From Nocardia ninae NBRC 108245 (GTDB lineage: Bacteria > Actinomycetota > Actinomycetes > Mycobacteriales > Mycobacteriaceae), in contig NZ_BJXA01000033.1 in NCBI RefSeq assembly GCF_007990755.1, positions 1-64,000 of the forward strand: 64,000 nt of DNA. Direction: 5' to 3'. Positions within the stretch are counted from its first letter, which is position 1; each line of letters opens with the position of its first letter. Positions 1-64,000 of the stretch are shown here, one piece after another. The notes beneath the pieces are model-generated. The model ran no database searches. It saw only the letters and a program-made list of their open reading frames with translations, and had not been told where the DNA came from. The position numbers and the translations under genes were made by a program.

Positions 1-3000
1 GCGCTTCGCGGCGGGCAGAGCATGGTTCCAGTCGACGGGAATTCCGGCCAGATGCATTCCCGCGAGAGAGGCCACCATGCACCGCGGCCCGTCCACGTCC
101 CGACGGAGGGAATGGAACACCGAGGGCGTGATTGTGGCGCCGTCACCGATGGACTCGAGGTCTGTGGTGAGCAGGGGGTGCGGGCTGATCTCAAGGAAGT
201 AGCGGTAGCCGTCGGCGATCATCCGTTCGACGGTGATGCCGAACTGTACGGTCTCGCGGATGTTTCTGAACCAGTACCCGGCGGTTGCGGTGGTGCCTCG
301 GATCGGGTCTCCGGTCACCGTCGAATACCACGTGATTGTCGAGTCCACGTCTTGTGGCTGGATATGGGCGAGGTCGTGGTTGAGCACGTCCTCGATGGGG
401 TCCATGTAGTGCGAGTGGGATGCGTATCGCACAGGCAGGAGCCGTGTGAAGGCTCCGCCGTGCTCGAACTGGGCGGCGAGGGTCTCGAGCGCTTCGGCCG
501 CGCCGGACAGCACGACAGCCCGTGCACTGTTGACCGCGGCGATGGATACGTCATCGTTGTCGAGGTTGTTGACGGCTGTGACGACGTCCTCGATCGGTGC
601 CGCGATCAGCAGCATCCGGCCGTTACTCGGAGTGAGAGACAAGACCGATGAGCGGCGAGCGACGATGCCTGCAGCGTCGGAGAGTTGGAGGACACCGGAG
701 ATGTAGGCAGCCGCGATTTCGCCCTGGGAATGCCCGACGACCGCATCGGGATGGATCCCCTGCCGCTGCCATACAGCGGCCAGCGACACCATGACGCTGA
801 ACAACAGGGGCTGTACGACCTCGTCGCGGGCGAGATCGTCTGCGTCGTCCATCCTGATCAAGCGATTGGTAACCGACCAGCCCAGATGTTCGTAGAAGGC
901 CAGATCGCAGCGGTCGAACTCGCGGCGGAAGGTCTCCGACATCTGATAAATGTCGCGGGCCATCCCGAGCCATTGGCTGCCTTGTCCGGGAAAGACGAAC
1001 GCGACTTTGCCCGTGTGGGTTTTCACCTCAGAGGCAATGCTGACGTGGTCTGCAGCGGTCGACGACGCCAGTGAATCCAAGCCTGCGAGCAGTTCGTCGC
1101 GGTCTTGCGCGACGATCACGGCACGATCCTCGAAGTGCGTACGGTACACGGCGAGGGTGGTCGCGATATCGGCCAGCGCCAGATCAGGATCGGCGGCTAC
1201 GAAGTCGCGGAGCTTCGCCGACATAGATCGCAGGGAGTGCTGGCTTCTCGCCGACAGCAGGAACGGAAGATGTTGTGAGACACGCTGATTCGTCATCGCC
1301 ATTGGAATCGCGGCGGCCGGCGGTTCCTGTAGCACCACATGTGCGTTGGTGCCTGAGATGCCGAACGACGAGACCCCTGCGGTCCGCACACGATCCGGGC
1401 GCCGATCCCATGGCTCGGCGGTGGCTACCAGCTCGAGTCCGGTCTGATTCCAGTCGGCTGAAGGCTCACCAGCGTAAAGCGAAATGGGCAAAACGTTGTG
1501 TTGCAGAGCGAGGATCGTCTTGATCAGCCCAGCGATTCCCGCCGAGGCTTGGGTGTGTCCGATGTTCGACTTGATCGCTCCGATACGCAGCGGGTTGCCG
1601 CGGCTGGCATCGGAGAAGACGCGCGCGAGCGACCGCGCTTCGATGCGGTCGCCCACAGCGGTGGCCGTGCCGTGAGCCTCTATATAATCCACGTCCTGGG
1701 CCGCGAGCCCAGCGTCGTGCAGCGCCGCGGAGATGACCTCGTCCTGCGCTAATCCGTTGGGCGCGCTCAGTCCTTGGCTTCGTCCGTCCTGATTTACCGC
1801 AGACCCGCGAATCACCGCGAGCACGGGATCGCCGTCCCGGACCGCGTCATCGAGCCGCTTGAGTATGACCATCCCGCCACCCTCGGACCACACGGCCCCG
1901 TCGGCGTCGGCGGCGAAAGGAGCACAGCGCCCGGTCGGTGAGAGCACACCGAGTTGGCTGAACTCGACGTGCGCGCTCGGCGTCAGCAGCAGAGTCGCGC
2001 TTCCCACCAATGCGGCATCGCACTCACCCCGCCGAAGCGATTGGGCGGCCAGGTGCAGCGAAACCAGCGCAGAGGAGCAGGCCGTGTCGACGGTGATCGC
2101 CGGACCACGCAGCCCGAAGGTGTAGGAGATACGGCCGGAAGCGACGCTCGTGGCGGTGCCCGTGGCGACGTACCCGTCGAGTTGACGCAGGTCGATACCT
2201 GCCAGGTACTGGCCGCCGTACATTCCGATGAAGACGCCGGTCTTGGTGCCTTCCAGGTGCTTTGGGACGATGCCCGCTCGCTCCATCGCCTCCCAACTCA
2301 GTTGCATCAGCAACCGCTGGTGAGGATCCATGGCTTCGGCTTCGCGTGGGCTGATCCCGAAGAAGGAAGCGTCGAAGCTTTTGACGTCTGGGAGGAAGCC
2401 GCCCTGGAAGCCTGCATCGGACATGCCGTCGACGTCCCACCGGTCTGCCGGCACATCCGAGATGACATCTCGACCGTCATGCAGGATCTGCCAGAGCTTT
2501 TCGGGGGTGTTCGCGCCGCCCGGGAACCGGCATGCCATGGACAGCACGGCAATCGGCTGGTCGTCGGTCGGTCCGGTGGTGGGCGCGACAGCTTCGCGAC
2601 TCTCGCCCTCGAGGGCATCGGCCAAGGACCGGACCGTGGGGTGCTCGAAGATCAGACTCGGGTCCAGGGGGCGACCAAGCTGGTCGGATACCACCCCGAT
2701 CAGCTCGACGAGTTGCCGCGAGCCGAGTCCGAGCTCAACCAACGGCCGATCAGCCATGACGTCCTCTGCCGCGATGCCACATGCTTCTGCGACAACTCGC
2801 TGTAGCAGACTCTGCATGTCGGAGGCGTCAGCGCCGGGCGCGGCAACGATGGTCTGCTCCTGGACCTGACGATCAACGTCCACGGACTTTGCGGTGGGTA
2901 CCGGATTGCCGTCGACAGCAACGACATTGGGCAGTGCTCCATCGAGATACGCGCCGCGGCAGGCTTGGCGTTGAATCTTGCCGCTGCTGGTCTTGAATAT

Positions 3001-4611
3001 CGACCGTGCCGAGATGAGCACGACCGCCCGCAGTCGCACTCCGTGTTCGGCGGATATCTTGCGCCGAACGGCGGCCGCGGTGGACTCGAGAGTTTCGTCG
3101 TCCTCGGCTCGGACCTCGGCGAGGACGACGATGCCCTCGGTCTCGTCGTCGTCGACGGCGAAGGCGGCGACCCCGCCGGGGCGGACGTTATCGTGCGCCG
3201 ATTCGGCTGTGAGCTCCAGGTCCTGCGGATGCAGGTTCCGCCCGTCGACGATCAGCACGTCTTTGAGTCTGCCGGTGACGAACAGCTGTCCGTCCGCAGC
3301 GAATCCGAGGTCGCCGGTGCGCAGATATCCGCTACGACCATCGGCCAACGTCGCCTGGAAAACATCCTGGTTGGCGGCGACACCGTTGAGGTACCCCGGC
3401 GAGACCGAACCGCTGGCAACCCAGATCTCACCTTCGGCCCCAACTGGGCACTCGCGACTTGTCTCTGGATCGACGATGACCACGGTTGTGCCGGACACCG
3501 GTACACCGACCCCGACGACCTCCTTGCCTGCGCCGCCACCGTCCGGGGGTGCAAGCGCCAGCAGTGTCGGCTCCTGCCCCAGGGGGACGGCGCAGACGAT
3601 CAGCGTCGCCTCGGCGAGGCCATACACCGGCTGAAAGGCAGTGCGGTGGAATCGGGCCGGCGCGAAGGTATCAGCGAACCGGCGCACGGTCGACGCCCGA
3701 ACCGGCTCGGCGCCGCAGAAGGCGAGGCGCCAGTGGGAAAGGTCGAGCGACTCGACCACATCCTGCGTTACCCGCCGGGCGGTGATCTCGTAGGCGAAGT
3801 TGGGGCCGCCGCTGTTGGTTGCCTTGAAGTGCGAGATCGCTTTGACCCAGCGCTCGGGGCGCTGGATGAAATGCAACGGGGAGAACAAGATTGCGGTGCC
3901 GCCCGAGTACAGGGTACCCAGCACTGGGCCGATCAGGCCCATGTCGTGATACATGGGCAGCCAGCTGACCGCCACCGTGTCGCTGCCATTAGCGGTGTGG
4001 CCCATCGCCAACGAGATGGCCGACTGATTGTGCAGCAGATTCCCGTGGGTGACAACCACACCCTTGGGCGCCGACGTCGATCCCGAGGTGTACTGCAGGA
4101 ACGCGATCGACTCGGCCGACAGCTGGGGAATACGGTGCTGCGAGGAATACGAGTTCGGGATCGTGTCGGTGGCCACTGTCCTCGCCCGCAACTCGATATC
4201 GCCGAGCGCTCCGCCCGCGGATTGCAAGATATCCTCGACCGCGTTGGTGGTGAGGACGACTGACACGTCCGCGTCCTCGATGACCTGTGCTAACCGTCGC
4301 ATCGCGCGATCGAAATCGGTCGCGTGCGGCAACGGTACCGGCACGGCGACCACCCCTGCGGAGACGCAGCCCAGGAAGCCTTCGATGAAGTCCAGGCCGG
4401 GCGGATACACCAGCAGGGCTCGCTCACCTTCGAGACCGTGTTCCTGCAACCAGCCCGCGATAGCGCGAGTCCGCAGGCCCAGCTCACGGTAGGTCAGGAC
4501 ATCGACCGGGCCGTCCACGTCGCCAGTCTGGAGGAACCGGTAGGCGACGTTGTCGGCCAGCTCTTCAAACCGCTGGAGCAGTACATCGAGATAGGTATTT
4601 TCGGTCGCCAT
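1..4611 (-). CDS. FAAL-ACP-KS-AT polyketide synthase (partial, runs off window start)
   Basis: Activates a fatty acid as acyl-AMP, loads it on a carrier protein and extends it. In one open frame of 1537 codons I see: fatty acyl-AMP ligase (about residues 1-570, with the adenylation motif YTSGSTSAPKGV), ACP (Ser631 in GLGS), ketosynthase (from about 684; Cys845 in DTACSS, His980 in EAHGTAT, His1019 in NIGHT) and acyltransferase (Ser1295 in GHSQGE, YASH at 1396). GHSQG with YASH predicts methylmalonyl-CoA. The frame is still open at base 1, so reductive domains or another ACP may lie outside. ATG at 4611 has AGGAAGG just upstream and follows the monooxygenase stop by 3 bases, so it is the last visible gene of the operon. 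All catalytic residues look intact, unlike the second PKS at 8486-11356. Confidence 0.93.
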   Translation of the reverse strand, partial: MATENTYLDVLLQRFEELADNVAYRFLQTGDVDGPVDVLTYRELGLRTRAIAGWLQEHGLEGERALLVYPPGLDFIEGFLGCVSAGVVAVPVPLPHATDFDRAMRRLAQVIEDADVSVVLTTNAVEDILQSAGGALGDIELRARTVATDTIPNSYSSQHRIPQLSAESIAFLQYTSGSTSAPKGVVVTHGNLLHNQSAISLAMGHTANGSDTVAVSWLPMYHDMGLIGPVLGTLYSGGTAILFSPLHFIQRPERWVKAISHFKATNSGGPNFAYEITARRVTQDVVESLDLSHWRLAFCGAEPVRASTVRRFADTFAPARFHRTAFQPVYGLAEATLIVCAVPLGQEPTLLALAPPDGGGAGKEVVGVGVPVSGTTVVIVDPETSRECPVGAEGEIWVASGSVSPGYLNGVAANQDVFQATLADGRSGYLRTGDLGFAADGQLFVTGRLKDVLIVDGRNLHPQDLELTAESAHDNVRPGGVAAFAVDDDETEGIVVLAEVRAEDDETLESTAAAVRRKISAEHGVRLRAVVLISARSIFKTSSGKIQRQACRGAYLDGALPNVVAVDGNPVPTAKSVDVDRQVQEQTIVAAPGADASDMQSLLQRVVAEACGIAAEDVMADRPLVELGLGSRQLVELIGVVSDQLGRPLDPSLIFEHPTVRSLADALEGESREAVAPTTGPTDDQPIAVLSMACRFPGGANTPEKLWQILHDGRDVISDVPADRWDVDGMSDAGFQGGFLPDVKSFDASFFGISPREAEAMDPHQRLLMQLSWEAMERAGIVPKHLEGTKTGVFIGMYGGQYLAGIDLRQLDGYVATGTATSVASGRISYTFGLRGPAITVDTACSSALVSLHLAAQSLRRGECDAALVGSATLLLTPSAHVEFSQLGVLSPTGRCAPFAADADGAVWSEGGGMVILKRLDDAVRDGDPVLAVIRGSAVNQDGRSQGLSAPNGLAQDEVISAALHDAGLAAQDVDYIEAHGTATAVGDRIEARSLARVFSDASRGNPLRIGAIKSNIGHTQASAGIAGLIKTILALQHNVLPISLYAGEPSADWNQTGLELVATAEPWDRRPDRVRTAGVSSFGISGTNAHVVLQEPPAAAIPMAMTNQRVSQHLPFLLSARSQHSLRSMSAKLRDFVAADPDLALADIATTLAVYRTHFEDRAVIVAQDRDELLAGLDSLASSTAADHVSIASEVKTHTGKVAFVFPGQGSQWLGMARDIYQMSETFRREFDRCDLAFYEHLGWSVTNRLIRMDDADDLARDEVVQPLLFSVMVSLAAVWQRQGIHPDAVVGHSQGEIAAAYISGVLQLSDAAGIVARRSSVLSLTPSNGRMLLIAAPIEDVVTAVNNLDNDDVSIAAVNSARAVVLSGAAEALETLAAQFEHGGAFTRLLPVRYASHSHYMDPIEDVLNHDLAHIQPQDVDSTITWYSTVTGDPIRGTTATAGYWFRNIRETVQFGITVERMIADGYRYFLEISPHPLLTTDLESIGDGATITPSVFHSLRRDVDGPRCMVASLAGMHLAGIPVDWNHALPAAKR

Positions 4612-4614
4612 TCT

Positions 4615-6143
4615 CTACCTTCCTAGCAACTCAGCTGCGGAACTCCCCTGGAGTGATTCCGAAGCCACCGCGAAATGCTGTTCCACCGGTCGACGCATCT
4701 GCCGCCAGTAGGAAACGCTCCAGCCTGGCCAGACCTGCCGGTTCTCTCCTGATTCGTCTAGGAACCAACTGGTACATCCGCCACGATTCCAGACCGATCC
4801 CGCCAGCCGCGATCGGACGAATTTGTTGAAGCCCTTTTGCACGTCGGCTTTGATTTCGATCGCTCGCCATCGATTGCGATTCATCATTTCGACACACTTC
4901 ACGATGTAGCGCGCCTGGACTTCGATCGCGAACAGGATGGATTGGTGTCCGCTGCCCGAGTTCGGTCCCATCATGAGGAAGAAGTTCGGGAAGCCGGCCA
5001 CCGTGGTGCCGAGGTGCGCTTCCATACCGTCCTGCCAGACCTCGGAAAGGAGCGCCCCGTCGCGCCCCTTGACGTAGTCCAGCGCGATCCGCTTGTCAGT
5101 GCGGAAGCCCGTGCAGTACACCACCGCGTCGAGATCGTGGACCGTGCCGTCGGCGGTCCGTATCCCCGTTTCAACGAACTCGGCGATGGAATCGCCGACC
5201 AGCTCGACGTTCGGCCGCTGCAGGGCCGGATACCAGTCACTGGTGATCAGGAATCGCTTGCATCCGGCGCGGTAGTCCGGCGTCAACGACCGGCGCAGGC
5301 CCGGGTCGGCTACCTGGCGGGCCAAAAACCTCTTCGAAACCACCTCGAAGATCTTCATCAAGGAGGGGTGGAAGAACGCCACCACCACGATTTCGTGGAT
5401 CCAGTAGTTCAGGTACCGCTGGAATTTCTGTGATAACGGCAGCCTTCGGAACATCGCGCGCTCCACCGAGCGGATCGGTCGATTCGCCCGAGGCAGAACC
5501 CATTGAGGGGTGCGCTGGAATACGTCGACCCTCGCGGCGTACTTCGAGAGTTCCGGCAGTATCTGAATGGCGCTGGCACCGGTGCCGACAATGGCCACGC
5601 GTTTGCCGCTGAGGTCTATCGAATGATCCCATTCTGCCGAGTGGAATACCGGCCCGGTGAAACGCGACCGACCTTCGATGTCAGGAACCTTGGGAATGTG
5701 GAGCACGCCGGTCGCATCGACGAGGACGTTGGCCGAGTAAACCGTGTTGTCCGATGTGGTCACCGACCACATCGCCTCGGTATCATTGTATTCGTAGGAT
5801 CGAACGTCTGTGTTGCAGATAATTCGAGACCGGAGGTCGTTCTCATCGCAGAGACGCTCGGCGTACTCCAGGATCTCCGACTGCGGAGCATACATCTGCG
5901 TCCACCCGCTATTGAGGGCAAACGAGAAGAGTAGGTGTAGGACTTCACGTCGCAGGCACTGCCGGGATACGTATTGTAACGCCATACCCCGCCCACTCCT
6001 GAAGCCTTCTCGAGGATGTGGAAATCGGTGATCCCAGCTTTGAGAAGTTTGATGCCGACGCAGATGCCAGAAAGCCCGGCTCCAATGATCAGCACTCGTG
6101 TAACATTCGAGTTTCCGGTGTCAGTGCCAATATTCATGTCCAT
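4615..6143 (-). pseudogene. Baeyer-Villiger-type flavin monooxygenase, interrupted by a frameshift
   Basis: NAD(P)H/FAD monooxygenase of the FMO/BVMO class. The N-terminal piece (6143 to about 5931) has the FAD fold GAGLSG and the segment [13 protein letters not shown]. The rest (about 5928 to 4615) continues in another frame with the BVMO fingerprint FTGPVFHSAEWD and the second Rossmann motif GTGASAIQ. Family members read Y-S-F-S-F at the junction; here one base is missing near 5928-5930. Restored length would be about 509 residues, normal for the family. Either the gene is newly broken or this is an assembly error; everything else looks intact, which favours error or a very recent loss. It starts 11 bases after the kinase stop without a clear ribosome site, suggesting translational coupling. 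Substrate unknown; N- or C-oxidation of the pathway intermediate is possible. Confidence 0.85.
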
Positions 6144-6154
6144 TACACAATTCG

Positions 6155-7093
6155 CTAGTCAGACCAAATCTGAGTGGTTGGTGAAGCGAGAACATCGATG
6201 GCGGACGGCAATACATCGATATCGAAGGCGGGCGATTCCACGGTCCCTAGCTCCCCATCGTGATCGATTTTCAGCGACTGCCCGTCCAGCCGTTCGATCC
6301 GCACCGATTTCCCACTGCGATAATGACTTCCGGGCACGGCGCCCAGTGTGCCGTTCACACACGCCATCGCAAATTCTTCCCGATCCATCCGTGCGTTCAC
6401 GACGCATACGTCGAGTAGCCCGTCATCGAGGATCGATCTGGGCAGAAGGTTGAGAAAGCCTCCTCGGTACCTGCTGCCGCCGATCAGGACTGCCAATATC
6501 TCCGTCTCGACGAGCAGCTCCCCGTCGACAGTCACCCTGCCCGCGTACCCCTGGTAGGACTGAAGTGCCATCAATGCCGCTTCGGCTAGCTTCTCCCTGC
6601 CGTCCGATTGCAGGGAATGCGAAATCGTGAGGGCTTCGGGCAACAGGCCAGCTGAGATACCGAGCAGTGCCGGCTTGTCAAGCTTCGCTATCCACGCCAG
6701 ATCGATGGGCTTGCAGACGGCATCGCCACTGGTGAAGACCGCCTCGATGACCTCGAGCCACGGCTTGTCTTCCCACAGGCATCGATAGTTCGAGTTGCCG
6801 GTTCCTCCGGGAGCGATGAGCAGTTTGGGACGGTACCCAATTGGCCGTCCGACTGCCGAGTACATTCCCCGAGCGACTTCGCCGGCGGTTCCGTCGCCTC
6901 CGATCGCGACGACGACATCGATATCACCGCCGCCTGTCAGCTCGTGCGCGATGGTCTCCGCGTCACCAGGACTTCGGGTGATGAACTCGTGGAGCCCTAT
7001 GTTGTCGTGGTCGCGCAGAGCGCTGACCACCTCGAGCGGGTTCCCGCCCGCCAGAGTATTGGTTATTGCCGCCACCGCAAGACGCTTTTTCAT
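6155..7093 (-). CDS. Diacylglycerol kinase-like lipid kinase (YegS/BmrU/LCB5 family)
   Basis: 312 residues. Shows the family nucleotide motif GGDGT (in [11 protein letters not shown]) and the second glycine-rich motif [11 protein letters not shown], with the normal DAGK_cat plus C-terminal beta-sandwich length. Such enzymes phosphorylate a hydroxyl group with ATP. In valanimycin biosynthesis a kinase of this family (VlmJ) phosphorylates the hydroxyl of the azoxy hydrate before elimination to the alkene. A matching role here is inferred from the neighbours (DUF2156 transferase, N-oxygenase-like protein), not proven. A housekeeping lipid kinase captured by the cluster is the alternative. ATG at 7093 is preceded by GGAGG; the gene lies directly downstream of the second tRNA-like gene on the same strand. 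Confidence 0.85.
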
Positions 7094-7146
7094 GGACGCC
7101 TCCGGACATGCCCGCAGGGGAGCATTCGGACTGACGGAATCGAACG

Positions 7147-7230
7147 CGGAGGGGGCAGGATTCGAACCTGCGTGGGCGTTAACCCAGCTGAGAGACTCAA
7201 CTCCCGGTAGGCCACTTCGGGTACCCCTCC
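7147..7230 (-). tRNA. Serine-type tRNA-like gene with defective anticodon loop (distal copy)
   Basis: 84-nt class II cloverleaf read on the minus strand. It has a 7-bp acceptor stem GGAGGGG/CCCCTCC, discriminator G73, D stem CCCG/CGGG with GTGGCCTA in the loop, a long variable arm TGGG-TTAACG-CCCA and a T arm GCAGG-TTCGAAT-CCTGC. No CCA is encoded. Long variable arm plus G73 is the serine pattern. The anticodon arm is abnormal: GUUGA pairs with UCAGC around only five bases, GUCUC (7192-7196), and the G and C of that loop can pair to leave a UCU triloop. There is no U33 and no 7-base loop in the best fold, so normal decoding is unlikely. It lies between the DUF2156 gene and the kinase gene in the same direction, so it is probably cut from the operon transcript by RNase P and RNase Z. 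Confidence 0.8.
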
Positions 7231-7351
7231 CTGAATTAGTAAGTTCTAGCGTGATGATGCCTTACAGAAGTCCGGGAATAGCCCCGAACACATGCCATCC
7301 ACGACAGTCGTGAATAATCGGACCGCAGCACTGAGAATCCGAAATCAAGAG

Positions 7352-7435
7352 CGGAGGGGGCAGGATTCGAACCTGCGTGGGCGTTACCCCAGCTGAGAGA
7401 CTCAACTCCCGATAGGCCACTTCGGGTACCCCTCC
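7352..7435 (-). tRNA. Serine-type tRNA-like gene with defective anticodon loop (proximal copy)
   Basis: Paralogue of the copy at 7147-7230, 121 bp away and in the same direction. It differs at only two bases: a D-loop-edge C to U change, which turns the G13-C22 pair into G-U, and the first base of the variable-arm loop (GTAACG instead of TTAACG). All stems, the G73 discriminator, the T arm and the odd anticodon arm (loop GUCUC at 7397-7401) are identical. Its 5' end lies 13 bases after the DUF2156 stop codon. Both copies are preceded by nearly the same leader (AATTCAG and GAATCAG), but the spacers downstream have diverged. Conservation of the whole fold, including the shrunken loop, argues that both are functional RNAs and not decaying tRNA genes. 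Confidence 0.8.
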
Positions 7436-7448
7436 CTGATTCACATAC

Positions 7449-8489
7449 TCATATCATATTGATGGCACGCAGAAGACCTGAGATCTTTCCGGGCGTAAGC
7501 CATCCACGATAAGCGAGAAAATCGGGGATCAAGATCACTGGGTCCCACTTCAACTTGTACTGAAGCTGCGTTTCCGCAGGATAAACCAGGCTTCCATGAT
7601 CATATAACTTGTCGAGGAGAAATGCCAGCCAAGGATTCTTTGTGGGGAATTGATTTTCCGCCGACATGCCGGTGAACGGAGTCAGGCCGAAATGAAGGTA
7701 TCCAGCGCCTTCCTCGGTGATCTTCCTGATTACGTGCCAGTTGATCGCCTCCATAGCCCCAGGCGGCGCGACTTCGTTACGTCTACTCAGATCGTGGAGC
7801 CATCCGCTTTGCGTCCCGTAGACGGGCGAGTACGAGATGTATCCGACGGTTTCCTTTCCCATCGTGCCGACGAAGAGTCTGCGCAGATTCTGGACCGGCC
7901 CGCCGACTTCGCCCACCATGAAGGCCATCTCACGCGCGAACCGTCCTTTCGTCCGGAGCCACCGTCGATCGATGTCAGAGATGTCGGCCCTGACATTGTC
8001 ATGGGTGACCTCGCGAACCTGGAGACCTGCTCGCTCGGCGCGCGAGATCTTGTTCCGAAGCTTGACGAACTTCTTTCCGCGTAACGAGTAGCCGTTCAGG
8101 TCGACGGCGTAGGACGAGCCGAATTGGTTCACGTGAAAGCCGTTGCCGGCATAGACGGCCGCGTCGTCCGCCAGGAGCTGCATCGCCGCGACATCCTTCT
8201 TCTGGCGCTGCGCATATTGGACGAACTCCCGCAGTAAATCCGGCTTCGACTCCGCCGCCGTGAACGGTCCTCCGAGCTGGATGAAGTACCGCCCAATCTC
8301 TCGATAAAAGATCGCCCCATCGATGTTCGTTGCGCGGAACTGCTTGTTCTCCTGGTTGAGGGCCAGGAACCCGCTGGGGTTGTGCGACCAGTTCTGTACG
8401 GCGGCAGTGCCGTAACCGTCGACGCCGGTGGCGAGGTGCGTCACGGCGGGGTCCTCGATCTGGTGGTGTAGCCGGCTTCTGTCCCTCAT
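7449..8489 (-). CDS. DUF2156 (LPG_synthase_C) GNAT-fold aminoacyl-tRNA-dependent transferase, VlmA-like candidate
   Basis: 346 residues. The sequence resembles the C-terminal catalytic half of MprF/LysX-type proteins, a tandem GNAT fold that moves an amino acid from aminoacyl-tRNA to a lipid or small molecule. Supporting stretches are NGFHVNQFGSSYAVDL, RGKKFVKLRNKISRAE and the basic/aromatic HFGLTPF segment. There is no N-terminal membrane flippase, so it should be soluble. In valanimycin biosynthesis VlmA transfers serine from seryl-tRNA to an alkylhydroxylamine; I believe it has this fold, but cannot compare sequences here. ATG at 8489 overlaps the PKS stop (ATGA), so translation is coupled. 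The two tRNA-like genes start 13 bases after its stop, which makes them natural partners. Predicted role: seryl transfer to an N-hydroxylated intermediate. Donor amino acid is inferred. Confidence 0.8.
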   Translation of the reverse strand: MRDRSRLHHQIEDPAVTHLATGVDGYGTAAVQNWSHNPSGFLALNQENKQFRATNIDGAIFYREIGRYFIQLGGPFTAAESKPDLLREFVQYAQRQKKDVAAMQLLADDAAVYAGNGFHVNQFGSSYAVDLNGYSLRGKKFVKLRNKISRAERAGLQVREVTHDNVRADISDIDRRWLRTKGRFAREMAFMVGEVGGPVQNLRRLFVGTMGKETVGYISYSPVYGTQSGWLHDLSRRNEVAPPGAMEAINWHVIRKITEEGAGYLHFGLTPFTGMSAENQFPTKNPWLAFLLDKLYDHGSLVYPAETQLQYKLKWDPVILIPDFLAYRGWLTPGKISGLLRAINMI

Positions 8490-11356
8490 GCCGCAGTCTC
8501 TTCCAGGAGTTCGAGGATATGCGCGGTCAACGCAGCCGGTGTCGGATACCGGAGCGCGATGCTGGTGGGCAGGCGCAGCCCCGTGACTGCGGTCAGCCCG
8601 TTCCGCAGTTCCGCGGCCGATATGGAGTCCAGTCCGATATCGGTGAAGCTGATATCGGCGGTGATGGTCTCGTGGCCACTGCTGCGCAAGGTCTCGTTGA
8701 TCTCGCGGCAGAGGACTTCCAGCAGGGCCTCGTAGCGGTCCTCTGATGATCGCTTTTCCAGTGCCGCGAGCACTTCGTCGTCGGGGTTCACCGCCGATTC
8801 CGCGGGTCCGGCGGCGCTGGCGCCAGGAACAGCGGGCCGGGTCGGCTCCAGCCAATACGGCTTGCGGTCGAAGGCGTATGTGGGTAGATCGACGTGGCCC
8901 GCGTGAGTGCCGACGAAGAAGCGAGACCAGTCGACTTTGCCGCCTGCGCAGTACAGCTCGGCAGCCGCGGTCAGGATGTGCTGCAATCCGTCGGCACCGT
9001 GGCGCGGGTTGCCGCAGATGTAGGTCGTCGGAAGCTCCGGGCGGGTGTCGAAGATATCCGCGAGTTTCGGCACCAGGCACGGGTCGAGGCTGATCTCCAG
9101 GAAGTAGCGGCCGCCGTCAGTACGGGCGGCGAGCACGGCCTGTTCGAACTTCTTCGCGTCGTTGGGGTTGTGGATCCAGTGCCGCCCGTCCGACGCCCCA
9201 GCGCCGAGCGCTCCGCCCGTGCCCGAGGAGTACTCGCGGATCGTGGCAGGCGCTGAGTTGATCTGTGGCACCGCCTCAGCCAATCCGTTTCGGTACGCGA
9301 CGATGTGGGTTGCCTCGCGGAGGGTGAGGGTGCCGGCGATGTTAGCGGCAGCGATCTCTCCGGCGGCGTGTCCTAGGACGGCGTCGGGTCCCACACCGAT
9401 CGACTGCCACAGTCGCGCCAAGGCCACCGTGACGGCGAAATGCGCGACGGCTTCGATACCGGCGTGATCCAGGCCCGGAGCTCCCGGTGCACCGCGTAGG
9501 ACATCGGTGAGCCTCCAGTCGACGAACTCAGCCAGAACGTGCTCACATTCGAGCAGATACTCGGCGAAAGCTGATGAGGTGTCGAGTAATTCGACTGCAG
9601 GCTGCGCATACTGCGGGCCCCTCCCGGAGAAGACGAAGATCGTTTTGCCGACGGTGCCTGCATGTCCGCGCACCACGCGGTCGTCGGGTGCATCGTCGCC
9701 GACAGTTTGAAGGGCAGCGAGGAGGTCGGTGCGGTCGGTGCCGATCACGACCGCACGGTGCTCGAACTGTGTCCGGTTGGCCAACGACATGCCAACGTCG
9801 GCCGGGTCGATCTCGGGATCGCTGTTCACTCGTGTCCACAACCGATGTGCCTGATGTGCGACGACATCGGCACTTCGTCCCGACAAAACCCACGCCATCA
9901 CTGCGGGTCGCGCCGGAACAGGTTGCGGGGCGAGCGATTCCGGCACATTTGTAGGCGATTCTTCGAGGATGACATGCGCGTTGGTGCCGCTGATTCCGAA
10001 GGCGGACACCCCCGCGCGCCGTGGCTCGTCGGTTCGGGGCCAGGGCTGTTCCTCGGTAAGCAGGCGCACTGTGCCCGAGGACCAATCGATCTCGGCCGAG
10101 GGGATTTCGGCGTGCAAGGTCTTCGGCAAGACGCCACGCCGCATCGCCTCGACCATCTTGATGATCCCTGCCATCCCAGCAGCGGCTTGGGTGTGGCCGA
10201 TGTTCGACTTGACCGATCCCAGCCACAGCGGCCGATCCTCAGGGCGTTCACGCCCGTAGGTGGCCATCAGCGCGTGCGCCTCGATGGGGTCGCCCAGCGG
10301 GGTGCCCGTTCCCTGGGCTTCCACCACATCAACCTGTGCGCCGGAGAGACGGCTGTCGGCCAGTGCTGCGCGGATGACACGTTGCTGGGCAGGCCCGTTA
10401 GGAGCCGACAACCCGTTGCTCGCCCCATCCTGATTCACCGCCGAACCACGCGCCACCGCCAACACCCGATGCCCCAACCGCACCGCATCCGACAACCGCT
10501 CCACCACCAATACACCGACACCCTCCGAAGGCACGAAACCATCCGCACCCTCAGCGAACGCCTTACACCGACCATCCGCAGCCAGTGCCTGCAGTTGGGA
10601 GAATTCGACGAACGCGGAGGAGGTCGCCATGATCGTCGCGCCTGCGACCAACGCGAGGTCACACTCGCCGCGGCGCAGCGAATGCGCCGCGAGGTGCAAA
10701 GCGACCAATGAGGAAGAGCATGCGGTGTCCACCGACAGCGAAGGGCCTTCCAAGCCAAGGACATAGGACACTCGGCCCGACGCGACACTGGAGGTGTTGC
10801 CGGTCGCGATGAGACCGTCGACAGCGTTCGACGGGTCGTTGATGAGGTGTGCCCCATAGCCCTGATAGGTGAGGCCGGTGTAGACGCCGGTGTTGGACCC
10901 CTTCAACCGACGCGGATCAATACCCGCCGACTCCACCGCCTCCCACGACACCTCCAACAACAACCGCTGCTGCGGATCCATCGCCAACGCCTCACGAGGA
11001 CTGATCCCGAAGAACCCCGCATCGAACTCCGCCGCACCATCGAGAAAACCACCCTCACGCACATACGACCGACCCGGCGTCCCCGGCACCGGATCGAACA
11101 CACCCTCAACATCCCAACCACGATCGACAGGGAAACCCGAGATCACATCCCGCTCCCCCACCACCACATCCCACAACCCAGCAGGCGACGACACACCACC
11201 AGGAAAACGACACCCCATACCCACAATCACCACCGGATCCGAGGCTTGCAGCTCGAGTTTCTCGGCGCGACGCTTCCACGACTCCCGTTCGACGAGCGCT
11301 TTCCTGAGCGCGCCAATCAGGGAGTCCGTGTCCAAATCGGAGGTTATGGTTGTCAT
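8486..11356 (-). CDS. KS-AT-ACP polyketide synthase with disabled KS histidine and AT serine
   Basis: 956 residues: short N-terminal docking-like helix, ketosynthase (Cys213 in DTACSSS, NIGHT intact), acyltransferase region (about 590-840) and ACP (Ser911 in GLDSIS). Two key residues are lost. The first KS histidine, needed for decarboxylation, is Gln348 (EAQGTGT). The AT nucleophile serine is Ala664 (GHAAGE), and the AT lacks roughly 100 residues, including the segment that would hold the catalytic histidine. The module therefore should not load or condense an extender unit; it may pass an acyl chain to its ACP for tailoring by the aminotransferase or oxidoreductases. I start at ATG 11356, which follows GGGGATAGGA; an ATG at 11374 lacks a ribosome site. 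The stop overlaps the DUF2156 start. Confidence 0.92.
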
Positions 11357-11393
11357 TGTTCCTATCCCCGCCATATCTGTCCGTGTGGACGAG

Positions 11394-11849
11394 TTACTGC
11401 ACGATCGATGAGCCTGGAAAGACCTGGAGGACGATGTTCGACATCGTCTGCGTCAGCACCCTTACCGCGACGGGCGCGACGATCGATTCGAGGCTTGGCA
11501 CGCCGAAGTCGAAGTCAGCGCGGAATACGAGCTTTACCTCGTCGGGTTCGTCGCCGTCCGCAGCGACCCAGCTCCCCTCGAAGGTGTCGAAATCACCGTC
11601 GATCTGCTCGAAGCTCAGAACACACGCTTCGTCGTCATAGAAGTCCTGTTCCGACCAGGCCAGAAGGCCATTGCGGAAGTAAACCTCCCAGTCGGTGACG
11701 GCGCCCTTGCCGTCGAGGGAGGCTGCCGTCTCGACGGACTTGACGCGGTCCGGAGCGTTCCGGCGGTACACGTCAGCGTCTTTCAGCGTCTCGTAGACTT
11801 CCTGCCGCGGGAAGCCTTTGACAAGGCACTCGATCTGTACTTGTGTCAC
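11394..11849 (-). CDS. SRPBCC (START/polyketide cyclase-like) protein
   Basis: 151 residues with the pattern of the SRPBCC superfamily: an N-terminal strand, the helix PRQEVYETLKDADVYRR, the repeated strands VTDWEVYFRNGLLAWSE and CVLSFEQIDGDFDTFEG, and a long C-terminal helix. Such proteins have a hydrophobic cavity and act as cyclases, dehydratases or ligand carriers. The specific role is unknown; its place between the aminotransferase and the PKS makes a tailoring or carrier role likely. GTG at 11849 follows GGAGG at good distance and comes 14 bases after the aminotransferase stop. No catalytic residue can be named with confidence. Confidence 0.75.
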   Translation of the reverse strand: MTQVQIECLVKGFPRQEVYETLKDADVYRRNAPDRVKSVETAASLDGKGAVTDWEVYFRNGLLAWSEQDFYDDEACVLSFEQIDGDFDTFEGSWVAADGDEPDEVKLVFRADFDFGVPSLESIVAPVAVRVLTQTMSNIVLQVFPGSSIVQ

Positions 11850-11863
11850 GGGTTGTTCCTCCG

Positions 11864-13159
11864 TCAGCCGACCGCCGGAGCCGAGGAGCTCCGCACGGTT
11901 TCTCCAGGGTTCAAAAGTGTTTCCGCGCTGGTGATTCCGGAGAATGCGTCCCTGACTGCCGCCTCGACGATCTTCATTTCGTCGTCGGTGAGGATCGCGG
12001 GCGGCGTGAACCGTACGACGGAAGAGTTGTTCATGGAATGGTTCGCCAGCACTCCGTGCTCGATCAGTCCGAGCAACATTTCTCCAGCGAACCCTGGATC
12101 GGTGAACTCGATCCCGATGAGCAGGCCCTTGCCGCGGACTTCCTTTACGGTGCCGGCCGGTGCCGCCGCCGAGCTCTTGGAGAAGCTCGCGAGCAAGCGC
12201 TGACCGATCGTGCGCGACCGTTCGCCAATATCCTGAACCTGCAGCGCCCGAACCGTTCCCAGTACGGCGGCCGCCGAGATCGGGGCACCACTGTAGGTGG
12301 ACGTGTGTAGCAGGGGGTCCTTCTCGAACGGTTTGTAGGCATTCGAGGTGCATGCGATCGCTGACACCGGAACGACACCGCCGGAGAGAACCTTGCCAAC
12401 CAGCATCACGTCCGGATGGACGTCCATGCCGTCGATCCCCCACGTTCCTCCGACACGGCCGAGGCCCGTCTGGATCTCGTCGACAACGAGGAAGGCGCCG
12501 TATTCGGCGCACAGAGCAGAGACGCCGGGCAGATAGTCATCGCTGGGGACGATGACACCGCCCTCGCCCTGCACCGGTTCCACGATGAAGCACGAGGGGA
12601 TGCTGTCGGCGAGCACTCGGCGCAGCGCATCGAGATCGTTGTAGGGGATCTCTACGACGTCCGGGATGAGCGGCCTGAAGGCGTCCTGGTACATGGCTCG
12701 CGCGGTGACGCTCAGCGCGCCCATCGTCTTGCCGTGGTAGCCGTTCGTGGTAGAGATCAGCCGTCGGAATCCGTTGGCGCGCGCCAGCTTTATCGCTGCT
12801 TCAGTCGCTTCGGTGCCGGAGCTCACGAAATGAACCTTGTCGATGCCCTCCGGGCATATCGAGGCCAACGCTTGGGCGGCGCGCGGGCTGGTCTCATCAA
12901 TGAGCAGCCGCGCAGACAGAGGGTGGCGGTGGATCTGGTTGATGACCGATTCCACGACGTACTCGTTGCGGGCTCCGAGGAGGAAAACTCCTGAGCCAGC
13001 GCAGTTTACATACGACGTTCCGTCCATGGTGGTCAGGCCTGCCCCATACGACTCGGCCTCTACCTTGCCGCCGAGCATCTTGGAAATGCCGGCTAGGCGG
13101 CGGCCGAGATGCTTGGAGCACAGCGCCAGAACATGGCTCTGATCTTCAATATCATTCAC
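11864..13159 (-). CDS. Class III PLP-dependent aminotransferase
   Basis: 431 residues, ordinary length for the acetylornithine/GABA/diaminobutyrate aminotransferase group. Seen: glycine-rich NCAGSGVFLLG near the N-terminus, PLP-phosphate segment SSGTEATEAAIKLAR, the VVDEIQTGLGRVG aspartate region and the Schiff-base lysine in VMLVGKVLSGG. It would convert an aldehyde or keto group to a primary amine with an amino acid donor. In this operon it is the obvious source of the amine that the next enzyme (13203-14330) would N-oxidise. GTG start at 13159 has GAGG upstream, and the gene lies 43 bases after the N-oxygenase candidate. Confidence 0.9.
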   Translation of the reverse strand: MNDIEDQSHVLALCSKHLGRRLAGISKMLGGKVEAESYGAGLTTMDGTSYVNCAGSGVFLLGARNEYVVESVINQIHRHPLSARLLIDETSPRAAQALASICPEGIDKVHFVSSGTEATEAAIKLARANGFRRLISTTNGYHGKTMGALSVTARAMYQDAFRPLIPDVVEIPYNDLDALRRVLADSIPSCFIVEPVQGEGGVIVPSDDYLPGVSALCAEYGAFLVVDEIQTGLGRVGGTWGIDGMDVHPDVMLVGKVLSGGVVPVSAIACTSNAYKPFEKDPLLHTSTYSGAPISAAAVLGTVRALQVQDIGERSRTIGQRLLASFSKSSAAAPAGTVKEVRGKGLLIGIEFTDPGFAGEMLLGLIEHGVLANHSMNNSSVVRFTPPAILTDDEMKIVEAAVRDAFSGITSAETLLNPGETVRSSSAPAVG

Positions 13160-13202
13160 GTTGTTTCATCCTCTTCGTGCGACACAGCCGATTCCGGGGT
13201 CG

Positions 13203-14330
13203 CTACACGATTTCCAAGCTGTTGCCGCGGAACGCCTCGTCCAGGGCACCCCACATGGAGTTTCTGGTGGGCGGGTGGAAGGCGAAGGCTTGCGTCGCGG
13301 CGTTGAGATAGCCGATGGCCGGGTTGTTGATGAACTCCATGCCGCCGAGGACTTCGGTGCTTCTGCGGACGCATCGCTGGACGGAGTCCTGCACCGCGTA
13401 CCGCATTACCAGGGCGTCGAACAGCATCTGGGGCTTCGCCGGGCTGTCCAAGGTCATCGCGATGCGCTCCAAACCCAGCAGCGCTGCCCGGAGTTCGGTG
13501 GCCGCCTCCGATCGCGCTTGCGCGGTCCCCTTGCCGCTTTCGAACAGTCGCTGCACCAGCGTGGTCGCCATGCCGAGATAGGTCGCCGAGACGAGCAGAG
13601 TGAACCAGGTGAGGCCGATCCGCTGGACCTCGTCGAACGAGATCCGGTCGCCTTCTTCCACTTTCATGACCAGCTGATCGGGAACGACGACGTCCTTCAG
13701 CAGGACCTCGTCGCTCTCGGTGCCCCGCAAGACCGGTGAGTTCCAGAAGGGGCGGATCTCGATACCGTCGACGTTGGCGGGCACGAGCACCATGCCCAAT
13801 CGGGGCGGGTGCCCGTCCTCGATCAGCTGGACGCTGGCCGACAGCAGATCCATCGACCGGGACAGGCTGCACGGCTTCTTCGATCCGTTGATCACCCAGT
13901 CGTCGCCGCGGCGGACAGCGGTGGTTTTGGGAGTGAGCTGTCCCTCGCCAGAACGGCCTTCGGCGCCGGCGCTGGACACAAGCAGCGATTCATGGGCGAT
14001 CGCGTCCATGATCACCCATTCCATGCCGTGGAACTTGTCCTCGAAGGCTCGCATCGACGCCAGCGTGAAGTTGTGCATCGTCGCGGCGACTGTGAGCGAC
14101 GGCGCGACGGCGCCGAGCGCGACGGTGAAGTTCAGCGCCTGCAGGGCCGTCGCGCCCTTGCCGCCGTGGACCTCGGGGACGAGCAGACCGGGTGCCTTCG
14201 ACTTCCGGAAGGCATCGATACCGTTCGACGGGTTTTCCTCGAGATCGATCAGGGAATACGCGGCGACATCCGCGAGCAGGCCGGGCACCAGTTCTTCGGT
14301 CGTTCGAAGTGCTTCTTCATCAAGAATCAC
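13203..14330 (-). CDS. Acyl-CoA-dehydrogenase-fold flavoprotein, candidate amine N-oxygenase (VlmH-like)
   Basis: 375 residues with the overall acyl-CoA dehydrogenase fold: the mid-region INGSKKPCSLSRSMDLL in place of the usual NGxKxWITN motif, and C-terminal helices with the motif EVLGGMEF. The catalytic glutamate region of true dehydrogenases (YEGT) is replaced by HPPTRNS, so alpha,beta-dehydrogenation is unlikely. The same fold is used by reduced-flavin monooxygenases such as isobutylamine N-hydroxylase of valanimycin and DszC. I infer N-hydroxylation of the amine made by the adjacent aminotransferase. The needed flavin reductase is not in this window. GTG start at 14330 follows AAGGAG. 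A degenerate dehydrogenase remains possible. Confidence 0.78.
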   Translation of the reverse strand: MILDEEALRTTEELVPGLLADVAAYSLIDLEENPSNGIDAFRKSKAPGLLVPEVHGGKGATALQALNFTVALGAVAPSLTVAATMHNFTLASMRAFEDKFHGMEWVIMDAIAHESLLVSSAGAEGRSGEGQLTPKTTAVRRGDDWVINGSKKPCSLSRSMDLLSASVQLIEDGHPPRLGMVLVPANVDGIEIRPFWNSPVLRGTESDEVLLKDVVVPDQLVMKVEEGDRISFDEVQRIGLTWFTLLVSATYLGMATTLVQRLFESGKGTAQARSEAATELRAALLGLERIAMTLDSPAKPQMLFDALVMRYAVQDSVQRCVRRSTEVLGGMEFINNPAIGYLNAATQAFAFHPPTRNSMWGALDEAFRGNSLEIV

Positions 14331-14393
14331 AGGACTTTCGCTCCTTGGCAGGTGTATGCCGACGTCTTTTCGGCCGGGAGGCTTCGCGGTTGG

Positions 14394-15983
14394 TCAGGAC
14401 ACGCTGGTGTCGAAGACGGCGGAGCGGGGATGGACGTCGGACGCGATGCTGATGCCCTGTAGTCGCGACGTTCGCAGGATCGGGAAGTTTCCCTCGCCGT
14501 AGGGGCCTCCCGACAGGCCGGCGCCGCCCTGGCTGGGAAGGCCGATGACGAACCCGATATGGCTGTCGTTGACCTTCAACAGACCGCCGTTTTCTACGCG
14601 TTCACAGAATTGATCGATGACGTCGCTGTCGGCGGTCCACAGAGAGTTTCGCAGCCCGTATTGGTTGCTGTTGATGAAGGCGATCGACTCGGTGAGCAGC
14701 TCGTCGTCGGCGGCCGGCGAAGGGATGATGATCGGGAGCAATGGGAAGAAAGTCTCGCGTCGGACGGCGTCGAGGCGGTCGGCTGCCTGTAAGCCGTTCA
14801 CCGTGATGATGGTCGGCTGGACGAAGTAGCCCAGATCGCTGACCTCCCCGGTTACTTCCATCCGGTTCCCGCCGTACACCAACTCTGCGCCCTGCGCGAG
14901 AGCGTCGGTGAGGGCCGTCATGAAGTCCTCTGCTTTTAACACCGGCGACAGCAGGCAGTCGTCGTCCTCGGGGTATCCCGGCCGGATCTCCTTCGCGATT
15001 TCGACCAGCCGCATTACGACAGCGTCCGCGATGTCCGGATGGACGATCGCGTACTTGGGGACGATGCAGACCTGGGCGGATCCGTAAAAGCACTCTGCCA
15101 ACGCTTTGGCTGCCAGATCCACATCCGCGTCGCGCCAGACCAGCACGCCGTCGTTGCCGCCGAGCTCCAGGACCGCCTTCTTCCCGTGTGCCGACCACCG
15201 CTGTCCGATTTCGATGCCTCGTTCGGAGTCTCCGAAGAACATCAGATCGTCGACATCGGGGCTGTCGAGCCAGATATCGAGGGCCTCGTTGGGAGCCGCG
15301 CAGATCATGTTGGCGGTGCCCGCAGGCGCGCCCAAGCCGTCGAGAACTGGTGCGATGAGCTCGCGCCAGAACCATGCGGTGCCGAACGCGGCGCTGCGCG
15401 GAGCCTTGACTACGATCGTGTTGCCTACGATCAACGCACCCAGTGAGACGATCGAGTTGGCCGTCGGGGCGTTGTACGGCGGGTGGACACACACGACGCC
15501 GTCAGGCTTTCGCACGAGCCGGATTTCACGGCCTCCGACATGGGAGATCTGACGCATCTGGTGGCGGTAGAGTTCCAGGCTCGCTTCGTTGGTCATGCTG
15601 ATCGCGCCAGACACCTCCCACTCGGCGAGCTTCTTGGGATGTCCTTCCGCCGTGAGGATTTCGACGAATCGGTCGGCGTTGGACTGAACGATCTTGCCGA
15701 CCTGGCGAGCGAATTCGATCCGGGTGTCCATTCCCATTGCTGCCCAGGCGGGCTGGGCGGCTCTGGCGGCGGCGCTCGCCGCGATGATCTGGTCTCGATC
15801 GCAGATGCCGACCCTGCCTAGAATTCGCGGATCATCGGTTGCGGATATTTTCCCTCGATCGAGCTGGCGCTTGAGCTTGAGAACTGCCATTTCATCACGG
15901 AGCATCGACGCCGCGTGCACGGCATGAATCCATTCGGTGTGTTCCCCGTCCCGCCCGCCGATAAGCGCTGGATAGCTCTGCAT
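14394..15983 (-). CDS. Aldehyde dehydrogenase superfamily enzyme
   Basis: 529 residues, a little longer than the usual 480-500 because of an N-terminal extension. Seen: VCVHPPYNAPTANSIV in place of the usual PWNFP segment, NAD-binding region, catalytic glutamate in VLELGGND and the cysteine loop SAQVCIVPKY. It could oxidise an aldehyde, or work toward aldehyde release from an acyl thioester or CoA ester to feed the aminotransferase; the second fits the operon better but is inference. ATG at 15983 is preceded by GGGGAGGGA. It is the first gene of the minus-strand operon, divergent from the ParB-like regulator. Confidence 0.88.
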   Translation of the reverse strand: MQSYPALIGGRDGEHTEWIHAVHAASMLRDEMAVLKLKRQLDRGKISATDDPRILGRVGICDRDQIIAASAAARAAQPAWAAMGMDTRIEFARQVGKIVQSNADRFVEILTAEGHPKKLAEWEVSGAISMTNEASLELYRHQMRQISHVGGREIRLVRKPDGVVCVHPPYNAPTANSIVSLGALIVGNTIVVKAPRSAAFGTAWFWRELIAPVLDGLGAPAGTANMICAAPNEALDIWLDSPDVDDLMFFGDSERGIEIGQRWSAHGKKAVLELGGNDGVLVWRDADVDLAAKALAECFYGSAQVCIVPKYAIVHPDIADAVVMRLVEIAKEIRPGYPEDDDCLLSPVLKAEDFMTALTDALAQGAELVYGGNRMEVTGEVSDLGYFVQPTIITVNGLQAADRLDAVRRETFFPLLPIIIPSPAADDELLTESIAFINSNQYGLRNSLWTADSDVIDQFCERVENGGLLKVNDSHIGFVIGLPSQGGAGLSGGPYGEGNFPILRTSRLQGISIASDVHPRSAVFDTSVS

Positions 15984-16606
15984 AGCGAATTCCCTCCCCA
16001 TTCTATTGCGCGGACTCCCTGCCGACACAACGTGAAACTTGCGTTTCGGTAGCCATTCCAGAAGGCGATACTGAAAGTGACCGTACCAGTACATCGCCGA
16101 AGAGGCGACACCCGTGCGCAAACGATTGCAATTTACTTCGTGTTCGGCCGCCGGCCATGCCCGCAGGCCGAACCTCCATGTCACCAAACTGGCGGCAGTT
16201 GACCCCTCTCAACAAGTCCATGACGTTACTCATCGGTAACCGGTCTGTGTGTAAAGACAGGTGACCAGCAGCATCACTGATCACGCAGTCCGGCCTGCGG
16301 AATCGCCGCCATCTGCCTGGAACCGCCTGGCTTATTCCGATAGTCTCCAGTCGGTCCAGGCGGGGAGTCCTGGGCCACTGAGGTCGGTGTAGTTCCGTTG
16401 GAGCTTCATGCCGAACGACCCAAAGGGAGGGAGTGCACAATACATGCGGAATCAATTGCAGTCGGTTCATGCCGACCCTTCGCAATCGACAGGTTGCGCC
16501 TTGTAGCTGGGGCCGATCGATGGATCGATCAACTCGACGACTGGGACCTGCTGAGCAGTGAAGCGCATACTCGGCGGGATTTCGCGTAGTACTTGGGAGA
16601 ACCTCT
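15984..16606. promoter_or_regulatory. Divergent intergenic region between biosynthetic operon and regulator
   Basis: 623 bases without a credible gene. It must carry the promoters of the minus-strand biosynthetic operon and of the plus-strand ParB/StrR-like regulator. I see a perfect GATCGAT-GG-ATCGATC inverted repeat at 16515-16530 and a weaker GTTAC-TCATCG-GTAAC repeat at 16225-16240. No clear match to the StrR operator is visible by eye. Confidence 0.6.
16515..16530. promoter_or_regulatory. Perfect inverted repeat, operator candidate
   Basis: GATCGAT, a GG spacer, then ATCGATC, 77 bases before the GTG start of the ParB-like regulator. Position fits an autoregulatory or pathway operator. 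Arms are short and of simple composition, so this is only a candidate. Confidence 0.35.
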
Positions 16607-17635
16607 GTGACTGATACAAATCTGGGTAAAGCTCTTCGCAAAGGCGCGGAAGCCAAATTAATGAACACCGCTGAGAATATCAGCGCGCTCACTTTTCCTG
16701 AAGACGCGTCTGCAAACGTCGCTGTGGAAGTGCCGGTGGCATCCGTGCAGATAGTCGAAGGCCCTCGGTTTTCCGGTGAAAACTCTGACCACATCCGTCT
16801 CATGGCTGACCTCGAGACCGCGCTTCCGCCGATTGTTTTGGATAGAGAGTCCATGCGTCTCATCGACGGGCGGCACCGGCTACGGGCGGCACAGCTTCGT
16901 GGTGACACTCATATAACCGCCGTATTCTTCGACGGCAGTGAAGCGGATGCGTTCGTCCTCGCCGTGAAGGCCAATACCACCCACGGCCTACCACTCACCC
17001 TGGGTGAGCGGACCGCAGCCGCGCACCGCATTCTCCTTACTCACCCACAGTGGTCGGACAGCGCAGTCGCATCATGCACAGGCCTGGCCGCGAAGACTGT
17101 CTCGGGGATCCGCCGCTCAAGCAAGGAAATTCCCAAGTTGAACAGTCGGGTAGGACGGGACGGACGTGTCCGTCCCGTCGACGCCAGCGCGGGTCGTGAA
17201 CGCGCCGCTCAGTTGATCATCGAGCAGCCCGGAGCTTCCCTGCGGGAAGTTGCCCGCAAGGCGGGCGTTTCGCCGGCGACCGTGCAGGACGTACGCGACC
17301 GGCTCCAGCGAGGCGAGTCCGCCTTGTCCTCTCGCAAAAAACGACGGAGCCAACCCGCACGAGTCGTGGACAGGGAGCCGGAGACATTGGCCGAGCTCAT
17401 TCAGGGCCTGCAACGAGATCCTTCGATCCGGTTCAGTGACTCCGGGCGGAAACTTCTGCGCCTGCTTTCTTCGCAACCTCTCCAGCTTGAGCATTGGGAG
17501 ACCGTTATCGCCGACGTTCCTACCCATCGGAACGACGCCGTAACACGTATCGCGATGCAACATGCAGCGAACTGGGAACGGTTCGCCAACAAACTGGCAC
17601 AGCGTCAGGACGAACAGCGACGGACCGCCGGCTAA
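16607..17635 (+). CDS. ParB-N domain transcriptional regulator (StrR/NovG-like pathway regulator)
   Basis: 342 residues. The N-terminal half has the ParB/sulfiredoxin-type motif IDGRHRLRAAQLRG (about 84-97) and the following TTHGLPLTLGERTAAAHRIL helices. A helix-turn-helix follows around 190-225 (ASLREVARKAGVSPATVQDV). Similar proteins (StrR, NovG and relatives) activate antibiotic gene clusters and are not partition proteins. Its location, divergent from the first gene of the biosynthetic operon, supports pathway control. The helix-turn-helix is typical of this group. GTG start at 16607 follows GGGAGA. No parA neighbour is present, which argues against chromosome or plasmid segregation. Confidence 0.82.
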   Translation: MTDTNLGKALRKGAEAKLMNTAENISALTFPEDASANVAVEVPVASVQIVEGPRFSGENSDHIRLMADLETALPPIVLDRESMRLIDGRHRLRAAQLRGDTHITAVFFDGSEADAFVLAVKANTTHGLPLTLGERTAAAHRILLTHPQWSDSAVASCTGLAAKTVSGIRRSSKEIPKLNSRVGRDGRVRPVDASAGRERAAQLIIEQPGASLREVARKAGVSPATVQDVRDRLQRGESALSSRKKRRSQPARVVDREPETLAELIQGLQRDPSIRFSDSGRKLLRLLSSQPLQLEHWETVIADVPTHRNDAVTRIAMQHAANWERFANKLAQRQDEQRRTAG

Positions 17636-18210
17636 CTCGATTCGGCGACCTCACCAGCGGCTGGTACGTGAGTTGTAGTTGCTGGCTGTGCGGTTGATCT
17701 GACCTAGCAGGAACCAGTTCGGGGTGGGGTCGCCTAGTCGGGACCGAGAATGGTGGCGCCGCAGAATTATGTCGAATTTGTTTGTAAGACAACTGATCCG
17801 ATGAGTCGCTGCGGCCGGCATAGCTGTGATCGTTGGCGAGATGTGTTCGACGAGTCGATAGGGGTATGGGCAGGGTCGCGTCGGCAAACCACGCGCGGGC
17901 TGGGTAACCCGCCCCTGAAACCGCCGGAGATGGGCTGTTGGACGATGCCCGAACACGCCGCTCCAGAACTCGTGGAGCACTTCGCCTCTCGCGCCTTCTG
18001 AGATGCCTACGCGGCCTGAGGCGACCTGCGTGACGACGTAGTGTAGCCCCTCTGCGGCCGCAAACCGATCCTCGATATCGACGAACGGGATGCCAAGAAG
18101 CGCTCAGCCACCTCAGCGTACAACACGAATATCACCAGCACCGCCTGGCAAACCGGCCAATTCCAGCCACGAAGTAGCAAACCTGACGGACACAAACTAT
18201 AGCTGGAGTA
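17636..18210. other. Intergenic stretch, no gene recognised
   Basis: 575 bases between the convergent regulator and P450 genes. Short open frames on both strands have no recognisable motif or ribosome site. I see no strong terminator hairpin and nothing I can name. Confidence 0.5.
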
Positions 18211-19653
18211 CTAGTTGCGCACGCGCAAGCTCAAGCGGAAATCCTTGGGCATGAAGGTGAGTCGTTCGGCGACACACAGGCGATATCCGGGGTCGGCTGT
18301 GATGTCGTAACGCTGCAGGATGGAGCCGAGCGCGATGAGGGACTCATGGATCGCAAATTGCCTTCCGATACAGGCCCGCTCACCAGTGCCGAACGGTTTG
18401 TAGATGTGGGGTGCTCGGTTGCGTACGCGATCGGGGGCGAAGCGGTCCGGATCGAACCGGTCCACATCCGGTCCCCACGCCGGCGTGCGATGCAGATTCG
18501 GGATCAAGATGTTCATGCTTTCGCCCGCAGCCATCGGATACTTGCCACCGACGACCGTGTCCTGTCGAGCCTGGCGGGAGTAGACAGGTGCTGTGGGCCA
18601 GAGCCGCAACGCCTCATCGAGCACGCGGCGCACGTACCTAAGCTTCGCGGCTTGTTCGAAGCTTGGCACCTCGGTGCGCCCCCACGCGTCGTCTACCTCG
18701 GCCTGCGCTCGGGCCAATACCTCGGGGTGTTGAGACAGGTAGTAGAGCGCGAATGACAAAGCCCCGGAGGTGGTTTCGTGTCCAGCGACCAGGAATGTGA
18801 TCATCTGATAGCGCATGTTGCGCTCATCAAGCCTATTCGGGTCATTCTGGCGCACGGCCCGCATCATCAGCTCCAACAGGTCGCCATTCTGGTCCTGGTC
18901 GGCCTCACGACGTTCGGCAATCACTTTGTCCACGACACCGAACATGTAGTCCCGCCTGGCCTTTTCCTTCCCGTCCGGGTGGCGCAGCAGCAGATCACCG
19001 ATGATAGGTACAGAAAATACCGAGCGCAGCGGTGCGTAGGCCAGCGATTCGATCATCGCAGTGACGAAGGGGTGCGGTTCTTCGCGCTCGAAAGCGTTGA
19101 AGGTGAAGCTGAATCCTGTACGCCCGATGGTTTCCAGCGTCAGTTTGGTCATGTCGCCTGCCACGTCGACACCCGCTCGACCGGCACTGCGGTCCCACCG
19201 CCGCACGAGGGCGGCCGTCGTGTCGAGCATCGTCTGGTGGTATCCACGCATCGCGGCCTGGGTGAAACCCGGCTTCAGAAGATCATGTGCGTGACGCCAA
19301 TTTGGCTCATCGTTGTGGGCAGTGAACAATCCGTCTTCCCCGATGCTGCGAAGAAAGGGCAATGTCTTCTTCGCAAACCGAGTCTCGTCAGATAGCTCGG
19401 CGACTATTTCACTATCGTAAACGAACACGAATCGCATGTTCAACAACTTGCGTTCGAAGATCGGGCCGAGCTCGCGACCGAGGGCCATCGTTGTTTGGGT
19501 CGGCGTGATCAGATTCATCGTGGTCAGGTCGCCCAGCACAGGCAAGCGCCACCGGGGGCGCGGAATCGCGCCAGTACGCGACGACGTCATCTTTGTAGCC
19601 AATTCCCCACCTTTGATTCGATATTCTGCAATTCCCGCCGAATATTCGTTCAT
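18211..19653 (-). CDS. Cytochrome P450, CYP102-like heme domain without reductase
   Basis: 480 residues. Heme-binding loop FGTGERACIGRQFA, K-helix EALR, I-helix AGHETTSG and distal sequence patterns such as DGLFTAHNDEPNWRHAHDLLKPGF closely follow the heme domain of P450 BM3-type fatty acid hydroxylases. The fused reductase of CYP102 is absent, so separate redox partners are needed. Likely substrate is a fatty acid or acyl chain, fitting the lipid part predicted for the cluster product. The start ATG at 19653 overlaps the TGA of the upstream membrane protein (ATGA), so the two genes are translationally coupled. An internal start at residue 22 is possible. Confidence 0.92.
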   Translation of the reverse strand: MNEYSAGIAEYRIKGGELATKMTSSRTGAIPRPRWRLPVLGDLTTMNLITPTQTTMALGRELGPIFERKLLNMRFVFVYDSEIVAELSDETRFAKKTLPFLRSIGEDGLFTAHNDEPNWRHAHDLLKPGFTQAAMRGYHQTMLDTTAALVRRWDRSAGRAGVDVAGDMTKLTLETIGRTGFSFTFNAFEREEPHPFVTAMIESLAYAPLRSVFSVPIIGDLLLRHPDGKEKARRDYMFGVVDKVIAERREADQDQNGDLLELMMRAVRQNDPNRLDERNMRYQMITFLVAGHETTSGALSFALYYLSQHPEVLARAQAEVDDAWGRTEVPSFEQAAKLRYVRRVLDEALRLWPTAPVYSRQARQDTVVGGKYPMAAGESMNILIPNLHRTPAWGPDVDRFDPDRFAPDRVRNRAPHIYKPFGTGERACIGRQFAIHESLIALGSILQRYDITADPGYRLCVAERLTFMPKDFRLSLRVRN

Positions 19654-20141
19654 GTCCCCGGCTTCGACGAAGACACGGCGGCGGCTATGTCTGCCTTACC
19701 GCTTTCGAGATTGCGTCCCAGAAGTCGCTCGAACTCGGGCAACGTCTCCGGGTTCCACGGAAAGAAAAAGGGCTTCGGATAGTTATTCAAAAGCCCCCTG
19801 TCTGCGCACAAATGAATTGGAATCGCGAGATATTCCCAGTGCCATCCAAAGATCAACCATAGTGAGATCACAACAATGCCTTGCGTCACCGCACTGTGGA
19901 GTATGTTGTATAGCAGGTAGTATACTTTGCCGATGCGCCCGGTTTTGCTCCTGCGCATCGCAATCGATCCGGGATACAGGCCAAAAACGTCGATGTACTG
20001 ATAAAGACATACCGCGACCACCCAATTGATATTGGCGCGATGGTAAATAACCGCCGATATCAAGCAGGCCAGGGCTAGCAGGTACTCAGCTCGCGCGAGA
20101 TTTCGTGTTGTCCGAGTGAAGAACCAGTTCCTAGTGTCCAC
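19650..20141 (-). CDS. Small integral membrane protein, DUF4260-like
   Basis: 163 residues with about four hydrophobic helices. The layout (RAEYLLAL, then D-x-x-G-x-x-PG, YNxxH, and IHLCADRGLLNN) resembles the DUF4260 family: conserved histidines and an acidic DR pair near helix ends. Family function is unknown to me. The histidines could bind metal, as in membrane di-iron enzymes, but that is speculation. Valanimycin-type clusters also contain an essential integral membrane protein (VlmO), and this could be its counterpart here; I cannot verify homology. GTG start at 20141; stop overlaps the P450 start. Confidence 0.65.
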   Translation of the reverse strand: MDTRNWFFTRTTRNLARAEYLLALACLISAVIYHRANINWVVAVCLYQYIDVFGLYPGSIAMRRSKTGRIGKVYYLLYNILHSAVTQGIVVISLWLIFGWHWEYLAIPIHLCADRGLLNNYPKPFFFPWNPETLPEFERLLGRNLESGKADIAAAVSSSKPGT

Positions 20142-20798
20142 GAGGCCCCCGATAGATACGGTGAGAGTAAGTTGAGCAGCTAACGCCAGACGTTAGGCAG
20201 GCGGGCATCGTGTGTCAAAGTCGGACAGTTGAACATGTTGTTCAACATATCTATAAGGCTGGCGATTGACAGGCGTAGGCAAAGGAACACATAGGCTGGA
20301 ACAGCGGACGTTTCTGCGCCCGCGATCGTCACGCAGTTATCCAAGGATGCCTGCCCTGGAAGGAATCCATGCACTACGGCTCATCGCCGCCGATCACTTA
20401 CATCAGCGCCCGCACGCAAGCAGAAGCGCACACCCGGTGACGCCGTCACCGGAGCCAGGGACTAGCTGTTCCGACTCTGATGCGCTGGGTGAACCCGCGG
20501 GCACCCTCGGCGGCCCTGACACCGCGGGGGTCAGCCGTGCCGTCCAGGTTCAGCGTCGATCTCAGCCGTGTGGATGATCTGCCGAGGCCGGGTGGCGGCG
20601 CCGTCCTATCCCGCTTGCTCGAGCAACGCCTTTAAGGGGCCGTTCCCTCCGTCCGCACCACATCCGTCAGTCTCCGTGAAGTCCGATGTCGCCGGCGGCT
20701 GAAACAGCGCCCGCATCTTTCGCGCATGCCGGGCATAGAGATCCAAGGTCCGTTCGAACTATCTCCCAATGGCCTCATGTTCGAAGGGTGTCACGTCT
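20142..20798. other. Intergenic region upstream of the membrane protein/P450 pair
   Basis: 657 bases. The left end holds the promoter side of the minus-strand pair with a good palindrome at 20228-20246. The remainder has only short unsupported reading frames and may include decayed sequence. No RNA gene seen. Confidence 0.5.
20228..20246. promoter_or_regulatory. Palindromic operator candidate
   Basis: GTTGAACA, spacer TGT, TGTTCAAC: perfect 8-bp arms, 87 bases upstream of the GTG start of the membrane protein gene. Size and symmetry fit a dimeric repressor site such as TetR or GntR type. The cognate regulator is not identifiable in the window. Confidence 0.5.
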
Positions 20799-21497
20799 CT
20801 AGCCGTCCGTTGCAGCTCGCCGTCCAACGAGTTCGAGGTGCCCGGCCAGGGCTTTGATCTTCTCGGTCGCGGCTAACGCGTGACCTCGCGCATTGAGATG
20901 CAGCTTGTCACTGCTGTAGATACTGAGGTCCGAGCCGAGCGGATGAGGTGCGAAGTCGACGAAAATCGCCCCGTAAGTGCGGGCGACGTCCTCTGTCAGT
21001 CGTGAGAGAGTCTTGATCGCCGCGCTAACGGATGCGGCATACTTCTCTGGAACCAGACCAGCCTCGGCAATATCGAACATTCCGAATGTGACTACATCTG
21101 CACCTTGACCGCGCAACGCCGAAACCATCTCTTCCAAATCGCGCCGGACGGCATCGGGGCTGAAGCCAGGGCGAAGGAAATCATTACCTCCGCAGATGAC
21201 GAAGGCCAAATCGGCATGAAAACTGAGAGCATCGTCGAGTTGGGTCTCCTTGACCTCGGCGGTGATGAGGTCTCGTTTTCCAAGATTCAACGCGGCAAGG
21301 TCAGGATGCACGAAGCGTAAAACGTTTTCGATTCGCGTCGACCACGATAGATCCTTGTATCCGGGCACAGGTTCTCGGATGCCTTCAGCGACGCTGTCGC
21401 CGATCGTTACCATCCGCTTCCAAGGCGAATGCGCGAGCATCGTCGCGGCGGTGTCCTCGGAGATGATGTATTCGTCGGTGGCTTCAGTAGTCGTCAT
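20799..21497 (-). CDS. SGNH/GDSL-family hydrolase
   Basis: 232 residues. Block I GDSVAEG (catalytic Ser), block II glycine in NLGKRD, block III GGND and block V DKLHLNARGH (catalytic Asp/His) are all present in order, so the enzyme should be an active esterase or lipase-like hydrolase. There is no signal peptide, so it is cytoplasmic. It lies past the P450 pair on the same strand but 650 bases away, so membership in the biosynthetic cluster is unsure. Substrate unknown. ATG at 21497 has AGGAAG at a rather long distance. Confidence 0.88.
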   Translation of the reverse strand: MTTTEATDEYIISEDTAATMLAHSPWKRMVTIGDSVAEGIREPVPGYKDLSWSTRIENVLRFVHPDLAALNLGKRDLITAEVKETQLDDALSFHADLAFVICGGNDFLRPGFSPDAVRRDLEEMVSALRGQGADVVTFGMFDIAEAGLVPEKYAASVSAAIKTLSRLTEDVARTYGAIFVDFAPHPLGSDLSIYSSDKLHLNARGHALAATEKIKALAGHLELVGRRAATDG

Positions 21498-21551
21498 CGC
21501 GTTTAAAGTCTTCCTAATCGGCAGTCATGATGCGCCCGTTCGAAACAGCGC

Positions 21552-21923
21552 TTATGTAGTTGCAGGCGGCAATGTCAGACAGAACGGATGACCGGAGGGG
21601 TCGAGTAGCACACGCCATTTGCCAGGCGCCGGCTGTGTATCCGGTTTGCTTGCCCCTAACGCCACTGCCGCCGCCTCCGATTCGTCCAGGTCTGCAACGA
21701 ATAGGTCGAGATGCATCTGCTTAGGAGTCTTGTCGTTCGGCCAGTCGGGAGCGAGGTAATTGTTGATCCGTTCAATGGTTATCGCCACACCTTTAGTCCT
21801 CAACACCACCAATTCTGCTGACTCATAAGAGACTTCGAGATCGAGCAGTTCACGGTAGAAACGGCCCAGCATAACCGGATCGTCACTATCCAGTGATATT
21901 GCAGCCAATCGTGCTATCGCCAT
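21552..21923 (-). CDS. VOC (glyoxalase/bleomycin resistance) family protein
   Basis: 123 residues with two beta-alpha-beta-beta-beta repeats: IARLAAISLDSDDPVMLGRFYRELL, then MHLDLFVADLDESEAAAVALGA and the ending DPSGHPFCLTLP. Single-domain VOC proteins of this type often bind metal or a hydrophobic ligand; many are of unknown function. ATG at 21923 has GGGAG six bases upstream and is preferred over longer frames. It lies 54 bases before the SGNH gene end-to-start in the same direction, so the two may form an operon. Confidence 0.85.
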   Translation of the reverse strand: MAIARLAAISLDSDDPVMLGRFYRELLDLEVSYESAELVVLRTKGVAITIERINNYLAPDWPNDKTPKQMHLDLFVADLDESEAAAVALGASKPDTQPAPGKWRVLLDPSGHPFCLTLPPATT

Positions 21924-22949
21924 TACTACTCCCTGTCGCCGATCGAACAAGGTCAACTTCCCCGACTTCGAAGCTACAGTGAGTTCCATTGTCCGGCAAG
22001 GCACCTGGACCGGCGACACCAGCCAGAGCTCGGTGGAGCTGGGCAACGACAGCGGTAAGCTGCGTCGAGCGCGCCTTCCGGCGCGGGCTGCACAACGTCG
22101 GTGACGCGAGGCAATGGCATCCGGCGCATACCAGGCTACTGAGGATTGCCCCTTCCAATGCCACCGGATTCGCCCGGCGGTACGCGGATCCACAGATCCG
22201 TCATTTGAGCTGCGGATTGGCACCCGCCCCGCTTTGCCCAGACATGTGAACCGACCGGACTGACGCGACAGCGAAACCGACAGAGCCACAATGGTTTTGG
22301 ATCGCACCCTCAGGGTTCGGTGCTAGCATCGGCCGCCCTTGCCGCGTAGGGACCAGGAGTAAGGCGATCTCGTGTCGCACTCTGATGCCACAGCAGCTGC
22401 GTGAGGATCGCAGATGACGACCGTCACGGTGCCAGCCGAGCCTGCCGGAATCGGTGGTAGTAGAAAGTGCAGCGACTATTCGGACGAGTCGCTCCCGGAA
22501 CATTCTCTACTCCACGAGGCTGTAGTGCCTCCAGCACGAGCAAGGGCGCTCGAGCATTGGATGGCGCTTGGGGACAACCAAGCCTGCCTGACGGCCGGCG
22601 GCTTCGACCTCGAACGCCCTCGGCCTCGACCTCGGCCTCGGCCTCGACCAGCGCATTCCCGAATACCCGATCGTCGTTGTCCAGTAACGCGAGTCCAGCT
22701 GTACAGACGCGCCCGCCTGCCATCGGCCTCGAGTGAAGTGCCAGTGAGTCCTGCCGTCTTCAACTGCACGGCGAGGAGCTCAGCCCTCGACATGTAGTGA
22801 TGCAAATTAGGTATCTCAGCGGCTCCGCCACCGGTGCCGCATTATGACGAAGGCTGTCAACACGATTCGACGCCGAGCCACAACCCACTATCACGTAGGC
22901 ACTGAGGTTCCCCCGCCTAGCCGGAGAGCGGATTATCTGGTTCCGGCTG
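21924..22949. other. Gene-poor stretch with no supported coding sequence
   Basis: About 1 kb upstream of the VOC gene. Open frames on both strands exist only as a result of high GC and lack motifs and ribosome sites. It contains the hexamer repeat at 22619-22648 and leads into the IS3 relic. Confidence 0.5.
22619..22648. repeat. Short tandem hexamer repeat
   Basis: Five consecutive units of CTCGGC or CTCGAC in the order GGC, GAC, GGC, GGC, GAC. It is not inside a credible gene. Possibly a slippage-prone microsatellite. Confidence 0.8.
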
Positions 22950-23397
22950 GAGCCGGTTGATGGTAGCTGGCTTCGAACTCGTCCGGTGATCGCAACCCAG
23001 CTGCTTCTGGATGCGGTGGCTGTTGTACCAGCCGTCGATATAGGCGAACAGGGCGTTCTCGGCCTCGTCACGGCTGCGCCAGGGGTTGCGGTAGACCAGT
23101 TCGATTTTGAGTGTGGAGAAGAAATTCTCCACCAACGCGTTGTCATAGGAATCGCCGACCGACCCCATCGGATTGCGCAATCCCATTGTCGGCCAACCGA
23201 GTTGAGAACTTGAAGGCCGTATAGGTCGACCCACGATCCGGTTGGAAAACGCATCCCGCACCGCGGCCAACCAGAACACGCACTGTCCGCACGGGATCCG
23301 GGTCGCATCGGCCACCCCCAACCGATTCGGCGCCGCCGCAGTGAAGTTACGCTCGACCAGATCCGCCGCCGGAGTGGCACGCGGATCCTGCCTGGTC
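22950..23397 (-). pseudogene. IS3-family transposase (OrfB) relic
   Basis: Degenerate DDE integrase core. Pieces recognisable on the minus strand in order are DPRATPAADLVERNF, APNRLGVADATRIP, WLAAVRDAFSNRIVG, then YTAFKFSTRLADNG in a shifted frame, SVGDSYDNALVENFFSTLKIEL back in the first frame, RRIQK-like helix and SPDEFEASYHQ in a further frame. The block with the second catalytic Asp (usual HSDRGSQY) is deleted and at least three frameshifts occur, so it is inactive. OrfA and the terminal inverted repeats were not found. It lies between the biosynthetic and the catabolic regions. Confidence 0.85.
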
Positions 23398-23700
23398 GCG
23401 TGGCATTGGAGGCATACGATGCCGGGCTCACGCGTGCGGAATGATCGCCTACTACGCCGACACGGTCGAGGTATCGGACGGCCCCGAATACGAAGAATGC
23501 GTCGAGGTCAGCCGAACCGGCCGGTGTTTCATCGACGGGCGCCCAGCGACCATGCAGGAGGCTCGTTTCGGCGGGATCGTCATCCAGTTGGACTCCACCG
23601 ATCAGCCGGATCAGGGATCGCCTCGACAGGCCGGCAAGCACGGTGGCGGCCGCCTACGTCACGCTTTCCGCCGGTTGCGACGCCAGTAGAACATCACGAG

Positions 23701-25284
23701 TCAGTAGAGATCGGCGGTGACAGCGGCGACGGGGACATCGATGACGGTGGTGGTCTGTGCCGCCAGAGCCTGGCTGACCGCTTGGCGGACCTGCTCGGGG
23801 GTGGTGGCGCGGATGCCGACGCAGCCATAGCTACGGGCGAGGCCGGGCAGGTCGAGGCCGGGCAGGTCGAACGAGGGCGGGTGCGTCGCCCCCAACTGCG
23901 CGGCCAGGTCCTTCATCGCGCCGTAGCCGCCGTTGTCGAGCACGATCACGATGAGGGCGATGCCGGATTGTGCTGCGGTCCACAGGGCTTGGATCGAATA
24001 CTGCATGGCGCCGTCGCCGATGAGGCAGACCACCGGGGCGTTCGGTTCGGCGAGTTTGATGCCGATGGAGGCGGGCAGCGCCCACCCCAGTCCGCCGGCA
24101 CCGGTGTTGTAGTAGCCGTGCGGGCGGCGCACCTGCAGGTGGCGGTTGCGCACCTCGCGAAACGTCGGGGTCTCCTCGACCAGGATGGTGTCCGGAGGAA
24201 GGATGTCGCCGAGCAGGTGTAGGACGTATTCGCCGGTGGGCGGTTCGGTCAACGGCGGCTGCTCGTGGGTGATCGGCTCGACCCGGGGACGATCACCGGC
24301 AGCTGGCGGCAGCCGATCCAGCAGCGCGGCGACACCCTCTCGGACGCAGGTGCGGATCCCGGTTCCGGTCTCGGCGCGAGCCAGCGCGGCCGGATCCTCG
24401 CTGAGCTGAATCAGTTCCGCTCCCTCGGGCAGGGGCGAACCCTGAGCGACGATGTGATAAGTGAAGACCGGGGCGCCTAGGACGAGGACCAGATCGGCGC
24501 CGTCGAGGGCCGCGCGCACCTTGTCGCGAGCGGGTATGAGTTGTCCGCGGAAGGCCCGATGGTTCTCCGGGAAGCCGATTCGGTTGGCGTGCGGGCTGAT
24601 CCATACGGTCGCGCCGATTCGTTCGGCCAGTTCGATGGTGTGGCCCCAGGCGTCGTCGCGATCGACCTCGGGACCCACGACCAGCACGGGTCGTTGTGCG
24701 GCAGCCAGTTTCGCGGCGGCCGCCGCCAGTTCGTCGGTGTCGCCGGTGAATCTGTCACCGACGTGGCGAACTGACACAGGCTCGGTAGCAACATCCCAGT
24801 CGTCCATGGGGACCGAGACGAATACCGGCCCGGCGGGGCGCTGCATGGCGATGTGGCGGGCCCGGTCGATCGCGCGGGGAACATCTTGTGCGCGTGCGGG
24901 TTCGATGGCCCATTTGACATACGGCTGCGGGAACTCGGTGGGCTGCTGTGCGAACAGATAAGGATCGAACGGGAGGAGTTCCCGCGCCTGCTGACCGGCC
25001 AGGATCACGACCGGGCTGAAGTTGCGGGCGGCCGAGTACACCGCACACAGCCCGTTGCCCAGGCCCGCCGCCGAGTGCAGCGTGACATACGCCGGTCCGC
25101 CGCTGGCCTGCGCGTAGCCGTCGGCCATGGCAACCGCCGAGGCTTCCTGCAGCGCCATCACCCAGCGCAGCTCGCCGGGCCACTCGGCGAAGAACGGCAG
25201 TTCCGTCGAACCCGGATTACCGAACACCACCGAATCGCCGGTCTCGCGAAGAAACTTCCGAATCTGATCACGAACCGTATTCAC
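23701..25284 (-). CDS. mdlC: Benzoylformate decarboxylase (ThDP-dependent)
   Basis: 527 residues, nearly the length of the Pseudomonas putida enzyme (528). Its key residues occur at the same numbers: Ser26 in NPGSTELPFF, Glu47 in LQEASA, His70 in TLHSAAG, and the His of APVFTYHIV matches the second active-site histidine. The C-terminal ThDP motif is GDGAMQYSIQALWTAAQ. It should decarboxylate benzoylformate (phenylglyoxylate) to benzaldehyde; other 2-ketoacids are possible since related acetolactate synthase-like proteins vary. GTG at 25284 follows GAGG. It is the last gene of the minus-strand series MarR, amidase, decarboxylase. Confidence 0.9.
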   Translation of the reverse strand: MNTVRDQIRKFLRETGDSVVFGNPGSTELPFFAEWPGELRWVMALQEASAVAMADGYAQASGGPAYVTLHSAAGLGNGLCAVYSAARNFSPVVILAGQQARELLPFDPYLFAQQPTEFPQPYVKWAIEPARAQDVPRAIDRARHIAMQRPAGPVFVSVPMDDWDVATEPVSVRHVGDRFTGDTDELAAAAAKLAAAQRPVLVVGPEVDRDDAWGHTIELAERIGATVWISPHANRIGFPENHRAFRGQLIPARDKVRAALDGADLVLVLGAPVFTYHIVAQGSPLPEGAELIQLSEDPAALARAETGTGIRTCVREGVAALLDRLPPAAGDRPRVEPITHEQPPLTEPPTGEYVLHLLGDILPPDTILVEETPTFREVRNRHLQVRRPHGYYNTGAGGLGWALPASIGIKLAEPNAPVVCLIGDGAMQYSIQALWTAAQSGIALIVIVLDNGGYGAMKDLAAQLGATHPPSFDLPGLDLPGLARSYGCVGIRATTPEQVRQAVSQALAAQTTTVIDVPVAAVTADLY

Positions 25285-25638
25285 GCTCAGCCACCTCGTT
25301 CCGAGTCGAACTATCGTGAGTAGCCCGTTCCTGTATCCGCATAATGCGCCGGCATCGGCGGCCGGGGTCGAATCAGAACTTCCTCGCACAGACTACGACC
25401 CGAGCATTGAAATCAGGACAACGCCGCGTCCGAACCGCATTTCTAATCAGCCCAGCGCGGCGGCGACCTCGAATCGCGACCGTTTCCCGCCGAGCCCCAA
25501 CTTTTCTGATATCGGGGTGTGCTGTCGAACCGTATTGTGGCCGAGTGGGGCCACCAGCATTCCTGTAAGTCGGCGTCGCTGTACCACTGCGCATCGCAGC
25601 CTCGCCTGCCGCAATGCCCGCGGTCCTCGGGCGAACTG
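25285..25638. other. Intergenic gap between amidase and decarboxylase
   Basis: 354 bases with no supported gene. The sequence is noticeably lower in GC than its flanks. It may hold a promoter for the decarboxylase; no clear element is visible. Confidence 0.45.
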
Positions 25639-27291
25639 TCAGATGTGTGGTCTCGCGGCGTGGTAATCGGTGTGGGCCTGGATATCCACGGCGATCTGCA
25701 GCAGGTGGGCATCGGAATAGGGCGCGCCCATCAGTTGCACGCCGACGGGTAGGCCGGTGACCGTGCTGGGTTGGGCCGGGATGGCGACGGCGGGCAAGCC
25801 GCAGTAGTTGGCGTCGTTGGTCTGTGGTGACATCGCCATGCCTTCCTGCGGGCCGTAGTCCCCGAAGGGTGGGCGGTCGACGAGTTCGGTGCCGAGGACC
25901 GGGAGCAGTATTGCGTCCAGGGCATGGTCGCGCAGGAGTGCGCACCAGTGTTGTTGGCGGCGGGTGCGTTCGCGTAGCAGCTGGTGGTAGGCGATGGCCT
26001 TGGGTTCGTGGGCGAGCAGGAAGGCGAAGCTTTCGGTGAGGTATCGGGTGTAGGCGTCGCGCCGAGCGGGCCACCATTGTGCTTGGTAGGCACCGATTTC
26101 CACGCCCTGGCCGATGATCATGTCCAGGTAGTTCATCGGGGCGGGAGTCTCGACTGCGATCACCTCGGCGCCGAGCGAGCGCAGCGTCGCCTGCATGTCG
26201 CGGTAGCTGTCGGCCACGCCGGGATCCAATGCCGGTGCGGTAGCGGGGATTCCGAGTCGGGTGCCGACGAGTCCGGACGCACGCGGCGTGCTGGGGTAGG
26301 ACTGGGGCCAATCGATGGCCCCGTTGGTGCGGGGATCGAAGGGATCGAATCCAGCGATCGCCGCGAGCAGCGGGCCGAGGTCGGCGGCACTGCGCGCCAT
26401 GGGCCCGACATTGTCGAAGCTCCAGGCGACGGGGATGGTGCCGTACACCGAGACCAGTCCGGCTGTGGGTTTGATGCTGCACACGTTGCAGGCCGAGGCG
26501 GGGATACGCAGGCTGCCCGCGGTATCGGTACCCAACGCCGCCGGGGTGAATCGGGCGGCGAGTGCGGCGGCCGAGCCGCCGGAGGAGCCGCCGGGCACCT
26601 TGTGGAAGTTCCAGGGGTTGGCGGTTTGTTCGGTGAGCGAACCGATCGCCATCTGATGGGTCTGCACGTGTCCGAGCAGCGGCATCCCGTCGGCCTTCAA
26701 TCGCGCCCAGACGGTGCAGTCGCCCACGGCGACGTTGTCACCGAGCAGTGTGGGCAAGCCCGCGGTCAACGGACGGCCCCGCACGGCGAATACGTCCTTG
26801 AGCGCCAACGGAATTCCGCACAGCAGCGAGGCCCGGTCACCCTCGGATCGGCGGCGTGCGTCAGCCTCCCTGGCTGCCGCGAGCGCGGTATCCGGGTAAC
26901 GCCGGACGAAGGAGTTGATCTCCTTGTCCTTGTCCTCGGCTCGGTCCAGCAGAGCTCTGGTCAGTCGCTCGCTGGTGAGTGCACCCGCGCGCAGCAGCGC
27001 CGCGAGTTCGAGCACGCCGAGCCCGGTCGGATCAGAGCTGTCGATACCGCGGTGATCGGGCAGCGACAGCTCGTAGCTTCGGGGTTTCGCTACCGGCCGG
27101 GGCGCCTGCTGCACCGGAAAAGGCGCGAGGGCATCGGTATTGGTGGGGTCGGTCGCCGGTGGTTGCTCGGGGTAAGAAAAGGCCGAGGTCGACACCGGGG
27201 ACGTAGTGGAGGAGTCGTCGCTGCTACATCCGGCGGCGATGACCGCAGCCGAACTCACCGACACCGCTTGGACAAATTTCCGACGTTCCAT
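25639..27291 (-). CDS. Amidase-signature hydrolase with Tat/lipoprotein signal (mandelamide hydrolase-like)
   Basis: 550 residues. The N-terminus MERRKF followed by a hydrophobic run and AAGCSS is a Tat-type signal with a lipobox, so the mature enzyme is predicted to be anchored outside the membrane. The amidase signature is complete: Lys165 in LALKDVF, cis-Ser236 in GGSSGGS and nucleophile Ser260 in GTDTAGS. It hydrolyses a carboxamide to acid and ammonia. Next to benzoylformate decarboxylase and two flavin oxidases, a mandelamide-type substrate is plausible, but amidases are broad and this is inference. It sits 62 bases after the MarR gene. Confidence 0.88.
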   Translation of the reverse strand: MERRKFVQAVSVSSAAVIAAGCSSDDSSTTSPVSTSAFSYPEQPPATDPTNTDALAPFPVQQAPRPVAKPRSYELSLPDHRGIDSSDPTGLGVLELAALLRAGALTSERLTRALLDRAEDKDKEINSFVRRYPDTALAAAREADARRRSEGDRASLLCGIPLALKDVFAVRGRPLTAGLPTLLGDNVAVGDCTVWARLKADGMPLLGHVQTHQMAIGSLTEQTANPWNFHKVPGGSSGGSAAALAARFTPAALGTDTAGSLRIPASACNVCSIKPTAGLVSVYGTIPVAWSFDNVGPMARSAADLGPLLAAIAGFDPFDPRTNGAIDWPQSYPSTPRASGLVGTRLGIPATAPALDPGVADSYRDMQATLRSLGAEVIAVETPAPMNYLDMIIGQGVEIGAYQAQWWPARRDAYTRYLTESFAFLLAHEPKAIAYHQLLRERTRRQQHWCALLRDHALDAILLPVLGTELVDRPPFGDYGPQEGMAMSPQTNDANYCGLPAVAIPAQPSTVTGLPVGVQLMGAPYSDAHLLQIAVDIQAHTDYHAARPHI

Positions 27292-27353
27292 GGCTGCTCG
27301 GTCCTTTCGGATTCTCTGCTCGGACTTGCGTCAATCGACTGTGGGTCGCTGCG

Positions 27354-27947
27354 TTATGTCGGTCCTTTCTCGATCGATCGGCGCGGAGTACCCGACTCGG
27401 CGCGGTGTCGTTGTGGCGGGCGAGCCTGGTAGGACTGGTCGAGCATGCGGGTCAGGGCCGGGGAGGTGGCCAGCGAATCGAGCACCGGGCGCAGGCTCTT
27501 GGTCAAGGCGGCGCGGTCGCGGGTGCTCAGGTGCCGCAGGAAGTGGCGGCGAACCCGGTCGATGTGTTCGGGTGCGGCGGCGAGCAGGGCTCGGCGGCCG
27601 TTGTCGGTGAGTACGACCTCGACGCCTCGTTTGTCGGTCGCGGCCTGTTGCCGGTCCACCAAACCGCGCGCCTGCATGCGTTTGATCTGTTGGGACAGCC
27701 TGCTCTGGGAGAGCATGGCCGCCTCGGCCAGATCGTTCATCCGCACGCGGCAATCCGGTGCCGCCTCCAAGGCGACCAGGACCGCGTATTCATCCAGGGT
27801 CAGGCCGTGAGCGCGCCGCAGGTCGGTGTCGAGCCGATCGATCAGCAAGCGACTGGTGAACAGAAAGGATATCCATGTCGTCAGCTCGTCACCGTCCCAC
27901 CTGCTCACGAATCCGGTACCTTCGGATTGATCTTGTGGGACCATCAT
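27354..27947 (-). CDS. MarR-family transcriptional regulator
   Basis: 197-198 residues. Winged helix-turn-helix of MarR type: LTLDEYAVLVALEAAPDCRVRMNDLAEAAMLSQSRLSQQIKRM with the wing DKRGVEVVLTDNGRRAL. Dimer-forming helices flank it. ATG at 27947 is preceded by AAGGAG at five bases. Its promoter region faces the FAD oxidase gene at 28023, and a 24-bp palindrome lies between them, so it most likely represses itself and the divergent operon until an aromatic acid or similar ligand binds. Confidence 0.93.
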   Translation of the reverse strand: MMVPQDQSEGTGFVSRWDGDELTTWISFLFTSRLLIDRLDTDLRRAHGLTLDEYAVLVALEAAPDCRVRMNDLAEAAMLSQSRLSQQIKRMQARGLVDRQQAATDKRGVEVVLTDNGRRALLAAAPEHIDRVRRHFLRHLSTRDRAALTKSLRPVLDSLATSPALTRMLDQSYQARPPQRHRAESGTPRRSIEKGPT

Positions 27948-27983
27948 CACATCTCCTTGTGGCAATTGCCTAGCTACCGTCTA

Positions 27984-28007
27984 ATTTACATTAACTTTGA
28001 TGTAAAT
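27984..28007. promoter_or_regulatory. MarR operator candidate
   Basis: ATTTACAT, 8-base spacer TAACTTTG, ATGTAAAT: perfect 8-bp arms in an AT-rich island between the divergent MarR and FAD oxidase genes. The right arm ends 15 bases before the GTG start, so a bound dimer would block the promoter or ribosome site. A separate GGCAATTGCC palindrome lies at 27961-27970. Confidence 0.72.
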
Positions 28008-28022
28008 CGAGAGGAGATAGCC

Positions 28023-29474
28023 GTGACTGACATCGCAACGCTGCTCCACCAGCACCTGCCCTCGACGCAGATGAGTTTCGAGGGTGATCCCGACTACGAC
28101 CGAGCCCGCGCGACCTGGAACGTGCGGACCCAGTTTCACCCCTTGGGGGTCGTGCGGCCGCGCAGCACCGCCGAGGTGGCCACGGTCGTGCGGTGTGCCC
28201 GCGAGGCAGGCGTCACCCAGATCGCGATCCGCTCCGGCGGCCACTCCATCGAAGGCAACGGGCTGGGCGGCCGGGGCGGGCACGCGCTGGTGATCGATCT
28301 GATCCACCTCGACAAGGTCACCGTGGCCCCGGGGGCACGCACCGCGACCGTGGAACCCGGTGCGCTGCTCGGCAATCTCTACTGGGAGGCATGGTCGCAC
28401 GGCGAGCTCATGGTGCCCGGCGGCGACTGCCTGCCCGTCGGCGTCGGCGGCCAGGCCACCTGCGGAGGATACGGGCGCGCCGTGCGTCGATACGGCATCC
28501 TCACCGACCACGTCATGCAGGTCGAGGTCGTCACCGCAGACGGTCGCGTGCTGATCGCCGACGAGGACACCAACTCCGATCTGTTCTGGGCGCTGCGCGG
28601 CTCGGGCACCGGATCGTTCGCCGTGATCACCAAGTTCGTGCTCCGCCTGCACACGGCGCCGAAAGCGCCCGCGAATTTCTCGCTGCGCTACCGCCTGACC
28701 GACATCGACTTCGTCGAAACATTCACGGCGCTACAGGATTACACCCTCAACGCACCGACGACATTCAGTCCGATGCTGGTGATCTGGAAAGGCATCCTCG
28801 AAATGGTCGGTGTGCTGCTCACCGACACACCCGCCGAGCGCGACTCCATGATCGCCGACATGCGCGCGCGTCTGCCGCGACCGACCGAGTCCGACATCGA
28901 ACCGATGAGCTACATCGACGTCATCGCCACCCAAGCCGCGACACAAACCTCGGCACACTGGCTGGCCGAACCCGGCAAACTCAGCCGCGAAGCCGACGAG
29001 AACCTGCGCTACCAGGCGATCAAGGCCGCACACCTGCCCGAACCGTTCACCCCCGAGGTGATCGCGAAACTCGGTGAACTCGCGGCCCGGCAGCCGCTCC
29101 AGGGTGCCCGGATGCAGATGCAAGCCCTCGACCCGGCCTCCGGACTACCGGCCGACGCCACCGCGGTCAAAGTGCGCGGCAGTGTCTGGCTGCTCGGCTT
29201 CGGCACCGACGTCGAATCCGGCGAAACCGACGACCCCGCACAGCTTGTCCCGCTCGGCGAGCAGCGCCGTTGGTGGCCCCGCGAGGCCTACGAGCTGATG
29301 TACCCCCACACTGTCGGCGGCTACATCGGCGACGACGACCTCGAAGAACAGCTGCACGGACGTGACATGTACGCCAGTTATTACGGCGCGCACTTCCCCC
29401 GGCTCCAGACCATCAAACGTAAGTACGACCCGGACAACCTGTTCCACAACGCCATGAGCATTCCGCTCGACTGA
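28023..29474 (+). CDS. Berberine-bridge-type FAD-linked oxidoreductase
   Basis: 483 residues. PCMH-type FAD domain with the histidine of IRSGGHSIEGNG and the cysteine of PGGDCLPVGVGG, the pair that binds FAD bicovalently in BBE-like oxidases. The C-terminal BBE motif region ends in RKYDPDNLFHNAMSIPLD. Such enzymes oxidise alcohols, sugars or secondary metabolites using oxygen. Within this island it could oxidise the hydroxyacid or an alcohol intermediate; substrate unproven. GTG start at 28023 follows GAGGAG. Its promoter is shared with the MarR gene. Confidence 0.9.
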   Translation: MTDIATLLHQHLPSTQMSFEGDPDYDRARATWNVRTQFHPLGVVRPRSTAEVATVVRCAREAGVTQIAIRSGGHSIEGNGLGGRGGHALVIDLIHLDKVTVAPGARTATVEPGALLGNLYWEAWSHGELMVPGGDCLPVGVGGQATCGGYGRAVRRYGILTDHVMQVEVVTADGRVLIADEDTNSDLFWALRGSGTGSFAVITKFVLRLHTAPKAPANFSLRYRLTDIDFVETFTALQDYTLNAPTTFSPMLVIWKGILEMVGVLLTDTPAERDSMIADMRARLPRPTESDIEPMSYIDVIATQAATQTSAHWLAEPGKLSREADENLRYQAIKAAHLPEPFTPEVIAKLGELAARQPLQGARMQMQALDPASGLPADATAVKVRGSVWLLGFGTDVESGETDDPAQLVPLGEQRRWWPREAYELMYPHTVGGYIGDDDLEEQLHGRDMYASYYGAHFPRLQTIKRKYDPDNLFHNAMSIPLD

Positions 29475-29562
29475 ACGGGGCGCCGCCCCACCGGCGTAGA
29501 GATCGGCTTTCATCCCATGCTCGGCATTCGTTATCCGGTTCGTTGGATCGAAGGAGCTGATC

Positions 29563-32481
29563 GTGAAATTGTGGCAACCATTTCTCCACTCGCCGGCGCT
29601 GCTGGATTCGCCCGGTCGCATTACCGACGCCGCGCCCGAGGCCTTGGCCGAGGGCTCCGCCGCCTCGTTGAAGGCCGATATGGACGGCCTGCTCGGTGCG
29701 GACAAAGTGCACGCACGGGCGATCGATCTGGTGAGATATGCCAGTGATTACAGCCCATACCGACTGATTCCGAAGGTGGTGGTGAATCCGCAGACCCCGC
29801 AGGATGTCGCCGCCGTGCTGGCATACGCGCGTGCGCGCGGGCACACCGTGACCTTCCGTGCGGCGGGCACCAGCCCGAACGGCCAGGCAGCCGGAGACGA
29901 CATCCTCATCGATGTCCGGCGCGGCTGGAGCGGCACGATCGTCGAGGACCAGGGACAGCGGGTACGGGTGCGTCCAGGCACCACCGTTGCCATAGCCAAC
30001 GCTGCCCTCGCCCGGCGCGGCACCCGGTTGGGGCCCGACCCGGCCAGCGCCCATGCGTGCACGGTGGGCGGCGTGATCGCCAACAACTCCTCCGGTTTCG
30101 CCGCGGGGGTGACCCAAACCGCCTCGGCCACATTGCGTTCGGTCACGGTTGTGCTGCCGTCGGGGACGATCGTCGACACCGGCGCCGACGACGCCGACGC
30201 GGTTCTCACGGCCGCGGAGCCGGAATTGGCGGCGGGGCTGCTGCGGATCAAAGCCGAGATCGAGGCCGACACCGAGCTCGCCGACCGCATCCGCCACAAG
30301 TTCGCCATCAAGAACGCCAGCGGGTACCGGCTCGACGGCTTCCTGATCGGCGCCACCCCGGCACAGATCCTCACCCGGCTGATGGTGTGTTCCCAAGGGA
30401 CACTGGGATTCGTCGCCGAAGCCGTGTTCGACACGGTGTCACTGCTGCCCACGCGCGCTGCGGCATTTTTGCTGTTCGATACCCTGGAACACGCCGCCGA
30501 GGCGGTGCCGAAGTTCACCGCGGCCGGCGCCCAGGTCGCCGAACTGCTCGACGGCCGCACCCTACGTGCGTGCGCGCAGCTACCCGCGGCGAATCCGGCC
30601 TGGGCCGAACTACATTCAGGCTCAGCGGCATTGCTGGTGGAAGTGCGGGCCACCGACGAAGTGACATTGGATTCCACGCTGCCACTGGTGGAGGCGGTGC
30701 TGACCGACTGCGCACTCACCGAACCAGGTCAATTCACCCGCGACCGAGCCCAGATCGCCATCTATTGGCAGCTCCGTGAGGGACTGGGTGGTTTGGTCGG
30801 GATGCAGCGCCCCGTCGGCGCCACGATGATCGGCGAGGACGTCTGCGTGCCGCCGGCTCGGGTCGCCGAGGCGGCGAAAGACCTTGCCGCCCTGCTGGAT
30901 ACGCACGGCTACGATCCTTCCCTGCAGGGGCACGCCTCGGCAGGCAACTTCCACTTCTGCCTGATGGTCGACTTCAGCACCGCCGAGGGCAAGAACAACT
31001 ACGCGAAATTCATGGACGAGTTGGTCGAGCTCATCACCGGAAAATACGACGGCTCGTTGAAAGCCGAGCACGGCAGCGGCCGCAACATGGCGCCGTTCGT
31101 ACCGATCGAATGGGGCGACAAAGCCACCGACCTCATGTGGCAGATCAAGCGCCTGTTCGACCCGCACGGGGTGCTCGCGCCCGACGTCATGCTCACCCGC
31201 GACCGCACCTCACATTTGAAGCACCTGCAGTCGATGCCCCGGGTGGAAGACACCATCGAGCACTGCATCGAATGCGGTTTCTGCGAACACGTCTGCCCCA
31301 GCAGGCATCTCACCACCACCCCGCGCCAGCGCATCGTCGTGCGCCGGGAGATGGAACGCCAGGGCGGCGATACACCGCTACGTCGCGCGCTGCTCGAGCA
31401 GTACGAGTACGACGCGGTGGAAACCTGCGCCGGTGACGGCAGCTGCTCACTCGCCTGCCCGCTCGACATAGACACCGGCACCATGATGAAAACCTTCCGT
31501 CACTCCGAACACACCGCGCGACAAGAGAAAACAGCGCTGCTGGTGGCCGAGCGCTGGGGCCGGGTCGAACAGCTGGCCCGGGTGGCGGTGCGGGGCGGTC
31601 ACCTGCTGGGCGCCACCGTGATGACGGCCATCACCGGCCTACTACGCCTGGTCGTGAGCACCGAGCTGATGCCGGGCTGGCTGCGCGAGATGCCCGCCGC
31701 GGCCCCCGCACACCTGCCGCGGACCCAGCGCGACGGTGCGGCGGCGGTCTACTTCCCCGCCTGCATCAACCGCATCTTCGGCCGCGCACCACAGGATCGG
31801 CGGGAGTTGAGCCTACCCGAAGCCCTGGTCACGCTCTCCGCCCGCGCCGGTATGCCGCTGTGGATTCCCGAGGATGTACGCGGCAGCTGCTGCGCCACGG
31901 TCTGGCACTCCAAGGGATACCAGGACGGCAACACCTACATGGCCAACCTGATTATCGAAAACCTCTGGCGCTGGAGCGATTCCGGCACCCTGCCGGTCGT
32001 TATCGACGCCGCCTCCTGCACCCTCGGCGTGCTCAACGAAATCACCGACTACCTGACCGACGACAACGCGGCACACCGGGCCGCGATGACGATCATGGAC
32101 GCCACCACCTGGTCTCAGCAGCAGCTGCTGCCCAACCTCACCGTCGGCGAGAAGCTCGACCGGGTCGCGGTGCACCCCACCTGCTCCACCCGCCACCTCG
32201 GCATCGACGGCACGCTCGCCGAGATCGGTGCCGCACTCGCGACCGAGGTCGTCGTGCCGCAACAGGCCACCTGCTGCGCCTTCGCCGGCGATCGCGGCTT
32301 CCTGCACCCCGAACTCACCGAAGCCGCCACCCACGACGAAGCCGACGAACTCGACGGCCAAAACTTCGACGCCCACCTGTGCAACAACCGAACCTGCGAA
32401 ATCGGACTCGAACACGGAACCGGAGGCCACTACGAATCATTCATCTTCACCCTCGAACGCCAGACCCGTCCACAGAGCTGA
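29563..32481 (+). CDS. FAD-linked and Fe-S/CCG-domain 2-hydroxyacid dehydrogenase (D-lactate/D-mandelate type)
   Basis: 972 residues, a fusion typical of quinone-linked D-2-hydroxyacid dehydrogenases. N-terminal FAD_binding_4 domain (RAAGTSPNGQAAGDDILID), FAD-oxidase C domain, then two 4Fe-4S motifs (HCIECGFCEHVCP and CAGDGSCSLACP), then cysteine-rich CCG domains (GSCCATVWHSKGY, HPTCSTRHLG, ATCCAFAGDRGF). It would pass electrons from a D-2-hydroxyacid to the respiratory chain. Next to benzoylformate decarboxylase, D-mandelate to benzoylformate is a sensible guess; D-lactate is the other. GTG at 29563 follows AAGGAG, 88 bases after the FAD oxidase stop, so the two are probably co-transcribed. 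Confidence 0.9.
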   Translation: MKLWQPFLHSPALLDSPGRITDAAPEALAEGSAASLKADMDGLLGADKVHARAIDLVRYASDYSPYRLIPKVVVNPQTPQDVAAVLAYARARGHTVTFRAAGTSPNGQAAGDDILIDVRRGWSGTIVEDQGQRVRVRPGTTVAIANAALARRGTRLGPDPASAHACTVGGVIANNSSGFAAGVTQTASATLRSVTVVLPSGTIVDTGADDADAVLTAAEPELAAGLLRIKAEIEADTELADRIRHKFAIKNASGYRLDGFLIGATPAQILTRLMVCSQGTLGFVAEAVFDTVSLLPTRAAAFLLFDTLEHAAEAVPKFTAAGAQVAELLDGRTLRACAQLPAANPAWAELHSGSAALLVEVRATDEVTLDSTLPLVEAVLTDCALTEPGQFTRDRAQIAIYWQLREGLGGLVGMQRPVGATMIGEDVCVPPARVAEAAKDLAALLDTHGYDPSLQGHASAGNFHFCLMVDFSTAEGKNNYAKFMDELVELITGKYDGSLKAEHGSGRNMAPFVPIEWGDKATDLMWQIKRLFDPHGVLAPDVMLTRDRTSHLKHLQSMPRVEDTIEHCIECGFCEHVCPSRHLTTTPRQRIVVRREMERQGGDTPLRRALLEQYEYDAVETCAGDGSCSLACPLDIDTGTMMKTFRHSEHTARQEKTALLVAERWGRVEQLARVAVRGGHLLGATVMTAITGLLRLVVSTELMPGWLREMPAAAPAHLPRTQRDGAAAVYFPACINRIFGRAPQDRRELSLPEALVTLSARAGMPLWIPEDVRGSCCATVWHSKGYQDGNTYMANLIIENLWRWSDSGTLPVVIDAASCTLGVLNEITDYLTDDNAAHRAAMTIMDATTWSQQQLLPNLTVGEKLDRVAVHPTCSTRHLGIDGTLAEIGAALATEVVVPQQATCCAFAGDRGFLHPELTEAATHDEADELDGQNFDAHLCNNRTCEIGLEHGTGGHYESFIFTLERQTRPQS

Positions 32482-32753
32482 CCCGCCCCCTCAGAAAGGA
32501 AGTACTGGGCCGGTATCTCCCCGAGGGCACTGAACTGACCCTGCTCACGCCCGACTCCGACCAAGCCGCACGCGCACCACTGGGCAACGCCATCATCGGC
32601 GACCCCGCCCGGGGCTCGCCCAGCTCGCCGAACTCGTCACCACCCGCCGGCCGATGCCCCCGTCATGAAACAGCAAGCATCGGTTGATATTTCGGCAGAG
32701 CCCACCGACACGATCAGGGGAGACAGAACTCGCGCGGGGGCGGGATCACGACA
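32482..32753. other. Intergenic stretch after the Fe-S dehydrogenase
   Basis: About 270 bases; no gene, RNA or clear terminator recognised. It leads into decayed coding sequence. Confidence 0.4.
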
Positions 32754-33523
32754 TGGTTCTTTACCAAGAACCGTGTACTCGAGGGCGATAAGTTCTACGT
32801 CAAAGGTCGACCCTCGAGGTGGCAGGTGCCAGCCCGCGGCTGCGTAGATAAGGAAGCGATCAATGTCGGGTACGGGATCGGTACAGGTCGGCCACCACCA
32901 ATTCAGCGTGGGGGCAATCGACGCCGATACGCATACCTCCTCGATCCCGACGGTGGGGTGCAACGAGTCCCGCACGAGGACCCTGCCGTTCGAGCCGTGC
33001 ACGAGCGCATCCGCACCTGGGGTGGCCGCGCCCCCAGCCCTGCACTCACCGAAGGCTTCGGCATCTACGACGCCCAGTTCCTCGCCGGACTGGATCGGGA
33101 TTTGGTCGACGCCATCGAGAACCTCCCCGAAGACCGCCTCCGGTCCTTGACACGCTGGTGCGCACACCGCGCATTCGAACACGCAGGCTTGGCCCAGTTC
33201 CCAGATTTCCGAACCGCCCTGACCGCCCTGGATGATGTCGAATCCGCGACAGCGCCAACGGATTTCGTCAACGCCTCCCAAGCCCGCTGGCGCCTCGACA
33301 CCGACCCCGACATCCCCGTCACCATCGTCTCCGGACTGCCGGGAAGCAGCGAACAAATCCAGCAACATCAGGCCATCGCGACTACTTCGCCGCCACGGAG
33401 TTCGGCGACCCGCTCAAAGCCGCTTTCAACGCCGTGCGTTTTGCGGCGACGACCTACGGCATGGACTATCGCGAACTGTTCACTGCCGTCCGAACCGAAT
33501 TCTTCACCGTCCCGAAGCCATGA
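32754..33523 (+). pseudogene. Unrecognised protein, probably frameshifted
   Basis: From 32754 a frame reads ...WFFTKNRVLEGDKFYVKG and later RYAYLLDPDGGVQRVPHEDP, then a helical region GIYDAQFLAGLDRDLVDAIENLPEDRLRSLTRW with protein-like composition. Near 33370 the protein-like reading moves to another frame (DYFAATEFGDPLKAAFNAVRF ... FTVPKP, stop at 33523). I know no family for it. One base change near 33370 would join both parts into a protein of about 255 residues. It may be a relic or carry a sequencing error. No clear start with a ribosome site is visible. Confidence 0.4.
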
Positions 33524-33548
33524 CTCCGGGACGATTCCCTGCCAAGGC

Positions 33549-33590
33549 ACGGTGCGGTTGTGGGACACCACCACCGGCCACTTGACAGGT
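33549..33590 (+). pseudogene. WD40-repeat fragment
   Basis: Translates as TVRLWDTTTGHLTG, the end of a WD40 repeat, with no neighbouring repeats. It is a likely remnant of a larger WD40 gene deleted from this site. Short, so chance similarity cannot be fully excluded. Confidence 0.45.
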
Positions 33591-33928
33591 TCGAGTCCTC
33601 CCCTGCTCACCGCGGTAACTACCCGAACTCTTCGTAATGCCTGGTGAGAGCGCTAGGTGCAGATGTGTCGCGGGTCACATTTCGATTGTCGTCGAACACC
33701 CCTTGACCTTCGAGGCCTGCGTCACGCATGGTGACATGAGGTTAACAAGCGCTTAGTAAGTCGCGTTCCCCGCTCGAACGGCTGGCGTACCCGAGGACAT
33801 CGGTGGCGTGTCTGCTCTCCGTCGAGGTGAGCTGGACGACCGGTGGTCGTCGGCGGCGTCGGCACACCGTTCGGCGGCGGCGCGGGCTTTCGATACGCAC
33901 CGACAATTACTGGCGAGGAGAACAACAC

Positions 33929-34687
33929 ATGAGCAATGCACAGCGGATCGCGATTGTCACCGGCGCCGCGCGCGGCATCGGCGCGGCTGTCGCGCGTCGA
34001 CTGGCTGCCGACGGAATGGCGGTCGCCGTGCTGGATCTGGATGAAACCGCTTGCGGCGCAGTGGTAGCCGAGATTGAGAAGGCCGGCGGGCGGGCCCTCG
34101 CGGCCGGTGCGGACGTAGCCGACGAGGCAGCCGTGGAGCAGGCCGTGGAACGCGTCGCCGCCGAGCTCGGCGCGCCGAATGTGCTGGTCAACAATGCGGG
34201 TGTGCTGCGCGACAACCTGCTGTTCAAGATGTCCGTCGATGACTGGGACACGGTCATGAACGTGCACCTGCGGGGTTCGTTCCTGATGTCGCGCGCGGTG
34301 CAGCGGCACATGATCGAGCAGAAGTGGGGCCGCATCGTCAGCCTGTCCAGCACCTCCGCGCTCGGTAACCGCGGTCAGGCCAATTACGCTGCGGCCAAGG
34401 CCGGTTTGCAGGGCTTCACCAAGACGCTGGCGTTCGAGCTGGGCAAGTTCGGTGTCACCGCGAACGCCGTCGCTCCGGGTTTCATCGAGACCGATATGAC
34501 GGCGGCCACCGCGGCGCGGATGGGCGTCCCCTTCGAGGATTTCAAAAAGGCGGTGGTGGCGACGATTCCGGTCGCCCGTGCCGGGCAGCCCGAGGACATC
34601 GCGCACACCATCTCGTTCCTCACCAGCGAAGGCGCGGGATTCGTCTCCGGCCAAGTGATCTACGTGGCCGGCGGCCCCAAGAACTGA
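33929..34687 (+). CDS. Short-chain dehydrogenase, FabG-like 3-oxoacyl reductase
   Basis: 252 residues. NAD(P) motif TGAARGIG, NNAG motif, catalytic Ser in SLSSTSALGN and YxxxK in YAAAK, and the FabG ending GQVIYVAGG. It reduces a 3-oxoacyl group to 3-hydroxyacyl (or the reverse). ATG at 33929 lies after GGCGAGGAG. It opens a five-gene plus-strand operon with MaoC hydratase, acyl-CoA dehydrogenase, MDR reductase and TetR regulator, which looks like fatty acyl or branched acyl-CoA metabolism. Confidence 0.92.
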   Translation: MSNAQRIAIVTGAARGIGAAVARRLAADGMAVAVLDLDETACGAVVAEIEKAGGRALAAGADVADEAAVEQAVERVAAELGAPNVLVNNAGVLRDNLLFKMSVDDWDTVMNVHLRGSFLMSRAVQRHMIEQKWGRIVSLSSTSALGNRGQANYAAAKAGLQGFTKTLAFELGKFGVTANAVAPGFIETDMTAATAARMGVPFEDFKKAVVATIPVARAGQPEDIAHTISFLTSEGAGFVSGQVIYVAGGPKN

Positions 34688-34702
34688 ATCGCCGAAGGAG
34701 CC

Positions 34703-35161
34703 ATGGCAATGCGGACATTCGATGGTTTGGACGACCTGGCGACAGCGGTCGGCACCCATCTCGGTTACAGCGGGTGGCATACCGTCACCCAGGAGCAGAT
34801 CGATCGTTTCGCGGAAGCGACCGGAGACCATCAGTGGATCCACGTCGACCCGGTGAAGGCGGCCGCCGGACCCTTCGGCACGACGGTGGCGCACGGGTTC
34901 CTCACCTTGTCGCTGCTGCCGATGCTGGCCCGTGAGATCTATCGGGTCGACGGCCTGTCGATGGGGATCAACTACGGCACCAACAAGGTTCGGTTTCCCA
35001 CACCGGTCCCGGTCGGTTCCCGGCTGCGGGCGGGCGTCGAGCTGGTCTCGCTCACGGCGGCGAAGCTCGGGTACCAGGCGGTGAGCTCGGTGACCGTCGA
35101 GATCGAGGGCGCGAGTAAACCGGCCTGCGTGGCCGAGAGCGTCGCGATTCTGGTGCCGTGA
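34703..35161 (+). CDS. MaoC-like (R)-specific enoyl-CoA hydratase
   Basis: 152 residues with hot-dog fold and the hydratase motif: [15 protein letters not shown] (catalytic Asp/His) and HGFLTLSL. It adds water to trans-2-enoyl-CoA giving (R)-3-hydroxyacyl-CoA, or removes it, pairing with the preceding FabG-like reductase. It begins 15 bases after that gene's stop. Confidence 0.93.
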
Positions 35162-35193
35162 ACCCGCATGACGAACAACGATCAGGAGTAGAG

Positions 35194-36417
35194 ATGTTCG
35201 AGCTCTCGGACCGGGCCCGCCGAATTCGCGACGATCTGCTGGCCTTCATGGACGAGCAGATCTATCCCGCGGAACCGATCTTCCACGCGCAGATGACGGA
35301 ATCCGGTGACCCGCACTACCATCCGCCGATTCTCGAGGAACTCAAGACCGAGGCCAAGAAGCGTGGCTTGTGGAACCTCTTCCACCCGCATCCGGAGTGG
35401 GGTCCCGGCCTGACCAACTCCGAATACGCGCCGCTGGCCGAGATCATGGGCCGGAGTGCACATCTGGCGCCGGAGGCGACCAACTGTAGCGCCCCCGACA
35501 CCGGCAACATGGAGGTGCTGACGCTGTTCGGCACCGAGGAGCACAAGCGGGAATGGCTGGCGCCGCTGCTGGCAGGCGAGATCCGATCGGCCTTCGCCAT
35601 GACCGAACCCGCGGTCGCGAGTTCGGATGCCACCAATATCCAGTTGCGAATGGACCGCGACGGAGACGACTACGTGCTCAACGGCCGCAAGTGGTGGACA
35701 TCCAATGCGCTGCACAAGAATTGCCAAGTGCTCATCGTCATGGGCAAGACCGACGTCGACGCGCAAGTGCATCGCCAGCAGAGCATGATGGTGGTCCCGC
35801 TCGATACGCCCGGCGTCACCGTGGTGCGCGGGCTGTCGGTGTTCGGCTATCAGGATCGAGAAGGCCACGCGGAGGTGGTGTTCGACAACGTCCGGGTGCC
35901 GCGCACCGCGTTGCTGGCCGGCGAAGGCGACGGATTCATGATCAGCCAGGCCCGGCTCGGCCCCGGCCGCATCCATCACTGCATGCGCGCCGTCGGCATG
36001 GCGGAGCGAGCCCTCGACCTGATGATCGATCGAGCACAAGCCCGCACAACCTTCGGGGAGCCCGTGGCCAACCGGGCCAATATCCAGGACTGGATCGCGG
36101 AGTCGCGCATCGAGATCGAGATGACCCGGCTGCTGATCTTGAAGACCGCGTATCTGATGGACACGGTCGGCAACAAGAACGCGCGCACCGAGATCGCCGC
36201 CATCAAGGTCGCCGCACCGCAGATGGCGTTGAAGGTGATCGACCGGGCCATCCAGGTACACGGCGGCGGTGGCGTCTCCGACGACTTCCCGCTGGCCAGC
36301 ATGTACGCGCACGTGCGAACGCTGCGATTGGCCGACGGTCCGGACGAGGTGCACAAACGCACCATCGCGCAGCGGGAACTGCGCCGCCGGGATCCGTCCT
36401 GGGGCCGGAAAGCCTGA
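35194..36417 (+). CDS. Acyl-CoA dehydrogenase
   Basis: 407 residues from ATG 35194, which has AGGAG five bases upstream; a GTG at 35158 overlapping the previous stop is a weaker alternative. Seen: [27 protein letters not shown] and the C-terminal [13 protein letters not shown] segment, as in ACAD10/11-like enzymes. FAD-dependent alpha,beta-dehydrogenation of an acyl-CoA is expected. Together with MaoC and SDR neighbours it completes three beta-oxidation-type steps. Confidence 0.92.
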
Positions 36418-36458
36418 GCCGCACAGATGAATTCGACTACTTCCAGAAGGAGTTCGCC

Positions 36459-37460
36459 ATGACGAAAACCCAGCAGGTCCGGTTGGCCGAGCGGCCGACC
36501 GGGCTGCCCACCGCGGACACCTGGAACCTGACGACCACCGAACTGCCCGACCTCGGACCGGGCGAGATCCTGGTAAAGGTCAACTTCATCTCCCTGGATC
36601 CGGCAATGCGGGGCTGGCTCAACGATGTTCGCTCGTATCTGCCGCCGGTGGGTATCGGGGAGGTGATGCGATCCCTCGACATCGCCACGGTCGTCGAGTC
36701 GACGCACCCGGACTTCGCGGTCGGCGACACGGTCAGCGGCACCTTCGGTGTCACCGAGTACGCCATCAGCAACGGCCGCGGCGTGCAGCGAGTAGACCTG
36801 AACGCCGCCGCCGGCCCGACCTGGCTCGGCGTGCTCGGAATACCCGGCATGACAGCGTATTTCGGCCTGCTCGACGTCGGAAAACTCAGCGAAGGCGACG
36901 TCGTGCTGGTGTCGGCGGCCGCGGGTGCGGTCGGGAGTGTGGCCGGGCAGATCGCGAAAGCCAAGGGCGCCACCGTGATCGGCATCGCGGGCGGGCCGGA
37001 GAAATGCCGGATGCTCACCGAGGAGCTGGGTTTCGACGCGGCCATCGACTATCGCGCGGGCAATGTGCTGAAACAGCTGCGTGCAGTGGCCCCGGACGGC
37101 GTCGACATCTACTTCGACAATGTCGGCGGCGAGATCCTCGATGCCGCACTGGCCAACCTGCGCCGCGGCGCGCGCGTCGTGCTGTGCGGCGCGATCTCGG
37201 CCTACAACGAGCAGAAGCCGCCGCCGGGACCGTCGCGCTACATGTCGCTGCTGGTTTTCCGGGCCACCATGGCTGGGTTCGTGGTCTTCGACTACGCCGA
37301 CCGTTACCCCGAAGCCGGTGCGCAGCTGGCGCAGTGGCTGGCCGAAGGGCGGATCAAGAGCCGCGAACATGTGGTCGAAGGCGGGCTCGCCCGCTTCGGC
37401 GAGACCTTGAACATGCTGTTCACCGGTGCGAACACCGGCAAGCTCGTGCTGGCGGTCTGA
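36459..37460 (+). CDS. NADP-dependent MDR-superfamily oxidoreductase (PTGR/curcumin reductase type)
   Basis: 333 residues. Zinc-free medium-chain reductase: NFISLDPAMRGWLND at the N-terminus, GMTAYFGLLDVG, nucleotide loop SAAAGAVGSVAGQIAK and FDNVGGEILDAAL. The family reduces the 2-alkene bond of enones or prostaglandin-like compounds. ATG at 36459 follows AGAAGGAG. Same operon as the acyl-CoA dehydrogenase. Confidence 0.92.
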   Translation: MTKTQQVRLAERPTGLPTADTWNLTTTELPDLGPGEILVKVNFISLDPAMRGWLNDVRSYLPPVGIGEVMRSLDIATVVESTHPDFAVGDTVSGTFGVTEYAISNGRGVQRVDLNAAAGPTWLGVLGIPGMTAYFGLLDVGKLSEGDVVLVSAAAGAVGSVAGQIAKAKGATVIGIAGGPEKCRMLTEELGFDAAIDYRAGNVLKQLRAVAPDGVDIYFDNVGGEILDAALANLRRGARVVLCGAISAYNEQKPPPGPSRYMSLLVFRATMAGFVVFDYADRYPEAGAQLAQWLAEGRIKSREHVVEGGLARFGETLNMLFTGANTGKLVLAV

Positions 37461-37500
37461 ACCCGCTGCGCCCTGTCCCCCGTACCGGGGCAGGGTGCAG

Positions 37501-37525
37501 CACCTGCCAGGCTGCCCGGCAGGTG
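37501..37525. promoter_or_regulatory. Inverted repeat before TetR gene
   Basis: CACCTGCC, 9-base spacer, GGCAGGTG. It lies 29 bases before the TetR start and could be its operator or a transcript hairpin between the last two genes of the operon. A second imperfect GC hairpin lies at about 37470-37494. Confidence 0.4.
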
Positions 37526-37554
37526 ACGGCCCGAATGGATGGGAGACTTGTCAC

Positions 37555-38163
37555 GTGGTCGAATCAGAGGACCGCTCACGCGCGGACGAAACTCGGGCGC
37601 GGCTGCTGGACGCCGCCGTGGTTGCCTTCGCCGAACGCGGCTTCCACGGCTCCACGACCCGCGACATCACCTCGATCGCCGGCTTGAGCACGGCGGCGAT
37701 CTACGTGCACCATCGCTCCAAAGAAGAACTGCTGTACCAGATTTCGCGCACCGGCCACCTGGACACCCTGGCCCGCATCAAGGCCGCTCTCGCTTCTTCG
37801 ACGAACCCCCGCGAACAACTCATCGCCCTGGTGCGCGACTTCGCGATCCACCACGCCCGCGCCCACACCGTCGCCCGCATCATCAACTACGAACTCGCCG
37901 CGCTCAGCCCCGAGCACCAGCGCGAAATCAAGGACATCCGCCACATCATCGACGCCGAGGTCCGCACCCTGATCGAAAACGGCGTCGCCGAAGGCTTTTT
38001 CGACAACCCGAACCCACATATGGCCGCGGTCGCCATTCTGTCCCTCGGCATCGACCTCGCCCGCTGGTACCGCGACGACGGCGCCTGGACCCCCGAGGAC
38101 CTCGGCGACTACTACGTCGACCTGGCCCTGCGTATGGTCGGCGCCCGCCACCCCGATCAGTAA
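37555..38163 (+). CDS. TetR-family transcriptional regulator
   Basis: 202 residues. N-terminal helix-turn-helix: TRARLLDAAVVAFAERGFHGSTTRDITSIAGLSTAAIYVHHRSKEELLY, followed by an all-helical ligand domain of the TetR_C (KstR2-like) kind. It closes the acyl-CoA operon and probably represses it in response to an acyl-CoA. GTG start at 37555 has GGGAGA upstream. Confidence 0.93.
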   Translation: MVESEDRSRADETRARLLDAAVVAFAERGFHGSTTRDITSIAGLSTAAIYVHHRSKEELLYQISRTGHLDTLARIKAALASSTNPREQLIALVRDFAIHHARAHTVARIINYELAALSPEHQREIKDIRHIIDAEVRTLIENGVAEGFFDNPNPHMAAVAILSLGIDLARWYRDDGAWTPEDLGDYYVDLALRMVGARHPDQ

Positions 38164-38245
38164 GGGCGTCCCCTGCTGAACCGGTCAGCCGAATTGCTCG
38201 GCAGCGCTGATCGACTCGCGTGACACGGCCGCCGACCCGCAACGG

Positions 38246-40822
<2,577 letters not shown>

Positions 40823-41156
40823 GGACCTAGGCTAGCCGCAAACGCCCCTTCCAGACCATCCGCAACACTGGTATCGCAGGTCTCACGAGTGCCGAACTGT
40901 GCGGATGCCCAGGTCGCCGCCGATCCAGGGCGGCGTGATCAATCCCCCGCTCAGAGCCGCTTCCGCGTGTCGCAGAGCCGATCGTGCATGCTTCCCGCGG
41001 CCCACCGAGCTCCGCACAGACCGCAGACTGCGATGGGAGACGCTGCGACTGAGCAATTGTCTGCGGAACGGTCCGTGCGACTGGGATCGACCGTGTGCAC
41101 TGGATCTCGGGCTGGCGGAAGTTCAGATTTCGGCCGATACGACTGCTCAACGAGGG
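40823..41156. other. Intergenic region upstream of ftsK
   Basis: 334 bases. Expected to hold the ftsK promoter; no clear element or gene seen. Confidence 0.45.
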
Positions 41157-41780
41157 TCAGACGGAACGGTCCAACCCCAATACCCTGCGAATATCCTCGG
41201 GTTCGCCGGTGCTCTCGATGAGGACCTCGTCCCGGCCGAACGCGTGCAGCAGCAGCTCCGACGGCTTACCTTTCAACGTCACCTCGCCGCCCGGCTTCGA
41301 GCGCACAACCGCCCGTTTGCCGTCCGGCGTCGCCAGCACCACCGTCACCGGCGATTTGCGGTAGGACCGCCGGGCCATCCGGCTGACCAGGGGCCAGTAC
41401 TTGTCCTCGTCGGCCTGCGCGAGCTCACGCGGCGCCCAGCCGGGAGTGCCGCGGCGCACGTCTTCGTGGTGGACGAACATCTCGGTCAGGTTCACGAGCG
41501 CGTCGAGCGGGCGCAGCGGCGACCACCACGGCGGCCCGGTCCGGACCTGCTCCAGCAGCTCGGGGAACGGCCGGCTCGCCACCTTCGCCTGCACCCCTTC
41601 GAGATACCCGGCCAGCGGCTTCAGCATGATGCCCGGCGAGGCGTCGAACCGTCGCTCGCGAACCACCAAGTGCGCGGCCAGGTCTCGCACCGTCCACGTG
41701 CCACAGAGGGTCGGCGCCTCCGGCCCGACGGCCGTCATCGTCTCGACGAGCTGCTGACGTTCCCGCTGCGCGATGCTCAC
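41157..41780 (-). CDS. TIGR03085-family DinB-like protein
   Basis: 207 residues. N-terminal mycothiol-dependent maleylpyruvate isomerase-type/DinB-like bundle: LCGTWTVRDLAAHLVVRERR, and MFVHHEDVRRG with metal-binding histidines. It belongs to a conserved actinobacterial family usually found next to ftsK; molecular function unknown. GTG start at 41780. Confidence 0.88.
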   Translation of the reverse strand: MSIAQRERQQLVETMTAVGPEAPTLCGTWTVRDLAAHLVVRERRFDASPGIMLKPLAGYLEGVQAKVASRPFPELLEQVRTGPPWWSPLRPLDALVNLTEMFVHHEDVRRGTPGWAPRELAQADEDKYWPLVSRMARRSYRKSPVTVVLATPDGKRAVVRSKPGGEVTLKGKPSELLLHAFGRDEVLIESTGEPEDIRRVLGLDRSV

Positions 41781-41961
41781 ACCCTGAACATACCCACCGA
41801 GACGCACGCAGCGACCTCGGCACACCTGATTCGCACGGGATTTCAGCATCCCCCAGAAACGAGGCCCCGAATTCTTGGGTAGCGCAATGAGTGTTCGCTA
41901 TGTACCTTGTCACTCGGTCCATCGGGTCGTGGGCCTCATGAACAAGAAGGGCAAATTCCCT

Positions 41962-42342
41962 GTGAAGAAGTTTGTTACTGGTGCGGCCATTGTGGCCGCC
42001 GCTAGTTGTGCGCTGGCTATCAGCGCGCCTACCGCTCAAGCCAAGGCGTACAACTACGGCGCGATCGCGCTGTCCACGTCCACCGGGCTGATCGGCTACT
42101 CCTACGACTACCCGGATTCCTCGTCCGCACAGGCGCGGGCCGTGCGCAGCTGCGGGGCGAACGACTGCGAGACGGTGGTCTGGTTCGCCAATGGCTGTGG
42201 GGCAGTGTCCTATTCCAATCGCACCGGCAACTACAGCTGGGCCTACGCCGCCTCCCGTGGTCGTGCACAGAGTAAAGCGTTGTCTCTCAACAACTCCGAC
42301 GCCTACATCGTGCACTGGAACTGCACATCCAACCACGGCTGA
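41962..42342 (+). CDS. Secreted DUF4189 protein
   Basis: 126 residues. N-terminus KKFVTGAAIVAAASCALAIS ending APTAQA is a Sec signal peptide; the mature part has four cysteines and the DUF4189 pattern YGAIALS...SSSAQARAVRSCG. The family is common in Nocardia and mycobacteria; function unknown. GTG at 41962 with AGAAGG upstream gives the tidiest signal peptide; ATG 41938 is an alternative. Confidence 0.85.
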   Translation: MKKFVTGAAIVAAASCALAISAPTAQAKAYNYGAIALSTSTGLIGYSYDYPDSSSAQARAVRSCGANDCETVVWFANGCGAVSYSNRTGNYSWAYAASRGRAQSKALSLNNSDAYIVHWNCTSNHG

Positions 42343-42371
42343 CGTCCGCGCATCGATTCAGGGGAAACATC

Positions 42372-42932
42372 GTGAAACACCGCACCTTCCGGACCGCCGT
42401 GGCCATCGTGCTGACCGCCGCCGCTGCCACTCTCACCGCCTGCGCTTCCGGCGACAAGGAATCCGCCACGCCGAGCACCACCGCCGATGCCGCCAAGGAA
42501 GCCGGTGAACTCCAGGGCGGCAGCGACAAGGGTGAGAAGGAGACCGGCTCCGCGCCGACCACTCCGTCCTCGCCGGTGCTGGCCAAGCCGTCCACGCAGC
42601 AGCTGAACGACCGCCTGACCAAGGCGTTCGATCCCAATGTGCCCAACCAGGAGAAGATCAGCTGGATCCAAGCCGCTGAGCAGGATCCGTACCTGGTCGC
42701 CAACCTCGTCGACGCCGCCAAGAAGCAGGGCGTCCAGGTGGAGATCACCAAGGTCGGCGAGCCGGCGGACGGCAAGCTGAAGGCCGATGCCAAGGTCACC
42801 ATCAACGGCACCCCGGTCGACGACGCGTTCGTCTCCTTCGTCTCCGAAGGCGGCGAGTGGAAGGTCGACCACACCTTCGCGTGCAACATCGTCAAGAGCG
42901 CGAAGATCGAATCCGCGGCCTGCCAGGAATGA
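42372..42932 (+). CDS. Lipoprotein, MTB12-like
   Basis: 186 residues. Lipobox TLTAC after a hydrophobic stretch predicts lipid anchoring. A Ser/Thr/Pro-rich linker precedes a domain with LNDRLTKAFDPNVPNQEKISWIQ and a C-terminal disulfide pair, as in low-molecular-weight antigen MTB12. Likely an exported cell-envelope protein of unknown function. GTG start at 42372, 29 bases after the DUF4189 gene. Confidence 0.85.
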   Translation: MKHRTFRTAVAIVLTAAAATLTACASGDKESATPSTTADAAKEAGELQGGSDKGEKETGSAPTTPSSPVLAKPSTQQLNDRLTKAFDPNVPNQEKISWIQAAEQDPYLVANLVDAAKKQGVQVEITKVGEPADGKLKADAKVTINGTPVDDAFVSFVSEGGEWKVDHTFACNIVKSAKIESAACQE

Positions 42933-43015
42933 GCCGGTCCGCCTGACGCGGGTGCGCCGGCGCTCCTGCAAAGGATGAACCAGCACCCCCGTCAAGGATC
43001 GACCAGCACAGCCGA

Positions 43016-43047
43016 AAAGCGCCGGATGCCAAGGCATCCGGCGCTTT
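43016..43047. terminator. Bidirectional intrinsic terminator
   Basis: Perfect 15-bp stem AAAGCGCCGGATGCC with an AA centre and TTT at each exit. It lies between the convergent lipoprotein and RNase J genes and can serve both. Confidence 0.9.
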
Positions 43048-43060
43048 CGCTATCCGAGAA

Positions 43061-45184
43061 TCAGACCCCGATAACAGTCGGCACGATCATCGGGCGACGA
43101 CGGTAGGTGTCGGCGACCCAGCGGCCCACGACGCGCCGCACACTCTGCGCGATCCGATGAATGTCGGTGACACCCTCGGTAGCCAGCCGCAGCAGTTCCG
43201 CCTCGACCAGCTCGGCCGCGTCGGTGAGCGCGCCGGGATCGTCGGAGAACCCGCGCCCGCTGACCTCCGGCGCACTGACGGCCTTGCCGGTGGTCTCGTC
43301 GATCGCGACGGTGATCGAGATGAACCCGCCCTCGCCGAGCACCAGGCGGTCCGACAGCGTCGACTCGCCGACGTCACCGACCGAGAGGCCGTCGACGTAC
43401 ACGTGCCCGACCGGCACCCGCCCGACGATCGAGGCGATCCCGTCGACCAGGTCCACCACGACGCCGTCCTCGGCGAGCATGACCCGGTCCTCGGGCACCC
43501 CGGTCGCGATGGCGAGCGCGGCGTTGGCACGCAGGTGCCGCCATTCGCCGTGCACCGGCATCGCATTGGTGGGCCGCACCGCGTTGTACAGGTACAGCAG
43601 CTCACCGGCGGACGCGTGCCCGGAGACGTGCACCTTGGCGTTCTGCTGGGTGATCACCGTGGCGCCGAGCCTGGCCAGGCCGTTCACCACCGCGAACACC
43701 GAGTTCTCGTTGCCGGGGATGAGCGAGGAGGCCAGCACCACCAGATCGTCCTCGCGGATGTTGATCTGGCGGTGATCGCCGCGGGCCATCCTGGACAGCG
43801 CCGAGAGCGGCTCGCCCTGCGAACCGGTCGAGATCAGCACCAGCCGGTCGCCGGGCAGCGTCGCGGCCTGATCGAGGTCGACGACCACGCTCTCCGGCAC
43901 CGTCAGATAACCGAGGTCCTGCGCGATCTGCATGTTGCGCACCATCGACCGGCCGACGAAGCAGATCCGCCTGCCGTACTTCTGCGCGACGTCGACCACT
44001 TGCTGGATGCGATGCACATGGCTGGCGAAGGAGGCGACGATCACGCGGTTGCGCGCCTTGCCGATCACCGTGTCGAGCACGCCGCCGATCTCGCGTTCCG
44101 GCGTGACGAAGCCGGGAACCTCGGCATTGGTCGAGTCCACCAGGAACAGGTCGACACCCTCGTCGCCGAGCCGGGAGAAACCGGCCAGGTCGGTGAGGCG
44201 ACCGTCCAGCGGCAGCTGGTCGAGCTTGATGTCGCCGGTGTGCAGCACGACGCCGGCCGGGGTGCGGATGGCGACCGCGAGCGCGTCCGGGATCGAGTGG
44301 TTGACGGCGAAGTACTCGCAGTCGAACGGGCCGTGCGTGGTGTGCTGGCCCTCGATGACCTCGATCAGCTTCGGCTGCTGGCGGTGCTCACGGCACTTCG
44401 CCGCGACCAGCGCGAGGGTGAACTTGGAGCCGACGACCGGGATGTCGGAGCGCAGCCGCAGCAGGAACGGGATCGCGCCGATATGGTCCTCGTGGCCGTG
44501 CGTGAGCACCACCGCGACGACGTCGTTGATCCGGTGCTCGATGGGGCGGAAGTCGGGCAGGATCAGGTCGACGCCGGGCTGCTGGTCCTCCGGGAACAGC
44601 ACGCCGCAGTCGACGATGAGCAGCTTGCCGCCGTACTCGAAAACGGTCATGTTGCGGCCGATTTCGCCGATGCCGCCGAGGGCGAAGACGCGCAGGCCGT
44701 TCTTGGCCAGCTTCGGCGGGGCGCCCAGGCGATCGTGGGCCAGGGCGGCGGCGCGCGGATCCGGTTGCGGCGCGGACTGTTCGGCGCGGCCCCGGCCGGA
44801 CTGCTGGCGGCCACGGCCGGATTTCCGGGCCTGCTGGTTGTTCTGCGGCGCTTCGGCGCGGGCAGGCGACTTCTTCGCCGGTGCGGACTTCTTCGCCGCG
44901 GGCGCCTTCCTCGGCTGCGAGGTCTGCGCCGCGGCCTGGTCGGCTTGCGCGGTTACCTCGGTCTGCACGACGACGACCTCTGATTGCACCGTGACATCCG
45001 GCTGGGCAGCGGTATTCGGCTGCGCGCCAGCGGTGGACGGTGCTGCGGCAGTGGATGGGGCCGCGGCTTCGGGCTGTGCCGAAGGCTTTTCGGTACGCGC
45101 GGGCTGCTCGATCGGAGCAGGCGGCGGCGGACCCGCGGTGCGGGTCGCGGTACGGCGGGGCCGACGGGCCACTGGTTCTGTCAT
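43061..45184 (-). CDS. rnj: Ribonuclease J
   Basis: 707 residues. A long Ala/Pro/Gln-rich N-terminal extension (about 150 residues, with ten or more AAP/AQ blocks) precedes the metallo-beta-lactamase domain with the zinc motif LTHGHEDHIGA, a beta-CASP domain and the RNase J C-terminal domain. It performs 5'-3' exo- and endonuclease RNA processing and would be a candidate for maturing the operon tRNA-like RNAs. ATG at 45184. dapA lies upstream on the same strand, as in mycobacteria. Confidence 0.96.
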   Translation of the reverse strand: MTEPVARRPRRTATRTAGPPPPAPIEQPARTEKPSAQPEAAAPSTAAAPSTAGAQPNTAAQPDVTVQSEVVVVQTEVTAQADQAAAQTSQPRKAPAAKKSAPAKKSPARAEAPQNNQQARKSGRGRQQSGRGRAEQSAPQPDPRAAALAHDRLGAPPKLAKNGLRVFALGGIGEIGRNMTVFEYGGKLLIVDCGVLFPEDQQPGVDLILPDFRPIEHRINDVVAVVLTHGHEDHIGAIPFLLRLRSDIPVVGSKFTLALVAAKCREHRQQPKLIEVIEGQHTTHGPFDCEYFAVNHSIPDALAVAIRTPAGVVLHTGDIKLDQLPLDGRLTDLAGFSRLGDEGVDLFLVDSTNAEVPGFVTPEREIGGVLDTVIGKARNRVIVASFASHVHRIQQVVDVAQKYGRRICFVGRSMVRNMQIAQDLGYLTVPESVVVDLDQAATLPGDRLVLISTGSQGEPLSALSRMARGDHRQINIREDDLVVLASSLIPGNENSVFAVVNGLARLGATVITQQNAKVHVSGHASAGELLYLYNAVRPTNAMPVHGEWRHLRANAALAIATGVPEDRVMLAEDGVVVDLVDGIASIVGRVPVGHVYVDGLSVGDVGESTLSDRLVLGEGGFISITVAIDETTGKAVSAPEVSGRGFSDDPGALTDAAELVEAELLRLATEGVTDIHRIAQSVRRVVGRWVADTYRRRPMIVPTVIGV

Positions 45185-45356
45185 GCCTGCACCTCGCTGC
45201 GGCTAGGTTCCGGCCGGACAAGGGTCGCGGTGCCGAAGATTCGGTCACCGCGCTTCCTCATGGGCACCTCGATGACGCTCGTTGCCGTCATGCGTGAGGC
45301 GCACGCGCTGGTGATTCGTTCGCTCCGCTGTGTGGTGATTCGCTTGCTCCGCTCTC

Positions 45357-46328
<972 letters not shown>

Positions 46329-46479
46329 TCATGGTCAGAAAGGCTACCCGGTCGAGGGAACGCCCTCGACACCGTCGCCACCGAACGGACCGGCCGGTTG
46401 TCCGGGTCGAGGCCCTTCGGGCGGCGATGATGTCATGCCTGTCCTTGCGTGACATCAAAAATGGCGTCATGCTGATGTC

Positions 46480-46923
46480 ATGGATCTGAACAAGTACACC
46501 GCCCGCCTGCGCGAGGACCTGATCGCGGCCGCCGCCCTCGGCGACGAGAAGACCCAGGCCACCGCGGCGGCGTTGGCCGCGGCGACGGAGAGTTCGGCCC
46601 GGCTGGTGCTACTTGCCGCGCTGTCCGACCTGGCCGCCGAACTCAGCGCTGAACTGGGCGATCGCACCGTGCAACTCTCCTTCGACGGCACCGAGGCCAA
46701 GGTCGACCTGCGCAAGAAACCGTCCACCGACGATCACCCCACCTTCGAGGAGATGACCGGCGACATCAGCCGGGTCACGCTGCGCCTGGTGGAACAGATG
46801 AAATCCAAGGCCGAGGAGGCGGCCGCGCAGAGCGGACAGTCGCTGAACTCGTGGTTGTCCAGCGCTGTCTCGGGGGCACTGCGTGATCAGATGCGTGGAT
46901 ATGGGCCTAAACGGGACATCTGA
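46480..46923 (+). CDS. HicB-like antitoxin-domain protein
   Basis: 147 residues. Alanine-rich N-terminal helices, a beta segment RTVQLSFDGTEAKVDLRK and a C-terminal helix-turn (SLNSWLSSAVSGALRDQ) that resembles a ribbon-helix-helix of HicB-type proteins. No toxin gene is adjacent; many actinobacteria hold such solitary proteins. Function unknown. Confidence 0.7.
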   Translation: MDLNKYTARLREDLIAAAALGDEKTQATAAALAAATESSARLVLLAALSDLAAELSAELGDRTVQLSFDGTEAKVDLRKKPSTDDHPTFEEMTGDISRVTLRLVEQMKSKAEEAAAQSGQSLNSWLSSAVSGALRDQMRGYGPKRDI

Positions 46924-46942
46924 CACATAGGCGCACCGGAAC

Positions 46943-48172
46943 CTAGAGGAGCGGTGCGAGGTTGCCGCGCGAGCCGATCACGACCTTGTCGAGTTCCAGC
47001 CAGTCGGCCATGTCGCGGAGGGCCTCGGTGAGGGCGTGCGCGGTGGCGGGGGTGTCGTAGCCGGGTTCGGCGAAGGCCCCGGGGACGGAGAGGCGACCTG
47101 CCGCGCGTTCGGCGCGCAGGTCGACTCGGCCGACCAGTTCGCCGTTCAGGAGGAACGGGAAGACGTAATAACCGTGCACCCGTTTGGGTTCCGGAGTGTA
47201 GATCTCGATGCGGTAGTGGAAGTCGAAGAGGCGTTCGGTGCGGGCGCGGAAGAAAATCAGCGGGTCGAACGGGCACAGCAGGGCCGCACCTTCGACGCGG
47301 CGCGGGATGAGGGTGCCCTCGCGCAGGTAGGCCGGCTTGTCCCAGCCTTCGACCTCGACCGGAAGCAGTTCGCCCGCGTCGACCAGGTCGGTGATGGCCG
47401 GTTCGGTTTGCTTGCGGTTCAGTCGGTAGTAGTCGCGCAGGTCGGTTTCGGTGCCGATACCGTGTGCGGTGGCCGCGCGGAGCACCAGTTCGCGCACCGC
47501 GTCTTCCTCGGAAACCTTGCGCGCCAGGATATCCGGTGGGATCACGCGTTCGGTGAGGTCGTAGTGCCTGGCGAAGCTGACGCGCTTGTCCACCGACAAC
47601 GCACCGGCGGCGAAGAGTTGTTCGCAGATCATCTTGGTGTCGCTGAGGTTCCACCAGGAACCTTTGGGGCGCGGCTTGTCCAGTTCGAGATGGCGCTCGA
47701 CCTCACCGGCGGTGCAGGCGCCGACCTCGGTGATCACGTCCAGAATGTCTTTGCCCAGTGTGGGATTGCGCTCCACCACCTTGCGCATCCCCGACCAGCG
47801 GCCGTGCTCGAACTGCGCCATCCGCCACCCCATCAGCGGCCAATCCTCGACCGGAATCAGCGCGGCCTCGTGCGCCCAGTACTCCACCAGCCGCCGCGGC
47901 CGCCGCGCGTTGTGGCTCCACGCCGCCTCGTCGAGCAGCGCCCGGTCGTAGGCCCCGATCCGGCTGAACACCGGCGCGTAATGCGCCCGCACCACCGCCG
48001 ACACCGAATCCAACTGCAACAGTTGCGTTTTCTCGACAACACCGAGCACCGACCGCCGGGTAGCGCGCACCGGTTTCCGTGCCGCAAACCCCTGCGCCGC
48101 CAGCGCCACCCGCCGCGCGACCCCCGCACTAATCTTCCGCATGTTCCGAACAATGCCACGCGGGTCCGACAA
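46943..48172 (-). CDS. Winged-helix YcaQ-like DNA glycosylase family protein
   Basis: 409 residues. HTH_42 / YcaQ family: LLQLDSVSAVVRAHYAPVFSRIG, NARRPRRLVEYWAHEAALIP (the family H/E motif) and CPFDPLIFFRARTERLFDF. The E. coli relative unhooks DNA interstrand crosslinks; YcaQ-type proteins also protect producers of DNA-damaging metabolites. A start at 48142 is also possible. It is not close to the biosynthetic cluster, so a self-resistance role is not implied. Confidence 0.9.
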   Translation of the reverse strand: MSDPRGIVRNMRKISAGVARRVALAAQGFAARKPVRATRRSVLGVVEKTQLLQLDSVSAVVRAHYAPVFSRIGAYDRALLDEAAWSHNARRPRRLVEYWAHEAALIPVEDWPLMGWRMAQFEHGRWSGMRKVVERNPTLGKDILDVITEVGACTAGEVERHLELDKPRPKGSWWNLSDTKMICEQLFAAGALSVDKRVSFARHYDLTERVIPPDILARKVSEEDAVRELVLRAATAHGIGTETDLRDYYRLNRKQTEPAITDLVDAGELLPVEVEGWDKPAYLREGTLIPRRVEGAALLCPFDPLIFFRARTERLFDFHYRIEIYTPEPKRVHGYYVFPFLLNGELVGRVDLRAERAAGRLSVPGAFAEPGYDTPATAHALTEALRDMADWLELDKVVIGSRGNLAPLL

Positions 48173-48391
48173 TCTTCCGCCTGGCGGGACATGGTGTAGC
48201 GATCACTCGACATTCGCCGCCACCGTGTCCCGTTCGAGCCAGACGCCGCAAGTTCGTCGACCGTCGCCCTCGTTCGAGCCGGGCGCGACTGCCAGGCGCG
48301 TTCGCGCGTGACTTCGCCGGGACATGGCCGCCCACCGGGACACGGTGGCGGTGGGGCGGCGTGTGATCGCTCCACCATGTCCCGTTCGGAC

Positions 48392-49411
48392 CTAGGTGGA
48401 GACCTTGATGCTGCCGGCTGCGTCTATCTCGGTGCGGCGGTCTTGGTCGGGGGCGTTGGCGAGGACGGTGGCGAGGATGCGGCGGCCCATGGGCAGGACG
48501 CGGACGGTGACCGAGCCTGCGTTGGCGGCGTCCAATTCCTTTGTCGCCGCTTCGATCACCTGGTGGCGGACCCAGCGCGGGACGCCGGCGAAGCCGCCGT
48601 CGTCGAGCAGGACCACCTCCACGCCGCGCGAGCGGGCGCCACGGGCGGCGCTGCTGAGCTCGTCGGTGACGAGTTGGGGTGCGCGTAGTCCGTCGCGTAG
48701 TTCGGCTTCGAGCAGCCTGCACTGTTCGCGTTCGGTGGCGGTGAGTTCGACCCCGTCGGCGATGCGCTCCAGAATGGGCCTGGCCACCTTGTCGAGGCGG
48801 GCCAGCTGGCGGTCGCGTTCCCCGTTCTCCGCGGCCATGGTGGCCTCGGCGGCGGCGCGCATCGTCGACTCCTCGCGCAGCAGCCGCAGCGACCGCTGGG
48901 TAGGACGCATGATCACCGCGAACAGCGAGACACCGGCCACCGTGGAGATCGGCACGATCGAGCCGGCCACCACGCCACCGCGCAACCCGTTCACCACGCC
49001 GACGGTCGCGATCACCGCCGCGACACCGCCGACGCCGAGCCACGCCGCGCCCAACCGCCCGCGCAGCACGAGCACCGCGAGCACGTAGGACGACGCGAAC
49101 GCCGTCCACACCTGCTCCGACCACCCGTTCTCGACGTCGAACGAGGTGAGCGCGGTCGCCACCGGCCCGGAGGCGGCCACGAAAATCGTTGCGGGCAACG
49201 GCAACGGGTCGATCGGCACCACCAGCACCAACACCCCGGCCGCGGCCAGCAGCACCAGGGCAGCCACCGCGGCCAGCAGGGGCGTGTCGCCGAAGTTGCG
49301 CACCATGTACAGCACGATCGTCGCCTGCAGGATGAGCAGGAAGAGCCCGGCTGCCGGATCCCGCAGGCCGAGTAGATCGCGCAGCCCGAATTCGGTATCC
49401 GTATCAGCCAT
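48392..49411 (-). CDS. Membrane pseudo-histidine kinase
   Basis: 339 residues. About five membrane helices, then a coiled helix RAAAEATMAAENGERDRQLARLDKVARPIL and an ATPase-like remainder. The phosphoacceptor histidine of HisKA_3 is absent (KVARPI where an H is expected), and the ATP-binding boxes are weak (no clear DxGxG). It overlaps the previous gene (start 49411 versus stop 49404), so it is co-translated with the active kinase and may be a regulatory partner. Confidence 0.75.
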   Translation of the reverse strand: MADTDTEFGLRDLLGLRDPAAGLFLLILQATIVLYMVRNFGDTPLLAAVAALVLLAAAGVLVLVVPIDPLPLPATIFVAASGPVATALTSFDVENGWSEQVWTAFASSYVLAVLVLRGRLGAAWLGVGGVAAVIATVGVVNGLRGGVVAGSIVPISTVAGVSLFAVIMRPTQRSLRLLREESTMRAAAEATMAAENGERDRQLARLDKVARPILERIADGVELTATEREQCRLLEAELRDGLRAPQLVTDELSSAARGARSRGVEVVLLDDGGFAGVPRWVRHQVIEAATKELDAANAGSVTVRVLPMGRRILATVLANAPDQDRRTEIDAAGSIKVST

Positions 49412-50690
49412 CGCTACCCCACACCAATGTCACCGTGGTGCCCTCGCCCGGCTGCGACTCCACGAAGCCCGCGCCGCCGGCCAGCTGGCGCATCCGCCCG
49501 AGAATGCTCACCGAGATGCCGAGCCGATCGGCGGGTACCTGACTCAAATCGAAACCCGCACCGTCGTCACGGAATACGACCCGGATACCGCCCGCGCTGA
49601 TCGTCACCGTGACGGTGCGCTGCACCTCGCGGCCCGGCACGGTGGCGTGGCGCAGACTGTTGCGCACCGCCTCGGTGAGCGCGGCGGCGATGGTGCCCGC
49701 GGCGTCCACCGGCAGCCGGAGGTCGTCGAAACCGGACCACCGCCGGGCGATGAAACGGATCCCGGGATTGACCTCGTGCACGGCCGAACGCAGGAAGCCG
49801 GTGGCCGACTGCGCGTCGAGCCGATTCGGCTCCACCTCGCCGACCCGGCATTCATCGAGTTGTTCGAGCGTTCGCTCGGCCTGCCTGCGCAGCACCGGCG
49901 AGTCGGTGCCCGCCCGGGACGCGTCCAGCAGCGTGGACAGCACCGCATCGTGGATCAGCGCGGCGAAGCGCGCCCGTTCGCGATCGCGCGCCGCGGCACC
50001 CGCCACGGCAGCCGCGCGCCTGCTCTCGATCGCCGACTCCCGGTCCACCCGGTCCGCGGCGGCCTTGGCGTAGATGGCGCACCACAGGAACAACGCGCAC
50101 AAGCCCGCCGCCCGCACGAAGTCGCCGGCCCAGGTGACCACCGGCGTCGCGTCCGGCACCACCAGCGACTTGGCGAACGCCGACAGCGCCGCACCGATCA
50201 CCAGGTAGGCGACCGCGAACAGCGGCCGCCACGCCAGCACGGCCGCGAGCACACCGAGTGCGAGCACGCGATACAGCCACACCGAGGCGGTGGCCGGCGC
50301 CGGATCGGGATAGGCGAACGGGATCACGATCATCGCCGCGAGGAAGCTCACCGCCGCCGCACCCGACACCAGCTGGATGAGCTGCCTGCTCGACGCGATC
50401 GACACCGCGCCGAGCACCGGGAACAACCCGAACGCCAGCACCACCATCAGGATGGTCCAGCCGCCCGCGATGAACCGGCTCTGGTCCGCGATCTCCGGCA
50501 GTTCCACCACCGCGACGATCACCCCGGCGATGCCGATCGCCAGCCCGAAGCGGCGCAGAATTCGTTCGGACGCACCCTCGTACGCGCTCCGTTTCGGCAC
50601 CGGAGCCGCTCCCCTGCGCCAACGACTCGGCGCGATGCGGTCGAGTGTCACAGGAGCATTCGAGGTGTCCAGCATGCTGGACGCGATCAC
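49404..50690 (-). CDS. NarL/DesK-type sensor histidine kinase
   Basis: 428 residues. Basic N-terminus, six or more membrane helices, then ARFAALIHDAVLSTLLDA (H box), N box LTEAVRNSLRHA and G box FRDDGAGFDLSQV with GEGTTVTLVW. Likely phosphorylates the LuxR-type regulator 19 bases upstream. GTG at 50690 follows GAGG. Stimulus unknown. Confidence 0.85.
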   Translation of the reverse strand: MIASSMLDTSNAPVTLDRIAPSRWRRGAAPVPKRSAYEGASERILRRFGLAIGIAGVIVAVVELPEIADQSRFIAGGWTILMVVLAFGLFPVLGAVSIASSRQLIQLVSGAAAVSFLAAMIVIPFAYPDPAPATASVWLYRVLALGVLAAVLAWRPLFAVAYLVIGAALSAFAKSLVVPDATPVVTWAGDFVRAAGLCALFLWCAIYAKAAADRVDRESAIESRRAAAVAGAAARDRERARFAALIHDAVLSTLLDASRAGTDSPVLRRQAERTLEQLDECRVGEVEPNRLDAQSATGFLRSAVHEVNPGIRFIARRWSGFDDLRLPVDAAGTIAAALTEAVRNSLRHATVPGREVQRTVTVTISAGGIRVVFRDDGAGFDLSQVPADRLGISVSILGRMRQLAGGAGFVESQPGEGTTVTLVWGSDG

Positions 50691-50709
50691 GATTGTGCCT
50701 CGCCGGCGC

Positions 50710-51396
50710 TCATGCGCGTGGATGCCGCTCGGGCACGGGCAGCCAGCCGTCCTCCACTGCCCGCTTGTACAGGTCGGTCTTGGTCGGCGCCGGACGTCCC
50801 GCGTCGGCGTACTTCTGGCGGATGCGGCCGAGGTAGTCGTTGACCGTCTGTTCGGACAGGCCGGTCAATCGCGCGACCCGGGAGGCTTTCTCGCCGGACG
50901 CGTAGAGCGTGAGTACCTCTTCCTGACGCGGGCTCAGGCCCACGTCGGACAACTGCGGGTCGCCGTCGATGGCGGCCGCCCAGTCGGTGGTCACCACCTG
51001 TTCACCGGACGCCGCGCGGCGCACGGCCGCGACCACGGTCTGCACGTCCTCGGACTTGCGCACCACACCGAGCACACCGGCCCGCGCGGCGGAGCGCACG
51101 AGGAACGCGTTGTCCGCGCCGGTGAAGATCAGCACCTCGATGCCACGGTCGCGCAGTGCGCGCACGTTGTCCTCGGGTGTCGACCCATCGGCCAATCGCA
51201 GATCGAGGACGACCAGGTCCAGTTGCGGTAGATCCTGAGCGGCGGCCAATAATTCCGGCACCGTGCCCGCGGTCAGCACCAGGTCGAGATCGGGTTCGGG
51301 CGCGAGCATTGCGGCCAGTCCGATCGCTACTGATTCGTGGTCTTCGACCACTCCGATCCGGCGCGGTGCGTTATTGCCCCCTTCGGCCAACGTCAC
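50710..51396 (-). CDS. LuxR-family response regulator
   Basis: 228 residues. Receiver domain with VEDHESVAIGL and phosphoacceptor Asp in LDLVVLDLRLADG; C-terminal LuxR helix-turn-helix LSPRQEEVLTLYASGEKASRVARLTGLSEQTVNDYLGRIRQKY. First gene of the three-gene signalling operon. GTG 51396 with GGAGA at seven bases is preferred over the longer frame. Confidence 0.92.
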   Translation of the reverse strand: MTLAEGGNNAPRRIGVVEDHESVAIGLAAMLAPEPDLDLVLTAGTVPELLAAAQDLPQLDLVVLDLRLADGSTPEDNVRALRDRGIEVLIFTGADNAFLVRSAARAGVLGVVRKSEDVQTVVAAVRRAASGEQVVTTDWAAAIDGDPQLSDVGLSPRQEEVLTLYASGEKASRVARLTGLSEQTVNDYLGRIRQKYADAGRPAPTKTDLYKRAVEDGWLPVPERHPRA

Positions 51397-51561
51397 CTGA
51401 AATCTCCATTCCCGAGCAAACTCGTCACATCCCCACCGCAACAACGTTCTGCCAGTATGCCGGGCCGAAGCACCGAATGGTCAGACACCAGAAATCGGGG
51501 CCGTTCCACATTCGACCTCGGCAGAGATTGTCACTGCCAGCTATTTCGGGGACAAAAACTG

Positions 51562-52017
51562 TCAGGTACCCATCACGTGTGCGGCAATGGTCGCGCCCAG
51601 CTCCCAACACCGTTGGATGTCGTCCTTGCTCGGCGCGCCGGACACGATAACCGGTGCGGCCGCCTGCTCCCAGCCGAGGCCGGTGGTGACGCGTTCGATG
51701 CCGCGTTCAGCGCCTTCGGTGCCCTCGTTCCCGTGCAGGTAGCAACCGAACGGTCGGCCGCGGGTGGAATCGAGGCAGGGGTAGTAGAACGTGTCGAACG
51801 CATGCTTCAGCGCACCGGACATGTAGCCCAGATTCGCCGGGGTGCCGAGCAGAAAACCATTGGCTGCCAGCACATCCGACGCAGTGACGGACAGTGCCGC
51901 GCGACGCACGACGGTCACGCCTTCGATCTCCGGATCGGTCGCGCCGGACACCACCGCCTCGAACATCGCCTGCATGTGCGGGGACGGCGTGTGATGGATG
52001 ATCAGCAACTGCGCCAC
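51562..52017 (-). CDS. Flavodoxin-like NADPH-dependent FMN reductase family protein
   Basis: 151 residues. Flavodoxin fold: IHHTPSPHMQAM near the N-terminus, GFLLGTPANLGYMSGALKHAFDTFYY (flavin-binding loop) and CYLHGNEGTEGAERG. Probably an FMN-dependent quinone or flavin reductase. In principle it could supply reduced flavin, but it is too far from the cluster to assign that. Confidence 0.85.
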   Translation of the reverse strand: MAQLLIIHHTPSPHMQAMFEAVVSGATDPEIEGVTVVRRAALSVTASDVLAANGFLLGTPANLGYMSGALKHAFDTFYYPCLDSTRGRPFGCYLHGNEGTEGAERGIERVTTGLGWEQAAAPVIVSGAPSKDDIQRCWELGATIAAHVMGT

Positions 52018-52396
52018 ACGAGGATCTTAGTGCGCGCCACGCGGTGCACCGGTGGGCACCGGTCGGCGCGGCCGGTCCGGGGCGGGCTGCCAATCTTTGC
52101 TCCAATCGGCGCGTCGAGTGGCGCGCGGATTGCGGTCGAAGTATTCGCAATCCCGCATGATGGCTCGGCCGCCCGTTGCACGCCTTGCGTGAAACATCCT
52201 CGGGTGAGAGAAATTTCACCTGTTCACCGGTCTTGACCCGGACAATTCGGCGACCGGTGTACCGCGCGGGTTGCGCCGAATTCCGCCGGATCCACTGGCG
52301 CCAACACCCTCTAATGCGCCTAACGCAGCGTCTCGTCGCTCGAATTTCGCGAAGGCGGGAGCGGTCGTGCGGCTGGAGCTGGGGAGCGGTGCGAAT
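52018..52396. other. Intergenic stretch, nothing assigned
   Basis: 379 bases between two minus-strand genes. Frames are short and unsupported. No terminator or RNA seen. Confidence 0.45.
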
Positions 52397-52906
52397 CTAA
52401 CGCCCTTGGTCGCGTTCGAGTTTCTCCAGCGCGACCGCGCGGCGCATGGTGGCGCGGGCTCGGGTGCGGTCACCGGCGTAGTCGTAGGCGCGGGCCAGGC
52501 GATAGGAGACGCGCCAGTTGTCGGGGTCGGCTTCCCATTCGGTTTTGACCTGGGCGAACAGCGCGTCGGCGGCGTCGCGTTCGATCCGGCCGGACGGGCG
52601 GCGGGGCAGGTCGGAGGTGTCCAGTTCGCGGCCCTCCTCGTGGATGCGGCGGGCCAGGTGCTGGTGGGCCAGGGCGGCGCGGACGGTGGCTGCGACCACC
52701 CAGACGCCGACGAACGGCAGGATGAGCACGCCGATGCCGATGAGGATCGCGGCGATGTCACCGGACCCGATGAGGCTGAACGAGATTCGGCCGAGGAGCA
52801 GGAAGTAGAAGCCGAGCACCAGGACGAGCGCGGCGAGCAGCGCGACGACCTTGACGACTTCCCTGTTCTGTCCGCTGCCGTCGGCGGCGGAGTCCGCGGC
52901 GTTCAC
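52397..52906 (-). CDS. Membrane protein with TPR-like tail
   Basis: 169 residues. Two membrane helices (about 20-75) followed by a soluble helical part with WRVSYRLARAYDYAGDRTRARATMRRAVAL, which looks like a single TPR. Found just downstream of dapB in related genomes. Function unknown. Confidence 0.8.
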   Translation of the reverse strand: MNAADSAADGSGQNREVVKVVALLAALVLVLGFYFLLLGRISFSLIGSGDIAAILIGIGVLILPFVGVWVVAATVRAALAHQHLARRIHEEGRELDTSDLPRRPSGRIERDAADALFAQVKTEWEADPDNWRVSYRLARAYDYAGDRTRARATMRRAVALEKLERDQGR

Positions 52907-52943
52907 GCGCGCACCTCGCCTGCGGCGTGGGCCGCGTACCTGT

Positions 52944-53774
<831 letters not shown>

Positions 53775-53825
53775 CTATATGCGCATGTTTGCGATGGGGT
53801 GCACCTCTGCCCTACCGTCGCGGGC

Positions 53826-54647
53826 GTGACTTCGATTCATCAGCGGGCAGCGGATTTCCTACGGACGCACGACAGTAAGAACCTTGGTGTCGGGCAGCAT
53901 GATTGGCGGTACTACACCGGCGGCGCGGGGGATCCGGTACTGCTGCTCAGCGGTGGCGCGGGAATCGGTATCAGCTGGCTCGACGTGGCGAGCGCACTGA
54001 TTCCGCGGTTCCGGACCATCGCTCCCGACTACCCGTCGGGTGTCGGGTCCGTTGCCGCGCTGGTCGACGGTGTGGTCGCGGTGCTCGATGCCGAGGGGGT
54101 CGATCGGGCGCATGTGGTCGGGCAGTCGGCGGGGGGCATGTTCGCAGAACTCCTATCGCGTCGGGCGCCGGATCGGGTCCGGTCGCTGACCTTGTCGAGT
54201 ACCGGGTTGTACGGGCCGGAGGATGTGGACCGGCTGCGGATGCGGGTCGAAACCACCGTGGCGACACCGTGGCCGGAGACGCAGGCGGCGATTCGTACCG
54301 CGCTGCACAGCACCTGGGCGGACTCCGATGAGGCCGAGTTCTGGATCGAGCAGGTGGTGGCGGCCACCGATGCGGCGGGCAGTGCGGGTGCCGCCAATTC
54401 CTATCGGCTGTTGCTGGAGCTCGCCGAGGGGGTGGACGAGCTCATGCGCGGTTCCGCCTGGTCCGGACCCACCTTGATCTTCCGAGCGGACGACGATCCG
54501 CTGATCACCAGCACCCACACCGGACGCTTACGCGACCTGCACCCGGGCTGTGAATTCCGCACCTTCGCGGAGGGTGGCCATTCCCTGCTGATCAGTCGAA
54601 CCGCGGACTACGTCGCCACGGTGACCGAATTCCTCAGCCGCACCTAG
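53826..54647 (+). CDS. Alpha/beta-hydrolase
   Basis: 273 residues. Oxyanion loop LLSGGAGIG, nucleophile elbow GQSAGG, acid in FRADDDPLI and final His in AEGGHSLLIS. Intact catalytic triad; substrate unknown. GTG at 53826 taken from the first codon fitting the family N-terminus. Its TAG abuts the VapC stop on the other strand. Confidence 0.88.
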   Translation: MTSIHQRAADFLRTHDSKNLGVGQHDWRYYTGGAGDPVLLLSGGAGIGISWLDVASALIPRFRTIAPDYPSGVGSVAALVDGVVAVLDAEGVDRAHVVGQSAGGMFAELLSRRAPDRVRSLTLSSTGLYGPEDVDRLRMRVETTVATPWPETQAAIRTALHSTWADSDEAEFWIEQVVAATDAAGSAGAANSYRLLLELAEGVDELMRGSAWSGPTLIFRADDDPLITSTHTGRLRDLHPGCEFRTFAEGGHSLLISRTADYVATVTEFLSRT

Positions 54648-55070
54648 CTATTCCCGCCATGGACACAGCACCTGCACTCCCGTGCCACGAAAGTCCTTCT
54701 CGTTGCGCGTGACGACGGCGAGTCCGTGTGCTTCCGCGGTTGCCGCAATGAGCGCGTCCACGGCGTCGACCCGATGCCCAGCGCCTTCGGCTCTGGCGCG
54801 GATGCGACCCCACGCCTGCGCGACACCGAGGTCGATCGGCAGTAGTCGCGCGTCGAATCGGTCGGTGACCTGGTCGGACAGCCACGTGGTCAAGCGCGCC
54901 TTGCGCCGCCCGTTGGACATCCGGTCGACGCCTCGGCGGATCTCCCCGATCGTGATGACGCTCAGGAACATTCGTTCCTCGTCGGCGTCGTGCAGCCATT
55001 CGATCAGTCCGGGGTCCGGGCGGGGTTTGATCCATTCCGAGACGGCGTTCGTGTCCAGCAGGTAGCCCAT
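54648..55070 (-). CDS. vapC: VapC-type PIN-domain toxin
   Basis: 140 residues. PIN domain with acidic residues: LLDTNAVSEW, ITIGEIRRGVD, VDAVDALIAATAEAHGLAVVTRNEKDF. An RNase toxin of a type II toxin-antitoxin pair. ATG at 55070 lies 20 bases after the antitoxin stop. Confidence 0.93.
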   Translation of the reverse strand: MGYLLDTNAVSEWIKPRPDPGLIEWLHDADEERMFLSVITIGEIRRGVDRMSNGRRKARLTTWLSDQVTDRFDARLLPIDLGVAQAWGRIRARAEGAGHRVDAVDALIAATAEAHGLAVVTRNEKDFRGTGVQVLCPWRE

Positions 55071-55090
55071 CGGCTCGTCCTCGACGGCCC

Positions 55091-55372
55091 TCACAGGGTC
55101 ACGTCGCGGTGCTGCGGATCCGTCCTGTCCCGGGTCACGACCAGCTCCGGGTCGCGTAGGGGGGAATCGGCGAAGAACTCGGCCAGGCTGCCCTGTCGCG
55201 CGTTCCGGCGCCGCCACTCGTCGATCGGTACGACAACGGCGACCTCACGTCCATGCTTGCTGATCACCTGCGGTCCCTCCCGTTCCACCGTGTCGATCAA
55301 CTCGGACAACCTGGCCTTCGCGTCGGCGAGAGGCCATGCGACATCTGGTCGCTCCGACCGCTTTCGTGCCAT
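55091..55372 (-). CDS. Phd/YefM-type antitoxin
   Basis: 93 residues. N-terminal DNA-binding Phd fold AWPLADAKARLSELIDTVEREGPQVISKHGREVAVVVP and a charged C-terminus that would wrap the toxin. Partner of the adjacent VapC. ATG 55372; a GTG seven codons upstream (55393) is possible. Confidence 0.92.
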   Translation of the reverse strand: MARKRSERPDVAWPLADAKARLSELIDTVEREGPQVISKHGREVAVVVPIDEWRRRNARQGSLAEFFADSPLRDPELVVTRDRTDPQHRDVTL

Positions 55373-55545
55373 CTGATCACCCGTTTCGACCACTTTGACT
55401 ATTCTGGTCAGTTCAGCGTACCTATCGGGTCGCTGCGGCGCCAGACCTGGTGGGGGGCGTTTTTTACAGCAACCCGTGTGGTCACGGGTGGACTACTCGC
55501 CGGTCGGTTCATCGCCACGGTGGACGCCGACCGAACGGTGTCTCA

Positions 55546-56658
55546 TCAGTCGAAAACGATGACCTGTCGCAGGGCATGACCCGCGGCGAGTTCGTCCATG
55601 GCGTGGTTGATGTCGTCGAGGCCGATGTGTGCGGACACCAGACGTTCGACGGGCAAGCGGCCTTCGCGCCACATCCGGACATAGGTCGGAATGTCGCGGG
55701 CGGGGACGGCCGAGCCCAAGTAGCTGCCGACGATCGAACGCCCCTGCGCGACAAGGCCCAGCGGTGAAATGCTGGCCCGAGCGTCCGGGGAGGGCAGACC
55801 CACGGTCACCGTGGTACCACCGGGAGCCGTTGCGGCGACAGCGGTTTCGAAGGCCCGGACGTTTCCCGCGGCCTCCACCACGATCTCCGCTTGCACACCC
55901 GACTCGGCCACCTGCGCCGGCGTGTACGCCGCGGTGGCACCCAATTCCTTTGCCAGGGCCAGCTTCTCCGGAACAGTGTCCACCGCGATGACCTCGTGAC
56001 CGTCGGCCGCCAACGACACCGCGACCAGCACCGCCGCCATGCCGACCCCACCCAGCCCGACCACCATGATCCGGTCCCCCGGCCCCGGTTTCGCCGAATT
56101 CAGCAGTGCGCCACCGCCGGTCAGCACCGCACAGCCGAGTACGGCCGCCACCTCGGGCGGCACGTCGTCGTCCACCGGCACCACCGACCTGCGGTCCACC
56201 ACCGCGTGCGTCGCGAAGGCGGACACCCCGAGATGATGGTGCACCTCGGCACCGTCGCGGCTCAGCCGTCGCCCGCCGCCGAGCAGTTCGCCGGCGTTGT
56301 TGGCGACACTGCCCGGTACGCACGGCGTCCGGCCGTCGGTCGCGCACCCCGCGCATTCGCCGCAGCGCGGCAGGAAGGTCATCACCACGCGCTGCCCGAT
56401 CGCGAGATCGCTGCCGCCCGGACCGATCGCCTCGACCCGCCCCGCCGCCTCGTGGCCGAGCAGCATCGGCACCGGCCGCACCCGATTACCGTCGACCACC
56501 GACAGGTCCGAATGGCACAGCCCGGCCGCCTCGATCCGCACCAGCAGCTCCCCCGCCGCCGGCTCGCCGAGCTCCAACTCACCCACACTTATCGGCGCCG
56601 ACTCGGCGAACGGCACGGGCGCCGCGATCCGCTCCAGGACCGCCCCACGAATCTTCAT
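55546..56658 (-). CDS. Zinc-dependent alcohol dehydrogenase (class III-like MDR)
   Basis: 370 residues. Catalytic zinc ligands in AGLCHSDLS and GHEAAG, structural zinc cluster CGECAGCATDGRTPC and GLGGVGMAAV Rossmann loop. NAD-dependent oxidation of an alcohol or a mycothiol-linked adduct; substrate unknown. ATG at 56658. Confidence 0.92.
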   Translation of the reverse strand: MKIRGAVLERIAAPVPFAESAPISVGELELGEPAAGELLVRIEAAGLCHSDLSVVDGNRVRPVPMLLGHEAAGRVEAIGPGGSDLAIGQRVVMTFLPRCGECAGCATDGRTPCVPGSVANNAGELLGGGRRLSRDGAEVHHHLGVSAFATHAVVDRRSVVPVDDDVPPEVAAVLGCAVLTGGGALLNSAKPGPGDRIMVVGLGGVGMAAVLVAVSLAADGHEVIAVDTVPEKLALAKELGATAAYTPAQVAESGVQAEIVVEAAGNVRAFETAVAATAPGGTTVTVGLPSPDARASISPLGLVAQGRSIVGSYLGSAVPARDIPTYVRMWREGRLPVERLVSAHIGLDDINHAMDELAAGHALRQVIVFD

Positions 56659-56703
56659 TCCGCCGACGCTACCGTCCACGCTGTCCCAGGCACAGGGGCC
56701 GAG

Positions 56704-58098
56704 CTAGCGCACCCGCTCGGCGACCCTGGTGGCGCGGTAGAGCAACCATTCCAGGGGTCCGCGGTGGAAGAAGCGGGACCAGCAATACGCGAACATCATG
56801 ATGATCGCACTCAATCCGAGCAGCACCGGGAGCGAACCGGCGGGCAGCACATCGAAGCCGAGCGCGGCGATGGCGGCGACGTGGAACACGTAGGCGGTCA
56901 ACGCCATGCTGCCGACCGCGATCAAGGGCGTGGCCACCCGAAGGAACCGCCGGGATCCGTCGCATGCGGCCAGGCAGGCGATGAGCACCGCGAGCGCAAC
57001 GCCGGTGTTGCCGACGATCGACAGGGTGGTCTCGCTGTGCGGCATCGCGCTCAGCTGATATCGCCAGCCTGCCGGATCCTCGGCCATGTCGGACCACCAG
57101 GGCGCGCGCATAATTCCCGGCGGCGTTGTCGCGGACGCGAAATGCAACGCCACTGCGGAACCGCCGTAGCCGAGCGTCGCCAAGCCGAGACCGGTGGCCG
57201 CGAGCCGAACGCGAATCACCTTGTCCGCCAAGTCGAGTCGAGCGACAGCCATGCCCGCGACGACGAACGGCAACCAGCTGAGCGCCGGGTAGCTGCCGGT
57301 CAGTAACAGCCCGACCACCCCGTCATTGCTGCTGCTCGGATCACCGCGCCCGCTCAACCAGGCGAGCGGATCGGACCGGGTGACAGCGGCGGTCCACCCG
57401 GAGTCGGTGGCCATCACCACTGCCACAATTTGCGGGAGCACCAGCGCGCTCACCACCGCCACCACGGCCAACGTGCCCGCACGCAACCGGGCCAGCGGCA
57501 GCGCCAGCAGGAAGTACAACCCGTAGTAGGCCAGAATCACCTCGACCTTGGTTCCCGACGCGGTCAGCGCGGTACCGAGCACCAGCAGAATCACCGCCCG
57601 GATCAGTATCTTCACCCGTGCCTGCCGCCCCGCCTGCCCCGTCTTCGGCACCCGGCGCCCGGTGATCAGCAGAATCGAGAATCCCGCCAAGAACGCGAAC
57701 AACGCCGAAGACCGCCCGTGCGTCACCTCCATGGCGAACCCGAGGACACCACCCCGCCCAGGCTCCGGACCCACGTGCGCCGCATACATCCCGAGCACCG
57801 CCAGCCCCCGCGCAAGATCCACCCCCACCAACCGCACACCGGCCCGGACGTGATCATCCACCAACACCGTGGCCCCCGGCCGCACCGTATCCCCGACTCC
57901 TCCTGCGCCTACCGCCCCTTCGACCAGCGGGGTATCGCCGACCCGCAATGCGTCGCCCGTCCGCGCGCTAATGCCGACCTGCGATGCTTCGCCCGCCCGC
58001 GCGGCATCGCCGAGCCACACCGCGCCTTCAGTCCCCACCGCGCCTTCAGCCCGCACGGTATCGGCAGCCTTGGTGTTGCCGGCCCGCACCTGCGTCAT
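56704..58098 (-). CDS. DUF418 membrane protein with repeat-like N-terminal extension
   Basis: 464 residues from ATG 58098. Family start RLVGVDLARGLAVLGMYAAH is at about residue 80, followed by ten or so membrane helices and the conserved DUF418 C-terminus. The first 75 residues are a Gly/Ala/Val/Asp-rich array (AVGTEGAVWLGDAARAGEAS...) of imperfect repeats that is not part of the family. The array may not be translated, in which case the true start is nearer the conserved part. Function of DUF418 proteins is unknown. Confidence 0.75.
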   Translation of the reverse strand: MTQVRAGNTKAADTVRAEGAVGTEGAVWLGDAARAGEASQVGISARTGDALRVGDTPLVEGAVGAGGVGDTVRPGATVLVDDHVRAGVRLVGVDLARGLAVLGMYAAHVGPEPGRGGVLGFAMEVTHGRSSALFAFLAGFSILLITGRRVPKTGQAGRQARVKILIRAVILLVLGTALTASGTKVEVILAYYGLYFLLALPLARLRAGTLAVVAVVSALVLPQIVAVVMATDSGWTAAVTRSDPLAWLSGRGDPSSSNDGVVGLLLTGSYPALSWLPFVVAGMAVARLDLADKVIRVRLAATGLGLATLGYGGSAVALHFASATTPPGIMRAPWWSDMAEDPAGWRYQLSAMPHSETTLSIVGNTGVALAVLIACLAACDGSRRFLRVATPLIAVGSMALTAYVFHVAAIAALGFDVLPAGSLPVLLGLSAIIMMFAYCWSRFFHRGPLEWLLYRATRVAERVR

Positions 58099-58489
58099 CG
58101 ACCCACGCTGCGCCGCGTAGCAGCACCAGCCCTCGCGGCGTGCAGAACCTGCGGCTTCACCAGCCCCGCGGGATCGCCAACCCACACGCCGCCACCAACC
58201 CACACCACCTCGCCGGCCCGTGCCGGATCGCCCACCCCTGCGGACTGACCAACCCATACAGCAGACTCTGCCGAAATCACGTTGTGCCCCATCGCTTCAG
58301 CGTCGACGGCAGCGCGCCCGTGCGGTATCCGACAAGCGTCCGAACCAGCTCCCCTAGTCGGTGATTCGCCACCCGCCGACCGGCTGGACCGACCCCGCCG
58401 ATCGGCTACCCGAACCCCTCCCGGTCGGGTGTGCCCAGCACCCGGATCTAGGCTCACGGACAGGTGCGGTGACGGAGGAGGTGTGGCGG

Positions 58490-59137
58490 GTGATTCGGGT
58501 GGTGGTCGTGGATGACGAGGCGCTGGTGCGGTCCGGTTTCGAGCTGATTCTGAATGCGGCCGCCGACATCGAGGTGGTGGCGACGGCGACCGGGCCGGCG
58601 GCGGTAGCGGCGGTCACGGCGGCGCGGCCGGATGTGGTGCTGCTCGATATCCGGATGCCCGACGTCGACGGGTTGACGGTGCTGCGCCAGCTGCGTGCCA
58701 TGGCGGACCCGCCGGCGGTCGCGATGCTGACGACCTTCGACACCGATGACTACATTCTGTCCGCATTGCGTTCCGGCGCAGCGGGTTTCGTACTCAAAGA
58801 CACCGAGCCCGAACAACTGGCACAGCTGACCCGCACCCTCGCCGCGGGCGGCGTCGTGCTGTCGCCGAAGGTCTCGGCCGCGTTGTTGCGCAACGCCGAA
58901 CCCGCCACCGCCGCCGATATCGACGCGGACGCGGCGCGCGTCGAACGGCTCACCGATCGGGAACGCGCGGTGCTCGTGCTGATCGCCGAGGGCCTGTCGA
59001 ACGCCGAGATCGGTCAGCGGATGCACCTGAGCGTGGGCACGATCAAGGATCACGTCAGCGCGATCTTCACCAAGTTGCGGGTGAGCAGCCGCGTGCAGGC
59101 GGCGTTGCTCGCGCAACGAGCGGGACTCCTGTCGTGA
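58490..59137 (+). CDS. LuxR-family response regulator (second system)
   Basis: 215 residues. Receiver with VVDDEALVRSG and Asp in LLDIRMPDVDG; LuxR helix-turn-helix LTDRERAVLVLIAEGLSNAEIGQRMHLSVGTIKDHV. GTG 58490 has GGAGGAGG eight bases upstream. The stop overlaps the kinase start. Confidence 0.94.
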   Translation: MIRVVVVDDEALVRSGFELILNAAADIEVVATATGPAAVAAVTAARPDVVLLDIRMPDVDGLTVLRQLRAMADPPAVAMLTTFDTDDYILSALRSGAAGFVLKDTEPEQLAQLTRTLAAGGVVLSPKVSAALLRNAEPATAADIDADAARVERLTDRERAVLVLIAEGLSNAEIGQRMHLSVGTIKDHVSAIFTKLRVSSRVQAALLAQRAGLLS

Positions 59138-60216
59138 ACCGGCCCCCGCCGTGGCTGATCGACCTCGCGCTGGTCGCGGTGGCGGTGGCCGACGTCCTCG
59201 CCGATGGCGAAGTCACCTCGCGCGTCGAGCTCGTCGCGGCCGCTGTCGCCTGCGCAGCCTTGCTGCTGCGCCGCCGCTTTCCCCTGTTGGTCTTCGCGTC
59301 GACGCTGCCCGCGAGCTTGCTGCTCGCCATTCTCGCCGCGCCCGCGATCGCGCTGTACTCGCTGGCCGAACGCACGACCAACCGCGCGCTGCTGTTCGGG
59401 TCCGTACTCGCCACTTCGATTGCCGTGTCCATACCGTGGCCGCCCGGCGAGTACGTCGGGCAGCGGGACATCATCACCGCCTTTGCCTACGCGCTGGCCT
59501 GGGCGGGCGCCCCGGTGCTGCTCGGCCAACTCGTGCGGACCCGCCGCGATCTGTCCGCCCGGTTGGTCGAGATCGAGGAGGCGCGCGACCACGAACGGCG
59601 ACTGCACGCCCAGGCGGTACTGGCGCGGGAACGCGCGCAGATCGGACGCGAAATGCACGATGTGGTCGCCCATCAGGTCAGTTTGATCGCCGTGCGCGCG
59701 GGCGCGCTCCAGGTCGCGGCCACCGACGCCGACGCGGCCGAGGCGGCGCGCACCATCCGCAGGCTCAGCGTCGACACACTGGACGAACTCCGCCACATGG
59801 TCACCCTGCTGCGCGCCGCAGGCGGCCAGAGCACCGAGCTCACCCCGCAGCCGACGCTCGCGGATCTGCGAAAGTTGCTCGACGCCAGCGGCATTCGGGT
59901 AGAGCTGCGCGGCGATCTGCCCGATGAGCTCAGCGCGCCTGGCCAGCGCACCGTCTATCGCACGGTGCAGGAGGCGCTCACCAACGTCCGCAAGCACGCA
60001 CCGGGCGCGACCGCCACCGTCGAGCTCTGGCACGACGGTGACCATTTCGGCGTCACGGTTCGCAATACCGAGCCGACCAGGCCTGCGGTGCCCCTGCCGA
60101 GCTCCCGGCACGGATTGGTCGGACTGGCCGAGCGGGCCGAACTCCTCGGTGGCAGTTTCGAATCCGGTCCGACCAGCGATCGTGGCTATCGCGTCGCGCT
60201 ACGCCTGCCGCGCTGA
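59134..60216 (+). CDS. DesK/NarX-type sensor histidine kinase
   Basis: 360 residues. Four or more membrane helices, HisKA_3 box GREMHDVVAHQVSL, N box VQEALTNVRKHA and G box region GLVGLAERAELLGG. Cognate kinase of the regulator with which it overlaps by 4 bases (GTGA). Signal unknown. Confidence 0.93.
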   Translation: MNRPPPWLIDLALVAVAVADVLADGEVTSRVELVAAAVACAALLLRRRFPLLVFASTLPASLLLAILAAPAIALYSLAERTTNRALLFGSVLATSIAVSIPWPPGEYVGQRDIITAFAYALAWAGAPVLLGQLVRTRRDLSARLVEIEEARDHERRLHAQAVLARERAQIGREMHDVVAHQVSLIAVRAGALQVAATDADAAEAARTIRRLSVDTLDELRHMVTLLRAAGGQSTELTPQPTLADLRKLLDASGIRVELRGDLPDELSAPGQRTVYRTVQEALTNVRKHAPGATATVELWHDGDHFGVTVRNTEPTRPAVPLPSSRHGLVGLAERAELLGGSFESGPTSDRGYRVALRLPR

Positions 60217-60357
60217 AACGAAACATGGTCTGGGTCACTCGATACTGGCGACATCCATGGGATGTTTGCTAGCGTCTTCGACCGTGACGGTGCTCCCGTT
60301 GGCCGCCTTGTACCGAGCCCGGGGTCGGGACCGTCACCGCACAAGGAGAAAATTCCA

Positions 60358-60753
60358 CTGTCAGTACAGTTCAATCACACCATTGTCGGTTGCCACGATA
60401 GTCGAGTGACCGCCGAATTCTGGGCAGACATTCTGGGCGCGGAACTCGGGGCCGAATGGGGCCCGTTCATTCCGCTCCCGCTGGATAATTCGGTCACTTT
60501 CGATTTCGCGAATGTGCCACCGCATGTCACCGAGATTCAGCCGCAGCATTACGCATTCCTGATCTCCGAGCCCGAATTCGACGCGGCCTACGCCAAGATC
60601 CAGCGCTACAAACTGGACCATTGGGCCGATCCGCGTCAGCAGGGCGTCAACGAGATCAATCACAATGACGGCGGCCGGGGCGTCTACTTTTTGGATCCCA
60701 ACGGTCACTTCATGGAATTGATCACCGTCCCGTACGGTGGCTGGCCCAGCTGA
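60358..60753 (+). CDS. VOC-family protein, possibly with CTG start
   Basis: 131 residues. Glyoxalase fold with metal-site histidines: VQFNHTIVGCHD, HYAFLISEPEFDAAYAKI and GRGVYFLDPNGHFMELIT. The family usually starts at this position. AAGGAG at 60343-60348 precedes CTG TCA GTA CAG with no ATG, GTG or TTG in between, so CTG is the likely start; a longer frame from 60262 has no family support. Confidence 0.8.
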   Translation: MSVQFNHTIVGCHDSRVTAEFWADILGAELGAEWGPFIPLPLDNSVTFDFANVPPHVTEIQPQHYAFLISEPEFDAAYAKIQRYKLDHWADPRQQGVNEINHNDGGRGVYFLDPNGHFMELITVPYGGWPS

Positions 60754-60761
60754 AAGGTCTA

Positions 60762-60789
60762 GGGGCGGCGTCCACCCGGACGCCGCCCC
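60762..60789. terminator. Bidirectional intrinsic terminator
   Basis: GGGGCGGCGTCC, loop ACCC, GGACGCCGCCCC followed by TCCTT: a perfect 12-bp stem between the convergent VOC and pentapeptide-repeat genes. Confidence 0.88.
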
Positions 60790-60835
60790 TCCTTCTTGAT
60801 CAAGTGCGCGGATGAGGCTCCCCTACGCGCAACCC

Positions 60836-62239
60836 TCACTCGCCGGGCTGCTCCGGCGGCCACGGGTTGGGTTTGATATTGGCCGGTTTGCGCGTCGGGA
60901 TGTCATCCCAGTCGAAGTGGGTGCCGACCCAAGCCTTCGGCCGGTCGAAGGTGACTTCGGTGGCGGCGAAGCGGGCATCGACGAAGGAGATGTCGCCGAA
61001 GAAGTCGCCCTCGGTGAAATCGACGGAGCGGCCGGCGAACGTAGTGCCCGCGAACGTGGTGGTGCCGTGGAATTCGGCTCCGCTGAAGTCGGTTTCGCGG
61101 GTACCTCGGTTGCGCATGCGGGCCGGAGCGCCGATGCGAGTGTCGTCGAATGCCACGGCGCTCGCCTCGAACTGGGCGCCCGCGAAGGTGATTCGCGGGC
61201 TCGAGATATCCGCGCCGGTGAAGGCGAGGTGCTGCCCGTCCAGGACGGCGCGTTCGAACGAGGTGAGGTCGGCGTGGAACTTCGTGTCCTGGAACGAGGT
61301 TCGGGCGCCGGTGCAGCGGATGCCGCTGAACGTCGTCCGTGGGCCGGTGAAGACGGCGTTCTCGAAAGACACCGAACCGTCGAACATCGCGCCGTCGAAG
61401 GTGGTGCCGTAACCAGCGCGTTCGACCTTCTCGGGTCGAGCCGGGCCGAACCGCGCGTGCTCGAACAGCACGGGACCGCCTTCGAACACCGCGTCGCGGA
61501 AGGTGACGTGCGGGCCGGCGAACAGCGCGTGCTCGAACGTGGTGCGGCCGATGAAGACCGCGCGGGCGAACGAGATGTTGCGTCCCCGGAAGACCGCGTA
61601 CCGGAAGTCGCCGCGTTCGATGACCGCGTTGGTGAAGGTGAACTCGCAGTCCGACCAGGAGATCTCGGCGGACCGCTGCAGATGCGCGGCGATCACCTGC
61701 ACGATGGTGCGGCGCACCTCCCGGTCGTTCTGCCGGAACTGGTAGACCCGCTCGACCTTCAGACCCGACTCGTCCACCGTTTCCGCCTGCGACACAAGGT
61801 GATTCGCACCGGCCACCGGATCGTAGGGCAGCCGGAGGTAACCGCAGAGCACGTCGACGCACTGCTGACGCCTGCTCGGCGAACGGAACTCGTCGGCGAC
61901 CCCGGCCATCGCGTAGACCCCGGCGATCCGCACCGCCACGTCGGCATCGCCGAGTTGCCGCGAGGCGGCGCCGAACAGTTCGGCGAAGCGTCCGCGTTCG
62001 AGGTCGCGTTGCCGCCGATAGGCCACCACGAGCGCGACGGCGCCACCGACTCCGGCGACCACCGCCAACGCGATCTTGGTCAGCTCCAACTGATTCGGCG
62101 TCTCGGCCTCCGCGCCCATCGCCAGCCAGAGCAGCCACCAGGTGAGCACCGCGATACCGAGGCCACAGACGACCGCCGCCAGCACCGCAAGCAGTAACGC
62201 CTGACGGTGCAGTCGGTCGCCCAACCGCCCCCATCGCAT
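60836..62239 (-). CDS. Pentapeptide-repeat membrane protein
   Basis: 467 residues from ATG 62239. Two N-terminal membrane helices (RQALLLAVLAAVVCG and ALVVAYRRQ region), a linker with helical repeats, then a long right-handed beta-helix of A(D/N/F)xxx repeats (for example AVFRGRNISFARAVFIGRTTFEHA). A common actinobacterial family of unknown function; the related quinolone-resistance proteins (Qnr, MfpA) are soluble DNA mimics. Confidence 0.9.
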   Translation of the reverse strand: MRWGRLGDRLHRQALLLAVLAAVVCGLGIAVLTWWLLWLAMGAEAETPNQLELTKIALAVVAGVGGAVALVVAYRRQRDLERGRFAELFGAASRQLGDADVAVRIAGVYAMAGVADEFRSPSRRQQCVDVLCGYLRLPYDPVAGANHLVSQAETVDESGLKVERVYQFRQNDREVRRTIVQVIAAHLQRSAEISWSDCEFTFTNAVIERGDFRYAVFRGRNISFARAVFIGRTTFEHALFAGPHVTFRDAVFEGGPVLFEHARFGPARPEKVERAGYGTTFDGAMFDGSVSFENAVFTGPRTTFSGIRCTGARTSFQDTKFHADLTSFERAVLDGQHLAFTGADISSPRITFAGAQFEASAVAFDDTRIGAPARMRNRGTRETDFSGAEFHGTTTFAGTTFAGRSVDFTEGDFFGDISFVDARFAATEVTFDRPKAWVGTHFDWDDIPTRKPANIKPNPWPPEQPGE

Positions 62240-62468
62240 TAGCGCATGGTAGCCGCATTGCCGCCCGTCGACTACCGGACAAGATCGGCTATCCCTGCGC
62301 CCCAAACTCTTTCAAATGTCCTCTATCCATGCGGGGGACATCGTGGAGAGCCGCACTCGACCGAGGTCACCGGCCGACGGCGCACTTGCGTCGGCCGGGC
62401 AAACGCGGACACAGGTGCGAACCGCGTCGTTGGACTGATCGGCCGAGCTCCTCGAGTACTCTGCGGAC

Positions 62469-62876
62469 ATGTCCGCTTCCGATTCGCTGGATCCGATCGC
62501 CGAGGTCGAGACCGTACACGCGCTGCTGTCCACCTGGTTGGGCACCGACGCCGAGCCCGACGTCCTGGAACGTTTCGCCGCCACCCAGCACGCCACGTTC
62601 TCCATGGTGACCATGGACGGCACCCGGCTGAGTAGCTCCGAATTGCTGTCGGGGCTGCGCCGCGCCCGCAATTCCGCGCCCGGGCTCGATATCGAGATCT
62701 CCGAGGCGGAGGTGCTGCTCAACGAAGGAAACGTGACGGTGGTCCGCTTCATGGAACGCCACCATCGCGACGGAAAACACGCCGACCGCTGGTCGACCGT
62801 GGTGCTGACCACCGAGGGCAACCCGTCCCGGTACAGCTGGCGCGTATTGCAGGAAACCGCAGCTCCCGCCGACTGA
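62469..62876 (+). CDS. SnoaL-like/DUF4440 protein
   Basis: 135 residues. NTF2-like fold: VHALLSTWLGTD, ATFSMVTMDGTRLSSSELL, VTVVRFMERHHRDGKHADRWSTVVL. Such proteins are small-molecule binders or isomerases; function not predictable. Confidence 0.8.
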   Translation: MSASDSLDPIAEVETVHALLSTWLGTDAEPDVLERFAATQHATFSMVTMDGTRLSSSELLSGLRRARNSAPGLDIEISEAEVLLNEGNVTVVRFMERHHRDGKHADRWSTVVLTTEGNPSRYSWRVLQETAAPAD

Positions 62877-62969
62877 CGCGGCTGCGCTGTCACCCACGTC
62901 CGGTAGACATGGTGTGCGGCACCCGGCGTGCCTCGGACCACCCCTCGCACCGCGACTCGGAGGCTGTCC

Positions 62970-64000
62970 ATGAGATGTGTTGTGTTCGGCGCGACCGGCT
63001 ACATCGGCGGACGACTGGTCCCGGAGCTCTTGGCGGCGGGCCATTCGGTGCGGCTGATGGTGCGCACACCCGGCAAACTCGACGAGGCCCCATGGCACGA
63101 CGACGTGGAGATCGTCACCGGTGATGTCACCGATTCGGCCTCGGTCACCGCCGCCCTGGCGAACCAGGAGATTCTCTACTACCTGGTGCATTCGTTGACC
63201 CAGCGCGACTTCGTCGACATCGATCGCCGGGCGGCGCGCATCGTGGCGAGCGCGGCCGGCGCGGCCGGACTGTCCAGAATCGTGTACCTGGGCGGCATCA
63301 TCCCGCAGGGCGAGCAGCTGTCACCGCATCTGTCCTCGCGAGCGGAGGTCGGCGAAATCCTGCTCGGCTCGGGCGTGCCCACCGTGGAGTTCCGGGCGGC
63401 GGTGATCATCGGGTCCGGGTCGGCGAGCTTCGAAATGCTGCGCTACCTGTCCGAACGGCTGCCCGCGATGATCACGCCGCGCTGGGTGCACAACCGCATT
63501 CAGCCGATCGCGATCCGCGACGTGCTCTACTACCTGACCCACGCCGGCGCCCTCGGCCCGGAGGTGAACCGGTCCTTCGACATCGGCGGACCCGACGTCC
63601 TGACCTACCTCGACATGCTCCGCAGATACGCGGTGATCGCCAAGCTGCCGCGACGCGCGGTGGTGCCGGTGCCGGTGTTGACACCCTGGCTGTCGGCGCA
63701 GTGGGTCAACCTGGTCACCCCGGTGCCGCGCGCGATCGCCGTGCCGTTGATCGAGTCGCTGGTGCACGAGGTCGTCTGCGGTGACCACGACATCGCCGAC
63801 CACATCCCGGACCCGCCGGACGGCCTGACCGGTTTCGAGCGCGCGGTGGAACTCGCACTCGCCCGGATCCGCGACTTCGATGTGCCGACCCGCTGGTCCG
63901 ACGCCGACACCCCGGGCGCACCGTCGGACCCGCTGCCCAGCGACCCGGACTGGTCCGGCGGCACCCTGTACCAGGATGTCCGCGAACGCCACACCGACGC
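62970..64000 (+). CDS. NAD(P)-binding protein, NmrA/SDR type (partial)
   Basis: 343 codons in the window, running off the end. N-terminal VFGATGYIGGRLVPELLAAGHSVRLMVR, then an atypical SDR core (RIVYLGGIIP, EFRAAVIIGSGS). Likely a nucleoside-diphosphate-sugar epimerase-like or DUF2867-type protein. ATG 62970 follows GGAGG. Confidence 0.9.
   Translation, partial: MRCVVFGATGYIGGRLVPELLAAGHSVRLMVRTPGKLDEAPWHDDVEIVTGDVTDSASVTAALANQEILYYLVHSLTQRDFVDIDRRAARIVASAAGAAGLSRIVYLGGIIPQGEQLSPHLSSRAEVGEILLGSGVPTVEFRAAVIIGSGSASFEMLRYLSERLPAMITPRWVHNRIQPIAIRDVLYYLTHAGALGPEVNRSFDIGGPDVLTYLDMLRRYAVIAKLPRRAVVPVPVLTPWLSAQWVNLVTPVPRAIAVPLIESLVHEVVCGDHDIADHIPDPPDGLTGFERAVELALARIRDFDVPTRWSDADTPGAPSDPLPSDPDWSGGTLYQDVRERHTD

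Follow-up and report, generated by a model that had tools for sequence, protein, structure and literature searches.

The window, the whole stretch of 64,000 nucleotides of Nocardia ninae DNA analysed here, carries two tandem tRNA-like genes within a biosynthetic gene cluster. The encoded RNAs are very probably non-decoding derivatives of tRNA-Ser that act as private seryl carriers for the neighbouring VlmA-type DUF2156 transferase.

Two serine-type tRNA-like genes in the window

ARAGORN predicted two minus-strand tRNA genes in the window (7146-7230 and 7351-7435), labelled both as tRNA-Arg(tct), and detected no tmRNA. The two copies differ at 2 of 85 positions and were delimited as follows.

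7352..7435, minus strand: anticodon-less Ser-type tRNA-like gene, copy 1; 84 nt including G73, CCA not encoded (ARAGORN, fold, family alignment and covariation)
7147..7230, minus strand: anticodon-less Ser-type tRNA-like gene, copy 2 (ARAGORN, fold, 98% identity to copy 1)

Both copies form a cloverleaf with a 7-bp acceptor arm, a 4-bp D arm, a variable arm, a 5-bp T arm and G73. In the minimum-energy fold, a hairpin of 7 bp capped by a UCU triloop takes the place of the anticodon arm; opening of its two inner pairs leaves a GUUGA/UCAGC stem with the 5-base loop GUCUC, which is the form that the initial annotation of this DNA had described. Its main observation, two co-directional serine-type tRNA-like genes with a collapsed anticodon loop, was confirmed by ARAGORN, the fold and the neighbouring genes.

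A search of the whole genome with the Rfam tRNA model (RF00005) recovered 63 tRNAs, and neither window copy matched at E <= 0.01. At 6900-7700, the best match of the tRNA clan was tRNA-Sec (RF01852), in a clan search that shows the best clan member only and matches up to E 1. The scores of 29.1 and 27.4 bits lie below the gathering score of 47, a tRNA-Sec identity was therefore rejected, and no Rfam family reached its gathering score in the window locus. Ordinary tRNA-Ser genes (tga, gct, cga and gga) and a tRNA-Arg(tct) gene are encoded elsewhere in the genome, so that the window RNA genes are not needed for decoding. Another tRNA-like gene of the window genome, which is Tyr/Leu-like and was given the four-base anticodon gtaa by ARAGORN, was observed at L349:60-142 (G000:C56:49560-49641).

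The surrounding gene cluster

The two copies are co-directional and lie between a DUF2156 gene and a kinase gene, with 13 nt from the DUF2156 stop codon to copy 1 and 53 nt from copy 2 to the kinase gene. The annotated protein-coding genes of the cluster are listed below.

1..4611, minus strand: PKS with AMP-binding, ACP, KS and AT domains; runs off the contig end
4615..6143, minus strand: flavin monooxygenase-like gene, two overlapping frames; homologues in related clusters
6155..7093, minus strand: DAGK_cat/YegS_C kinase, VlmJ type (PF19279 6.7e-14, PF00781 2e-13)
7449..8489, minus strand: DUF2156 / LPG_synthase_C aminoacyl-tRNA transferase, VlmA homologue, 346 aa (PF09924 E 2.5e-60)
8486..11374, minus strand: type I PKS module (KS-AT-ACP), from domain matches
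11394..11945, minus strand, start codon provisional: SRPBCC / polyketide cyclase-like protein (PF03364 1.1e-11); recurrent in VlmA loci
11864..13159, minus strand: class III aminotransferase (PF00202 6.1e-79); recurrent in VlmA loci
13203..14330, minus strand: acyl-CoA-dehydrogenase-like flavoprotein, candidate VlmH-type N-hydroxylase (PF02770); recurrent in VlmA loci
14394..16187, minus strand: aldehyde dehydrogenase (PF00171); recurrent in VlmA loci
19650..20141, minus strand: small protein without a Pfam match, hydrophobic by eye, putative VlmO counterpart; recurrent in VlmA loci

The DUF2156 protein scored 204.5 bits against PF09924, which has a gathering score of 27.5, and is thereby a member of the family. 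With a profile of 19 VlmA homologues, the nearest solved structures were MprF and the Ala/Lys-tRNA-dependent phosphatidylglycerol synthases. A published survey, in its excerpts, assigns PF09924 to VlmA and PF19279/PF03972 to the VlmJ/VlmK pair (PMC9379638). The acyl-CoA-dehydrogenase-like protein is encoded ~5 kb from the VlmA homologue and is a candidate VlmH counterpart; a P450 gene is also present among the cluster genes. Homologues of VlmB and VlmR gave no tblastn match above 60 bits in the 64-kb window, where the cluster runs off the contig start, so an azoxy product, although likely for this cluster, is not established. The two frames of the flavin monooxygenase-like gene (4615-5985 and 5760-6143) reflect either a real frameshift or a sequencing error.

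Distribution of the RNA family

Among 98 genomes of the window's genus, the RNA was found in G035 and G091 besides the window genome, each time adjoining a DUF2156 homologue. A protein search yielded a VlmA set of the window and 35 DUF2156 loci from 33 genomes (regions up to 20 kb), and family RNAs were located within the region in 10 of these 36 loci, with up to three copies each. When the contig collection was searched with the window protein, no related loci were returned. The genome contigs were also scanned with a 28-base degenerate pattern of the RNA 5' half, which gave at least 119 actinobacterial stretches, with 80 loci among the matches listed. The matches listed were mostly from Streptomyces, and the other genera among them were Actinokineospora, Microbispora, Micromonospora, Kitasatospora, Embleya, Rhodococcus, Streptacidiphilus and Streptantibioticus. 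Of the 102 pattern matches among those listed, 98 continue into a T arm and an acceptor that match the family, while the remaining four were cut by the slice end (L096, L134, L150) or by a run of N (L128).

Tandem arrays of two, three and four copies were observed, and dispersed extra copies also occur. The comparison set comprised 115 copies, 99 of them distinct; it includes genomes present in two collections (e.g. L069 and L152, which have identical VlmA rows), and the family size is a lower bound. A search of other genomes for the same fold beside DUF2156 genes, as the initial annotation had advised, shows it recurring in many genera. Chance is not the explanation, as the loss of the anticodon loop and the link to DUF2156 recur with the fold.

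According to the family clustering, dispersed copies without visible cluster genes are found at L102, L106, L107, L156 (one Streptomyces malaysiense contig), L129/L141 and L155/L163. The genomes of these loci also encode a VlmA homologue, and G227 has seven copies in several places. In 21 of 88 RNA-bearing loci, genes that cluster with SARP-type regulators were placed no more than 400 nt from the RNA by a crude gene caller that merged some calls. In L092, L104, L123, L132 and L167, the family RNA has a GDSL-hydrolase-like gene at most 400 nt away, and the window cluster contains such a gene at 20799-21497. Kitasatospora griseola JCM 3339 carries a family RNA (L105), and another strain of this species is described, in the excerpts of its report, with a cluster for a valanimycin-like compound (PMC4384148).

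Replacement of the anticodon arm

A full canonical anticodon arm, with a 5-bp stem, a 7-nt loop and U33, was formed by none of the 99 distinct family members, and 4 of the 5 pairs were formed by 12 of them. The same crude arm test on the 63 host tRNAs gave 54 full arms, 5 with 4 of 5 pairs and 4 that scored 1-3. The earlier proposal that the RNAs do not decode is thus borne out structurally.

Across the relatives, the anticodon was read by ARAGORN as tct, ccc, cacg, cc, cgtg, ccca, tgc, ggt, tcg and others, and the RNAs were labelled tRNA-Arg, Gly, Ala, Thr, Val or '???'. False tRNA genes may therefore sit in public genome records, and a definition of the family would correct such annotations. 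The label tRNA-Arg(tct) would agree with decoding tRNAs of odd anticodon (Arg UCU, or frameshift decoders) that serve the cluster genes; however, the loops are short, without U33 and unconserved among relatives. We regard decoding as extremely improbable, and a tRNA-Arg(UCU) identity was rejected because the host already has an ordinary tRNA-Arg(tct) gene and no full canonical arm was found in the 99 sequences.

Covariation was analysed on 44 diverse sequences (alignment A4) with a 28-pair cloverleaf, the structure having been hand-drawn on the same alignment. Standard pairs occupied 94.8% of the cells, and changes on both sides of a pair were seen in 77 cells compared with 21.6 in shuffles. 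For each of the five covariation measures, all 500 shuffles fell short of the observed value, and shifting the partner by one column lowered the pairing to 57.6-59.9%. In the replaced anticodon arm, each of the 8 pairs had changed on both sides and 82.8% of the cells were paired, and the variable-arm helix was paired in 96.6% of cells. Never-varying pairs accounted for 5 of 7 in the acceptor, 3 of 4 in the D and 4 of 5 in the T arm. The distribution of invariant and covarying pairs shows that sequence is conserved in the acceptor, D and T arms, whereas the anticodon arm is free to change provided that it still closes. Judged from this alignment, the replaced anticodon arm is selected as a stem and not as a sequence.

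The covariation also bears on whether these genes are decayed tRNA pseudogenes or were left behind by integration events at tRNA genes. Such an origin could be suspected from the duplicated short tRNA-like units, the contig end 7 kb away, and an HTH protein 9 kb away with sub-threshold transposase similarity. It is, however, contradicted by the compensatory covariation and was rejected; the near-invariant arms, the wide distribution and the VlmA linkage likewise speak against it, and we give it almost no weight.

Serine identity elements and relation to tRNA-Ser

All of the 44 aligned sequences contain G1-C72, G2-C71, A3-U70 and G73, and the family has a long variable arm. The covariance model R1 scored window copy 1 at 85.2 bits and copy 2, which belongs to its training set, at 87.1 bits. 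On 394 class genomes, for which 11 first-look candidates were scored per genome under strict filters that make misses possible, R1 found 15 copies in five genomes at 78-91.5 bits, and the next match scored 64.5. Four of these five carriers (G000, G612, G747 and G840) supplied R1 training sequences. The weaker matches span 53.8-64.5 bits, and in the class genomes 25 of the 25 that were checked proved to be ordinary tRNA-Ser (gga, gct, tga). In the VlmA genomes, with 150 candidates scored per genome, 13 weaker matches that were checked were also ordinary tRNA-Ser, the sole exception being a match in G568. When host tRNAs were ranked by alignment score, the nearest was a tRNA-Ser for the body only, and at full length a tRNA-Ser was tied with tRNA-Tyr and an odd Tyr/Leu-like gene. 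The RNA family is descended from tRNA-Ser.

The G568 gene (L082:376-466, equal to L293:1501-1591) is a tRNA with a different body and an encoded CCA, and scored 56.4 bits with R1. It lies on the margin of the cluster that most resembles that of the window. The RNA folds with a stem of 8 bp capped by a GTGA tetraloop or, alternatively, with a loop of 8 nt, and it may be a seryl carrier without an anticodon that is either diverged or of independent origin.

Seryl-tRNA synthetase (SerRS) genes were found beside several of the RNAs. The window genome itself encodes one full SerRS, on another contig and outside the cluster. A SerRS paralogue (PF00587 and PF02403) is located inside the cluster in 2 of the 36 VlmA loci, L086 and L087, both of which are RNA-bearing, and in the slice of 10 of the 80 loci among the matches listed. 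All 12 paralogues are of one type, with at least 56% identity to the L086 or L087 protein (several are partial) and at most 43% identity to the window host SerRS. In Streptomyces tendae (L160:4773-6237, RNA and SerRS gene), the paralogue follows the RNA after ~150 nt in the same orientation; this slice is without VlmA, which is encoded elsewhere in the genome (G867). The excerpts of the published survey also place PF02403, as SerRS, near some VlmA groups (PMC9379638). A plasmid cluster of Streptomyces sp. NBC_01267 is annotated with serS, VlmB-like, aminotransferase, acyl-CoA dehydrogenase, aldehyde dehydrogenase, MmgE/PrpD, diacylglycerol kinase family, DUF2156, flavin reductase and SARP regulator genes. 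Four places on this plasmid match the family RNA, one of them between the kinase and the DUF2156 gene.

The pair G3-U70 is the alanine determinant, and the A3-U70 pair occupies this position in 44 of 44 sequences. Donor RNAs charged with another amino acid, such as alanine in azodyrecin-like pathways, are on this ground very improbable, although alanyl-tRNA has been proposed for Ady7 in the excerpts of one report (PMC9379638). G73 and the long variable arm fit serine, as do the SerRS paralogues, which were found by a search for SerRS. Serine is most likely the carried amino acid, from the identity elements and the SerRS neighbours. The seryl assignment first made for the window copies is thus supported by the long variable arm, the invariant acceptor pairs and G73, by tRNA-Ser as nearest relatives and by the paralogous SerRS in 12 loci.

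Linkage of the RNA to VlmA

The presence of VlmA was counted by tblastn, as the gene caller is a crude GC-frame heuristic. Among the matches listed, a VlmA homologue was seen inside the slice (at most 8 kb) in 31 of 80 loci. In the window and in L055, L056, L067 and L101, the RNA follows VlmA in the same orientation at a coordinate distance of 8-47 nt; in 26 other loci, mostly from Streptomyces, the two are divergent and 96-278 nt apart. The RNA lies some kb away in L075, L084, L087 and L166. In L147, whose row in the VlmA alignment A3 has a spurious N-terminal extension, the RNA (6310-6399) precedes vlmA by ~110 nt in the same orientation, with the VlmA match starting at 6508.

VlmA was not seen by tblastn in 49 of the 80 slices among the matches listed, part of which have no visible cluster genes. 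Thirty of these 49 loci were tested, corresponding to 29 genomes, and a VlmA homologue was found elsewhere in 29 of 29, with best E values from 9e-186 to 6.6e-99. The base rate of VlmA was 9 of 394 class genomes, with profile A3 at E <= 1e-70, a query that differs from that of the 29-genome test. The five RNA carriers among the 394 class genomes all belong to the nine VlmA genomes (Fisher p 1.6e-9; p 7e-8 minus the window genome). In a set of 72,556 plasmids, 14 match the family RNA, with 80% or more of its length covered in 13 of these, 13 match VlmA and 11 match both; among the 11, NBC_00726 covers only 37% of the RNA query and four are near-copies, so that a Fisher value for the plasmids is inflated. 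Linkage at both the locus and the genome level supports the dedication to DUF2156-driven small-molecule biosynthesis that had been suggested for the window pair.

VlmA/VlmH pairs occur in ~5.7% of the actinobacteria surveyed, according to the excerpts of that survey (PMC9379638). For 20 of 34 VlmA-bearing genomes, R1 found no family RNA at 77 bits or above, and this RNA-less set includes the same-genus genomes G012, G021 and G067, with clusters like that of the window. VlmA therefore apparently can work without the RNA, presumably by using ordinary seryl-tRNA, and the RNA is an elaboration. A tree was built from 36 VlmA proteins (the window and 35 others) chosen by protein search and not by RNA, with L081, where the RNA is present at genome level only, set as 'no RNA'. 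A nine-member clade (100/99) has the RNA in all nine genomes, a less firm group of ten rows (90/91) has it in none, and the window VlmA falls in a mixed set of eight (98/96), four with and four without. The RNA label requires 5 changes on this tree compared with 11.3-11.4 in shuffles. This pattern indicates that the coupling of RNA and VlmA is inherited, and sometimes gained or lost, in particular VlmA lineages.

An alternative is that the RNAs are not donors but regulatory tRNA mimics that control vlmA, serS or a SARP regulator, for example by decoying SerRS, by acting as leaders or by sensing the seryl status. Many copies do lie in the divergent vlmA promoter region or beside SARP genes, the L160 copy is just upstream of the paralogous serS on the same strand, the L147 copy holds a similar place before vlmA, and copies far from VlmA exist. 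However, the near-invariant acceptor end and T arm suit an aminoacylated substrate, and the tandem arrays of 3-4 copies and the paralogous SerRS genes suit substrate supply. The position relative to vlmA also varies (downstream, divergent, upstream or distant), unlike that of a leader, and a leader-type regulator as the sole function was rejected for this reason. We consider the regulatory explanation unlikely.

Proposed function

VlmA takes serine from seryl-tRNA, as stated in the excerpts of two reports (PMC12945691, PMC4052509), and one of them describes the diversion of Ser-tRNA from translation into valanimycin as unexplained (PMC4052509). For the proposed seryl carriers, we suggest that the RNAs are transcribed with the vlmA and kinase genes, processed to tRNA size and provided with CCA. 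SerRS would charge them, because serine identity lies in the long variable arm, the acceptor pairs and G73, all of which are present in the sequence, and not in the anticodon. The seryl-RNA would then escape decoding, since the RNA lacks the anticodon loop and U33. The transferase would pass the serine on to an acceptor, which would be a hydroxylamine if the enzyme behaves like VlmA; given the protein family and the cluster context, the product would be an O-seryl-hydroxylamine and then an azoxy compound, and the uncharged RNA would be recycled. A plausible benefit is that the translation pool is spared, or that the local supply of the seryl donor is raised, the latter of which the multiple RNA copies would fit.

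For actinobacteria more widely, it is probable that a separate, translation-free aminoacyl-tRNA economy exists, in which arm-replaced tRNA-Ser, arranged in arrays and sometimes provided with its own SerRS, feeds VlmA-type transferases. If true, this would directly answer how seryl-tRNA leaves translation for azoxy-antibiotic biosynthesis, and would define a new functional class of tRNA, the pure amino-acid carriers. The RNA could further be used as a genome-mining marker for VlmA-type clusters, and natural SerRS/tRNA pairs insulated from translation would become available for engineering.

Comparison with known systems

Among the matches listed from searches of open-licence PubMed Central full text, no paper was found to describe such RNAs, as judged by title and abstract start. 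The tRNA-like domain of tmRNA is similarly a tRNA-like RNA without an anticodon loop and is aminoacylated; it carries alanine, acts in ribosome rescue and is joined to an mRNA-like domain. The Bacillus cereus pseudo-tRNA (tRNA-Other) is reportedly a tRNA-like gene proposed to act outside translation, and is said to differ from the family RNAs in sequence and context. The specialised tRNA-Gly of Staphylococcus aureus keeps its anticodon and serves the FemXAB ligases. Excerpts of a report on this cell-wall system describe an isoacceptor that is apparently poorly used in translation and preferred for non-ribosomal transfer (PMC4810233). It is a functional precedent, but one for glycine and the cell wall, outside biosynthetic clusters, whereas the window RNAs have a Ser-type body and a DUF2156 partner. 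tRNA-Sec is charged by SerRS and has a long extra arm, according to the excerpts of its account (PMC9976931); unlike the family RNAs, it has an anticodon and decodes a stop codon.

The closest biosynthetic system is that of valanimycin in Streptomyces viridifaciens (VlmA/VlmL/VlmJ/VlmK), which shares the DUF2156 transferase and the kinase, with some relatives of the window cluster adding MmgE/PrpD, SerRS and SARP genes; in contrast to the window, the excerpts of its accounts name no dedicated tRNA (PMC4052509, PMC12945691). Canonical bacterial tRNA-Ser is nearest by covariance model and has the same acceptor pairs, G73, long variable arm and cloverleaf, whereas the family RNAs are without the anticodon loop and U33. 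A comparison by eye with a few tRNA-Ser showed further differences: the D stem has 4 bp and its loop one extra base, and the T stem, GCAGG/CCUGC, is nearly invariant. The family descends from tRNA-Ser and would work like other specialised donor tRNAs, and what is apparently new as a system is a tRNA that lacks an anticodon and is encoded to carry an amino acid for biosynthesis.
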